From contig CM057147.1 in NCBI GenBank assembly GCA_029964075.1, positions 19,799,513 to 19,863,512 on the forward strand: 64,000 nt of DNA, written 5' to 3'. Below are positions 1-64,000 of the stretch, in pieces (the stretch's first letter is position 1; each line of letters opens with the position of its first letter). The notes under the pieces are model-generated. The model did not search any database. It was not told where the DNA came from and saw only the letters and a program-made list of their open reading frames with translations. The position numbers and the translations under genes are program-made. The stretch comes from Patiria pectinifera (Eukaryota; Echinodermata; Asteroidea; Valvatida; Asterinidae).

Positions 1-250
1 GGTTGGGATTAATAGAGGGGAAAAGGACCATATTGTGATACAGACCTATACAGAGAGTCCCGTTTTTAGGGCCTCTTAGAATCTAGTATCAATTTCAAAC
101 ACATAAATTTCCTCTTCATGACAGAAATGAAAAATAATATAAGTATTAAAATATAAAGGTCTCTTGAGGTGGCAAAACCTTGAAAGCATAAGATTCCCAT
201 GTTCCCATATATTCCTGTGTCTGCACAACACAGTTTTAGCGCTATATGTC

Positions 251-566
251 GAATTCCTGATGAGCATTGGAGCTGGAGTTACTCAAACTAGCTTTAAACT
301 AAAATATGAAGAAAAAAATGATTTCAACGGCTTTTCCGAGGCCATTTTTTACAGCCTCTGCAATATTTTGGCTGCTAGACAAAAACCAGATGTGTGCCTC
401 CAGATTTAGTCCGAGTAACTTGGACCCAACTTATCGCCCTTTTAACATTCGGACATGGTCTGGTGACCTACTTGCCAGACCGTGTCTGAATGTTGAAAAA
501 GCGATAAGTTACTTGGACTACCACCAGCTCATATCATGTTGAATTCCTGATGAGCATTGGAGCTGG
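251..566. repeat. 26-bp direct repeat pair (251-276, 541-566)
   Basis: A 26-bp word beginning gaattcctgatgagcattgg occurs identically at 251-276 and 541-566. The interval between them holds an inverted repeat at 408-519, so the pair may mark duplicated flanks of an old insertion or one repeat family seen twice. No coding signal is seen in the interval. Confidence 0.6.
408..519. repeat. imperfect inverted repeat (MITE-like hairpin)
   Basis: The left arm, starting agtccgagtaactt, pairs with the right arm, ending aagttacttggact. The inner parts (aacattcggacatggtctgg against ccagaccgtgtctgaatgtt) also pair. One arm carries an extra run of about 10 bp. It looks like a small palindromic transposon remnant of unknown family. 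Confidence 0.55.
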
Positions 567-570
567 GGTT

Positions 571-665
571 GGAAAGATTCCCGTATCTGGCCATCGCTTT
601 TCACCCCGAGCACAAACCGTATGAGACTGGTCTGAAATTGAAAATTTCTGTGTTTTCTCAATTTC
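571..665 (+). mobile_element. half of a MITE of the 3330-3520 family
   Basis: It starts ggaaagattcccgtatctgg, nearly the terminal repeat of the element at 3330-3520. The later part (gagactggtctgaaattg... tgttttctca) is the reverse complement of that element's interior. Only this half is recognisable. Confidence 0.5.
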
Positions 666-1156
666 AAATAGAGGCCTATTTTAACATTTCCCTGCTTTTT
701 TGGTTCGCTCGGACCACGCCGCTGGGGGTACGGTACTTGCACTTGTACGCATGCGCATACTATCATTTCTTTTGCAACCGAAAATCATCGCTGCATCATA
801 TGCGTGCACGTTTCAAGTGTCAGGTTGGCTCAGTGTGAAAAGGGCATATTTTTCATCATTTTAGCCCCAAAACCGACAAAATCCAGCGATGCTTGTTCTG
901 CGCATATTATGTGAGTATGTCATGAGGTATAGTGCGGAGTTTAGGGGCAAACTGTGCAGCGGTTCTGTGGGAAATGTCTGCATTTTGATGGACGTTTTTG
1001 TACTTAATTAGTGTCTAGGAGTACTCACGTCTGACTGCAAAAAACGGTAGGAAAGTCACATTTTCTTTGAAAGTGTTTTAAAATTGCAACAAACATAAGT
1101 TTATCGGAGGGAAAAATGCTGCTTTAGCCTGCAAAAGTCACTTTGGTACATGTGTA

Positions 1157-1650
1157 AGGCCAAAAAAAAAAAGTCTCCGGTATGGAGCTTGCCCAAAAAG
1201 TGGTGCAGCGGTGACTGCTCTATGTTCCGACACCCCTATGCTCCGACAACCTAGATTGTGTTACTCCCAGTTAGGGTTAGGGTTAGGGTTAGGAATAGGA
1301 ATATGTGCAGTCGGAACATAGAGGTGTAACCGGTGCAGCGACGCGGCTTTTTTTTTTTTTACCTGATTTTTTTGCTTTAAATGTCGGCTGATGACTGCAA
1401 ATAGTGCCCGACTAAACTTAGTGTAAATGTATGGGAGTCCAGAGAGGCCACATAAAGCTTATTCTCGACCATAACCCAATCTAAAAACACGTTAAAATTG
1501 TGTAGCAGCAGAATTCCAGTCAAACCAGTGAGTTTGGCCATTTTGAAACATCATCTTTCATTGAAAAAAACCTTTTTCATTTTGCCGACGCGCATGGCTA
1601 CGGCGACGCGCGCGCATACCAGAAACCGGAGACTTTTTTTTTTTGGGCCT
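1157..1650. mobile_element. palindromic repeat element with nested insertion
   Basis: The ends are inverted copies: aggcc, an A-run and gtctccgg at 1157-1181, against ccggagac, a T-run and gggcct at about 1626-1650. A related copy lies at 54237-54321, where the sequence gtggtgcggcgacgcggc is uninterrupted. Here the equivalent sequence is split by a 121-bp insertion at 1211-1331. No coding capacity is seen. The family is unknown. Confidence 0.6.
1211..1331. mobile_element. 121-bp nested insertion with 9-bp target duplication
   Basis: The insert is flanked by ggtgcagcg at 1202-1210 and again at 1332-1340, a 9-bp direct duplication. The uninterrupted copy at 54.3 kb supports insertion. The insert contains a short gttagggttaggg run (about 1267-1291), and both of its ends carry the words ctctatgttccgac / gtcggaacatagag in opposite orientation. 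Confidence 0.6.
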
Positions 1651-1736
1651 AATGGACAGTCATCTGCAAAAGTAAGTTTTGAACAGAACTCGTAAAAAAA
1701 TAGAAGTGTCCTAAAGATAAGGATTACCCCTATATT

Positions 1737-1791
1737 ACTTCTGAAATCAGAAGGCTTCTCTAACGGAGAGAAGCCTTCTGATTTCAGAAGT
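1737..1791. repeat. perfect 25-bp hairpin
   Basis: The 25-nt left arm (1737-1761, starting acttctgaaatcag) is the exact reverse complement of 1767-1791. The loop is 5 nt, aacgg. Perfect pairing over 25 bp is far beyond chance. It could be a recently formed palindrome, a MITE core or a small-RNA precursor. No poly-T or other context decides between these. Confidence 0.75.
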
Positions 1792-1799
1792 ACCACTAT

Positions 1800-3329
1800 A
1801 TATGTTCTCAATGTCGCCAACTAGTTGGGGTGGTCGGAAAAAAAGGGAAAAGTTCCGCACTCGATCGTCAATTTATCTGCTCCCAAACATATTAATTGTC
1901 ACCTCACCTTGTCGTTTGAACCAAGAGAAATCCAGGAAGCTGTGTAAAGATGAAAAAAATTTACTCAAAATGTGTTTTTAGAGCACATTTTGGATGCACA
2001 CGTCGTGCAGAACTAACTTGAAGCAGCCGGTCAAAACTGATTGTAGTGGCTGAAAGCCAGCGGTACGTTATACGCATGACATCGACAACCATGACGTCGC
2101 ATGAGCCGGCCAATGATAGTGCAAAACGTCATTATGAATATTTATTTTCTTATGAATATTTAGTTTATTTCAATGGATACTTCAAAAACGTCCAAAGATT
2201 GATCATTGCAACAGCGATCGTGCGCGGACTTTATATCCCTTTTAAAAAAAATCCTCCAAAGCCTCAGGTTAGAAAAGGAAAAAAATTCGAGTGCAAAACT
2301 GAAATTCGAACCCGCAACCTCGCGGTGCAAAATCTTACTCTCTATCGACTGAGCTGTCGCACTGCTCGCTAAAACGTGTGGAAACAAATAATTATATACC
2401 TGCGTGCGTATCAAAAAAGTATCGTAGAGGGTGCTAAACAACGACTGCCGTAACGATAGCCACTTCGTACAATGATACAACGCTATGGGTTTCAACGCTA
2501 ATGTAAACAGTAAACGCAGTGCCAGTGCGTCTACGGGAGTGCGGACACGACGGCTACTTCTGCACGACGTTTCACTAAATAAAATAATGCAGATTTCACC
2601 AATAGCTATTAAAAACAACCAAATTAATGTTACCTTTAATTAAAACAAACTTGTAATAGTGATACTGACGTAATAAGAAAGTTTTCAGCCACTCAGAAGA
2701 ATACGGGTAGCGCCAGATTTTCAAGAGTCGCGTGTTTATGTTGTTGTTGAATGCTGCCCTCATGTGTCCCTCACATGCAAGCTGTTTCGAAACCTCGGCC
2801 TTCGTCGCAGGTTCGCAGCTTCATCATTGAACTGGCATCCTTCTTTTTTTAACGAGATGCCTGCGTCTCCCGTAACGGAAGCCCAATAATACCTATTTGT
2901 CTCTTCTTATTTGACACCCCACGCTTTCTGAGTAGCTGTGTGGAAATTACATGATTATTCTTCTTCAAATTGGTTTAATAGAACAAGCCGCAGAGGAATG
3001 AATCGAAATTTGGAAAACCCACATTTTTCTTTCTTTTCTGGAGGGCGCTGTTTACGCTGAACACTGGTTTTTCCTCTGGCTTTGATATTTTCCCCAGAAT
3101 TTATTTATGTGATTATTCAAGGCAAAGGAGTTGTTGAATATGGCTATTCATGTGGTAGGTACCCAAGATATTCTGGAAAATTATTTATATTTTTAAGTTG
3201 GACACCTCGTCGTAAGACTTTTTTAAACAAAAAGCAAAATGTGAAATCGCCCAGTTTCCGGACAAGTCTTCACAATATCGAATGGCTGCTGCTCGCTATC
3301 CCTATGGCTAGTGCTAGTAGGACTTTTTT
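1800..3329. other. non-coding stretch, nothing further recognised
   Basis: Apart from the tRNA-like segment at 2285-2372 there is no exon-like or protein-like signal. Composition is AT-rich with short open frames only. Confidence 0.5.
2285..2372 (-). repeat. tRNA-like (SINE-head-like) segment
   Basis: Read on the minus strand it has an A-box-like region (CAGCTCAGTCGATAGAG) and a B-box-like region (GGTTGCGGGTTCGAATTT) about 30 nt apart. The T-stem does not pair properly, so it is a tRNA-derived repeat, not a tRNA gene. A long minus-strand reading frame over 2160-2618 overlaps it and is not thought to be real. Confidence 0.5.
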
Positions 3330-3520
3330 GGAAAGATTCCCATATCTGGCCATCAATAATGTTTCCCTTCAGCGACCTATCAGCCATCAGAAAGTATGTC
3401 AAATTTAGCAGGGAATTTATTGGGGTATTTACTGAGAAAACACTTAGAAATTTTCAGACCAGTCTCATTCAGTCATTCAACACAGGATGACAAGTGATGG
3501 CCAGATGTGGGAATCTTTCC
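3330..3520. mobile_element. 191-bp MITE with ~28-bp terminal inverted repeats
   Basis: The start (ggaaagattcccatatctgg, then ccatca) and the end (tgatgg, then ccagatgtgggaatctttcc) are near-perfect inverted repeats. The interior tgagaaaacacttagaaatt is shared with the element at 4221-4424. No clear target duplication is seen because T-runs and A-runs abut the ends. Confidence 0.75.
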
Positions 3521-3837
3521 AAAAAGAATATGCTTCAAAAAGAATATGCTTAGGGTCCTGCTTTTTGAGAAAAAAAAGGAAGCGGGAGACCCTTCTTTTT
3601 TTTTGTCCTCCCCAATGGTCGCCCGACCGGGCTATTTTTTAAGATGGCTGCCATTTTTTTTTTTAAATGGCCGTCACTGGACTCGGCAAATTACATACCA
3701 GCTTTATATTGAAAAGTGTTTATAGCTCCATGATGCAACAGATACAATGTCACTGATGTCACTGTTGAAATATTTTTAAAAGTTTGGTTTAAAAAAGGCA
3801 GTGGATATTTTGCCGGAGACGGCGAATACAGGTCAAC

Positions 3838-3908
3838 TCGTACGCGAACCAACTCGTACGCGACCAACTCGTACGCGGGTCAATTCGTACGCGAACCGAC
3901 TCGTACTA
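3838..3908. repeat. short tandem repeat, actcgtacgcg units
   Basis: Five to six imperfect copies of a 11-17-bp unit containing actcgtacgcg lie directly before the LINE tail. Confidence 0.7.
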
Positions 3909-4205
3909 CCTAGGCTACACCGCTTCATAAACGACCCTAAGGATGTGTGCGGTCAAGACCTCCCACGAAAGCAGTGGACGACCCTTAACCATCTGAGGAC
4001 TGGAGTCGGACGCTATGGTACATCCATGAAAAGCTGGGGATTGGCAGACAGCACTTCCTGCGACTGCAGAGAACCAATCCAGACAGTAGACCACATCATC
4101 TCCACCTGCCCAAAACACCGGCCGCCTGATCAACCTGGAGGATGACACACTGGCCTGGCTCACCTCGACAGAGCTGCAAGTCTATAAAGGACATACATGT
4201 ACAAC
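3905..4205 (+). mobile_element. LINE 3' tail (Jockey/CR1-type C-terminal domain)
   Basis: The translation contains HLRTGVGRYGTSMKSWGL, then DSTSCDCREPIQTVDHIIS and TCP. This is the C-terminal zinc-knuckle-like block (R-L-R-T-G-x-G-R ... C-x-C ... H-I-x-x-x-C-P) that follows the reverse transcriptase in many LINEs. A following block, INLEDDTLAWLTSTELQV, matches the usual end of such proteins but lies in another frame, so the copy carries a frameshift. Everything upstream of the tail is missing: a 5'-truncated, dead LINE. Confidence 0.7.
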
Positions 4206-4220
4206 TGAAGAAGAAGTCCT

Positions 4221-4424
4221 GGAAAGATTTCCATATACGAAGTTCACTAATTTTCCTCTGTATTGACTAACAAGCCCCCAGATATCAATTTCATGTCATC
4301 AAAGTCAATTTGAGAAGTGAGAAAATACAAGCATTTTCTTAGAAAACACTTAGAATTTTTCAGTCCAATCTCATAGGGTTTGTACACAGGGTGTTGAGTG
4401 AACTTCGCATATGGAAATCTTTCC
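4221..4424. mobile_element. 204-bp MITE with 8-bp target duplication
   Basis: The ends ggaaagatttccatatacga and cgcatatggaaatctttcc are inverted repeats. The element is flanked by the identical 8-bp word gaagtcct at 4213-4220 and 4425-4432. The interior is shared with the element at 3330-3520. An 8-bp duplication fits hAT-type mobilisation. It sits just beyond the LINE tail. Confidence 0.8.
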
Positions 4425-4662
4425 GAAGTCCTAAATTAACAACGCAATCTCCAGGTGCGTCTTGCACGACATCACGCAGTACGTGCGAACCAAGCGCCAA
4501 TCTCCATAGAAGGAGTTGTGTACATCTTACTCGCAAGCTAGACACTCCATTATTTAGCTATAGAGGGGTGTTGAAAAAACATGAAGTGAACTTGTTGAAC
4601 AAAATCGGGGTTTTTTGACCGAAAAGTTTTGAATTCTTTTACCGAAAAAGTATTTATGAATG

Positions 4663-4783
4663 GGAATAAATATGTGCTTGGTCGGTATTAATCACTCTGT
4701 TTAAAAACTGGTTGGAGTCTGGGTGCTGATAATTACCCTCACCTTCGGCTCGGATTAAAACCGACCAAGCACACATTTATTCC
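4663..4783. repeat. inverted repeat, ~24-bp arms
   Basis: The left arm, ggaataaatatgtgcttggt then cggt, pairs with the right arm, accgaccaagcacacattta then ttcc, with one mismatch. The loop is about 70 bp. It is a MITE-like palindrome of unknown family. Confidence 0.65.
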
Positions 4784-5574
4784 TTTTAAACTGCATCAAC
4801 AGTAATAAGCTGATCTATGTTTGCACATGTGGTTAAACTACCATGGTTCACTCAGAAAATGTTGTAAATTCCTGATGCTTGAATTCCTAAACTCATTGGA
4901 CTTATTTATAGCTTTAACCATAACAGAACTCAACCCATCAAACCCCAACGACATGTTTTGTTGGAATCTGTCAGGATGGGTACAGTACCCCTAAACTGAC
5001 AGTCTTTTACATTGGGTTGGCACACCTCCAGAATCAAAGTCAGAAATATGTGTGTGCGCAGTTTCCCACATGGTGTTGGAATTTGCCAGGATGGGTATGG
5101 TTCCTAGTAAATCATGCTAGGGATTGAGGGTCAAAAGACTCTCTGAAATAAATTTCGCAATCAAACATTTGACTCAAGTATCCATTCTTTTGAGAATGAT
5201 TAGACACACTTTTTTGGCTTAAAATGTTTGAAAATGCACTTATTTTTAGCCTTCACAGTTTCAGTGCTGCTTCAAGACAACTGAGTATGCCGTTGCTGTA
5301 ATGTAATGGTCCCCTTGAATCTGCATGGAAAAAAAAAACCATGAAATAAATGTAATCAGTTGAAATTTATGTACCTTGTGAGCAGGTATGGTAGTTGTAC
5401 AAGGATTTGGGTGGATTATATCAAATGCCAACACTTCGTGCCTTTTAAAATAATTAATTGTGAACCTAATTTTATCACTGTACGTTTGTGTCGTAAATTG
5501 AATCTTTTGCAACCCTGCAGGTTTTAGTCTCATTTTATCAACCTTAACGACTTCACTCCACCATTTTTACCCAG
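4784..5574. other. intronic or intergenic DNA upstream of the first visible exon
   Basis: Two related words (gtcaggatgggtac near 4970 and gccaggatgggtatgg near 5085) form a weak direct repeat. No further exon of the downstream gene could be defended here. The branch and acceptor region ends ccatttttacccag at 5574. Confidence 0.4.
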
Positions 5575-8051
5575 GATGTCAACCAGATCTTCACCACATA
5601 CACTGACCCAGCACCCAACAGTGCCAGCCTGGTAACACACCTCATAGTCCCCCAGTCACAGCAGCCATCGGAGACGGACGCATCATCCCCGAGCTATGAG
5701 CAGACTGACGGGCAGCAGCCGCAGATCGAGTACCAGTACGCCTGCATCAATGATCCAAGCCAGTGCTCTGCCAATGGGGAAGGTAAGATGGTAAGAATAT
5801 TAACCCTGACCCTCCAAGAATCCTGCAGCATCTATCCAGAGGTTAGGGAGGATAATGCCACCAGCAGTGAAGGATAATTTATAGAAGAAGCTGACTAAAA
5901 GCCAAGAGGGAGGCATTTGATGCAAGGAAGAATTCTTCCCCCATCCCCCCCCCCACCCCCACAATTGATATATCATGAATCCATACAGAAGAAGGGAATG
6001 GGTAGACAACAGTATGTTTAAAACAGTTGTCTTTACTCTTGCGCTTGTTTAGTCATGAAATGAATAAAACAACCAAAATTTCAGCATTTTTTTGAGGGGG
6101 TTGGAGCGGGTGAGGGCCAGTGGATTTTACAAATTGGAATTTAAAGGTGCAAAGAGTGTGCCGTTTGTATTTTTAAGTTGATGGATTTGGGAGTATTCAA
6201 GAAGATTCTAAGCAAATTGAAAAAAAAAGAGTCAGGGTGGCAATACATTTTGAAAGCGGACTTCAACAGTTAATTAAATATTGGAATTTGTCCTTCACCT
6301 TGCCCACCTAATGTTAGGAATAAGGTTTGAAAAATGAGTGATTGCTTACACCCAGTTACATGAAATTATGTGTTCTTGACACGCACGGCATCTCTTGGGA
6401 CTTCCTTGCCTGTATCCTGTTTTTAAGGCTACAGATTATCTGTCCCATTGAAGCGCAACATACATGTCAACATTTCTACTCCATCAACTCCTGTCTTTCC
6501 CCTCTGTGTAGCCTTCACCCGGAGTGGCCTGAGGGACTTTCTATAATACAGGAATTAGTATCCAGGATAATTACTCAACCTTTCCCTCGACCATTCTGTC
6601 CTCTCTTAAACAGTTGTCCTTATTGAGATACCAGACGAAGGAAGCAAAGGGGATTTGGAGGACGAGACTTGCTACACAGAGCACAACTTGTCGCTGCTGC
6701 TGCAGGAGAAGGAACGTCTGGAGAAGACTCTTGAGGAGGAGCGGACCACGTGGGCCCAGACAGAGCACAGGATGAAAGGCACTATAGAAAGGCTTCATAC
6801 AAAGGTGAGTGGGCATTCCATCTGGTCTTGGTCTAAGAATGAGTTTGGATCTTGTTCCCTGAATGCAACAGGTATCAAAGGCGTCAATCGCTTCTCAAAA
6901 GTGGGAGGGGAGGACAAACCTTGATCAGAACTAATGCAGGCACACTAATGCGACTGCATTCTTTCAGTGGTCAGTTTCTGTCAGGATGCCAGCTGTGGGC
7001 GATCATGGTGTGCTTTGTTGTTGTCATTGTTCTACATTTTCTACACGTTCTACGTTGTTCTATGCGCTGACGCTGCATATCATGTATGCAGACAAACCGT
7101 TCCACACATTTTGTACACAAGCTCAGATGTGTCGTTTATCCTTGTGTAGAAGATCCGTGGTTGCACTCATACTCTAGTTGCACTAAATAACTGGGCAACA
7201 ACATATGTGCCTTCTTAAGCATTCATGCTCCAACTGCACACATCATCAAGTGCATCAATGTCAGACTTTGGTGTGTGCTGTCATGGTTGTGATTGGTTAC
7301 ACATCACGGGGCAGAGACTAATGGATTGGTCTATTAAAATTCCATCTGTAAACAAATAATTTCTCTGCCCATCCTTCTTGCCCTCCAGGTTGAGTATTTG
7401 TCCAACACAAACACGTCACTCAAGCAGCAGCTGTCCATGATTCACACGTCCAGTTTGAAACGTTACTGCAACACATGTCTGAGGAGCACACCCAGCTGCT
7501 GCACCACCATCTAGCACAGCTGCGGCTGTACGCTCAGGCCTGCGCATTATCCAAACCAGCCCCCGAGGAATCTGCAGCCGAATCTGCAGTCTTGGTACCA
7601 GACCTGGCCGACCAATCACAGGACATTTCACACATGGCCATGATGTCTTCCTCTGAGGACAGTCTTGGAGGATTCAGAGCCGCTTGGGAACATCGTGGAT
7701 AACCCCGGAGATACCATGAGACACGATGTCTTGCCTTTGGATAAGGACATTCAGTTGTCACCAAATGACATTCCATACCAACTGACAAGCGAGGGACTAT
7801 CACCAAGACATGCCACCTCTGTGTCGGGTCACATTTATCAATCAGGTACAACTCATCCACGTCACAACACAGGCTGTGATGTCACGCAACAGGATTTTCA
7901 CAAGAACAAAAGTTTGAAATTGGTTCTTTCCAACAGCACGCCAAAAATATTCTGCCCCGACGGCTTCGACAAAAGAATGTTTGAAGATGACATGTCAAAT
8001 GAGGGACCACTATTAAAACGTGGGAGAACTAACAGCCTGAAAGCCACTTAA
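5575..8051 (+). CDS. coiled-coil protein, last three exons (partial gene)
   Basis: Exon 1 is 5575-5782 (acceptor tttttacccag, donor GTAAGA, phase 1). Exon 2 is 6614-6804 (acceptor cttaaacag, donor GTGAGT). The final exon begins at 7389 (acceptor ttgccctccag). Exon 1 encodes a polar, Gln/Ser-rich segment (DVNQIFTTYTDPAPNSAS, EYQYACINDPSQCS). Exon 2 is acidic, then a coiled coil (LLLQEKERLEKTLEEERTTW) that runs into exon 3 (VEYLSNTNTSLKQQL). Exon 3 also encodes MSEEHTQLLHHHLAQLRLY and a basic end, GPLLKRGRTNSLKAT, stopping at 8051 just before an AATAAA signal. The frame shifts twice within exon 3 (about 7430-7475 and 7640-7700), so either an alternative acceptor at 7453/7454 and a stop at 7702 are used, or there are indels. 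Earlier exons lie outside or were not found. The family is not recognised; the composition suggests a nuclear regulatory protein, but that is a guess. Confidence 0.65.
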
Positions 8052-8054
8052 CTA

Positions 8055-8060
8055 AATAAA
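8055..8060 (+). terminator. polyadenylation signal AATAAA
   Basis: AATAAA lies four bases after the TAA at 8049-8051 of the coiled-coil gene. The spacing is unusually tight, but no better hexamer is nearer. Confidence 0.45.
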
Positions 8061-8064
8061 ACCG

Positions 8065-8140
8065 GACATATTTTGTAAACAGTGTACACTCAGTGTTGTC
8101 TGAGGGCTTAGTTGGGGGGGGGGGGACTTGAACTAATGAG
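8065..8140. mobile_element. fragment of the tRNA-core inverted-repeat element
   Basis: The sequence catattttgtaaacagtgta then cactcagtgttgtctgaggg matches the left arm of the element at 56274-56582. It lies at the same side of the PhnD-like exon copy as that element does at 56 kb. This indicates that the element was already in the intron before the exon was duplicated. Confidence 0.6.
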
Positions 8141-8167
8141 TTAAGTCTTCATGGAAGTTTGTCTTAC

Positions 8168-8318
8168 CTGAATGAAAAATTTTACCAAAGAAACTGGCCT
8201 TGGTCTCTCCTATCTTTTCGAGTTCTCGATGGGCAATCCCGAATCCGCTCAGTGAATGGGCGTCGTTGTAGGCCCAAACAGATCCACGTAGGTCCTCAAA
8301 CACTTTATATATCTATTA
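8168..8318 (-). pseudogene. duplicated PhnD-like exon, frameshifted
   Basis: This is a close copy of the exon at 56752-56900, including its donor (GTAAGA), its acceptor (TTTCAG) and intron flanks on both sides. The encoded core matches bacterial phosphonate-binding proteins: SVWAYNDAHSLSGFGI, then AHRELEKIGETKASFFGK. The exon is 151 bp against 149 bp in the other copy because of an extra TA within tatata near 8307-8312, which shifts the frame just after the acceptor. No neighbouring exon of the same gene was found. It is probably a dead segmental duplicate, though it could belong to a paralogue with exons outside the window. Confidence 0.7.
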
Positions 8319-8544
8319 CTGAAACATAAACGATGCAATTATTTTTAACATTGAAACATTCGGTCGTATGTATAAAAACTAGCATTTGCTTTTTTTTTTA
8401 CTATGTATTTTTAAGCATAACTTTTATTTGCGTGAATAAAAATGAGAGCAAATTCTTTCACTATTTGCTTCAAGCTAAAAGTATTTGCTTTTTTACTTTT
8501 TGGCTTTTGCTAGACTAGAAGTGTGGACTGGTTTCAAACTTGAA
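8319..8544. other. flank of duplicated exon, then AT-rich spacer
   Basis: About the first 45 bp resemble the intron beside the exon at 56.9 kb (taacattgaaacatt shared). The remainder is AT-rich, without features, up to the start of the satellite. Confidence 0.5.
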
Positions 8545-11500
8545 AAAAAATATAAAGTTTCAATTGACCTCAAAATTAATAAAATTTTAAAATCTAAAAC
8601 TCCAACTGTGGGAATTGAACCAGCAACCTTCAGAAGTTCAGATTTAGGGTCATCAGTCCGTATTACTTTATTAAGCACAACTTCACACTATTTTGTGGTT
8701 ACAAAATTAATTAACTGTAAAGTTTCAATTGACCTAAAAAGTAATAACATTTTGAAATCTAAAAATCCCAGCATGGGAATGAACCTGCAACCTTCAGATT
8801 TAGAGTCAGCAGTCTGAACCACTGCACTAAGCATAATTTCACACTTTTTGTGGTTACGAAATTGACTATAAAGTTTCAATTTACCCAAAAAGAAATAATA
8901 TTTTTAAAATGTTAAATTCCCACCCTGGATTTGAACCCACAACCTTCAGATTGAGAGTCGGCAGTCCGTACCACTGCACTAAGCATAATTTCATGCTTTT
9001 TGTGGTTACGAAATTATTTATAAAGTTTCAATTTACCCCAAAAGAAATAAAATTTTAAAATATAAAATTCCCACCCTGGATTTGAACCTGCAACCTCCAG
9101 ATTTAGAGTCAGCAGTCCGTACCATTGGACTAAGCATAATTTCACACTTTTGAGTGGTTACGGAATTGACTATAAAGTATCAATTTAACCAATAAGAAAT
9201 AAAATTTTAATATCTAAAATTCCCACCCTGGATCTGAACCCGCAACCTTCAGATTTAGAGTCAGCAGTCTGAACCACTGCACTAAGCATGATTTCATGCT
9301 TTTTGTGGTTACGAAATTAACTATAAAGTTTCAATTTACCCCAAAAGAAATAAAATTTTAAAATATAAAATTCCCACCCTGGATTTGAACCCACAACCTC
9401 CAGATTTAGAGTCAGCAGTCCATACCATTGGACTAAACATCATTTCACACTTTTTAGTGATTACAAAATTAACTATAAGGTTTCGATTTACCAAAAAAGA
9501 AATAAAATTTAAAAATGTAAAATTCCCACCCTGGATTTGAACCCGCAACCTCCAGATTTAGCGTCAGCAGTCCGTATCATTGGACTAAGCATAATTTCAC
9601 ACTTTTTAGTGGTTACGAAATTGACAATAAAGTTTCATTTTACTCAAAAAGAAATAATATTTTTAAAATGTTAAATTCCCACCTTGGATTTGAACCCACA
9701 ACCTTCAGATTGAGAGGGACCAGTCCGTACCATTGGACTAAGCATAATTTCACACTTTTTAGTGGTTACGAAATTAACTATAAAGTTTCAATTTACCAGA
9801 AAAGAATAAAATTTAACAATTTCAAATTCCCACCCTGGATTTGAACCTGCAACCTTCATACTTAGAGTCAGCAGTCTTAACCACTGCACTAAGCATAATT
9901 TCACACTTTTTAGTGGTTACAAAATTGACTATAAAGTTTCAATTTACCCAAAAAGAAATAAAATTTTAAAATCTAAAATTCCCATCCTGGATCTGAACCC
10001 GCAACCTTCAGATTTAGAGTCAGCAGTCTGAACCACTGCACTAAGCATGATTTCGTGCTTTTTGTGGTTACGAAATTAACTATAAAGTTTCAATTTACCC
10101 CAAAAGAAATAAAATTTTAAAATATAAAATTCCCACCCTGGATTTGAACCCACAACCTTCAGATTTAGAGTCAGCAGTCTAAACCACTGCACTAAGCATA
10201 ATTTCACACTTTTTGTGGTTACAAAATTAACTATAAAGTTTCAGTTTACCCAAAAAGAAATTAAATTTTAAAATGTAAAACTCCCACCCTGGATTTGAAC
10301 CCACAACCTACAGATTTAGAGTCAGCAGTCTGAACCACTGCACTAAGCATAATTTCATGCTTTTTGTGGTTACGAAATTAACTATAAAGTTTCAATTCAC
10401 CCCAAAAGAAACAAAATTTTAATATCTAAAATTCCCACCCTGGATCTGAACCCGCAACCTTCAGATTTAGAGTCAGCAGTCTGAACCACTGCACTAAGCA
10501 TGATTTCATGCTTTTTGTGGTTACGAAATTAACTATAAAGTTTCAATTTACCCCAAAAGAAATAAAATTTTAAAATATAAAATTTCCACCCTGGATTTGA
10601 ACCCACAACCTTCAGATTTAGAGTCAGCAGTCTAAACCACTGCACTAAGCATAATTTCACACTTTTTTGTGGTTACGAAATTAACTATAAAGTTTCAATT
10701 TACCCAAAAAGAAATAAAATTTTAAAATATAAAATTCCCACCCTGGATTTGAACCCACAACCTCCAGATTTAGAGTCAGCAGTCCGTACCATTGGACTAA
10801 GCATAATTTCACACTTTTTAGTGGTTACGAAATTGACTATAAAGTTTCAATTTACCCAAAAAGAAATAAAATTTTAAAATATAAAATTCCCACCCTGGAT
10901 TTGAACCCACAACCTTCAGATTTAGAGTCAGCAGTCTAAACCACTGCACTAAGCATAATTTCACACTTTTTTGTGGTTACGAAATTAACTATAAAGTTTC
11001 AATTTACCCCAAAAGAAATAAAATTTTAAAATATAAAATTCCCACCCTGGATTTGAACCCGCAACCTCCAGATTTAGAGTCAGCAGTCTAAACCACTGCA
11101 CTACGCATGATTTCATGCTTTTTAGTGGTTACGAAATTAACTATAAAGTTTCAATTTACCCAAAAAGAAATACAATTTTAAAATGTAAAATTCCCACCCT
11201 GGATTTGAACCTGCAACCTCCAGATTTAGAGTCAGCAGTCCGTACCATTGAACTAAGCATAATTTCACACTTTTGAGTGGTTACGAAATTGACTATAAAG
11301 TTTCAATTTACCCAAAAAGAAATAAAATTTTAATATCTAAAATTCCCACCCTGGATTTGAACCTGCAACCTTCAGATTTAGAGTCTGCAGTCTGAACCAC
11401 TGCACTAAGCATAATTTCATGCTTTTTAGTGGTTACAAAATTAACTATAAAGTTTCAATTTACCCAAACAGAAACACAATTTTAAAATCTAATATTCCCA

Positions 11501-14500
11501 CCCCGGATTTGAACCCCGCAACCTCCAGATTTAGAGTCAGCAGTCTGAACCACTGCACTAAGCATAATTTCATGCTTTTTGTGGTTACGAAATTGACTAT
11601 AAAGTTTCAATTTACCCCAAAAGAAATAATATTTTTAAAATGTTCAATTCCCACCCTGGATTTGAACCCACAACCTTCAGATTGAGAGTCAGCAGTCCGT
11701 ACCACTGCACTAAGCATAATTTCATGCTTTTTAGTGGTTACAAAATTAACTATAAAGTTTCAATTTACCCCAAAAGAAATAAAATTTTAAAATATAAAAT
11801 ACCCACCCTGGATTTGAACCCACAACCTTCAGATTTAGAGTCAGCAGTCCGTACCACTGGACTAAGCATAATTTCACACTTTTGAGTGGTTACGAAATTA
11901 ACTATAAAGTTTCAATTTACCCAAAAAGAAATAAAATTTTAAAATGTAAAATTCCCACCCTGGATTTGAACCCGCAACCTCCAGATTTAGAGTCAGCAGT
12001 CTGAACCACTGCACTAAGCATAATTTCACACTTTTTAGTGGTTACGAAATTGACTATAAAGTTTCAATTTACCCAAAAAGAAATAAAATTTTAAAATATA
12101 AAATTCCCACCCTGGATTTGAACCCGCAACCTTCAGATTTAGAGTCAGCAGTCTAAACCACTGCACTAAGCATAATTTCACACTTTTTAGTGGTTACGAA
12201 ATTAACTATAAAGTTTCAATTTACCCCAAAAGAAATAAAATTTTAAAATATAAAATTCCCACCCTGGATTTGAACCTGCAACCTTCAGATTTAGAGTCAG
12301 CAGTCTAAACCACTGCACTAAGCATAATTTCACACTTTTTGTGGTTACGAAATTAACTATAAAGTTTCAATTTACCCAAAAAGAAATAATATTTTTAAAA
12401 TGTTAAATTCCCACTCTGGATTTGAACCCACAACCTTCAGATTGAGAGTCAGCAGTCCGTACCATTGGACTAAGCATAATTTCACACTTTTTAGTGGTTA
12501 CGAAATTAACTATAAAGTTTCAATTTACCCCAAAAGAAATAAAATTTTAAAATGTAAAATTCCCACCCTGGATTTGAACCTGCAACCTTCAGATTTAGAG
12601 TCAGCAGTCTGAGCCACTGCACTAAGCAATATTTCACACTTTTTAGTGGTTACGAAATTAACTATAATGTTTCAATTTACCCAAAAAGAAATAAAATTTT
12701 AAAACGTAAAATTCCCACCCTGGATTTGAACCCGCAACCTCCAGATTTAGCGTCAGCAGTCCATACCATTGGACTAAGCATAATTTCACACTTTTTAGTG
12801 GTTACGAAATTGACTATAAAGTTTCAATTTACCCAAAAAGAAATAAAATTTTAATATCTAAAATTCCCACCCTGGATTTGAACCTGCAACCTTCAGATTG
12901 AGAGTCTGCAGTCTGAACCACTGCACTAAGCATAATTTCATGCTTTTTAGTGGTTACAAAATTAACTATAAAGTTTCAATTTACCCAAAAAGAAATAAAA
13001 TTTTAAAATGTAAAATTCCCATCCTGGATTTGAACCCGCAACCTCCAGATTTAGAGTCAGCAGTCTGAACCACTGCACTAAGCATAATTTCACACTTTTT
13101 GTGGTTACGAAATTGACTATAAAGTTTCAATTTACCCAAAAAGAAATAATATTTTTAAAATGTTAAATTCCCACCCTGGATTTGAACCCACAACCTTCAG
13201 ATTGAGAGTCAGCAGTCCGTACCACTGCACTAAGCATAATTTCATGCTTTTTAGTGGTTACAAAATTAACTATAAAGTTTCAATTTACCCCAAAAGAAAT
13301 AAAATTTTAAAATATAAAATTCCCACCCTGGATTTGAACCCACAACCTTCAGATTTAGAGTCAGCAGTCTAAACCACTGCACTAAGCATAATTTCACACT
13401 TTTTAGTGGTTACGAAATTAACTATAAAGTTTCAATTTACCCAAAAAGAAATAAAATTTTAAAATGTAAAATTCCCACCCTGGATTTGAACCCGCAACCT
13501 TCAGATTTAGAGTCAGCAGTCTGAACCACTGCACTAAGCATAATTTCACACTTTTTAGTGGTTACAAAATTGACTATAAAATTTCAATTGACCCAAAAAG
13601 AAATCAATTTTAAAATTTAAAGTTCCCTTCCCCCTGGATTTGAACCCGCAACCTTTAGAATCAGCAGTCTGAACCACTGGACTAAGCACAATTTTCCACT
13701 ATTTAATGGGTACGAAATTAACTATAAAGTTTCAATTTACCCAAAAAGAAATACAATTTTAAAATTTAAACTTCCCACCCTGGATTTGAACCTGCAACCT
13801 TCAGATTTAGAGTCAGCAGTCTGAACCACTGCACTAAGCAATATTTCACACTTTTTAGTGGTTACGAAATTAACTATAATGTTTCAATTTACCCAAAAAG
13901 AAATAAAATTTTAAAATGTAAAATTCCCACCCTGGATTTGAACCCGCAACCTCCAGATTTAGAGTCAGCAGTCCGTACCATTGGACTAAGCATAATTTCA
14001 CACTTTTGAGTGGTTACGAAATTGACTATAAAGTTTCAATTTACCCCAAAAGAAATAAAATTTTTAAAATATAAAATTCCCACCCTGGATTTGAACCCAC
14101 AACCTTCAGATTTAGAGTCAGCAGTCCGTACCACTGCACTAAGCATAATTTCATGCTATTTAGCGGGTACGAAATTAACTAAAAAGCTTTAATTTACCCC
14201 AAAAGAAACAAAATTTTAAAATCTAAAATTCCCACCCTGGATTTGAACCCAGGACCTCCAGATTTAGAGTCAGCAGTCCATACCATTGCACTTAGCATGA
14301 TTACACACATTTTAGTGGTTACTAAATTAACTATAAAGTTTCAATTTACCCAAAAAGAAATAAAATTTTAAAATATAAAATTTCAACCCTGGATTTGAAC
14401 CTGCAACCTTCAGATTTAGAGTCAGCAGTCTGAGCCACTGCACTAAGCAATATTTCACACTTTTTAGTGGTTACGAAATTAACCATAAAGTTTCAATTGA

Positions 14501-17500
14501 CCCAAAAAGAAATAAAATTTTAAAATCTAAAATTACCACCCTGGATTTGAACCCGCAACCTTCAGATTGAGAGTCAGCATTCCGTACCATTTGACTAAGC
14601 ATAATTCCACACTTTTAGAGGTTACAAAATTAACTATAAAGTTTCAATTGACCTTAAAATTAATAAAATTTTAATATCTAAAATTCCCATCCTGGATCTG
14701 AACCCGCAACCTTCAGATTGAGAGTCAGCAGTCTGAAGCACTGCACTAAGCATGATTTCATGCTTTTGTGGTTACGAAATGAACTATAAAGTTTCAATTT
14801 TCCCCAAAACAATTGAAATTTTAAAATCTCAAATTCCCAGCCTGGATTTGAACCCGTAACCTTCAGATTTAGAGTCAGCAGTCCAAACCATTGGACTAAG
14901 CATAATTTCACACTACTTAGTGATGACAAAATTAATTATTAAGTTTCAATTTACCCAAAAAGAAATAAAATTTTAAAAGCTAAAATTCCCACACTGGATT
15001 TGAACCCGCAACCTTCAGATTGATAGTCAGCAGTATGAACCACTGCACTAAGCATAATTTCATGATTTTTGTGGTTAAGAAATTAACTATAAAGTTTCAA
15101 TTTACACCCCCCAAAAATACAATTATATAATGTAAAATTCCCACCCTGGATTTGAACCCACAACCTTCAGATTTAGAGTCAGCAGTCTGAACCACTGCAC
15201 TAAGCATGATTTCATGCTTTTTGTGGTTACGAAATTAACTATAAAGTTTCAATTTACCCCAAAAGAAATAAAATTTTAAAATATAAAATTCCCACCCTGG
15301 ATTTGAACCCACAACCTTCAGATTTAGAGTCAGCAGTCTGAACCACTGCACTAAGCATGATTTCACACTTTTTAGTGGTTACGAAATCAACTATAAAGTT
15401 TCAATTTATCCAAAAAGAAATAAAATTTTAAAATGTAAAATTCCCACCCTGGATTTGAACCCACAACCTTCAGATTTAGAGTCAGCAGTCCGTACCATTG
15501 GACTAAGCATAATTTCACACTTTTGAGTGGTTACGAAATTAACTATAAAGTTTCAATTTACCCAAAAAGAAATAAAATTTTAAAATGTAAAATTCCCACC
15601 CTGGATTTGAACCCGCAACCTCCAGTTTTAGAGTCAGCAGTCTGAACCACTGCACTAAGCACCATTTCACACTTTTTAGTGGTTACGAAATTAACTATAA
15701 AGTTTCAATTTACCCAAAAAGAAATAAAAGTTTTAAATGTAAAATTCCCACCCTGGATTTGAACCTGCAACCTTCAAATTTAGAGTCAGCAGTCCGTACC
15801 ATTGGACTAAGCATAACTTCACACTTTTTTAGTGGTTATGAAATTAACTATAAAGTTTCAATTTACCCAAAAAGAAATAAAAGTTTTAAATGTAAAATTC
15901 CCACTGAGGGATTGAACCTGCAACCTTCAAATTTAGAGTCAGCAGGACGTACCATTGGACTAAGCATAACTTCACACTTTTTAACTGTGACGAAATTAAC
16001 TATAAAGTTTCAATTTACACAAAAAGAAATAAAATTTAAAAATCTAAAGCCCCCCCCCCTGGATTTGAACCCACAACCTTCAGATTTAGAGTCAGCAGTA
16101 TGAACCACTGGACTAAGCACAATTTTACACTTTTAAATGGGTACGAAATTAACTATAAAGTTTATATTTACCCAAAAAGAAACAAAATTTTAAAATCTAA
16201 AATTCCCACCCTGGATTTGAACCCGCAACTTTCAGATTTAGAGTCAGCAGTCTGAACCACTGCACTAAGCATGATTTCATGCTTTTTGTGGTTACGAAAT
16301 TAACTATAAAGTTTCAATTTACCCCAAAAGAAATAAAATTTTAAAATATAAAATTCCCACCCTGGATTTGAACCCGCAACCTCCAGATTTAGAGTCAGCA
16401 GTCCCTACCATTGACTAAGCATATTTCACACGTTTTAGTGGTTACGAAATTGACTATAAAGTTTCAATTTACCCAAAAAGAAATAAAATTTTAAAATGTA
16501 AAATTCCCACCCTGGATTTGAACCCGCAACCTTCAGATTTAGAGTCAGCAGTCCGTACCATTGGACTAAGCATAATTTCACACTTTTTAGTGGTTACAAA
16601 ATTAACTATAAAGTTTCAATTTACCCCAAAAGAAATAAAATTTTAAAATTTCAAATTCCCACCCTGGATTTGAACCCACAACCTTCAGATTTAGAGTCAG
16701 CAGTCTGTACCATTGGACTAAGCATAATTTCATGCTTTTTAGTGGTTACGAAATTGACTATGAAGTTTCAATTTACCCAAACGAAATAAAATTTTAAAAT
16801 ATAAAATTCCCACCCTGGATTTGAACCCACAACCTTCAGATTTGGAGTCAGCAGTCTGAGCCACTGCACTAAGCATAATTTCACACTTTTTAGTGGTTAC
16901 GAAATTAACGATAATTTTTCAATTTACCCAAAAAGAAATCAAATTTTAAAATATAAAATTCCCACCCAGGATTTGAACCCGCAACCTCCAGATTTAGCAT
17001 CAGCAGTCCGTACCATTGGACTAAGCATAATTTCACACTTTTTAGTGGTTACGAAATTGACTATTAAGTTTCAATTTACCCAAAAGGAAATCAAATTTTT
17101 AAAATGTTAAATTCCCACCTTGGATTTGAACCCGCAACCTCCAAACTTAGCGTCAGCAGTCCGTACCATTGGACTAAGCATAATTTCACACTTTTTAGTG
17201 GTTACGAAATTAACTATAAAGTTTCAATTTACCCCAAAAGAAATAAAATTTTAATATCTAAAATTCCCACCCTGGATTTGAACCCGCAACCTTCAGATTT
17301 AGAGTCAGCAGTCTGAACCACTGCACTAAGCATGATTTCATGCTTTTTGTGGTTCCGAAATTAACTATAAAGTTTCAATTTACCCCAAAAGAAATCAAAT
17401 TTTAAAATGTAAAATTCCCACCCTGGATTTAAACCCGCAACCTCCAGATTTAGAGTCAGCAGTCCATACCATTGGACTAAGCATCATTTCACACTTTTTA

Positions 17501-20500
17501 GTGATTAAAAAATTAACTATAAAGTTTCAGTTTACCCAAAAGAAATAAAATTTTAAAATGGTTAATTCCCACCCTAGATTTGAACCCACAACCTACAGAT
17601 TTAGAGCCAGCATTCTGAACCACTGTACTAAGCATAATTTCATGCTTTTTGGTGTTAGGAAGTTAACTATAAAGTTTCAATTTACCCCAAAAGAAATAAA
17701 ATTTTAAAATGTAAAATTCCCACCCTGGATTTAAACCCGCAACCTCCAGATTTAGAGTCAGCAGTCTGAACCAGTACACTAAGCATGATTTCATGCTTTT
17801 TGTGGTTACGAAATTAACTATAAAGTTTCAATTTACCCCAAAACAAATAAAATTTTAAAATATAAAATTCCCACCCTGAATTTGAAACCGCAACCTTCTG
17901 ATTGAGAGTCAGCAGTCTAAACCACTGCACTAAGCCTAATTTCACACTTTTTGTGGTTACGAAATTAACTATAATGTTTCAGTTTACCCCAAAAGAAATC
18001 AAATTTTAAAAATGTAAAATTCCCACCCTGGATTTGAACCCACAACCTCCAGATTTAGAGTGAGCAGTCCATACCATTGGACTAAGCATCATTTCACACT
18101 TTTTAGTGATTACGAAATTAACTATAAAGTTTCAATTTACCCCAAAAGAAATACAATGTTAAAATGTAAATTTCCCACCCTGGATTTGAACCCACAACCT
18201 CCAGATTTAGAGTCAGCAGTCCGTACCATTGACCAAGCATAATTTCACACTTTTAGTGGTTACGAAATTAACTATAAAGTTTCAATTTACCCAAAAAGAA
18301 ATAAAAATTTTAAAATGTTTAATTCCCACCCTGGATTTGAACCCACAACCTACAGATTTGGAGTCAGCAGTCTGAACCACTGCACTAAGCATAATTTCAT
18401 GCTTTTTGTGGTGACGAAATTAACTATAAAGTTTCAATTTACCCCAAAAGAAATAAAATTTTAAAATGTAAAATTCCCACCCTGGATTTGAACCCGCAAC
18501 CTTCAGATTTAGAGGCAGCAGTCTGAACCACTACACTAAGCATGATTTCTTGCTTTTAAGTGGTTACGAAATTTACTATAAAGTTTCAATTTACCCAAAA
18601 AGAAATCAAATTTTAAAATGTAAAATTCCCACCCTGGATTTGAACCCACAACCTTCAGATTTAGAGTCAGCACTCTAAACCACTGCACTAAGCATAATTT
18701 CACACTTTTTAGTGGTTACGAAATTAACGATAATTTTTCAATTTACCCAAAAAGAAATCAAATTTTAAAATGTGAAATTCCCACCCTGGATTTGAACCCC
18801 CAACCTCCAGATTTAGCATCAGCAGTCTGTACCATTGGACTAAGCATAATTTCACACTTTTTAGTGGTTACGAAATTGACTATGAAGTTTCAATTCACCC
18901 AAACGAAATAAAATTTTAAAATATAAAATGCCCACCCTGGATTTGAACCCGCAACCTCCAAACTTAGCGTCAGCAGTCCGTACCATTGGACTAAGCATAA
19001 TTTCACACTTTTTAGTGGTTACGAAATTAACTTTAAAGTTTCAATTTACCACAAAATAAATAAAATTTTAAAATTTAAAATTCCCACCCTGGATTTGAAC
19101 CTGCAACCTTCAGATTTAGAGTCAGCAGTCTGAGCCACTGCACTAAGCAATATTTCACACTTTTTAGTGGTTACGAAATTAACTATAATGTTTCAATTTA
19201 CCCAAAGAGAAATAAAATTTTAAAATGTAAAATTCCCACCTTGGATTTGAACCCACAACCTTCAGATTGAGAGTGAGCAGTCCGTACCATTGGACTAAGC
19301 ATAATTTCACACTTTTTAGTGGTTACGAAATTAACTTTAAAGTTTCAATTTACCCCAAAAGAAATAAAATTTTAAAATTTAAAATTCCCGCCCTGGATTT
19401 GAACCTGCAACCTTCAGATTTAGAGTCAGCAGTCTGAGCCACTGCACTAAGCAATATTTCACACTTTTTAGTGGTTACGAAATTAACTATAGTGTTTCAA
19501 TATACCCAAAAAGAAATAAAATTTAAAAATGTAAAATTCCCACCCTGGATTTGAACCTGCAACCTCCAGATTTAGCGTCAGCAGTCCGTACCATTGCACT
19601 AAGCATAATTTCACACTTTTTAGTGATTACGAAATTGACTATAAAGTTTCAATTCACCCCAAAAGAAATAAAATTTTAATATCTAAAATTCCCACCCTGG
19701 ATTTGAACCCGCAACCTTCAGATTGAGAGTCAGCAGTCTGAACCACTGCACTAAGCATGATTTCATGCTTTTTGTGGTTCCGAAATTAACTATAAAGTTT
19801 CAATTTACCCCAAACGAAATAAAATTTTAAAATATAAAATTCCCACCCTGGATTTGAACCCGCAACCTCCAAACTTAGCGTCAGCAGTCCGTACCATTGG
19901 ACTAAGCATATTTCACACTTTTTAGTGGTTACGAAATTGACTATAAAGTTTCAATTTACCCAAAAAGAAATAATATTTTTAAAATGTTAAATTCCCACCT
20001 TGGATTTGAACCCACAACCTTCAGATTGAGAGTCAGTAGTCCGTAACATTGGACTAAGCATAATTTCACACTATATAGTGGTTACAAAATTAACTATAAA
20101 GTTTCAATTTACCCCAAAAGAAATAAAATTTTAAAATATAAAATTCCCACCCTGGATTTGAACCCACAACCTTCAAATTTAGAGTCAGCACTCTAAACCA
20201 CTGCACTAAGCATAATTTCACACTTTTTAGTGGTTACGAAATTAACGATAATTTTTCAATTTACCCAAAAAGAAATCAAATTTTAAAATGTGAAATTCCC
20301 ACCGTGGATTTGAACCCCCAACCTCCAGATTTAGCGTCAGCAGTCTGTACCATTGGACTAAGCATAATTTCACACTTTTTAGTGGTTACGAAATTGATTA
20401 TGAAGTTTCAATTTACCCAAACGAAATAAAATTTTAAAATATAAAATTCCCACCCTGGATTTGAACCCGCAACCTCCAAACTTAGCATCAGCAGTCCGTA

Positions 20501-23500
20501 CCATTGGACTAAGCATAATTTCACACTTTTTAGTGGTTACGAAATTAACTTTAAAGTTTCAATTTACCACAAAATAAATAAAATTTTAAAATTTAAAATT
20601 CCCACCCTGGATTTGAACCTGCAACCTTCAGATTTAGAGTCAGCAGTCTGAGCCACTGCACTAAGCAATATTTCACACTTTTTAGTGGTTACGAAATTAA
20701 CTATAATGTTTCAATTTACCCAAAGAGAAATAAAATTTTAAAATGTAAAATTCCCACCCTGGATTTGAACCTGCAACCTCCAGATTTAGCGTCAGCAGTC
20801 CATACCATTGGACTTAGCATAATTTCACACTTTTTAGTGGTTACGAAATTGACTATAAAGTTTCAGTTTACCCCAAAAGAAATCAAATTTTAAAATGTAA
20901 AATTCCCACCCTGGATTTGAACCCCCAACCTCCAGATTTTGCGTCAGCAGTCTGTACCATTGGACTAAGCATAATTTCACACTTTTTAGTGGTTACGAAA
21001 TTGACTATTAAGTTTCAATTTACCCAAACGAAATAAAATTTTAAAATATAAAATTACCACCCTGGATTTGAACCCGCAACCTCCAAACTTAGCGTCAGCA
21101 GTCCATACCATTGGACTTAGCATAATTTCACACTTTTTAGTGGTTACGAAATTAACTTTAAAGTTTCAATTTACCACAAAATAAATAAAATTTTAAAATG
21201 TAAAATTCCCACCCTGGATTTGAACCTGCAACCTTCAGATTTAGTGTCAGCAGTCTGAGCCACTGCACTAAGCAATATTTCACACTTTTTAGTGGTTACG
21301 AAATTAACTATAATGTTTCAATTTACCCAAAGAGAAATAAAATTTTAAAATGTAAAATTCCCACCCTGGATTTGAACCTGCACCCTCCAGATTTAGCGTC
21401 AGCAGTCCGTACCATTTGACTAAGCATAACTTTACACTTTTTAGTGGTTACGAAATTGACTATAAAGTTTCAATTCACCCCAAAAGAAATAAAATTTTAA
21501 TATCTAAAATTCCCACCCTGGATTTGAACCCGCAACCTTCAGATTTAGAGTCAGCAGTCTGAACCACTGCACTAAGCATGATTTCATGCTTTTTGTGGTT
21601 CCGAAATTAACTATAAAGTTTCAATTTACCCCAAAAGAAATCAAATTTTAAAATGTAAAATTCCCACCCTGGATTTAAACCCGCAACCTCCAGATTTAGA
21701 GTCAGCAGTCCATACCATTGGACTGAGCATCATTTCACACTTTTTAGTGATTACAAAATTAACTATAAAGTTTCAGTTTACCCAAAAAGAAATAAAATTT
21801 TTAAAATGGTTAATTCCCACCCTAGATTTGAACCCACAACCTACAGATTTAGAGTCAGCAGTCTGAACCACTTTACTAAGCATAATTTCATGCTTTTTGT
21901 GGTGACGAAGTTAACTATAAAGTTTCAATTTACCCCAAAACAAATAAAATTTTAAAATGTAAAATTCCCACCCTGGATTTCAACCCACAACCTTCAGATT
22001 TAGAGTCAGCAGTCTGAACCAGTACACTAAGCATGATTTCATGATTTTTGTGGTTACGAAATTAACTATAAAGTTTCAATTTACCCCAAAACAAATAAAA
22101 TTTTAAAATATAAAATTCCCACCCTGGATTTGAACCTGCAACCTTCAGATTTAGAGTCAGCAGTCTGAGCCACTGCACTAAGCAATATTTCACACTTTTT
22201 AGTGGTTACGAAATTAACTATAATGTTTCAATTTACCCAAAAAGAAATAAAATTTAAAAATGTAAAATTCCCACCCTGGATTTGAACCCACAACCTCCAG
22301 ATTTAGAGTCAGCAGTCCGTACCATTGGACTAAGCATAATTTCACACTTTTAAGTGGTTACGAAATTAACTATAAAGTTTCAATTTACCCAAAAAGAAAT
22401 AAAAATTTTAAAATGTTTAATTCCCACCCTGGATTTGAACCCACAACCTACAGATTTGGAGTCAGCAGTCTGAACCACTGCACTAAGCATAATTTCATGC
22501 TTTTTGTGGTGACGAAATTAACTATAAAGTTTCAATTTACCCCAAAAGAAATAAAATTTTAAAATGTAAAATTCCCACCCTGGATTTGAACCCGCAACCT
22601 TCAGATTTAGAGGCAGCAGTCTGAACCACTACACTAAGCATGATTTCTTGCTTTTAAGTGGTTATGAAATTAACTATAAAGTTTCAATTTACCCAAAAAG
22701 AAATCAAATTTTAAAATGTAAAATTCCCACCCTGGATTTGAACCCGCAACCTTCAGATTTAGAGACAGCAGTCCGTACCATTGCACTAGGCATAATTTCA
22801 CACTTTTTAGTGGTTACAAACTTAACTATCAAGTTTCAATTTACCCCAAGAAAATAAAATTTTAAAATCCAAAATTCCCCCCCCCCCCCGGACTTGAAGC
22901 CACAACTTTAAGATTTAGAGTCAGCAGTCTGAACCACTGCACTAAGCATAATTTCATGCTTTTAGGTGGTTACCAAATTAACTTTAAAGTTTCAATTTAC
23001 CCAAAAAGAAATAAAATTTTAAAATCTACAATTCCCACCCTGGATTTGAACCCGCAACCTTCAGCTTTAGAGTCAGCAGTCTGAACCACTGCACTAAGCA
23101 TGATTTCATGCTTTTTGTGGTTCCGAAATTAACTATAAAGTTTCAATTTACCCCAAACGAAATAAAATTTTAAAATATAAAATTCCCACCCTGGATTTGA
23201 ACCCGCAACCTCCAAACTTAGCGTCAGCAGTCCGTACCATTGGACTAAGCATATTTCACACTTTTTAGTGGTTACGAAATTGACTATAAAGTTTCAATTT
23301 ACCCAAAAAGAAATAATATTTTTAAAATGTTTAATTCCCATCTTGGATTTGAACCCACAACCTTCGGATTGAGAGTCAGCAGTCCGTACCATTGGACTAA
23401 GCATAATTTCACACTATATGGTTGTTACAAAATTAACTATAAAGTTTCAATTTACCCCAAAAGAAATAAAATTTTAAAATATAAAATTCCCACCCTGGAT

Positions 23501-26290
23501 TTGAACCCACAACCTTCAGATTTAGAGTCAGCAGTCTGTACCATTGGACTAAGCATAATTTCATGCTTTTTAGTGGTTACGAAATTGACTATGAAGTTTC
23601 AATTTACCCAAACGAAATAAAATTTTAAAATATAAAATTCCCACCCTGGATTTGAACCCACAACCTTCAGATTTGGAGTCAGCAGTCTGAGCCACTGCAC
23701 TAAGCATAATTTCACACTTTTTAGTGGTTACGAAATTAACGATAATTTTTCAATTTACCCAAAAAGAAATCAAATTTTAAAATGTGAAATTCCCACCCTG
23801 GATTTGAACCCCCAACCTCCAGATTTTGCGTCAGCAGTCTGTACCATTGGACTAAGCATAATTTCACACTATTTAGTGGTTACGAAATTGACTATGAAGT
23901 TTCAATTTACCCAAACGAAATAAAATTTTAAAATATAAAATTACCACCCTGGATTTGAACCCGCAACCTCCAAACTTAGCGGCAGCAGTCCATACCATTG
24001 AACTAAGCATAATTTCACACTTTTTAGTGGTTACGAAATTGACTATAAAGTTTCAATTCACCCCAAAAGAAATAAAATTTTAATATCTAAAATTCCCACC
24101 CTGGATTTGAACCCGCAACCTTCAGATTTAGAGTCAGCAGTCTGAACCACTGCACTAAGCATGATTTCATGCTTTTTGTGGTTCCGAAATTAACTATAAA
24201 GTTTCAATTTACCCCAAAAGAAATCAAATTTTAAAATGTAAAATTCCCACCCTGGATTTAAACCCGCAACCTCCAGATTTAGAGTCAGCAGTCCATACCA
24301 TTGGACTAAGCATCATTTCACACTTTTTAGTGATTACAAAATTAACTATAAAGTTTCAGTTTACCCAAAAAGAAATAAAATTTTTAAAATGGTTAATTCC
24401 CACCCTAGATTTGAACCCACAACCTACAGATTTAGAGTCAGCAGTCTGAACCACTTTACTAAGCATAATTTCATGCTTTTTGTGGTGACGAAGTTAACTA
24501 TAAAGTTTCAATTTACCCCAAAACAAATACAATTTTAAAATGTAAAATTCCCACCCTGGATTGCAACCCACAACCTTCAGATTTAGAGTCAGCAGTCTGA
24601 ACCAGTACACTAAGCATGATTTCATGCTTTTTGTGGTTACGAAATTAACTATAAAGTTTCAATTTACCCCAAAACAAATAAAATTTTAAAATATAAAATT
24701 CCCACCCTGAATTTGAAACCGCAACCTTCTGATTGAGAGTCAGCAGTCTAAACCACTGCACTAAGCCTAATTTCACACTTTTTGTGGTTACGAAATTAAC
24801 TATAATGTTTCAGTTTACCCCAAAAGAAATCAAATTTTAAAAATGTAAAATTCCCACCCTGGATTTGAACCCACAACCTCCAGATTTAGAGTGAGCAGTC
24901 CATACCATTGGACTAAGCATCATTTCACACTTTTTAGTGATTACGAAATTAACTATAAAGTTTCAATTTACCCCAAAAGAAATACAATGTTAAAATGTAA
25001 ATTTCCCACCCTGGATTTGAACCCACAACCTCCAGATTTAGAGTCAGCAGTCCGTACCATTGGACCAAGCATAATTGCACACTTTTAAGTGGTTACGAAA
25101 TTAACTATAAAGTTTCAATTTACCCAAAAAGAAATAAAAATTTTAAAATGTTTAATTCCCACCCTGGATTTGAACCCACAACCTACAGATTTGGAGTCAG
25201 CAGTCTGAACCACTGCACTAAGCATAATTTCATGCTTTTTGTGGTGACGAAATTAACTATAAAGTTTCAATTTACCCCAAAAGAAATAAAATTTTAAAAT
25301 GTAAAATTCCCACCCTGGATTTGAACCCGCAACCTTCAGATTTAGAGGCAGCAGTCTGAACCACTACACTAAGCATGATTTCTTGCTTTTAAGTGGTTAC
25401 GAAATTTACTATAAAGTTTCAATTTACCCAAAAAGAAATCAAATTTTAAAATGTAAAATTCCCACCCTGGATTTGAACCCGCAACCTTCAGATTTAGAGA
25501 CAGCAGTCCGTACCATTGCACTAAGCATAATTTCACACTTTTTAGTGGTTACAAACTTAACTATCAAGTTTCAATTTACCCCAAAACGAAATAAAATTTT
25601 AAATCTAGGATTCTCCCCCCCCCCCGGGACTTGAACCCACAACCTTCTGATTTAGAGTCAGCAGTCTGAACGACTGCACTAAGCATAATTTCATGCTTTT
25701 AAGTGGTTACGAAATTAACTATAAAGTTTCAATTTACCCCAAAAGAAATAAAATTTTAAAATCTACAATTCCCACCCTGGATTTGAACCCACAATCTTCA
25801 GATTTAAAGCCAGCAGTCTGAACCACTGCACTAAGCATAATTTCACACTTTTTTGTGGTTACGAAATTAACTATAAAGTTTCAATTTACCCAAAAGAAAT
25901 AAAATTTTAAAATGTAAAATTCCAACCCTGGATTTGTACCCGCAACCCCAAGATTTAGAGTCGGCAGTCCGTACCATTGGACTAAGCATAATTTCACATT
26001 TTTTAATGGTTACGAAATTTACTATCAAGTTTCAATTTACCCAAAAAGAAATAAAATATTAATATCTAAAATTCCCACCCTGGATTTCAACCCACAACCT
26101 TCAGATTTAGAGTCAGCAGTCCGTACCATTGGACTAAGCATAATTTTACACTTTTAGTGGTTACAAAATTAACTATAAAGTTTCAATTTACCCAAAAAGA
26201 AATAAAATTTAAAATCGAACATGCAACCTTCAGATTTAAAGTCACCAGTCCGAACATAGGAAAAAGTACAATTTCACACTATTTAGTGAT
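8545..26290 (-). repeat. tRNA-derived satellite, ~152-bp unit, ~115 copies
   Basis: The array is unbroken for 17.7 kb. Successive ccctgg landmarks fall at 10741, 10893, 11045 and 11197, a period of 152 bp. Each unit has an AT-rich part (ttaactataaagtttcaatt, acccaaaaagaaataaaatt) and a tRNA-like part on the minus strand. That part reads TGCTTAGTGCAGTGG (A-box-like), then ACTCTAAATCTGAAGG (anticodon-arm-like), then GGTTGCGGGTTCAAATCC (B box). The flanks do not form a 7-bp acceptor stem and the T-stem has mismatches, so these are not tRNA genes, although both pol III promoter boxes are kept in most units. Edge units (8.6-8.9 kb and 26.2 kb) are more divergent, as expected for a satellite. The short open frames inside are by-products of the repeat. 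Confidence 0.92.
16740..25600. repeat. higher-order repeats inside the satellite
   Basis: Diagnostic variants recur at fixed unit multiples. The variant ggatttaaacccgcaacctc occurs near 17424, 21670 and 24253. The variant catgatttcttgcttttaag occurs at 18541, 22639 and 25375. A unit at 18060-18240 reappears with almost no change at 24891 (offset 6831 bp, about 45 units), and variants near 16750-16920 reappear near 23580-23750 at the same offset. A separate 10-unit (1520 bp) duplication links 11640-11850 and 13160-13372. Blocks of units were therefore copied together, and recently. Confidence 0.8.
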
Positions 26291-28200
26291 CTGATTTTTG
26301 TTGTTACAGTTAATGATTTTTTTATTTCCATTAAATATTGGGGCGTTCATGTTTGCTCTTACAATAATTTACAAACTTTTCAGATTATTTTTATCTAATT
26401 AATTTTGTATGATTAATGTATGTAATTTTTCTTGGCACAATTTACTTAGCTGTTCAAGAAACTGCGCAAGGTGGGAATTTGTACTTAATTTTATACCAGG
26501 GTTTTTGGGTGTAACATCTGGTGTGGCAAACTCCGCAATGAGACAGACATCCTCAGCCGGCCCAACTTAAGTCCACCATTGACCAGTCGGATTGTCAGAC
26601 AGGTCACAAATGCCCGAGAAAATGTAGGGATGCCATTTGTAAATTTGGCTGCACGCAGGTTTGGCATTACTCTTGCTCGATGCTAAACAGAGTGTGGCTT
26701 TGTACATTGCCGTATTTTGGGGTCCTGGCCATACCCTATGTAATGCGTCGAAAAAATTTGGATTTTAGATGCTCTGTGGTGCAATCTGAGGCCATTCCTG
26801 GCCACTTTCCACCGTTTAGAAAACATTTTAAACATCGAAAATTCCATTTAAATTTATTTTTTGTGCCTATAAGGTTTGTTATGTTCTCAAAGTTGAGAAC
26901 CATGCTCCATCTCCGTATTTTTTCACAAATGTTAGTTTGGAAAGGGATTTTAGGCCACTGGTAGTCCGACCCTCAGCCATTTGCTGCTGAAGGTACAAAA
27001 AAGGTGGGGGGCACCGCTGAGGTGAAATTATAGCATAGAGGAAATTTGGCAGGAGAACTAATGCGAATGCGGAGCGCAAAGCCCTTACGGCGAGGGGTCC
27101 GGGGCCCACTTAAGGGCCCGGAAAATTTTGGATTCTAGATGCTCTGTGGTGCAATCTGTGGTGCAATCTGAGGCGCCACTTTCCCCTGATTTCTTTTAGC
27201 AGAAGTTTTTAAAATTATGAGGGCATATTTTGTTTCATTTTTTTCAAATACATATAGGCCTTTATTCTCTTGCTCTGATAAAAAGTTTCTTCTGCATTCA
27301 AACCTTAAAGTTGAGAACATGTAATTGTTCCCCGCTCGGTCACATAACTGACATGAATTTAAATATTTCATTACAGCGGATGCATATTTGGGGGGTGTGA
27401 CAAACTGGCATAAAACGTATAAGAAAAAATATTTTAACAGAATCTGAAGTGGCCATTGTTTGATTTTGTTTAGTCACCGAGCCCGGAGCGAGAAAACGGT
27501 TTGACCTTCGCAGCAGTTGTCCGCGTGCAGTCTCATGGACGCATGACGCGCTAAAAAAATACACGAAATGAGACTCCACTAAAGTTTATTTTACCTTGAT
27601 TTTATCCGCGTATCGTGCGGCCATCATAACCTGCGCATAAAGTCTTAGGAGGTGCGTGAAAATTTTGAACAATTGAACAATTTGAACAATTGTTCTTCCT
27701 AAAACTCAAAACGCGTGGCCCGTCGGATCACCGTCCATTTTTCACCGATAGTAAACATTTTAAAATACTTGCCGGGGGGGGGGGGGGGGGGGCCCCCCCT
27801 GCTAGATCCGCCGATGGGGGGTTTCGGAACTACAAAAATGAGATGTTTTCATGAATTAAAAGCCTAAAAATTTTAGGGTACAAATATTTTTAACCCTGAA
27901 ACTCAATAAAAAACCCACCAATGGTCAATGGCCAATTCGTCACTTTGTATTGTAGTGCGCATAGAACAGACGTTTATTTTCCTGTGTTACGAAGTACAGC
28001 AGGAAAAATATGTCTGTATGTTACTCACGTGATCATGATAAAGCATAGGGTTAATTTGAATAGAATGTCATTGAGGACGTAATCGAGTAAAGGGCGTGTG
28101 TGGCCATAGTGTGGCCATTCTAGCCTGTGTCCACCACGTCACTAGGTCGGTAATTTTCATAACGACCACAATACATCGTGTATTTAATTTAAAAGAAGAG
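26290..28200. other. non-coding stretch with a direct repeat pair
   Basis: A segment beginning tagatgctctgtggtgcaat occurs near 26766 and near 27135. Both copies continue with related sequence (ctgaggc... ccactttcc and, later, gttgagaaca). A weaker relative is near 57780. There is also a run of about 20 G at 27774-27792. No gene is seen. Confidence 0.5.
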
Positions 28201-28227
28201 GAGACACTCGGAGTATGTCAGTATTAA

Positions 28228-28295
28228 AGGGGATCGGCCACGAGGTTTCCCAGAGTTTTTACCTCATAGAGTTTTACCTCTGGTTTTTTACCCTA
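28228..28295 (+). repeat. dispersed ~60-bp repeat (second copy 30945-31005)
   Basis: The word ttcccagagtttttacctca with gagttttacctctggttttt here matches ttttcccagagtttttgctc with gagttttatctctggttttt near 30950. Family and function are unknown. Confidence 0.55.
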
Positions 28296-28524
28296 GGCAA
28301 TTGACAATAGAATGAAATCATAGATCTATACGAAGTCAGTATTAATTACAATTTTAATTTACAGCAAACATAAGTGAAAGCAGAGGCGGTTCTGGGGGGG
28401 GGCAAAAATTTGGCTCCCCCCCCCCAAAAAAATTTCCATCAAAAAAAATAATGCAGAATGATGGCTTGCCCAAAGAATTTTATGGTTAATTTTGGGATCT
28501 TTAGGCCCAGACTATATATCTTCC

Positions 28525-28830
28525 TAAAGTGTATCATAGATCTTTTGCCAATAATATCTTGCCAACTTCCCAACACAGAAGTGTGATAACTTTGCTTGAA
28601 AAAGCTGGGGATCAGCTTAATCTTCAGAAAGAAAGACTGATTTCGTTACTTAACGTGGATTACAAGATTGTCTCTAGAGCTATTTGCCTTCGCCTAGGCA
28701 AAGTTATTCCAGACCTGCAGGATCAAAGGCAGAAGTATTCAAGATAATGCCAGACTTCTGAGAGATTCGGTTTACTATATAGGTTCCAAGGGTCTGAATT
28801 CCTTGATCATTTCATATCAATTTGTAAGCG
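28525..28830 (+). mobile_element. L1-like LINE reverse transcriptase fragment
   Basis: The translation LPTSQHRSVITLLEKAGD, then LISLLNVDYKIVSRAICL and RLGKVIPD, matches the finger/palm block of L1-type LINE RTs (the ...ITLLPKKGD... SLLxxDYKIxSKxLAxRLxxV pattern). The next block (GRSIQDNARLLRDSVYYI) is in a different frame, so the copy is frameshifted. The rest of the ORF is missing. It is dead. Confidence 0.7.
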
Positions 28831-29639
28831 CTCCTTTTCAAGTGCCCACACAGTCCCTGATTTTCCGCTATGGGAATTGCCATCAAAAACTGTGCCTCGA
28901 TGTCTCTTTTTGTACACCATTGAAAAACGGACAACACTTTGACTTCTTAGAAGAATACAAGACAGACAATATTATTCTACATCATACTGATATAAAATAT
29001 TGAATTTATATTAACAAGAAAGCCCGTACTTTTCAGGATTTACATTGTTGCATTAATAGCAGAATTTAACACAATTATGTGTAAATCGTGGTTTTCAGTA
29101 AACCTGAACCGCTTTAACTCCCCATAAATATAAACAGCACCACCGTATGGCCTTCTTAAAAAAAGAGTTGTTAGGGAAGGTTCTGGTCCAACTAATTATC
29201 TAAAATGTATTCTGATTGGACCTCATTAAGACCCGTTCTTTTAGGATTGAAGAAGATGCTCGCCAATAATAACCCCGCTTACATACGTCGTGGGCATTGC
29301 GTTCTGTGTGTGCGTGCGTGCTATTCGATAATCAGGTCCAAAGATATAGCACACAAAGTACCTTCACTTCTACACACACTCACTTCCACACACACACGCG
29401 TACGCGCATTTGTATTACATTTTGTTAAAATTGTGACACACGCAAAATTGAGTTGAATCAAATAAGATAAATAGGAGCGCGGTTTCGATCATAAACAAAC
29501 TGATATGCCTTATCAATAAAAAAGTTTTGATAGAGTTAATTAGAATTTTTATTTTAAAGCTTTGGAACCTGTTTCGGCCCCGTTTTTATTATTATATTAA
29601 GGGTTTTAATTAATGGTTTTATGTCCGACGCTTTTCAAT

Positions 29640-29730
29640 TTTCATAGGTGCTAAGCAGGGGTGTCCATTATCCCCACTTTTGTTGAGAATTGAGATTTGA
29701 AGTTGTTGCTGATATTTTAAACTGATAGTT
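29640..29730 (+). mobile_element. LINE RT palm motif remnant
   Basis: GAKQGCPLSPLLLRIE matches the LINE motif G-x-x-Q-G-C-P-L-S-P-L-L. The continuation (EVVADIL) is in another frame. It lies about 0.8 kb downstream of the RT fragment at 28.5 kb in the same orientation and probably belongs to the same decayed element. Confidence 0.6.
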
Positions 29731-32090
29731 ACAGTAGTGTCTTTTTATACTGTGGGAAAAGCAAATAAAAGTACCCACACCTATTGCGTTCTACTTTAAG
29801 TTGCATTTTATCAGATATTAAAACCAGAGATTTATTTCAGTACAATTCTTCTTTTTGAATTGTTTGAATTAAGAGTTCATAACTTAGAAATATACCAAGT
29901 TTAGTTTGCGATTGTTTTCCACCTTCCTAGTGATTCGGAGTACTGCATAAGTTGACGTACATGTATAAAGTTTGACCAACTGATAATCTTTTTATGACTC
30001 AATAATAATTGGAAATACTGCAAGTGGAAGAAGTAGACTTGCAAATTAAATTGTACATTAAATAGCATGTACTTAGAACTGAACTTGTCTAATATTTGGT
30101 GTTTGTATTCTGATCGTCTTAATCTTTCCAAGTTCCACTGATGTGCTACTCTTTTAGTGGCATTCATGCAGAGACAAAACTGATCAACCTACATGTAAAA
30201 TCATTATATCGTGCCTACATGTAGCTGTATTGACAGGCAATTGTGACAAGCTCACTGCACCCCATCTGCAAGTTATCCAGGGTATCTACGTGACATGGTA
30301 TCATCACCCTGTTCCTCATTGGTGTTTGTCAGCAAAATACATTGTAAACTTCACCAAGACCTCATATGGGCTGCAAGTATGATATAGTGTCCCTGCTTAA
30401 GAGGGCTACACACATAGTTCTCATGTTGCTATACAAGAAAGTATTCATTTCAAAGAATTAGGCCTATATTTTCAGGTTCAGCAAAAAAAATAATACTGGC
30501 AATGCAGAGCAAAAGTAAGCATTCTGCACACAATACAAAATTAGTGAAAACTTATCAAAATAACACAGCATTGTTGGCGTAATAGTGCAGCATCCCCTTT
30601 TGCTTCCTGTGGGGATACATGTGTTGGCCCTGTCACGATTAATTCCAGGATAAGAATTATCTTTGCCTGCGTTATGGTCATATAGCAGGCAAAATGTGTC
30701 TAATCGGTCGAGGAATGAATTCTGTGAGGCGGTGTTATGTAAGGGAAGAAAGGGTGTGTCAAATTTGCATAGGAAAGAACACGCATTCAACATACGTAGA
30801 ACATACGTAGAACGTACGAGGCGAAGGCGTGGTGGGATCGTTCTAGCTTGCGACTTCAGTTCAGTTGAGGACAAACTGAGAATGGATCAGCTATAAAAAA
30901 AACTTTGTGTAAACATTCAAAATGTTTTGTTTTGCTGGCAACCACAAGGTTTTCCCAGAGTTTTTGCTCATGGAGTTTTATCTCTGGTTTTTAATCCAGT
31001 GGGTTTCTTTGGGAGTTTGTTACGGTTTTTAAAGAATAAAATTACATTGCATATCTGTATAATCATTATTTGTACTTAAACAATTAAAGAACCAGCTCCA
31101 ACTGGTTGACTGCCCCTTGGCAAGCCATACCCTAAATGGTGATATATGTCGTATATTAATTTGGTGTTGTGTTCATAGGAAAGGATGTATCATTAGAATA
31201 GACTGGCAAGAGCAGTCTTGTCTGCTCAAAGAACAGGAGATATATGATTATAGCCATCATCAAAGCAAGTTTTACCCTGTCCAGATTTTGTATCAGAGGC
31301 TTTGTTGAAGTTAAGGACAGCAAAGAAAATACAAGAGGCAACGTAAAAGATATCATAAAGGGTTCAACTGCACTTCCTCAGAATCAGAATATGAACCAGC
31401 CAAGAATATCTAGAAGGGTGTCTGCTTAGCTCTATGTATGTTCTTACCCAGCGGTCAAGTGGGCAACATTTCTTTGGCCAAGAGTACACCAACAGTTTGC
31501 CATGGAATCGTTCATTATGAACAGAACATTAAATATATTTAAGACTATTCCAGTTCAGTAAACTTGTTAGTACCTATAACGCGAACGACCTTAAATATTG
31601 CAGGGGACAATATTCAACAGATACGAAAGGTGATTCAAAGCAAAACAGGATTGAATGATGAAGACCTGTTTTTTGATTTGGATTGTTTGTCATTGTGGGT
31701 ATATGTACACGTACATGAACACCAGTGCTTTCTAAGAGCTCGGTAGGAAGAAAAAATCACAAGCTTGCTCAGCTGGGAGTGAACCCATGACCTCCTGTTT
31801 ATATTCAAATATAATTAGCTCCAATGATTAGGAAATTTGGTTTGCCCCAAAAGACAAAATTGCAAATACATAACTTTAATATTTACAGTGACTTGACACA
31901 AAAGTTCATCTAGGAAAACAGCATCAGCTGACTAATTTTGTATCAAAGAAAATGACAGAATTTTATGCATTCCTTCCTGGTTATAATTTTAAATAAGTGT
32001 AATTCCATCAGCACTTGTACTACATTGTGTATTTTGTAATCAATGAAAAATTAATCAATAAAACCATAGAGTGCACAGGCGGTTTCAGGC
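29731..32090. other. non-coding stretch
   Basis: No exon, protein family or long repeat is recognised apart from the 60-bp repeat at about 30945-31005. A stub near 31765-31800 (ggagtgaacccatgacctcc) resembles the B-box end of a tRNA-derived repeat on the minus strand. Confidence 0.4.
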
Positions 32091-32094
32091 GCTA

Positions 32095-32280
32095 CAGTGA
32101 TTAGGCATGGCAGTTCAGTGATTATAGTGTCCAAAACTGCCATGCCTAATATTAGGCATGACAGTTTTGGACACTACAGTGATTAGGCATTGCAGTTTTG
32201 GACACTACAGTAATTAGGCATAACAGTTTTGGACACTACAGTGATTAGGCATGGCAGTTTTGGACACTTCAGTGCCTATG
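32095..32280. repeat. ~31-bp tandem repeat with one inverted unit
   Basis: The unit is gattaggcatggcagttttg then gacactacagt, with about five copies. The second unit (gtgtccaaaactgccatgcc taat) is in reverse orientation and forms a palindrome with its neighbour. A related sequence (cactgtagcacccaaaactg) occurs at 37485-37555. Confidence 0.75.
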
Positions 32281-32301
32281 AAAGGGTTGGGTATTTAATT
32301 T

Positions 32302-32390
32302 TTTAAGTAATGAAGGCTAATCCCTCTTATGGATGTACATGTCAAGTTTACATGTACATCCATAAGAAGGATTAGCCTTCATTACTTAAA
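32302..32390. repeat. long hairpin, ~40-bp arms
   Basis: The left arm, tttaagtaatgaaggctaat then cc, pairs with the right arm, ggattagccttcattactta then aa. The inner parts (cttatggatgtacatgt / acatgtacatccataag) also pair. The loop is only a few bases. It directly follows the 31-bp tandem repeat. Confidence 0.75.
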
Positions 32391-33440
32391 GAATTTTTAT
32401 TGTAAACCCCATTCACACTTTATCAATAAATGCTAGACTGTAGAAAACTAACATTAACTTTAAAAGCCCTTGAACTCACTACTGTAACGAATGAGGTACA
32501 TGGTCAGAAAAAAATATGGCTTTACTTTGCCTTCAAATAAGGTACCGGTACATGTATAGCTTTAATTAACCAACAGATGAAAAGCATGAGTTTAATGAAG
32601 AGTAAAAACAGTCATGTCATGTAACAAGAGGCTCCTAAACCGAAGTGTAGGGTCATCGACGCCTTCACCGACAGCTGGAGATACCCCCAGTGCCACCCTG
32701 ATGTTGGGTTATTCCGAGGATTGGGCGCCTATTCCTTATTTCCACATACCACACAAAAATGTTGCAGAAAATGGCATCATATTCATGGAAAACACATTTA
32801 CAGGCAACACAAACCACATTGGCATGATGAACTTTCATGTTCAATTCCATGAGCCATGACATTATGTGCCTGTACTTAAATTTAAAAAATCACTATGACT
32901 TTATGTCTTTCTGTGTTCTTCCTAGATGGTTTGTAGCCCACACATTTTAGTGGCCTTGGCTTTATGGTTGGGATATACAACAAACCAGCACCTCTGCTTG
33001 TGTTTGCCACTAAAACTGAAAGGAATATTTAGTCCAAAATCAGAAAAAAAAAGATCGGTTGTAATCAAATATGAATCTCAGGTACATGTAGGTTGGCAGG
33101 CACAAGTGAATGAAATTAATTAATACACAAATTAGGGTACATGTATGAATGTAATCAGTAGCATAGCTTTTTGTGGCGGGGGGGGGGGGTGTCTGAAGCA
33201 TCTTAAAAGCTCTTTAAAAGACTGTTGTTTTATGAGACCATCAAATGCTGCCAGGGGCCTCCCCCACCACCATCCAGCTAAATATACTGTACTTTTTATG
33301 CCCTTTTTATGCATCAAATTAGTTTCTACAAAGGCATTTGGTCTGAACACCTACATGTATTTAAGCCAATATTTCACTGGATTTTGCCCTCCACTGCCGT
33401 AATCAGTGAAGGGCAAATTCTGGCAAAACCCAACATTTAA

Positions 33441-33788
33441 CCCTCCTTTGCAAACCTAAGTTCTGTTTTAAGGTTGTCCTTTCAATCTAATTCTTACAAG
33501 TGACTGTTTTCAACAGTTTACAAATCCAGCCTCCCAGTCCACATAAAGCAGGGTTAACTGGCTATGACTGTTTATATAACTTGATACAGCTATGCTTTGA
33601 CTGTAGATGATTGATAAGACAGCTGTGCCTATTTCCTGCCTGCTGTTGCCTGATGACTGAGTTTGACTAGTCACATGCTAGCTTGCTTGAAATATGATCT
33701 GACTGTTTGTGACTAGCTTGTGTAAAAAGCATGGCAGAGGAAGAGGATTATTTTTTTACTGTCTGTGACTGTTGAAACAGCAGGAGGG
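33441..33788. mobile_element. piggyBac-type MITE with TTAA target duplication
   Basis: The element starts CCCTCCTTTGC and ends GCAGGAGGG, and TTAA stands on both sides (33437-33440 and 33789-33792). TTAA duplication with CCC..GGG ends is the hallmark of piggyBac-type elements. The 348-bp interior has no ORF and many ctgactg/cagtca words. A degraded relative in opposite orientation is at about 45235-45590. Confidence 0.75.
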
Positions 33789-34119
33789 TTAAAATTGAGA
33801 AATCATGTCATTGTGAAAAACCTTACATTAAAATTACACCAACCTGACGCAATTTCCATCAAAAGTCACCACTACGTAAAGTATCAATTAAAAAGAATTC
33901 ATCAATGAAAAGTAACCACATAAGTATACAATTGCTAAAATTATAACAGCTTTTAAATGCTGTTTCATAAAGCATAAAAACAGCAGTACATTTAAATGTT
34001 GCTGGATCAAATATTAAACTGTCACTTTTAAGAATCTAAGTTTTTCGTTTTAATAAAACAACCAATGAATTATGCATATATCATGTGATACTTCAGTCTC
34101 AAATGACAGTATGGATTAC

Positions 34120-34860
34120 GCCTTCACCGACAGCCAGATACTGAAACCCCACTGTCACCCTGATGTTGGGTTATTCCAAGGATCAGGCACCTCCTCTTTT
34201 AAACTCTGTGCTAATTACAAGCATCTCGCCTTTATGCCAAGTGTCACTGCATTGTTTAAGGGTCTCGATCCAGCCGAGTCTCTGTAATGCTGAAGAGTTC
34301 ATCAGAAAATATCACTATCAGATCTGATTCCTTGATCATCTATGCCAAGTCCTGCTGCAAAGTTTCAGGTTCGGCGGATTTCTGCAGAGTGACCCACAGC
34401 TCAAACTAACCCAGGACATACACGAAGCTGCTGTAATTCCTTCCTCCATGATCAGATGTCCCGCTGCAATACTTGAGGATAATGAGCCGAGTCACTGCCT
34501 TCACCGACAGCCAGATACTGATACCCCACTGTCACCCTGATGTTGGGTTATTCCAAGGATCAGGCACCTCCTCTTTTAAACTCTGTGCTAATTACAAGCA
34601 TCTCGCCTTTATGCCAAGTGCCACTGCATTGCTTAAGGGTCTCGATCTAGTTGAGTCTCTGTAATGCTGAAGAACTCATCAGAAAAATCACTATCAGAGC
34701 TGAATCCTTGATCATCTTTGCCAAGTCCTGCTGCAAAGTTTCAGGTTCGGCGGATTTATGCAGAGTTACCCACAGCTCAAACTAACCCAGGACATACACA
34801 AAGCTGCTGTATCAGATGTCCCGCTGCAATACTTGAGGATAATGAGCCAAGTCACTGCCA
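34120..34860 (+). repeat. 377-bp tandem duplication (2 copies, third partial)
   Basis: The word gccttcaccgacagccagat starts copies at 34120 and 34497. The copies are nearly identical for about 365 bp. A partial third copy (gccttcaccgacagctggag, then ccaccctgatgttgggttat) lies at 32661-32735. Open frames of about 70 residues inside do not look like protein. Function is unknown. Confidence 0.8.
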
Positions 34861-36535
34861 TGCAAACGAGCTCAGAAAACATTATCCGAACAAAACCATC
34901 GACATGCAGGTATTCATCCATGTTCTGCTGCAAAGTTTCCAGCTTTAAGCAGAGTCTCTGCAACATCTCTACAGCTCAGGAAAACACGTCCATGTACAGT
35001 TTCTATTGAGCCACGGCAATGGCAGAATCTCTGATGTGCAAGCACAGCTCCGATTTACATCATCTCTGGCTTTGTAGTATCCAAGGATACAGACATCTTA
35101 ACAGCCCAACTACATGTAGATGCTTATCTGTTTCACCGTTAGTGGGTTCGGCAGGATTACCGATGTGACAGCTCAGAGAAAAACAACCATCTCACTAGGC
35201 GTATGTACAGTTACCCATTTAGCTGTAAGCAAGGGCCAGCTTGTACTATTTGCAATCATTTCAGGCCTAGTTGAGTCTGCAGGTGTTTATGCCAAGTTTC
35301 TTGCATATCATCCAGTAAGGCTTATCCTGGATTTCTAATACTGCAGGTGTTCTGCTGCATAATACTGGTAAAAGTGGACCAGGATCTGATGAGCTGTCAC
35401 TGTCATTTCCCTGCTAATTTAAACTGCACGTGAAGAGCTCTGGCGTGTTTCTTTGGAGACAAATATTCCACCGTGCATCAGTGCCTCGTGTTGATCAGTG
35501 ATGGCGCAAAGTTCACCTACCGGTATGATCGTTTCCACTGCACTGTAAACTTGTCACCCTGAGATCGAGACCCTTTATTATGCAACTGAGTCAGTTGGAC
35601 CTGGGGATCAGCACGGGAAGGGTCCAAACTCCTTGAAGAAGCAATTGCAATGACACAGCTGTATACACTGCTTATTAAATTACTCTTTAGAATCCTTGCC
35701 AGATCATACATGTTCACATTTGCATTTATTTATAAATCTGATAAATTTGGCTTTAACCCAGGTACAGTTTTTACTTTACACCAAAATAAACGCGCAGTCA
35801 TATCATGTCTTGGCACCAAGATGCAGGAAGAAGTGGCTTACAATTGGCACAAAAGCCATCTTGCCAATAAAATACAGATTTGGCATTGCACATCAATAAT
35901 GTGTAATAATTGTATCTTGCTAACACCAAGGAGGTCACCCTCTTTAATAAGACTTGCGTGCCAATGCTATCTCACTTTTATTTTCAGTGTACATGTACCC
36001 CGCTTTGATCAGGGTATAACGTGTACAAGCAGTGAATGGGCAGATGGCCTCTGGTATGAAATTGGATCAATATTGTAAGACTCCTGTGGTGTGGGGCATG
36101 GTGTTTTATCAAGATCAAGTGCTCCATGGTACCTCCAGCTTTGTGTTTGAGTGCCATGTATATTGAGCAGTAAATGCCCCACATGAGTAAATACACCACG
36201 GCATTGACATGCTGAGCTATATAACTGGTCAACATATAGTTTGAACAGTTTCCCTATTTTTAGACATATTTGTAAAAGCAGACTATGTTAGCATAATTTT
36301 CATTGTAGAGTTTTGTCGTTATCTTTTTGTCCTGTAAAACTGACTAGGAATTCTGGTGCAATCCACTTTTAACTGCAACATACCCAAGGGCTGTTACAAG
36401 TACAAGACCATACTCTTACACCAAGCCACTACAATTGCAATGTGGGCTCTCTTTCCATTCATCATTAGAAAAATTACACTTTGTCAGTATTTGACTTTTG
36501 ATGGAATTTGCATCAGGATAATTTATATTATACAA
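34861..36535. other. non-coding stretch
   Basis: The segment near 35130-35310 has loose similarity in wording to the 377-bp repeat but no firm alignment by eye. A 142-residue open frame at 35650-36078 has no recognisable domain and no splice context. Confidence 0.35.
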
Positions 36536-36697
36536 ATAATGAATGTTTCACGTTCGTGCAATGGGAAGAAATATTTCATTCGGTGACAGATGAAATGTTC
36601 CATTCCACTCAGCTTCGCCTTGTGTAATGGAACATTTCATCTGTCACCTCATGAAATTATTCTTACCATTGCACTCACAAACATTCATTAGTTATTA
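36536..36697. repeat. long imperfect hairpin, ~70-bp arms
   Basis: The left arm runs aataatgaatgtttcacg, gtgcaatggga, atttcatt and ggtgacagatgaaatgttcc. It pairs with the right arm ggaacatttcatctgtcacc, aatgaaat-like, accattgcact and aacattcattagttatt. It is a MITE-like fold-back element with about 30 bp of loop. Confidence 0.75.
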
Positions 36698-37092
36698 TAA
36701 TTACGGGCACTGTATAATCAGTGCTTTTCAACAGAAATTAAAATCAATAGCAAAGCTATCTTGAAAGGCCAATAGTATCATTTGCAATTACAGAAATGTA
36801 AATAAAATAGCTGACTTTTCAGCTCAAGTGTAACATCTTTGAAAGATCATGAACAAAATGTGTGCCTTTATTTAACAGGTATTTCATAAGGCAAATTTTT
36901 GAGTACTTGCAAATGATCCTATCAAGCCATGTTACTTCCAACCTACAGGTAGGCCGATGAGGCCTTTACTTTCAAAAGATATGCCAGGTCTGTACAGAGG
37001 ATTTTCAAATGAGTGTCATGTATCATTTCTATCGGGGAGTGTTCATATCAAGTACTAAAGACTATTCATAAGATGAAATTTGCATCAATATT

Positions 37093-37313
37093 AGGTTTTG
37101 CCCTTCATCGACGTATAAACACTGTATACTCAGTGTGTTCAACCCGAGTGAAAGTCAGCAAAAGCACTCGGGTGGGAATCGAACCCACAACCTTCTGCTT
37201 TGTTGAGCAGACGTCTTACCACTCGACCACCGAGCACGAGAGATTGTTTAACTTTCACTCAGGGGTAACACACCGAGTAGACAGTGGTCATATGTCGGTG
37301 AAGGGCAAAACCT
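37093..37313. mobile_element. inverted-repeat element with tRNA-like core
   Basis: The outer ends aggttttgcccttcatcgac and gtcggtgaagggcaaaacct are near-perfect inverted repeats. Second inner blocks (gagtgaaag / ctttcactca) also pair. Homology of the arms extends outward by about 15 bp (tttgca..aat..). The core at 37164-37236 is tRNA-like on the minus strand. The arrangement is a palindromic transposon carrying a tRNA-derived segment. Relatives lie at 54812-55163, 56274-56582 and 8065-8140. Confidence 0.75.
37164..37236 (-). repeat. near-complete tRNA-like cloverleaf (SINE-type)
   Basis: On the minus strand the 5' TGCTCGG pairs with the 3' CCGAGTG (two G-U pairs). The T arm GTGGG-TTCGATT-CCCAC is perfect. 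The A box reads TGGTCGAGTGG and the B box GGTTCGATTCC. The anticodon arm (TCTGCTCAACAAAGCAGA) pairs but gives a loop of six or eight instead of seven. It is therefore probably a tRNA-derived sequence and not a decoding tRNA; the anticodon is not assigned. Confidence 0.65.
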
Positions 37314-37559
37314 AATTATTGCAAATTGTAAAGACTTAGGCCTACATTGTGCAAGCAAAATGTATGCAAGCCATAAATCACACAACAAAAATATAATTTA
37401 GCTGTTCAAATGACACTTTTCAAAGGTACATGTATTAGCACCCATCCCTGGTATAGGCCTGCATATTTTATTTTAACTTTTAGTCACTGTAGCACCCAAA
37501 ACTGCCCTGCCTATTACTCACTGTAGCACCAAAACTGCCCTAGCACTCTTAGGGTACGT

Positions 37560-40500
37560 TCGAGTACAATGTACATGTAGCTCACCCGGATCGATATCTC
37601 AGGAAACTGCCAAGGAGCAAACTCAGTGGTGGGAACAGGTCACATGCATACATGTGTTGTTTGTTCATTTCAAGAAACGAACAAATTTGGCGGTTGGACA
37701 GCGAAAATCTTGAGCGGACCCAAAAATCTACTTATTTCAAGTAAAAAGGTCATTATTTATTTAGTTAATTTCAACTTTAGAGGCTGTAATTCCAGCCAAA
37801 CTTTTTTTACTTTTTCAACTTACTGCAAAGCAGTAAATCTCGAAGTTAAGACCCAGTCTGAAATGGGCATTTTGTACAGACATCACGTGAGGATCGTGAT
37901 GGCCCACGGTTGCATGTTCGATTAGTCCAGCTGTCCTAGCTAACGTCTTCTTTTACAGAGCCGATCCCAGTGAGCTACTTGAAGGCACCCTATGATTTAT
38001 TATTCAGTGAATAAATACACTGTAATACAATACAGACCCAGATGCTGATGGGGTAATTATATTGAATGACAGAATTAAAAATCAAAACGATAATAGCAGG
38101 TGGTAACTTTGCTCATTTACAAAACTTAAACGAATAAAAACAGTATAACAGCTGTTTCTAAACTTAATTGTTTGGCTCTATTGTGTTCTGAAGTTCAGTT
38201 TAAGTAAACAGGGTGCCCCCTACAAAATGTAACAGTTGTGATTTTAGGAAACTAAAATGGGATTGTAGGAAAACATAATATTGTCATGATAAATTTGGTA
38301 TTGCAAGATGCGCTTGGGCATTAGCTTCAATATGACACCAATTGTAAGTTGATACTTTTCCAGATGCCTGAACATTCATTGTTTGACTAAAGTAGTTGGA
38401 AATGCCCACTACTGCACTTTAGAAGCATTGGTTATCTGGATTTCACATCTAACATCAAAATCAATGAGCTGCTTCCAACAGAAACAAAAAATCGATTGAA
38501 TCTTAACTTTTATCACTCTTTAAAAATTTCAGATCAATCATATCAATAGTTATTTAGAAGTCTCTTTGCCTATTCTCCAAATCCTTCCACATGTCCAAAT
38601 GTGGCAATTTTCATTTTATCATACATCAGTTAAAAAAAAGATTGCTCAGCCAACATGAAAGAACATAAATTGCAATTGGTATCCAATCAAAGCTTATGGT
38701 CAAGTGCACTATACACTACCAAAGTTTATATCATCAAATTTTCTTGATTGTTCATAATTACAGTTTTTTGAAACTGATGCGTTTTGGGGGGTACACCCTA
38801 TAATAGCTGTTGAAATGCTTTTTGGCAGCCAGGGGAGAGTAGGATTCTCAAAGGGAAGACAGTGGCGTACATATATCGCATTTGGGAAATAAACTCTTCA
38901 TACATGTCATATGTTCATACACCGCACAACAAACATTTCTTATTACAGCTTAAACAATAAAAAAGTTCTCGCTGATAGGAAATCAGATCTTCATCATTCA
39001 AACCTAACTATGAGGTGTTTCATGTGAAAGGGGCCGGGGGGGGGGGGGGGGACCCCCAATAATGACTTCTTTTATCAAGTGGTATACATTTTTTGTTTCT
39101 TTTTGTTTAGAAGTTGTGCACCATGTTACACATACATTTTGTTAAAACATGGTCAGATTATCAACTATTTTCTTTTGTCATTCTTGCAATAGGTTTCATA
39201 GAATTCTCTGAGAAGTTGCAGTTGTAAAGAGGAGAGAAATAAAATCTGATAACGCTTGTCCAAAGCTTCACAGAAAATCCTGTTGCCAACCAAGATTTGG
39301 TCATTAAGAGAAGCCATAATTTGTGTCAAGTTAGCATTTTAAAGAGATTTTACACTTTACGTCAAACATTTGTTTGAAAGTGATATTTATTAGAGCATAT
39401 GCAATACAGCAACAGTAACACCCTTGAGAAATTAATTGCCATATTCGGTCACATTGCAATATTTGGTCATTTTGTCAGGCAAAACAACCTACATAATGAC
39501 ACATTAGCAGGGCAAATTCATCAAGGCAGCAGAAAGGGACACAGGGGAAAAAAGTGGCCTGAGTGAATCATAGAAGACCAAGCTCTCGGTGAAAGATTTA
39601 CTCAAACAGGAAAGAGGTACAGCATATAAGGGCAGCCAGCCTCCAGACTGTTATGATGGAATAGAACCCGTGTTTGTATGGTTTAAAGACATGCAAACTT
39701 AGTTGACAGGAAAATGAACACCCTTAGGTATTGACTAGATGCGTATTATGATTTGCAATGTGTCAGGTCACAAAGACAATTAATCCACATGACAAAAACA
39801 ACTTTGCATGAGGGGATTCAAAAGTAGAGGCCAACAATTGCTGTGTTATTTAGTTTTCACCAAGGAGATAACGCATTTCTCTTCAGAAATATTTTCTCTT
39901 CACAACGATTAAAAAGTGTGGCACAGTCTTACCTTTAAAGTGAAACCAGCAACTGGGGCAAGCTCATGTTTTCCATGACTCCCGGTCTTCATTCTGTGCA
40001 TCATCAGTGACAGAAGATTCTAATGAGACGAGAGAAGCTGGGGCTATCCTTGAGGGCTGGATGACTCCTGACTCCTTGGCTATGGAGATGCTCCTCACAG
40101 AGTACAGGCAATCATTACTGCTCCTCCAGTGAAGGTAAATGAAGCAGGTCTATTGTCTCTGGGTCCAGCACAGGAGTAGGATGCCATGGGTATAGAAGAC
40201 CCGTAGGCTTGCTAAAGTGGGGAAACATTGATATGGGTGCCGAGTCCTTGGGTATAGGTGACCCGTCGGACTGTCCAGTGAGGATGGGCCAAAACAGGGA
40301 TCTTTATTCACCGAGTCTCATAGGTGATGTCTTGCACTTCACCACATTCGCAGCAGATTCTCCAAGTCTGCACTTCAGGTCCTGCTTGTCCTTGTGGGAT
40401 TGTAAAAGGCTGTGAATACTGATTAGTGTGCCCTATAAAATAGCATTGCTAACCGCCAAACAACTGGCCAGTGGTAAGGTGGTCTTCCAACGGACATTCA

Positions 40501-41060
40501 ATGTGGCACAATGCAGAAGTTTCATTGGAGTCAACATTGATTTGAATTTGTTGACTCTCAAGCAATTTGATAGTCAGAGAAAGCAAATCCCAACTTAAGT
40601 GTCCTACATGTATATATTAAGACCTGTTCTGTATACCAATACTCTAATATAGTAAAATGTCATTTTTAATATATTTTCAAAGAGTATGGTGGCATATTGA
40701 TCTCCTTTCATCAATGTTTGCAGTAGTGTTAATCCTTCATCATTGCCTTCAGTATTATTCCCATGCAATATTCACATGCAACTAAACTTTCAAAGTTAAC
40801 CTGATGAGTATAAAGTATTGACTCAGACATATTCAAGTTGACTATGAAAGGACAATAAATATTACCATATTATGCTTTGAATTATCAATAACATATATGC
40901 GTACGAGTAATGACTTGAGTACTATATTATTCAAACATTTCCAGAGTTTTCTAATTTAAAAGAATAATTATAATGAAGAAAGTAAAATATTTATGGTTAG
41001 AAAGTTGGCACATGATCCATATGTGAGAAGAATTAGATTACCATTTTTATTTGTCAAGGT
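37560..41060. other. non-coding stretch
   Basis: No gene is recognised. A degenerate direct repeat links about 40684-40870 and 41140-41330 (gagtatggtggcat, then cagtagtgtt / cagtaacatt, then gacatatt). A low-complexity G run is at 39036-39050. Confidence 0.4.
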
Positions 41061-41739
41061 AGGTCTATATCGTGTTTAAATGAAATAATCAGAGAACAGT
41101 TTCTAAATTATATTTTGATGAAACACTGAGGCACACAGAGTATGGTGGCATTAATGTTAAATCTATTTTTGCAGTAACATTATCCCCCCCCCCCTTTCAT
41201 TGCCCAAGGAATTATTCCAACGAAATGTTCACATCCATGTTTTTATTTGCAAAGTTAAGCTCGTGAGTATACAGTATACATGTAGATTCCGACATATTAG
41301 AGTTGACAACTATAAAGCATGTGAAGTGCTGCTATGAAGCGCGTCACCTTTACAGTTTGGTAGCGCACGATCATTGAGGGCGTACACAATGTACTTGTGG
41401 GAAAAAGAGGCGTTGCGCATTAGTCTGTTGCTAGCCAGGGAACAGAGTGCTGCATAGACTCAAATCGGGGTAAGCACACCAGGCCCGTCATTTTTAATCC
41501 TTGTTCTGTTCTTTCAGTATATTTTACTTATCAATGTGGTGATTTTGTGATGTGAACATGTTTTTTTTCCCTTGTTTTGTTTTGTCTCATAGTGCAATAT
41601 TGTGGCACATGTATCTTCTGTGCATAATTCTTATAATTTACTATTTCACTGTATTGATGTCCTTTATATTATTATATTGTTATTGTAACATGTGTGTGTC
41701 ACTATTTATAGCTATAGCTTCCTATGGTTGTGAGTCCAA

Positions 41740-42140
41740 GGGCAGACTAGCGTAGAGTGGATACCTTTGAGATCTGGGCATACAGACCCGTTCTCCAAGT
41801 GTCGTGGATGGAGAGGAGGACCAACCGCTGGGTATTGGATACCACAGGGAGTGAGTTGATGCTGAGACAACAGATGGCTGTGGGGAAGATGCATTTCTTT
41901 GGCCACGTCATGCGCCGCGAAGGAATCGACAAAGAAATAATCCAGGGATTGGTCTATGGGAAGAGACGTCATCCAACAACATCATGGAACCAACGACATA
42001 AAGCAGTGGACCAGACAGGGACTTGCAGCAGCATCAAGATCAGCATTGGATCAAGATTGTTGGCGTAGACTAGTAATGGCCACTGAGCGCAAATTGCGCC
42101 ATCGGACTGAAGAGAGAGGGAGGTACTTGACCGTGATTCA
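41740..42140 (+). mobile_element. LINE 3' tail (RTE-like)
   Basis: The translation FEIWAYRPVLQVSWMERRTN, LMLRQQMAVGKMHFFGHVMR and REGIDKEIIQGLVYGKRR matches the conserved C-terminal region after the RT of endonuclease-bearing LINEs. The next block (NDIKQWTRQGLAAASRSALD) is in a different frame, so the copy is frameshifted and dead. Clade naming is tentative. Confidence 0.7.
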
Positions 42141-42549
42141 TTCATGTGGTATCCCCCATTCAACTACTATAGTGGCATGGTGGCAGCATTGGACATTTCA
42201 TGCACTTTCAGTTCATAAAAGGACTGGTCACAACAAACCGCCGACTTTGAGTGCTACATTTGGACTTCCGACCCTGTGCATCATTCACAAACAGGTGAAC
42301 AGCTAGCCAGCTGATACTACAGCTGCATAATAACACTAACTTTCAGTTTTTACCAACAAGAGTGTCCTTACCCTTCCAATCACCATGGCCAGTTCACATC
42401 CAGCACCAAAACAATGGTGTTTGGACAAGAATGAAACTGTCAATTCCTTCGATATCTGGAAACACAACCTACAATACATATCATTTCAAATATTTCAAGC
42501 TTCCTTGTAAAGTTCACATGGAACTCCACCGAGTAAATAAAACACAATC

Positions 42550-42850
42550 CCAAGCTTAATTGGCCAAAAACAAAAACAATGAACACGTTATATTCAACCT
42601 ATCGTAAGCTATCCATCTCCACATCAGAGAAAACAGCCCCGAGTAAAGATTTAAACTTTGTTCCCACTCCGGCCAAACCACTACCAAAGACGAATGAGAA
42701 TTGCATACCTCATGCAAAACAAACCCTTCAAACATACAAAGACCATTCAAACCTTTGTGAGGAACTTTTCAAAGTCTTCTTCCTACTGGAAGAACGAGAT
42801 ACACTCACTACAAGCACGGCCACTACGTACACTGTTTAACATAGAAGAAT
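42550..42850 (+). mobile_element. Penelope-like element N-terminal fragment
   Basis: The translation KLSISTSEKTAPSKDLNFVP then TPAKPLPK resembles the N-terminal block of Penelope-like ORFs (NLS..xLt..E..vLskGLNFvpTP..). No RT follows here. The copy is broken and partial. Confidence 0.55.
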
Positions 42851-44164
42851 CGTGACTTCATATGGGACGAGTAGTGTGACAGCTCTTTAAACACCCTCAA
42901 GACAGGATTGCAGGAGGCCCCTATCCTGGGTTACTCTCAACTGGAGGGCCAATACAAACTTGATCTGATGCCAGCAGGGATGGGATCAGTGAGTTCTCCC
43001 TTCGCAAGTTTAGGAAGGGAAAGAAAGAGTTATCGCCTATGCAAGTCTGGCATTGTTCGAACCAGGTGCCTACCTATGTTGCCCAATACCTACATGTTCC
43101 ACAACCCTAACCCTGGAACCATCTGCATGTAACCCTAAGCATCTAACCCTAAGCATCTAACCCTAAGCATCTAACCCTTAGAAGCATCTAACCCTAACCA
43201 TCTAAACCTAACCATCTAACCTTAACCATCTAAACCTAACCATCAAACCCTAACCATCTAAACCTAACCCTAACCCTAAGCCTAACCCTGAGGATTTTGG
43301 GGAACATATATAGGTATTGGGGAACAGGTATTGGGGAACATCAGGTAGACCCCGTCCAAACCCAAACCTAATTACTGTGTAACAAGGCGTAAATTGCTAG
43401 CTGTTGTCCAGCTTCCTCAAGCATCGAACGTAACACCTCTAGGGCCGAGTCACCTGTAGAAGAAGCCATGCAGGCGGGATCTATGCAGAGCCAATCAAAA
43501 CATGTAGAGCCAATCAAAACAAGCGAGGCCCAACTAAAGAACGACACCATAACCTGGGTTCTGAAGGAGAAAAATGCAGCAGTTGACCATACCAGAGTGC
43601 TGTATCAATAAATGGTCCAGCATCAAAAACTTACTGGTCCAACTGGGACCAGTTCGAGTGAGCTGGTGCCAGACATCGTTCTTGAGGAGACATTGAGCTG
43701 GACTGCTACCAAGATGACAAAAACATTCATCGTCACCAAGTTTCAGTCCGGCATAGCAACCAAGATCAGAAAAGGATGTGGATGTTTGACATCATCTTCA
43801 ATGCCAAGCTTAAGAAGAAATGAACTATTAGGTCCCAAATTATTCTTTCTGAGTACTGCTCCCATTAGAGACGTCCCATAATTTAAAAGTGTTATTAAAA
43901 ACTTGTTTGGAAAAGGTTCTTAAATGGTTCTTAAATTGTTATGAAAATGTTCTTTAAAGTATTCTCTTAATTAAAACAAATTAAACTGTAAGACATCTCC
44001 AGTACCACAGTTAACAAGAGGTAACTTTTCATGTTGGCAAAATTGTTATTTTTTATTAATGTAATTTGTGAGTTATTGTGTATAAGCTTTCAGGTCGGGA
44101 CACCCTGGCTTAATTAAAGAGGGCCCATTGTAATGCAAATCATACATGTACATTGCTACGAGTG
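42851..44164. other. non-coding stretch around the minisatellite
   Basis: Outside the minisatellite no protein family is recognised. A 89-residue open frame at 43612-43881 shows no domain. Confidence 0.35.
43126..43290. repeat. telomere-like minisatellite
   Basis: About ten copies of a 12-14-bp unit, taaccctaagcatc / taaacctaaccatc, end in a short cctaaccctaaccctaagcc run. It contains the CCCTAA telomere word but diverges too much to be a telomere end. Confidence 0.75.
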
Positions 44165-45234
44165 TTGCTATGAAGCACGTCACGTGATCAGTTGCATAGT
44201 GCGCTTTCATTGAGGGCATACTTGCATGAAGAGGCGCAGCACATCAGTCTGTTGCTAGCCAGGGCACGGAGCACACGAACAGTTTACCTGATGGTAAGTC
44301 TACACTACACTACGCTACGAGTCATACGCTGCACTGTGTACAGCTGGAGGTCCAGACTGCACCGCCATATCAGTGTGACGAGCCGACATGCTTATTGGTT
44401 GGGCCTTTGAGTACGCATACATCCATTATTTAATGTGTGGCTTGGATGCGCTGCATAGCGAGCACTGTATTGACTCAAACTGGGTAGAAGCACATACTGT
44501 GGAGGCATGCAATCGAAGCACGAGTCCATTTCCTACCCAGGCTGCTAAGGATTGCATCCATCGTGTTTTTAGCATTACGTTACTAATAAATGTGTTGAAT
44601 CTAGTAACTGCTGTCACTGTCTTTTTATTGCATTGTTCACTGACTCATTCAGTTTTCTTGCCTATAGATGGGGATATATTTTCTCTAAACAGTGAGGATT
44701 ACTGGTGACCAATTTAAAAATACTAGTTTCCTAATTCGTGTAACTGGAGGAACATAGGGAGCAAATTGCTAGTTCAGGAATATTTTTCAAGCAAAATAAT
44801 CAATTAAAATAAATCATGCCTAACATTGTACTGAATCATTTCTAAAAAGTCAAACAAGCCCTTTTGAAATACTGTGTGCCTCAGTGTTTTATCAAAAGAT
44901 ATTTGGAAACTTTCTTCTTAATAATGATTATTCAAATGCTCATATACGTTTACTGTTTTCAGGCATGCAACTGGGACTTTAGGGGAAAAAATTAAGGAAA
45001 CTCCAAAACCACACAAGACTTTGTGTGGTATTTTCAATTTGTAATAGCATTCACAAAAACTTAAAAACAAGGAAATCAGCAGATCCGAGGAAAACTTGTA
45101 TGCCTGGGTGTTGACTTCTGTTCAATTTTTTTTTCTTGATTTTTAGTACCAAAATAAAATGGAAGACAAAGTAAAGTAATAAACTGCTGACAATTATTTA
45201 AATTCGGCCGTTACTGTTAAGTAGACTTCAATAT

Positions 45235-45590
45235 TGATCTTTTGTTTGATCAGTCACAGACAGTCAAAATTTCACTTCTTTTCCCCTGCCATGCCTTTTA
45301 CTCGGGCTTGTCACCAACAGTCAGATCTTGTTTATAGGCACTGTGACAGTCCATTCCATCAACAGACAAAAGCAGGAGATTGAAAGGTGTTCAAGTCACA
45401 GTTGGCTTATCAATATATGACAGTCAAAGCATAGCTGTATCAAGTAACATAAACAGTCACAGCCAGTCAATCCTGCTTTATGAAGACAGGGAGCACTCAA
45501 CTGTTAAAAACAGTCACTTAATCTCATTTGACTGCTGGGCTAGACTTGCTGAAATTGCTCCCCCCCTCCCCCCAGAGAGGGAGGGTTCAC
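45235..45590 (-). mobile_element. degraded piggyBac-type MITE copy
   Basis: This is reverse-complement similar to 33441-33788; for example aacagtcacagccagtcaat then cctgcttta here matches taaagcagggttaactggct atgactgtt there. One end (ggagggtt near 45585) is kept; the other lacks the CCCTCC terminus. Confidence 0.6.
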
Positions 45591-45599
45591 TGAGCCATG

Positions 45600-46590
45600 T
45601 CATTTTAAAATGTTTTTATTTTTAAATCAGAAATTATGATTTGTTTTTGACATTTTATGCCCTCGCACTCTACTACGTGGACAAGCACAAAGTTTCGACT
45701 TGAGTACGCCTACTTGAGGCAACACTTACACTCAATTAATAAGCTGATGAAAACAGCATAATGCTTCTTACATGTAGTTGGGTTTGCCTTCTCTGACCCC
45801 AAATTCTTTAGAAAATAAAGAAAAGTCAAATGACACCGACAAAATGCATATCCAAAAGTAATTAACAATAAAAAGTAACACAAATTTGAAGTTAAAAAAA
45901 CAAATTGAAAATGTTGAATGTATTTAATAGTAGAATTTTTTTTTTTATCAAGTATCAATGATTTAAAAGTGTTGCCATGCCGAGTCACAAAGTCAAGGTT
46001 TAGGATAAGGGGGGGGGGTTCATAGACTTGTTTTTTCTTTTTGTTCCAAACAATTTCTATTTCAAGAGCTCTGGTGAACATGTTTTTCAAAGGAAGTGAC
46101 AAAATTAAGTGGTTACTCACCATAAGCATGCATGTGCATTACTTGTGCGGCCGTCCACATAAAAGACAAATGGTGCCAATGGTTTGGCTTTGCATGGTTT
46201 ACCTAATGTGGGTGATGACCTGCTTGCAACAGCAATACTAGCATCCAGTACAATTAATTGAAATAAAACAACGCTAAGGGCTGTGGCTTTCAGTGTGAAC
46301 TTTTACCCAATTTTCTTTATGACTAAACAAATTAGCTAGGGATTACTTTGAATTAATCTTAACCTAAAAAACCTAATGAACTAGACCTTCAATCCAGCCA
46401 TTGACTTGAAGTTGAAGGCAAGTAACTGAGGTAAGGTCTAGAATGGGAGTGTACATGGCTGGCAAGGAGGGTTGATGCATGGCAGCTTTGATTGGAACAA
46501 CTTTTTGCACATAATGACAGTATCGGTAAAGAAGGGATGTAATTATGGCAAGTGATGGCAATAGGCCTAGAGACATTAGACAACATGGCA
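45600..46590. other. non-coding stretch
   Basis: Nothing recognised. A 139-residue minus-strand open frame (45710-46129) is low-complexity and AT-driven. Confidence 0.35.
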
Positions 46591-46599
46591 AGAATTATC

Positions 46600-46935
46600 A
46601 CTATAGGCAAGAATTGATTGGCACTTTAGGCGAGAATTGGCACTTGAGGCAAGAGTTTTTAGCACTTTAGACAAGAAATGGCACTGGAGGCAAGATATAG
46701 CACTGAGGCAAGAGATGGCACTTTCGACAAGGATTGGCATTTTAGGTAAGAATTAATTGGCACTTTAGGCAAGAAATAGTTGGCACTTTAGGTAAGAATT
46801 AATTGGCACTTTGGGCAAGAAATAGTTGGCACTTTAGGTAAGAATTAATTGGCACTTTAGGCAAGAAATAGTTGGCACTTTAGGTAAGAATTAATTGGCA
46901 CTTTCGGCAAAACATTGGCACTTTATGCAAGAAAG
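46600..46935. repeat. ~22/46-bp tandem repeat
   Basis: The units are ggcactttaggcaagaaata gtt and ggcactttaggtaagaatta att, alternating as a 46-bp dimer, with more divergent single units at the left. The array ends about 150 bp before the Penelope-like pair. Confidence 0.8.
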
Positions 46936-47084
46936 GTGGCAGGCAAGACAGGACAATTAAAATATAAAGGCAAGAACGGGCAACTTTTGTTCACTATAGA
47001 ATGTCAAGTGAGTACATGTACATGAATGTAACTTACAGAGCTGAGTTTTAAAAACAGTCACCCACAGACAAGCTAAAAGGGGAA

Positions 47085-48305
47085 CTAGATGTTAACTATT
47101 GGTGGAGTGAGTATTGGAGGCCTGTGGAATATTGAGATGCTAGCACAGCAAAGGACTCCAGATATCACTGATGATGGCACTTATGTCCTGCAGAAAAATC
47201 CTGTGCCAGACATCCAAGGCCTTTCAGACTCGGCAAGGATTGTGGCACTCAATACTTATGATGAGGTGCTACCAATCGGTAAAATGCTGAATTATCAAAA
47301 ATTTCCTGCAATCTCCTCAAAGAACCATGCGCTTTGTGTTCATGGAGTCCAGCGCTAAGATCCTTACTAATGTACCCAATGCAGACCTTTCTGTATTCAC
47401 AGGTGTTACATCAGGTTAAGTCTCAGAGTCTTACTCATCCTTGTAGGCTATTGCAGATCATGTTAGGCATGGAAAACCTAGATGCCAGTGTCATTCAGGA
47501 AGGACTAAATGCAATAAGAGCTGCCTATGAAGGGAAGTGTAATGGACCAGATGAACCTGATGGGTAGACCTTGAGTATACGAAACACTTCAGTCAGTGAA
47601 AGACTTCGGATCAAGTGTCTCAACTTGATGTACCCCAAATCGGTTGTGTTGGATTGTTGCCTTGACATAGCAAAGTTGTCGCAGGAAAGGATTGTGGTCA
47701 ACGATGAAGGATTGCCAGACAAGGGTGCCAATGACTGATGAATAGATCCCAGGGCACTGGACAGATTGATTGTGGAGATGCCTATCAATGTGTGTGGCTC
47801 TCTGATGGACTAAAGGGCTGAGGATACTGCCAGACTGCCTGGAGGCCTCAATATCCAGGAAGAAGATTCGATCCAAGGTGAGCCAGATGCTGCTGTGTGT
47901 GAACCAGCTGAAGTGTCTCAGGAACTGCTGGAGGTACTGTGCTGTGTGATAAAACAATGAAAGTGTCATCCACAAACTGAAGATAACTGTTGCTCTCAAA
48001 TCCACGAAAGCTGTACAGAACTATATGATGATATTGGCCAGAACTGGAGAAAGGGTTAATCCTGTGGAAGTTCCAGCTGACTGCTTAAAAAATTGACCTG
48101 TCCACTGGATGAAGGACGGCAGGATATAGATGGGTAGGAGATCACAAACCTAATCCAGAGAGAGGGTTTCACACTCACACAGCTTGTCTTCATGAAGGTT
48201 TCCTGACCGAGACCTTGAGACATGCCTCACCCATGGGATTGGTGATGAATACCTGGAGTCTCCACTGAAGCTGCACATGGCTTTGTTGGGATCACAAGTG
48301 AAGGT
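47085..48305 (-). mobile_element. Penelope-like element, copy A (broken)
   Basis: Read on the minus strand it aligns along its length with copy B at 48490-49700. It encodes the RT active-site block FVDDTFIVLSHSTVPP and, further on, a region matching the GIY-YIG endonuclease part of copy B. The pairing of RT with GIY-YIG is characteristic of Penelope-like elements. The copy is broken in several places. Its 5' end faces that of copy B. Confidence 0.75.
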
Positions 48306-48309
48306 GTTC

Positions 48310-48372
<63 letters not shown>

Positions 48373-48445
48373 CAGCAGCAGCAGAGCAGCAGCAGCAGCA
48401 GCGCAGGTGATGGTGGTGGTGGTGGTGGTGGTGGTGAGGGTGAGG
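48310..48445. repeat. CAG trinucleotide run followed by GGT run
   Basis: About 20 pure CAG units are followed by interrupted CAG units to about 48402, then about ten GGT/GAG-type units. Reading frames over it give poly-Ala, poly-Gln or poly-Gly and are not evidence of a gene. The run sits exactly between the two head-to-head Penelope-like copies. Confidence 0.9.
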
Positions 48446-48489
48446 GGGTGGTGGCGGCCGCCAGTGGGGGTGATGGGGTTGGTGGGGGT

Positions 48490-49700
48490 GATGATCCCAA
48501 TGACACCATGATCGCGCAACCTCACAGTGTTCCCAACGACACCATGGTCAACCCCGATGAAGGCTACCAGATATTCACTGCCATCCCCACAGGCTACTCA
48601 TGCCTCGGTGCCAAGGGGGACTCCGACTTGACTACGCCCTGCAGAAATATGAAGCCCCACACTCCAAACCAGGTTCATGATCTCCGACCCACCTACATCC
48701 TGCTGTCTTTCTTCCAATGAACAGCCAGTTGTCCAAGCAGCCTTCTGGAACTTCCACAGGATCAACTCTATCCCCAGTTTTAGTCAATGCCTTCATATAG
48801 GAGTACTGCCTTCGTAGATCTGAGACCAAGAGTTTGTCTTCAGTACACGGATGAGACTCTCATCACTTCATCATACAGCATGGGACCTCCAGCAGGTCCT
48901 GAAAGACTTCAACTGGATTTACAGCAGCATCTGGCGCAGTGAGGATCAGGCGCCTTGAATCTCATCCCGGGATGCTAAGGTCTGAAAACAGTCTGACAAC
49001 ACCCTCGACCCCTGAATCTATTAGAGATGACCGACAGACACTGACTGGCAACATCTACAACCAATCCTTCCTGCACCCGGAAATCCAAACACCAGTCAAA
49101 GAGCAACCTTGTCCGGGAAGCCTGCATCAGCAACCACAATCCTGGCCGGCAACAACTTTACAATGTCAAGACAGCACTACAACACAACGGATTCAAGGCT
49201 CATCCAGTCAAGACGCAAGATCCAAAGTCTTTCACCTACCAAAGGGTCCCCTACACCCAAGGTCGAACCCACTAGGCTCACCCGCCTATTACACAGCCCA
49301 ACACAGGCAGTTCTCATCACATCCAGTACTTCCTAAATGACAAAGGCATCCGGGCTTTCCACACCCACAAGATCCACAATAGCCCACAGGACAAGCAAGC
49401 CTCCAAGACCGAACCTGATGCATCCCCTGCGAATGCAGAAGGTGTACACTGGGTACACCAGCAAGAGAACTCAACGCCAGACTGCACAAACACAGAGCAC
49501 ATGGCAGATGGGGAGAATTACAGGAAATCAGTGAACACCCAGCACTCACCAAAAGGGACACCATCATAATGAGTATCAAGCAGCTACATCCATGCTCTGT
49601 CCGTCTAGCAATGAAGGTCAGCAAACAGACGATAGCTCTGCAAAACTTCAGCATCACCATCAGAGACATCTGTTACCCTCTACATGTACGTAGTAGCTCA
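48490..49700 (+). mobile_element. Penelope-like element, copy B (broken)
   Basis: It carries the same order as copy A: an N-proximal segment, the RT palm region near 48810-48880, and a C-terminal GIY-YIG-like part near 49430-49660, with a Cys-rich lead (IPCECRRCTLGTPAREL) and ARLHKHRAHGRWGELQEI. GIY-YIG after RT is diagnostic of Penelope-like elements. Several breaks; not functional. About as decayed as copy A. Confidence 0.75.
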
Positions 49701-49799
49701 AACATCCACAGACCTCCAATTCCCTTCCTCCTCCAATTTCTTAGACCTCCTCCTCCAAAGTCTTCTAAGGATGTGACGTTTCATTTTGTAAATGTTTAG

Positions 49800-52700
49800 C
49801 AAACATTAAAGAACCATCTCAATGTTGAGCCCTTTCACAAAGACTGACGACTGCCCATTGTGCAGACCAACATGATCGACACAATAAATAATAAATGAGT
49901 AACATAATAAAAAGAGGGCTGTCATTGAAAACAATAAAAAGATGAGCACGTAGCCTGAAAGTAATCTAGTACTGCAGTTCTCCTTAGCTTTTAGCAAATT
50001 GAATAGGTTTGGATTATTTTAATAGGTTCCTGTTTTTAAAATTTTAGTTTTGTAAAAACTTTTGGAAAAATACGATTTAGAATTTTGTTTATTATTTTAA
50101 ATGTTTAAATGTGTAAATGTCACATCCATAATTTCCTCACTCCACCAATACATAGTTCCCCTTTTGCCTGTGGATTTCGGTTTAATGTTTACACTCAGCC
50201 TGCAAAGGGCAAAAATACTTTTTGATATCAGATTTTATATATTTATTGAATTTGTTAAAAGCACAAGTAAATTAATGGGCACAGTTTAACTAGCTAAATT
50301 AAATTTATGATATACATCTTTTGTCAAAGTGGATTTTTGTAAATTTCCACCTACTGCTTCTAATTGTTTCAGCTTCTTTTTAAAAAATTCAATGTACCCA
50401 CTGACACCCTATAGTGAACATTGTTAAAGAGTACAACTGCCAATGCATCAACCTTACGCTAGAATCGTTCATGGGTTTATCTCCATCCTAAATGCTGGAG
50501 ATAGTTTAACATGAATTTCTTCCTGCATGTACACTCCCAGCAAGTTCTTATTAAAAAGGGGCCTATGGGTCATTCTTCAGTATGAAGTGTCTACTTTCAT
50601 GTCCCGACACTTTAAGGCACTATAATTCGAAAAAATATAGAATGCAAATTGGATTTTTGAGCAGTGAAATTAACTTAAACACGACTCCTATTATGTGCAG
50701 TGTTAAAAACTCTTTAACATAATGGACAAGATGATCATTCTTGACAATACTCCCTCAAAAGCCCCTGAAAATGCATGTCCCAGTGTATTTCTCAATATGT
50801 ACCTACTGCCATAATTTGTAAAGTAAACAACTTGCAAAGGTAATTATACCTCCAAAAGCCAAGTAATAAAATAATCGTCATTTCCGTCACAAAAGGTGTG
50901 ACGGATATGACTTTTGCATTCTTTTCACAATCAATATTTCTTTGGGCCCTATTGAAAATAAAGGAACCCAGCATTAATTTATACAATACAATAGAGATTA
51001 AATTAACAGAGGGGGATATGTAGCAAGGATGAATGAAGTCCCTGAAAGCCATCAGCCCTGTTTTTGGTACATAATAATTGTCAATTTTCAGATTGATCTT
51101 CGATCAGGCCAATTAAATATGTTGAACACTTTCAAGGGCTTCAACAAGGGGGGGGGGATGCACATATTGCGACGTACGTGAGTAACCACTAGCTTAATTG
51201 TCACTTCCTTAACATGCTGAAAATCCAAAATGTTAAAATAGGATTATGTGAAAATCTTAGATCTACGGTTTATGGAAAAGCTACGTTGATGCGATTGCAA
51301 AGCCCGCGCTTTGTGAATGCACATCGCCATGATCGCAACCTTGGTACATGTAATATGATTCTTTCCCTGTTAAATACTCACGACCAGGCCATGAACGTCT
51401 TGCAGTTTTTAGGGGTTAAAAAAATGGAGTTGACGGCGGACCGGCACTGAACCAAGTACCTCAGAAATTAGCGGAGATACAACCATGAAAACATCCGGAG
51501 AAAGTGACCCAACATGGCGACGATACTTGCGAGACGGGCTTGCTGAGGACAGGGTCTTTTCATTGTGACATGTGCACGCAGCACTGACATGACAACAAAC
51601 CGCCACGTGTGAATTGTAACCATTCATTTTGCACCTGTCAGTGTCCCAAAACAGCACCACCTGTATGCGCCATCACGTGGGCAATACGTCATACCTTGGG
51701 AATTTTCTTAAACATTGGTTTCGTTTGAAATATTTAGCTTTCACTTCCAGCGATGTTATTTTGTCACTTTCGGGATATACTGGTATCGGTCTTTGTTTTG
51801 CTTTGAACATTTTGTTGTTGTTGACAGCCCAAATGTTATGACATGCTTGTATCGGACATGTAATTAGTTGTGGAAATGATTACGACACCGAGCCGAAGCT
51901 AGTCCGAAATTTCAAAAACGCCACTCTCAAAGATTTGTTTAGAGGGCGCTGTTTAAGTTACCTGTACAAACTTTTTTAACATAGACTTGGTGGCAGGAAT
52001 ACCCCCAGAGAGATTGACCCCTGATACCAAAAATGCTACATCAAAATTAAAAAAAGTAGAACAAAGTTCCCTAAGAACGGTGTAAAGAATATGTATGTTT
52101 TTGTGTTTACGTATATGTATGATATCCTGCATGCAGAGCTGCATCACATTCAATTTTTTTAAAACCAAATTGTGGTAAACGCAAGAAATGTGGCCTACAG
52201 AACCGAAATTGGCTGAGTCATTTGAGGGTACTCACTGGGGGGTGGGGGTGGGGGCAGGGAGCACCCAAACTTTTGTCGAGACCCCCCATTAAAAAAAAAG
52301 ACGGTAGCAGATGTTAGAATTAAGTTGATGTCACATTCGAACGGTCTGTCCCCCCCCCTTCCCCCCCAAAAAGGGTCTGTCCCCCCCCTCCAAATAGTTG
52401 TGAGCAGGCGCCATGAATTGTTCACTATTAGGTAATGTAGTGTGCACAATTGTAGGATTTTATCGGCACTCCCCTGTGCACTCCCATTGAATATATGTAC
52501 AAGAAAAGGAAGATACTTAAATTTTTAAAGATATTTTAAATTTGGGTTTGATTATTTTTCTTGAGTACTTTCCATTAGCCATGATATCTACTTGGAAACA
52601 TTGGGATTCTGTAACCAAGAAATTAAGCGTGACACAATGAAATAAGCCAGAGGAAAAAATGGTTAATCTTTCACACAGAATAATTTGACTTGAAACAAGT

Positions 52701-54236
52701 AAACTGGCTCAGATCTACATGTACATGGATTTAATATAAAATTTGCCATTGAAAATACAATTTTATTAAAAATTCAAAAGAGTTCATTTCTAACATCACG
52801 TTGCCAGAACACTAGAACATTTATAGAACAGAAAGTCTGATTCATTTTAAACACCGCCTCCACTTTAATAATTTGCCATTGGAAATATAGGTTTTGAAAT
52901 ATGAAAGAAATGACTGTTAATTTTTAAACCAAGTCACAAAAATCCAAAATTTACAGCACATAAATTCTGATAAGTTTAATAACTATATGGTGTACATGTA
53001 TTATAAATGACAAACACAACTACATTAAAGTAGGTGAATCATATCCACATCATCTATGTTCATACCAACATCCATGTCAGAAAAACCTTATCGCATTTGC
53101 ATCAATAATCTTAACAAGGCAAATTTGCACTTCACTGTAAACACACATTGTTTTGATGTTCAAATATATTTCACTCTCGAAGGTTATACGAAATGACAAA
53201 AACACTTCTAAATTGTATATAAATTCATTGGAAGATTTGGAAACTTAAAACAAAGGGAATACAACTTCATCTTGATGTTTCATAATTACACGTTGCACTC
53301 AGATGAATACATGCCTTTCATGATTGCATGCCCTGTCCAAATCTGGTCTCAGTTTATCATGATCATGACTAATCCTACACATGCAAGAGTCGTTTGACCA
53401 ACTATTCAAAATGTTCACATTTGATGTTTCCCATTTACCATCAGAAGCAATGAAATACACTTCTTGTATAATCCTAATGACTGCAACTTTCTTAAAAGGT
53501 ACATATGATTATTTGCTTCTTGTGCCTTTACTTTCGTTTGAAGCAACAAAATTGCTACAAATCTTAAGCAGGGTGAATAACAACTAACCTGTTGAAGGTT
53601 GATTGGATAGTATACATTTTAAGAAAACCGAGGAAAAACTTTCACTTTTTTTGGGGTGTCTTGTAACTGGATTCCATTGCTAATGCATAATGTTAAAATG
53701 TGCCGTGGACACCCTCTTTCAACACCACCTCAGTTTTCATCCACACGAAACAATTTCAGCAGGAATATTTTCAAAGGGTATTTGGTACCACTCCTATCTT
53801 GACTTTGAGCAGAGTTTTGTCATTAAAGAATGCTTCTCCAGGTCATTGCAAATGATGCACATGGCTTTGAGTTAGCAGTGTCTCAATTTTAACTGTGAAT
53901 GTACACTGGTCCAGTAAATAATACTTTCAGGTACTGTTATCCACAAAATTGTCACACAAAATTTGAGCCCTGCTAACGAACTCATTGCACACAGCAAGAT
54001 GTGACAATAGCTTGTAGATTGACAACTAGTCTCTGTGGTTTCAGTAAAATATATAAAACACATGTTTACATAATAAAATATGTATATTGCATTATTAATT
54101 TAGAGCACAAAATTGCATCATGACAAGTTCCAATTTAAGAGTACTGATTTCAACAATATTTTTTAAATATAACACTGTCTCCTTATTTTGTTACAATTGT
54201 TATATTATAATAATGCAATATATTTTATAATGCACT
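49800..54236. other. non-coding stretch
   Basis: No exon, RNA gene or structured repeat is recognised. Low-complexity runs of G or C lie near 51148, 52240 and 52350-52390. AATAAA-like words are frequent but have no gene context. Confidence 0.4.
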
Positions 54237-54321
54237 AAGGCCAAAAAAAGAAGTCTCCGGTTTCTGGTATGGAGCTTGACCACAAAGTGGTGCGGCGACG
54301 CGGCTTTTTTTTTTTTTTGGA
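54237..54321 (+). repeat. uninterrupted copy of the 1157-1650 repeat end
   Basis: It shares aaggccaaaaaaa, gtctccgg, tatggagcttg and gcgacgcggctttttt with the 1.2-kb element and lacks the 121-bp insert seen there, so it shows the empty site. Confidence 0.65.
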
Positions 54322-54811
54322 CACCATGTATTGGTTCAGTTGAGCTTGCCATTTGGGGTCGAGTTGCATGTTGAGAAGATGCCTGGTGATAGATGTCTTG
54401 AGATCCTCTGAGGAAAAAAAAAGACCAAAGAAAATTCAAACTGAGATGAGCAAAATGGTGGTTAATCTAAACACAGACTCAAAATGGCAGGTTCTTGCAG
54501 GCCGTTTAAAGTCTGATACTGGCAAGCGTGTAGATTGTCAGAAGGCTAGCGCGTAGATTGTTAGATTGACCTATGACGCAGGGGTCAACATTATTTAAAT
54601 ATTTACGGGCGTACTAAATGTCAGAATCATGAGGCCCCTGAATGTCCTGAAGTACACGTGTCAGGTCAGATCTTCTGTTTAAATGGTGGTCTGACTGTCT
54701 GAGGTACTTCCCTCTTCCAAACAACAAATATCTTTACGCAAAGTATGTATCACTAATTTTATTCAGTATTCATAAGATGGAATTTTGCATCGGGGTGATG
54801 TAAATCAAAAT

Positions 54812-55163
54812 AGGTTTTGCCCTTCACCGACATATAAATAGTCGGTATAAACGGTCAGTGTGTTACCTCCCGAGTGAAAGTTGGACAAAATCATTCGGGT
54901 GGGACTCGAACCCATGACCTCCTACTTTCTAGTGCAGATGTATTACCACTCGACCACCGAGCTAAGGGGATCGGTTGGCTGGTTTGAATCTGATGTACAT
55001 AGCAGCGGGTATCGCATTGACTATTCATAAGATGGAATTTTCCGTTGGGGTGATGTAAATCAATTTAGGTTTTGCCCCTCGCCGACATTTTTTTTCCCCA
55101 ACTTTCACTCAGGAGGTAACACACTTGAGTATACAGTGTTTATACGTCGGGGAGGGCAGAACC
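54812..55163. mobile_element. two tRNA-core inverted-repeat element copies
   Basis: The copy from 54812 (aggttttgcccttcaccgac) carries a tRNA-like segment on the minus strand at about 54892-54963 (GGTCATGGGTTCGAGTCCCACC). A second copy, 55067-55163, has left and right arms (aggttttgcccctcgccgac / gtcggggagggcagaacct) almost directly joined, without the tRNA-like core. Both are preceded by the same word, ctattcataagatggaattt, as is the 37-kb copy (near match). Confidence 0.7.
54893..54963 (-). repeat. tRNA-like core
   Basis: The minus strand reads CTCGGTGGTCGAGTGG (A box) and GGGTTCGAGTCCCACC (B box and T arm, paired GGG/CCC). It is homologous to the core at 37164-37236. The anticodon arm pairs poorly. 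Confidence 0.55.
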
Positions 55164-55514
55164 TAATTTGATTAGAGTTTTATTCGGCATGCAGAGTCCT
55201 GTGGTGAAAAGGTTCCCGTGTTTGACTCAAATAAAAAACTACTGAATCATGTTTTAAATTGCAGCTATACGCGACGTCGAGCACTGATCCGACGAATTAT
55301 AGAAACCGCGCGCGCATGTGCGTCGTGCCAATGCTTAAAAACTACAGAATTTTCCCACGGTGCGCTCTTCAGAAGCACAAAGTGAAAGGCCTTTTTTTTT
55401 CTTCAAAATGAGAGCTTCCCAGAAGAAGGGCGGCTTCCCAGAAAGAAAGATTTCATTTACAGGGGGTGGTTCCTTATATCTTTCAACCAAGTTTGTTTTT
55501 CAACAATAATACGC

Positions 55515-56006
55515 CAGTTACTTTTCACTCGGACTTGAGTTGGACTCGAGTCACATTTTTCGTGACTCGGACTCGACTCGAGTCACATTGGAAAATGACT
55601 CAGACTCGGACTCGACCATGATGACTCGAACTCGCGCTTGGTGACTTGGGACTCGAGTCACGTAATTTCATCAAAAGAAAAAACCTAACGTAGGGATGGG
55701 AAAGGATCATTGAAGAATAATGTTTGGATGATAAAACATGGAGGGAAGGGACGAAGGAGGATTTTTTTTATTGATAGGAATTAAAAGGAAAACACATTTT
55801 GGTTCTAAACAACATGTACACACACAACTATATACACTGGGATTTACATAAAAGACAGAATGGATGATTGAAAAATAATAAAAAAAAAAAAAGATTAGTT
55901 TGGTGAACAACTAAAAACAAGTGACTCGTGACTCGGACTTGAACTCGAGGCTTGTGACTCAAGACTCGGACTCAGACTTAACGTTGGTGACCCGACTACA
56001 ACACTG
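55515..56006. mobile_element. hAT-type non-autonomous element (left end eroded)
   Basis: The right end reads gactacaacactg, the inverse of the CAGTGTTGTAGTC terminus typical of hAT elements and the same terminus as the element at 57428-58750. Both sides are packed with actcgagtcac / gtgactcggactcgag words, the subterminal repeats of such elements. The left end starts cagttacttttcactcgg and has lost the full terminus. No target duplication is visible. It ends 30 bp from the donor of the PhnD-like exon. Confidence 0.65.
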
Positions 56007-56036
56007 GTACTTGGTCACAGAGTCCACTGTACCTAC

Positions 56037-56900
56037 CAGGTAATTCTGAGTTGACCACCCCAGGGTAGACAGGCAAAGGCCCCCATGAGGTGACGACATG
56101 AAGCTTGTCCCTCAGCTCAGGATGGGCCTTCATCTGTAAGGCCAGGGTGTTGGAGTCGATGCCTGTACTGTCTGCTGTCTTATCAAGGATCATCTGGATG
56201 GACTTCAGATGGGAACCTGGGCAGGATAAAAAATTTACGAGATGGAAATGATCCTTTTTTTATATTGGATTTTTGTTTGCCCTTCGCCGACATATTTTGT
56301 AAACACTGTACACTTAGTGTTGTCCGAAGGCTTAGGTGGGATTCAAACTAATGACCTCCTACACACACAAAGTTGGGTTAAGCGCTGCTACATCAGACTC
56401 CAAACCGCCAGCTTGCCACAGCAAGCTCAGTGGTCGAGTGGTTAATGCGTCTGCACTAGGAAGCAGAAGATTGTGGGTCGTGTTCAACCCAAAGTAAGCT
56501 TGTGGTTTTTTTTTTTTTGTAAGCCCTTGGACAACACTCGAGTGTACAGTGTTTGTAAAATACTTCAGCGAAGGGCAACAAAAAATTACATATGTGAAAA
56601 AGAAGATCAATAATTATATGGATGAAATCCAAAACCAATTGTACTAAAGTTGATTCCTACTTTCTGATTCACAATTTCAAATTTCACAATTATCCAAACA
56701 GAATTGAGATGCAGACCAATGCAAATGAGTCTTGACAGATGTTTGTCTTACCTGACTGGATCATTTTACCAAAGCAACTGCCCTTGGTCTCTCCTATCTT
56801 TTTGAGATCTCGATGGGTAATCCCGAATCCGCTCAGTGAATGGGCATCGTTGTAGCCCCAAACAGATCCACGTAGGTCCTCAAACACTTTATATCTATCA
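56037..56900 (-). CDS. PhnD-like phosphonate-binding domain protein, two exons (partial gene)
   Basis: On the minus strand, exon A is 56900-56752 (acceptor TTTCAG, donor GTAAGA) and exon B is 56216-56037 (acceptor CTGCCCAG, donor GTAGGT). The intervening intron is phase 1, splicing TCA-G/GT-TCC. Exon A encodes DRYKVFEDLRGSVWGYND, AHSLSGFGITHRDLKKIG and KGSCFGKMIQSG. Exon B encodes GSHLKSIQMILDKTADSTGI, DSNTLALQMKAHPELRDKL and HVVTSWGPLPVYPGVVNSEL. This order (L-x-G-x-x-W-x-Y-N-D-x-x-S-x-S-G, then G-S-H-x-x-S-I-x-x-x-L, an A-D...I-D-S block, then W-G-P-x-P-x-x-P-G-V-V) is that of the bacterial PhnD/PF12974-type periplasmic substrate-binding domain. The exons cover about 110 residues of a fold usually near 250-300, so flanking exons should exist; none was recognised. 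In bacteria the domain binds phosphonate or phosphite for ABC import. Its role in an animal is unknown. The intron holds a tRNA-core element, and the first exon is duplicated at 8168-8318. Confidence 0.75.
56274..56582. mobile_element. tRNA-core inverted-repeat element inside the PhnD-like intron
   Basis: The left arm tgcccttcgccgacatattt then tgtaaacactgtacac pairs with the right arm gtgtacagtgtttgtaaaat then acttcagcgaagggca. A plus-strand tRNA-like segment (ctcagtggtcgagtggttaa, agattgtgggtcgtgttcaa) lies at about 56424-56488. A minus-strand B-box stub (GTTTGAATCCCACC) sits in the left arm near 56337-56350. Confidence 0.7.
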
Positions 56901-57119
56901 CTGAAATATAATCAATAGAATTATGATTAACATTGAAACATTTACATAGTATCAGGGGCGGAGGGGGGGATGACAGGGGAAGAAAGACTCAAAAACTGAA
57001 ACATGATTTACTTGTGATAGACTCAATTTAATACTTGGGTGTAATAGTTATAGACAAAATATTCAAAATATGTATGGAAAACAGTTTCGTCTAAACCGGG
57101 TATGATAACTAGAATTCGT
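56901..57119. other. intron or flank upstream of the PhnD-like exon
   Basis: No further exon of the minus-strand gene is recognised here. The first part is shared with the flank of the duplicate at 8.3 kb. Confidence 0.4.
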
Positions 57120-57129
57120 GATGATGTTC

Positions 57130-57350
57130 CCCAAAGCAGCCTACATGTACACACACTTTTTGTAAGTTTAGTTATGCCAACTTCAGAGTACAGTTGTACT
57201 GTTGTACTGTATGGGGAGGAAGGTACGCATATCTCACGACAATATTCTCAACAAATGTCTGAAAAGAGCCGCACGGACAATCCTTAAATGCACCTCCCTC
57301 AGCCCTACATGGGATTATTTACCAGTGGTGTCTGCGCCTGGGCGCTGCAC
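57130..57350 (+). mobile_element. LINE 3' fragment (post-RT region)
   Basis: The translation SLVMPTSEYSCTVVLYGEEG and then, in another frame, NILNKCLKRAARTILKCTSL matches the LINE pattern L-V-x-P-x-x-E-Y-x-C-x-V-W ... L-x-K-x-Q-K-R-A-A-R-x-I-L. The copy is frameshifted and truncated. It directly precedes a hAT-type element. Confidence 0.6.
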
Positions 57351-57427
57351 GGCACCAGGAATGCATATTTTTTCATAATTATATTTACGAATCAGATCCT
57401 GTAGATATGTTGGCACATTGCATGGAT

Positions 57428-58750
57428 CAGTGTTGTAGTACTCTTACTCGGTACTCATATTCAAGTACTACTTGAGTACTTTTTTGGAGTACTTGTACTC
57501 GTACTTGAATGTCAAAGTACTCGTACTCGATACGACGGTACTCGTACTCGGGCAGCAAAGTACTCGTACTGGACATGTCAAAATTGTACTCGATACTGTT
57601 CATGATTGTACAGTACTCGATAAAACAAAGTACTCATACTTGAATAGCAGTACTCGATAAAAAAAAATGGCATAGCACATGCTTTACCACAGCCTTATTT
57701 TATCGATACTTTTGAGTTTCAAAATGATCGATTGCGGAGAAATTCAAATGTTCTCTACTCTACGCATGTCAATCTGGTGTGATCTGAGGCAATTTCTGAC
57801 CACTAAAACCAATTTGAGCAGAAGATCATCTTTAAAAGTTTTGAGTTTGGAGTAATTGATTCAGCTACATGTATTCTGAGCAACAGAATCAGTCGCATTT
57901 GTGAGGCAGTCGCATTTGGAAAACGTAGTGAAAAGGTTACTGTAGTACACAGGCGATCGGCTGATTGTACAGTTTTGACAATAAATCATAATGCAATTAA
58001 ACGTGAAGGTGTCATTTGAAATGAAAATGTTGAGTGTACCATAAAATTACAGACGGTCTGAATCATGGAGGAAGGTCATAATTAAGTTTCAGTATTGGAC
58101 TCTTCAACAAACGTAAACTTGAACTTCTTACAATTTGCGAGACCGTCTGCGAGGAAAAAGTCGATGCAACTTTTATTCAAGTTGGTTCAACCATCTATAT
58201 AAGAGCAAGTTTTACTCAGCCGCCGAGAAATGTTTGCTCCTGAAAGGATCCGAGACCGCAGCTTCACGTCTGTGGAAAAATGTTTACAAATACGAACTCT
58301 ATCACAAGTGATTAACAGTACACATAATTTTAGGCTTCAAGCACAATATACCCGGAGCCGTATTCAGAAATACAAGTACTCGTACTCGTACTCTGAATAC
58401 AAGTACTGGTACTCGTACTCTGAATACAAGTACTCGTACTCTGAATACAAGTACTCGTTCTCGTACTCTGAATACAAGTACTGGTACTCGTACTCTGAAT
58501 ACAAGTACTGGTACTCGTACTCTGAATACAAGTACTCGTACTCGTACTCTGAATACAAGTACTCGTACTCTGAATACAAGTACTCGTACTCGTGCTCGGA
58601 AGCACAAGTACTCGTACTCAGACGTTCAAGTACTCTTACTCGGAGACCTGTTCTTGTACTCGGAAGCACAAATACTCGTACTCGTACTCAGCAACCTAGG
58701 TACTCGGCAGTACTCAGTACTCGAAAAAAAAGTACTCGACTACAACACTG
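57428..58750. mobile_element. hAT-type non-autonomous element, 1.3 kb
   Basis: It begins cagtgttgtagtactc and ends gagtactc..actacaacactg-type sequence (gactacaacactg), an inverted terminus of about 12 bp. It is flanked by gcatggat (57420-57427) and ccatggat (58751-58758), an 8-bp target duplication with one difference. The 8-bp duplication and CAGTG termini fit hAT. Both ends carry large tactcg-type subterminal repeats in opposite orientation. The middle (57670-58360) has no transposase-like frame. Confidence 0.8.
58366..58740. repeat. minisatellite of tactcgtactctgaatacaag units
   Basis: Units of 21-27 bp made from tactcgtactctgaataca ag with optional extra tactcg or tactgg hexamers are repeated about ten times, then decay toward the right end of the hAT-type element. 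All six frames stay open for long stretches (for example Tyr/Ser/Glu/Lys repeats) because of the repeat, not because of coding. Confidence 0.85.
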
Positions 58751-59029
58751 CCATGGATGCAGTTATATGTTATACTTTGAAATTCATATGTAAGGTATTT
58801 CTCATGTTATTGCGCTGACAACATTTCTATTTGTCAGACGTACACAATGTAGTTGTAAGTACAAGTAAGTAGACCAATGCGCAGCAACAGCGCCACCATG
58901 TGGCGGCTTTGGCATTCCTCATGTTGCCATCGCCTCCGCTGTTGGCCTGCGTGCTTCGCACAAACTTCATGTAAATTTATCTCTTTCTTGACTTGTTAAT
59001 GTCATCTCGATAATAAAGATGGGAACAGG

Positions 59030-59960
59030 CCCGGGCGCAGACTACAGACTTACGAGAAACCACATCGGCCATTGAGGCTGGATTGAAGCCGGATTCTATC
59101 AAGCAACTGGAAAAGCAGATGCAAGACGTCATGGTATCAGTGAAATCCCTTGCTGAGGGAATTTCACCTGCTGCCAGATCCCCCCCCCCCCCCCCCAACT
59201 CACCCCCAAGGTGTTTTGGCACAGCCTGGGGGTGGATTACCCAGACCTTGGGGACGCCGGACAGACTGCCCCACCTTCCCACAACCGAGAGTTGTCAGCA
59301 ACCCCTATGCTGTACCAGTTCAGTCAACCGTAAGATGCTTCAGGTTTGACCAACCTGGACATTTTGCACGAAACTGTCTGAACTCCGGTCTTCAGCACTA
59401 AAGCCCCCACCCCCTGCGCCAACTGGAGCCAAGGGTACTTTAGGAAAATAGTGCATCCTACTGTTGGGAGCCAAACAGTGGTCAATGGGATAACTGGCTC
59501 ACCACATCATGACTTTCCTGATTTTCAAGCCCCTGCCGCCTCAGACTGTTATGCAGGTAATGTGAAGATTGGAAATCAGACGGTTTCTTGCTTATTGGAC
59601 GCAGGATCTATGGTAACTACGATTACCAAGGGCTACTTTGATAGCACCCTGGCACCAGATGGTGTGCAGCTTGAAAGTATTCCAGATAAATTCAAACTCG
59701 TCTTGGCTAATGGCACAAACATCCCCTATGTAGGATGTTTGGAGACTGATGTGTATTTGCTGGGAATGACTGTCCCATCCCGGCTCGTCTTAGTCTAAAG
59801 CTAGTCCCTCCAATGCAACGTCATTGTGGGGATGAATATTTTGTCCGACAGTTGGTCAACTGTCATGGACAGAGATACCTCAGTAAACTCCAAGCCTTGG
59901 TGTCAAACCGGTCCGGGAGAAGACACTGCAGGTATCATCTTAGACATCAATCCAAATTGT
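59030..59960 (+). mobile_element. LTR-retrotransposon gag/protease fossil (Ty3/Gypsy-like)
   Basis: This is a remnant with a gag tail, a zinc-knuckle-like segment near 59330-59380 (GHFARNC) and a retropepsin-like segment near 59540-59800 (LLDAGSMVTTI as the active-site block). The order gag knuckle then aspartic protease is that of Ty3/Gypsy-type pol. No LTRs, reverse transcriptase or integrase are seen in the window. It is broken, with several breaks, and clearly old. Confidence 0.65.
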
Positions 59961-60882
59961 ACAGTCAGTAATTATATAATTCTTATCAGGAAAACCCCCC
60001 AATAATTTAACCTTACTTTGATTGTATTAAATGATGATTTCCCACACTTACTGCCAAAATCGACACCATTATTACGTAATGTAGCAAACCTGCTAGAGTC
60101 GTGTGACTGATTCCAATCCTATATTATGCACTGATTATCAGCACCACTCCATGTACATGGATATCTGCAGCAATTTGTAGTTCACCAAGATTCCAATCAG
60201 CCAGCAGACTCCAGCAAGCTTGGTGGTGGAGTTGGTTAAGATGCCTGCACTCTAAGCTGAAGGCTCTGGGTTCACATCCAGACCAAGTAGTTAGCCCTTG
60301 CAAACTGTCTTGCAAAGATGTTCCATCAACAAAACTGAGAATATGACAACGTCAACTTGATTGTCAGGCAAGGCAGAGACTGATTTCAAATGACAACAAC
60401 CCCAGAAAGTGAAGAAAAAAAATTATCAGATGACAACCAACATTCACCCAGAAAAAAAGCAACAGATGAACAGAAATCAAATTGTAATTTGTGAATACAA
60501 ACTTCTATTTAACTTCATTCCTTATAAGATCAAATTGAATATCAAACAGAAGGGAAGTACAGAATTGTTGTATGGGTAAATAAATCAACACCCAAGGGAA
60601 GAACACAATTCATTTTGGGAAAAAAGACAACAAGGATTGATAGAAAAGAAAATCTCCTCTTTGTTGCTGTTGTCTACATCTATATATACCTTTGTACAAA
60701 GTACAATTAGTGCTTAAAGATGTTTTGAGTGAATGTTACATTCCGTCTTCAGTAACATGACCAAACTTAAACCAACTACCTCCTCTTCTGTCCAATCACA
60801 TCCATATACTGTCATTATCCCCAAAGCCATTTTCAGGATGTATTCATCAAGTTTATTCCCACGTGACTGGTTGAACCAACTA
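59961..60882. other. non-coding stretch with one tRNA-derived repeat
   Basis: Apart from the tRNA-like segment at about 60212-60284 nothing is recognised. The sequence is AT-rich. Confidence 0.4.
60212..60284 (+). repeat. tRNA-like segment (SINE head)
   Basis: It reads AGCTTGGTGGTGGAGTTGG (A-box-like), GCCTGCACTCTAAGCTGAAGG and GGGTTCACATCC (B box). The anticodon-arm region ACTCTAAGCTGAAGG is close to the satellite's ACTCTAAATCTGAAGG, suggesting a common tRNA ancestor. The acceptor stem is not clean. Confidence 0.55.
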
Positions 60883-61576
60883 CAGGATGAGTCAAAAAGA
60901 AAGTGACCGAATTTGAAAAAAAAAATTCAAATATTTGGCTCATTCTACGTTAATAAAAAACATGTACATGTACATCTTATAGACTATTAACTGTGAAAAT
61001 TTCACTTAAATTGCATACTCTATTCCCAATTCATGTCCATTTCTATAAAATGATCACAAAACTGACTTGGCTATCCACCACTTATCTATTACCGTGCTGC
61101 GAACTGATAAAACATGTACCCATTGAGGACAATGAAACATCCATCGTTTTCCCACTTCCATGAATGAACGAGAACTTGCAAAGGAAAATATACAAAAATC
61201 ACCATCGATATTTCGAAGAAAAAAGAGAGATGACTTGTTTCTCATATTCAAAACACACAACCTGATAGTAAAAATTGTCTTGATTTCAATCATTAAACTC
61301 TCACTTGTATTTGAATACTTGTGTGTAATCTGTAATTCTCACTTAGCTCATTTAGCTTCCAATATTATCGCATTCCTTGGACAGCTACACAAATGGGTTC
61401 TTTTTAGTAAAACATGCATAACTTTGAAAGGCATGATCAAATTTAGTGATTGGGTTTTTTCAGATGAGTGGAAGAACATGCTCTTTTAAGACATATTTCT
61501 TTGGTGTATCTAATTTGATTGCTTGTTAAGAAAAATAAATCTTGAGTGCGGGTCACTTTCTTTTTCACTCACCCTG
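60883..61576. mobile_element. mariner-type non-autonomous element, 694 bp
   Basis: The start, caggatgagtcaaaaagaaa gtgacc, and the end, ggtcactttctttttcactc accctg, form about 26-bp inverted repeats with a few mismatches. The dinucleotide TA stands on both sides (60881-60882 and 61577-61578). TA duplication and CAGGRTG termini fit Tc1/mariner-type elements. The interior has no transposase-like frame. Confidence 0.75.
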
Positions 61577-62076
61577 TATAAACACAATGTGAACATGCAT
61601 CTCTCACACACTAAACTTAATTGTCTTCATTTTCTATCATCCTCTTTTTTCTGTCTTTTCTTCTTGTACGGTAGCCCTCACATTGAGTGGCATTTATGCC
61701 TTGTGAAGGGACGACTTGCATAAAAAAACAATTACATGTACACAATATGCATGTTTAATCTGGAGCAAATAATTAAAACTGAAACAAATTTAATTCGCAG
61801 ATTTCATGTCAGTGCAAGTAGTGAAACTGACTTACATGCATCTGCTTTGGTTACAGGAACTGATACCACAAGATAGTCACATGCAATAAAATCTGACACA
61901 AATGTTAAGGGAAAAAGAAGGAAAAGAACAAGAAACTTTCTGTTTCAATTACACTTTGCTCAAGGTCTTACAATCCCTGTGAGTATAAATCTGGAGTGAT
62001 CTGAAATAGAGAAGAACATTCTTTGCTGCATGTAAAATGTAGCTCACGGAGCTCAATGCTACATTGTGCATGAACT
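61577..62076 (+). promoter_or_regulatory. presumed 5' region of the GPCR gene
   Basis: AT-rich DNA without repeats ends in two short upstream reading frames, ATG at 62056-62073 and ATG at 62070-62084. The second overlaps the GPCR start codon at 62077. Such frames usually lower translation from the main start. No TATA or initiator could be defended. Confidence 0.4.
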
Positions 62077-63552
62077 ATGGGTGATGGCTACCAAAACAGC
62101 TCCACTCCATCAACTGGGTGGAACACTGAAATTGAAAAGGATATTGAGAACTTTTACATAAGTGAAGAAAGAACTTTTCAAATATTATGGTTAAGTGCTG
62201 AAATCATTGCACCAATCGGCCTCTGCTTAAACTTTGTCTTTCTCTTCACAGTCATTCGAGTGAAGTCCATGCGTACAATCATCAACATCTACTTATCCAA
62301 TCTGGCTGTGGCTGACTCCCTCTACCTTATGACTCACTTCATAGTTGCATTGTTTGCACCTATGGAGTTAAACTTATTGGTCTACAAAGCAATATCAAGT
62401 GTCCAATGCACGTTTACCGCTACTTCTTATTTCTTTGTGGTTACCATAGCAGCTGAGAGATTCTCTGCAGTACGAAATCCTCTGACATTCAAGGAAAAAG
62501 CCTCTAAATCTCGAGCAGCAAAGATATCAGCAGGACTCTGGGTGCCAACAATTATTGTTGGTGTGATTCTGATTTTCTTACCATTAACATACTTTGTCTC
62601 CATTAAAGTCTACTTTGGAATTCATTCCATTATCAGCATTGCCTCTTTGATAGCAACTCTTGCTTTGTACATCTATGTAGTATTGAAAGTGCGCAAGCAA
62701 TCAGCCCTGTTGCCGAACCGTCCCAAGAGAGCAGGCAAGGTCCTCTGCATGGTTATCATCAACACTGCTGTTTTCTTCATTCTGAACTCTCTGTACACTG
62801 CAGCTACAATTATGATAATACATGGAGGTGTAGTGGCATCAAAGTTAACTTCAATTGCTCAGATTGTTGCCTATCTGGAACTTGGAGAGACAATATATAT
62901 TCTGACTACATGCATTGTAATTTTGCAACTGATCAATAGCTCAATCAATTCCTTAGTCTACAGTGCCACAAACACTGACTTTCGAGAAGCTGTAGTCAAG
63001 GCTTTCTCGTTTCTGAAACTGTGCTGTCGTTGCTGCCCAAGACGAAATCCCAGCCGACCATCGCAGCCAGGGAAGCAGATTGAGCTTCATGTGATTCCAC
63101 AGGCGGAAAACGACCAAGTGCACCATGCTGCCAGGCCAAGCAGCAGCAAGCCACCAAGCCAAGGGCATGCACAACACACAGTGAGTCAGCAGTCACTGAA
63201 CAGCTGTCAAGAACAATGTTCCAGGCAAAGCAGCAGCAAGGCATCCATGCACAGTCAGCATGTTCAAGTGCATGTTGAGGTACATGCAGAACCAGCAGGG
63301 ACCCCAGCGCTTGCAAGTTCTCATCAGGAACAATGCTCTAGTCTGACTGACTGCAAGCCATCCATGCAAGGGGAACAGTGTGTACATCCAGAACCAGCAG
63401 AGAACCAGCAGTCACTTGCAAGTACTCAGGAACAATGTCCTGGGCTGACTGGCACCGAGCCATCAGCACAAGGGCAGCAGTATGTACATCCAGAACCAGA
63501 AGGGAGTCAATCGTTGGAAATTTTGTCAAGAACAATGTTCTCTGGTACCTGA
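62077..63552 (+). CDS. intronless class A (rhodopsin-like) GPCR with repetitive C-tail
   Basis: The protein has 491 residues and seven hydrophobic segments, at about 37-61, 69-92, 111-133, 149-170, 183-205, 221-247 and 271-296. Family marks are N52 in TM1 (GLCLNFVF), LAVAD with D80 in TM2, C111 before TM3, ERF at 127-129 in place of DRY, W155 in TM4 and NSLVY at 291-295 in place of NPxxY. A CCRCC cluster (316-320) after TM7 suggests palmitoylation. N7 lies in an N-glycosylation sequon. TM6 lacks the CWxP motif, and the second extracellular loop has no cysteine to pair with C111. The C-tail from about 375 is made of three to four degenerate repeats (SxxQEQCxxL...KPSMQGxQ.VHPEP). The whole receptor lies in one exon. 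The ligand is unknown; it resembles peptide-receptor-type orphan GPCRs of invertebrate deuterostomes. Codon use and the lack of stops support a live gene. Confidence 0.9.
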   Translation: MGDGYQNSSTPSTGWNTEIEKDIENFYISEERTFQILWLSAEIIAPIGLCLNFVFLFTVIRVKSMRTIINIYLSNLAVADSLYLMTHFIVALFAPMELNLLVYKAISSVQCTFTATSYFFVVTIAAERFSAVRNPLTFKEKASKSRAAKISAGLWVPTIIVGVILIFLPLTYFVSIKVYFGIHSIISIASLIATLALYIYVVLKVRKQSALLPNRPKRAGKVLCMVIINTAVFFILNSLYTAATIMIIHGGVVASKLTSIAQIVAYLELGETIYILTTCIVILQLINSSINSLVYSATNTDFREAVVKAFSFLKLCCRCCPRRNPSRPSQPGKQIELHVIPQAENDQVHHAARPSSSKPPSQGHAQHTVSQQSLNSCQEQCSRQSSSKASMHSQHVQVHVEVHAEPAGTPALASSHQEQCSSLTDCKPSMQGEQCVHPEPAENQQSLASTQEQCPGLTGTEPSAQGQQYVHPEPEGSQSLEILSRTMFSGT

Positions 63553-64000
63553 TGAGTGCAAGCTATCCATGCAAGGGCAGCAATGTGCAGAGTCAATGTG
63601 CTTTTGAACTTGCTGTCGTGTTTAAACTGTAGAGCAGATTTAGGCCGTTTCATACATCTTCTTCATTGGAATGCCAAGTAGATTTGACATCAAGAAACAT
63701 TAACAGCACATTATGCTGGAGTTGAAATGTGTTTTACTTCAGCGAATTGCCAATACATGTACGCACCATGACATCAGAAATGTGCAGGCCCGCCCAGAGC
63801 AGATTGCAACCAACTATCAGTAAAGGGAACAGCTGGTATTCATGCAATGTATGTATGTAAATGGTTCAGAAATTAACAAATCCCAAATAGTTTAATTGTT
63901 ATCTGAATCAAATATTTGTTCGTGTTTAAAGGTAGAGAAGATCATTTGCAGCTATCTGAAAAGTAACTGACAAAATTATTGTTAAAAGGCTTTTGGTTTT
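63553..64000 (+). other. GPCR 3' region
   Basis: The tail repeat continues past the stop in another frame (EQCSLVPDECKLSMQGQQC, ending at 63607). Beyond that the sequence is non-coding. No clear AATAAA was found before the window ends. Confidence 0.5.

Follow-up and report, generated by a model that had tools for sequence, protein, structure and literature searches.

Tandemly repeated DNA with a tRNA-related part has been published as PolIII/TAN in a newt, OAX in Xenopus and Rana/polIII in frogs, according to section 3 of PMC10702118. PolIII/TAN of Cynops pyrrhogaster resembles the satellite described below in being tandem, in carrying tRNA-like sequence and in having no similar SINE identified, while OAX (satellite I) of Xenopus and Rana/polIII of green frogs share with it a tandem arrangement, a tRNA-related part and a doubtful link to SINEs (same section of PMC10702118). 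These repeats temper the original prediction, which had held long tandem arrays with Pol III boxes to be uncommon. Among the titles and abstract beginnings listed by literature searches, none described the present repeat.

The satellite lies in a window of 64,000 nucleotides from the sea star Patiria pectinifera (Table 1). A tandem satellite of about 152 bp had been placed at 8545-26290; it is real, and these limits are right to within a few bases. TRF reports a period of 152, 116.3 copies and 88% matches over 8551-26215, a long head-to-tail arrangement, and wrap-around parsing shows the full units to be 83-99% identical to their consensus (n=116).

Table 1. Features of the window, numbered from its first base.
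Feature	Positions	Strand	Remarks
152-bp satellite array	8551..26290	tRNA-like segment on minus strand	116 complete units plus an incomplete, degraded one at 26173-26290; TRF, wrap-around parsing, Rfam
Exact B boxes	8611..25789	-	97, never more than one in a unit; outermost boxes at 8611-8621 and 25779-25789
Left flank	4425..8550	+	duplicated next to other arrays; sequence comparison
Right-end segment	26303..26480	+	common to 29 places on C1, C6, C13, C19, C21, C22, C168
Hairpin element	37090..37316	-	66-nt inverted arms, 85% complementary; encloses tRNA-like gene
tRNA-like gene within hairpin	37164-37236	-	48.8 bits
Rhodopsin-type GPCR gene	62074..63552	+	492-codon open frame; relatives clustered in array zones of C19 and C6

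Our reading, to which we assign a probability of roughly 0.55 as a whole, is that the satellite derives from a tRNA, owes its spread to unequal exchange and the duplication of blocks, and may bind TFIIIC. A tRNA gene or tRNA pseudogene would have been fused with some 80 bp of AT-rich sequence and the resulting unit then tandemly amplified, the unit and its tRNA likeness being what is observed. Exchange between arrays would keep the units alike, as near-identical consensuses on different chromosomes suggest. Positions and orientation show that the array has travelled as one component of a block with the right-end segment and the tRNA-bearing hairpin, a block that in some of its copies on C19 and C6 also includes the GPCR gene. 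The arrays might still be able to bind TFIIIC, and Pol III output would amount to at most one short transcript of about 75-80 nt per unit, with no decoding role. The origin and spread proposed here are, for their part, well supported. The satellite offers a clean case of a tRNA-derived unit turned satellite, its Pol III boxes mostly kept and its fold more eroded in one chromosomal lineage.

The original prediction placed promoter boxes in every unit, which is too strong, though most units do keep them. On the minus strand and in register, the A box (TRGYNNARNNG) occurs in 105 of the 116 units and the B box (GGTTCRANNCC) in 97, at an A-box to B-box distance of 33 nt; both are present in 91 units and at least one is missing in 25. 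Despite the lost RNA fold, three units in four (87/116) have a T4 run just downstream of the boxes, no more than 20 nt past the B box, and A box, B box and T4 all coincide in 66/116. B boxes are clustered as a TFIIIC boundary array would need, the array holding in its 17.7 kb all but two of the 99 found in the whole window, against a chance level of 0.80 on average and 3 at most (whole window shuffled 100 times). On its own, the A box gives a weak signal: plain search finds 104 on the minus strand of the array and 43 on both strands of the other 46 kb. The same search finds neither box on the plus strand of the array.

These boxes, together with Rfam matches on C1, bear out the tRNA-like segment that had been proposed inside the unit. 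Although no unit of the window array reaches the Rfam tRNA cut-off of 29 bits (the best, at 12408-12479, scores 25.1), six matches among 11 loci scanned pass it, all on C1 and with up to 33.9 bits, and because of these a tRNA origin of the unit is supported. The alignment of the best unit agrees with the earlier statement that the acceptor stem does not form. A whole anticodon stem is present in 0/442 units and a whole T stem likewise in 0/442, this set comprising full units (the two C21 loci gave none and were left out). Decoding is therefore as unlikely as had been supposed, and the missing cloverleaf stems speak against a functional tRNA gene array. The full D stem is found in 95/296 units on C19 versus 86/100 on C1, and a haplotype common on C19 has a broken D stem with the A box retained. 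Retention of the A box is not independent of the fold, since it is seen in 195/215 units with an intact D stem versus 187/227 without a full one. In the D-stem-breaking haplotype the A box could have been retained by luck, because the changed sites are degenerate box positions. Separately, a tRNA search of the genome listed at least 60 matches (63 of 76,052 candidates scored).

The original prediction counted an absence of other arrays in the genome against itself; other arrays are present, and the window array is one of many. The unit pattern has 2684 matches genome-wide, its reversed control none, and by extrapolation there are about 2,900 units, or 0.07% of the genome. Arrays or the right-end segment were found on C1, C6, C13, C19, C21, C22 and C168 only, with array zones at 15.5-19.1 of 29.8 Mb on C1, 7.5-9.9 of 24.2 Mb on C6 and 19.7-21.8 of 34.6 Mb on C19. 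The array consensuses of C1, C6, C13 and C19 differ from one another chiefly at some 5 of the 152 sites.

The arrays are part of a large duplicated block: downstream of 28 of the 29 right-end segments, at 5.0-11.3 kb, lies the tRNA-bearing hairpin in matching orientation, and among 14 of the hairpins on C19 and C6 that were inspected, 7 are followed by a GPCR gene (at 21.8-25.6 kb in six, 35.4 kb in one). Hairpin copies near full length at 90% identity or more number 29, the window copy counted in. The left flank recurs on C19 with about 95-98% identity at five other places and 83-86% at a sixth, and on C6 with 82-89% at eight places, seven of which extend to some 20 bases or less from where the array begins. 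At six C19 arrays it lies about 8-33 kb from the right-end segment. Input to the spacing analysis was 15 of 42 GPCR matches, those near arrays; the forward, best-scoring 40 of 99 hairpin matches, the first 30 of which were checked for a GPCR gene behind them; and 14 ends of the left flank, the eighth C6 place, short of the array edge, being left out. The arrays also mark a large block, partly GPCR-bearing, that was copied between chromosomes.

The most serious competitor, at somewhat less than an even chance, is a neutral satellite. On this view unequal crossing-over would have amplified a tRNA-derived unit, segmental duplications would have carried copies of it along, and the boxes would persist only because the units are young and homogenised. 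Amplification of one ancestral unit would by itself yield box enrichment, pairwise unit identity is flat over distance (0.885-0.900 at lags 1-12; 0.890 for random pairs), and the blocks are recent, with hairpin copies 90-99% identical. No higher-order repeat was found at lags 1-12. Variation among the 442 units tells against neutrality: with modest support, variation at box positions is about half that in the remainder of the unit. Rare variants amount to 2.3% in box columns vs 4.2% elsewhere (Mann-Whitney p 0.003), mid-frequency variant load to 1.7% vs 3.4% (p 0.014) and polymorphic arrays per column to 1.6 vs 3.2 of 18 (p 0.008), all p-values counting related units as independent. Once-only alleles, however, are equally common (0.50 per box column vs 0.48 elsewhere), as a neutral satellite would have it. 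When both box masks are slid jointly round the unit, retention ranks 3rd of 152 offsets; singly, the A box ranks 12th or 17th and the B box 10th or 8th of 152. Accepted alleles in the rare-variant and mask counts are those with a pooled frequency of at least 8%. Conservation of the boxes above the spacer, whose absence the original prediction counted against itself, is present but modest. Good conservation is likewise seen in stretches outside the boxes (TATAAAGTTTCAATT), and some groups keep boxes poorly: C168 has both in 2/8 units and C13 in 3/7.

Birth from a tRNA-derived SINE, the AT-rich spacer being the SINE body, had also been suggested but is unlikely. The unit does have a tRNA head with boxes, and satellites of squamates arose from SINEs (PMC10702118), yet two patterns found no dispersed parent, although divergent copies could escape them. 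All 59 matches to an exact 50-base spacer pattern lie in the confined array zones of C1, C6, C13, C19 and C22, and a 27-base pattern with the base preceding the B-box region of a short C6 copy occurs at 5 places, of which 4 fall within array zones. Among 100 listed of the 2684 unit-pattern matches, one place, C6:7460255, falls outside long arrays, in a short degraded group. Furthermore, the consensus T4 run directly follows the tRNA part, as in a tRNA gene, and a SINE body would require read-through.

Comparably unlikely is a mobile element that has the array as its internal repeat and terminates past the right-end segment, within sequence holding a decayed zinc-knuckle frame. The right-end segment, common to seven contigs, sits on C1, C13, C21 and C6 within a longer repeated stretch whose zinc-knuckle frame resembles gag (zf-CCHC at 17.2 bits, under the 20.8 cut-off); three left edges begin at an identical unit phase despite different flanks, and no unit is found within 1.5 kb of 12/29 right-end segments. 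Nevertheless, a shared left terminus is not seen beyond C19 and C6, and the conserved spacing to hairpin and GPCR gene favours duplicated blocks.

Blocks common to several chromosomes resemble pericentromeric duplications, and the arrays are limited to confined zones on C1, C6 and C19, but a centromeric or pericentromeric satellite is improbable, as only C1, C6, C13, C19, C21, C22 and the small contig C168 are involved, the 8-33 kb spans on C19 are small for a centromere and GPCR genes are interspersed among the arrays.

Within the tRNA-derived reading, TFIIIC occupancy of the arrays, as predicted from their sequence, is tentative, at less than an even chance. A further step, in which the arrays, each with some 100 B boxes if like this one, would be TFIIIC-bound boundary elements separating duplicated GPCR-bearing blocks, is quite improbable; the boxes would then be kept for DNA binding after loss of the fold, and the arrays would travel with insulated gene blocks and a second, hairpin-borne tRNA. 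The arrays provide a direct test case for whether satellites can persist as factor-binding arrays.

Transcription aside, the array and its boxes would make this satellite a further member of the tRNA-related tandem repeats of the PolIII/TAN and OAX kind. It differs in unit length, 152 bp against about 360 nt in PolIII/TAN, about 250 nt in Rana/polIII and likewise longer units in OAX; PolIII/TAN is transcribed in vitro (PMC10702118, section 3). Unlike those of PolIII/TAN, its arrays sit in a gene-bearing duplicated block. Rana/polIII makes up to 10% of certain frog genomes (same section of PMC10702118), compared with the extrapolated 0.07% here. The SINE-derived satellites of squamates (sSats) are also tandem, some with part of a tRNA head including box B, and have, in passages of PMC10702118, a mean unit similarity of 77-86%; their units correspond to a dispersed SINE already known and are found preferentially in subtelomeric regions, neither of which was found for the window satellite. 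Finally, the human tRNA gene tandem repeat at 1q23.3 is likewise an array with tRNA promoters and a proposed boundary element, but, according to passages of PMC4041453, its units are 7.3 kb long, contain five tRNA genes and bind CTCF, unlike the 152-bp pseudo-tRNA units here.

Tandem Repeats Finder bore out the tandem ~152-bp units of the original prediction, returning a single array in the window (period 152, 116.3 copies, 88% matches), which a wrap-around parse resolves into 116 full units with 83-99% identity to the consensus and a degraded final unit. RNA polymerase III (Pol III) promoter boxes had been expected in every unit. On the minus strand most units do carry an A box (TRGYNNARNNG, 105/116) or a B box (GGTTCRANNCC, 97/116), but both are found in only 91/116. 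A four-T run (T4), a possible Pol III terminator, lies at most 20 nt past the B box in 87/116 units, and 66/116 combine A box, B box and T4. The plus strand of the array contains neither A nor B boxes. The array holds 97 of the 99 B boxes in the whole window, against a mean of 0.80 and a maximum of 3 per window in 100 shuffles; the A box alone is frequent by chance, occurring 43 times in the remaining 46 kb.

Variation was compared in 442 full units taken from 20 array pieces on five contigs of the assembly, where both boxes are retained in 70/100 units on C1, 27/31 on C6, 3/7 on C13, 219/296 on C19 and 2/8 on C168. Rare variants are scarcer in box columns than in other columns (2.3% vs 4.2%, p 0.003), also within A/T columns (p 0.012) and within G/C columns (p 0.006), and mid-frequency variants are halved (1.7% vs 3.4%, p 0.014), although these values, like all those for box conservation, are indicative only, the units not being independent. 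Single-occurrence alleles are equal (0.50 per box column vs 0.48 per other column). The 11-column stretch of lowest variation, unit sites 65-75, overlaps the B box at 60-70. With the box masks slid round the unit, the A, B and joint positions rank 12th, 10th and 3rd of 152 for unit retention and 17th, 8th and 3rd for variant load. Unit identity is 0.885-0.900 at lags 1-12 and 0.890 for random pairs, with no higher-order period at those lags. Exchange would homogenise the units.

None of the units in the window array matches tRNA at the cut-off set by Rfam; under a permissive threshold the best reaches 25.1 bits over the full model length (E 0.2 over 4227 families jointly). Eleven other loci gave six matches of at least 29 bits, the Rfam tRNA cut-off, all on C1 (top 33.9 bits). 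Because these six reach the cut-off and window units do not, the tRNA likeness is taken as genuine, and as greater on C1 than in the window. As tRNAs the satellite units fail: a full anticodon stem occurs in 0/442 and a full T stem in 0/442. The D stem is full in 86/100 units on C1, 28/31 on C6, 4/7 on C13, 95/296 on C19 and 2/8 on C168. Two main haplotypes, defined at unit sites 100, 102, 107 and 110, are found; one pairs the D stem and dominates on C1, C6 and C13, and the second, common on C19 and the small contig C168, disrupts two D-stem pairs. The paired form is probably older, since it is more widely distributed. The A box is retained in 187/227 units without a full D stem vs 195/215 with one, surviving the disruptive haplotype because the altered sites are degenerate A-box positions.

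The assembly comprises 613.5 Mb in 1020 contigs. A 26-base unit pattern, allowing up to two mismatches, has 1557 + 1127 = 2684 matches in it, the first 100 on C1 and C6, and its reversed control has none. Scaling by the 108 matches in the window extrapolates to about 2,900 units, or 0.07% of the genome. A 50-base spacer pattern, required to match exactly, occurs 59 times.

Coordinates of the satellite, its block and other repeats
Feature	Sequence	Position	Remarks
Window	C19	19799513-19863512	
Left flank	window	4425-8550	
152-bp array	window	8551-26215	
Right-end segment	window	26303-26480	
Hairpin	window	37090-37316	
GPCR gene	window	62074-63552	
Spacer pattern	C1	15.47-15.73 Mb	28 matches
Spacer pattern	C6	9.11-9.12 Mb	9 matches
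Spacer pattern	C13	19.23-19.24 Mb	7 matches
Spacer pattern	C19	19.73-20.08 Mb	14 matches
Spacer pattern	C22	13.71 Mb	1 match
~21-23 bp minisatellite (GGCACTT...CAAGAAT)	window	46587-46933	
Same minisatellite	L051, beside C1 array	4628-4951	
Same minisatellite	L066, beside C1 array	1921-2190	
Interstitial telomere-like repeat	window	43103-43289	CTAACC with variants
GTACTCGTACTC-type minisatellite	window	58369-58684	open frames on both strands
Dispersed ~390-bp repeat	window	1845-2230	93-95% identity; C1, C3, C7, C8, C10, C14-C18, C19, C21

The array belongs to a large duplicated block, of which it is a stable component. Its right-end segment occurs at 29 places, on C1, C6, C13, C19, C21, C22 and C168, with satellite units within ~1.5 kb at 17/29 and none there at 12/29. 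A hairpin (66-nt arms, tRNA-like core of 48.8 bits) follows 28/29 of these segments 5.0-11.3 kb downstream in matching orientation, the exception being C19:20005991; in six C1 blocks one hairpin serves two segments, leaving 22 distinct hairpins. On C19, copies of the left flank extend as far as the array edge, at 95-98% identity at five other places and 83-86% at a sixth. From left flank to right-end segment, six C19 arrays span about 8, 10, 14, 18 (the window), 18 and 33 kb, as end-to-end spacing, the interior having been read whole for the window array only. On C6 the left flank (82-89% identity) reaches the array edge at 7/8 places, and at six of these seven a hairpin follows after 22.5-30.9 kb, which leaves space for arrays; one unit-like match, C6:9598204, lies 2.5 kb past one of these flanks. 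The right flank continues as a repeated stretch on C1, C13, C21 and C6, and its extension contains a decayed zinc-knuckle-like frame (zf-CCHC 17.2 bits, below cut-off).

GPCR genes (PF00001) cluster in the C19 and C6 array zones, and relatives also occur on C2 and C14; among 42 matches listed, none is on C1, C13, C21 or C22. One follows 7/14 hairpins examined on C19 and C6, at 21.8-35.4 kb. The hairpin itself may be a small DNA transposon carrying a tRNA. Of its copies, 29 are near-full-length with ≥90% identity, most of them adjoining arrays; more divergent or partial copies lie on C7, C8, C11, C14, C18 and elsewhere. Movement of the whole block as a mobile element is less favoured than segmental duplication, because unrelated parts keep their spacing and orientation.

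The arrays would be competent to bind TFIIIC, and Pol III, if acting, would yield a short RNA, about 75-80 nt long. Boundaries made of clustered B boxes occur in fission yeast. Two boundary elements or factors are described as known, TFIIIC binding sites being one, and mutating either alone has only mild effects (PMC4502379); a human tandem repeat of tRNA genes has been proposed as a boundary (PMC4041453). The satellite is of interest for its position in a partly GPCR-bearing block and for having lost the tRNA fold while mostly retaining the boxes. Satellites derived from SINEs are described in squamates, and tRNA-related parts are claimed for the tandem families PolIII/TAN, OAX, Rana/polIII and Hy/polIII (PMC10702118). 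As described there, these resemble the 152-bp satellite in being tandem families with a tRNA-related part, and it adds a further family to those published.
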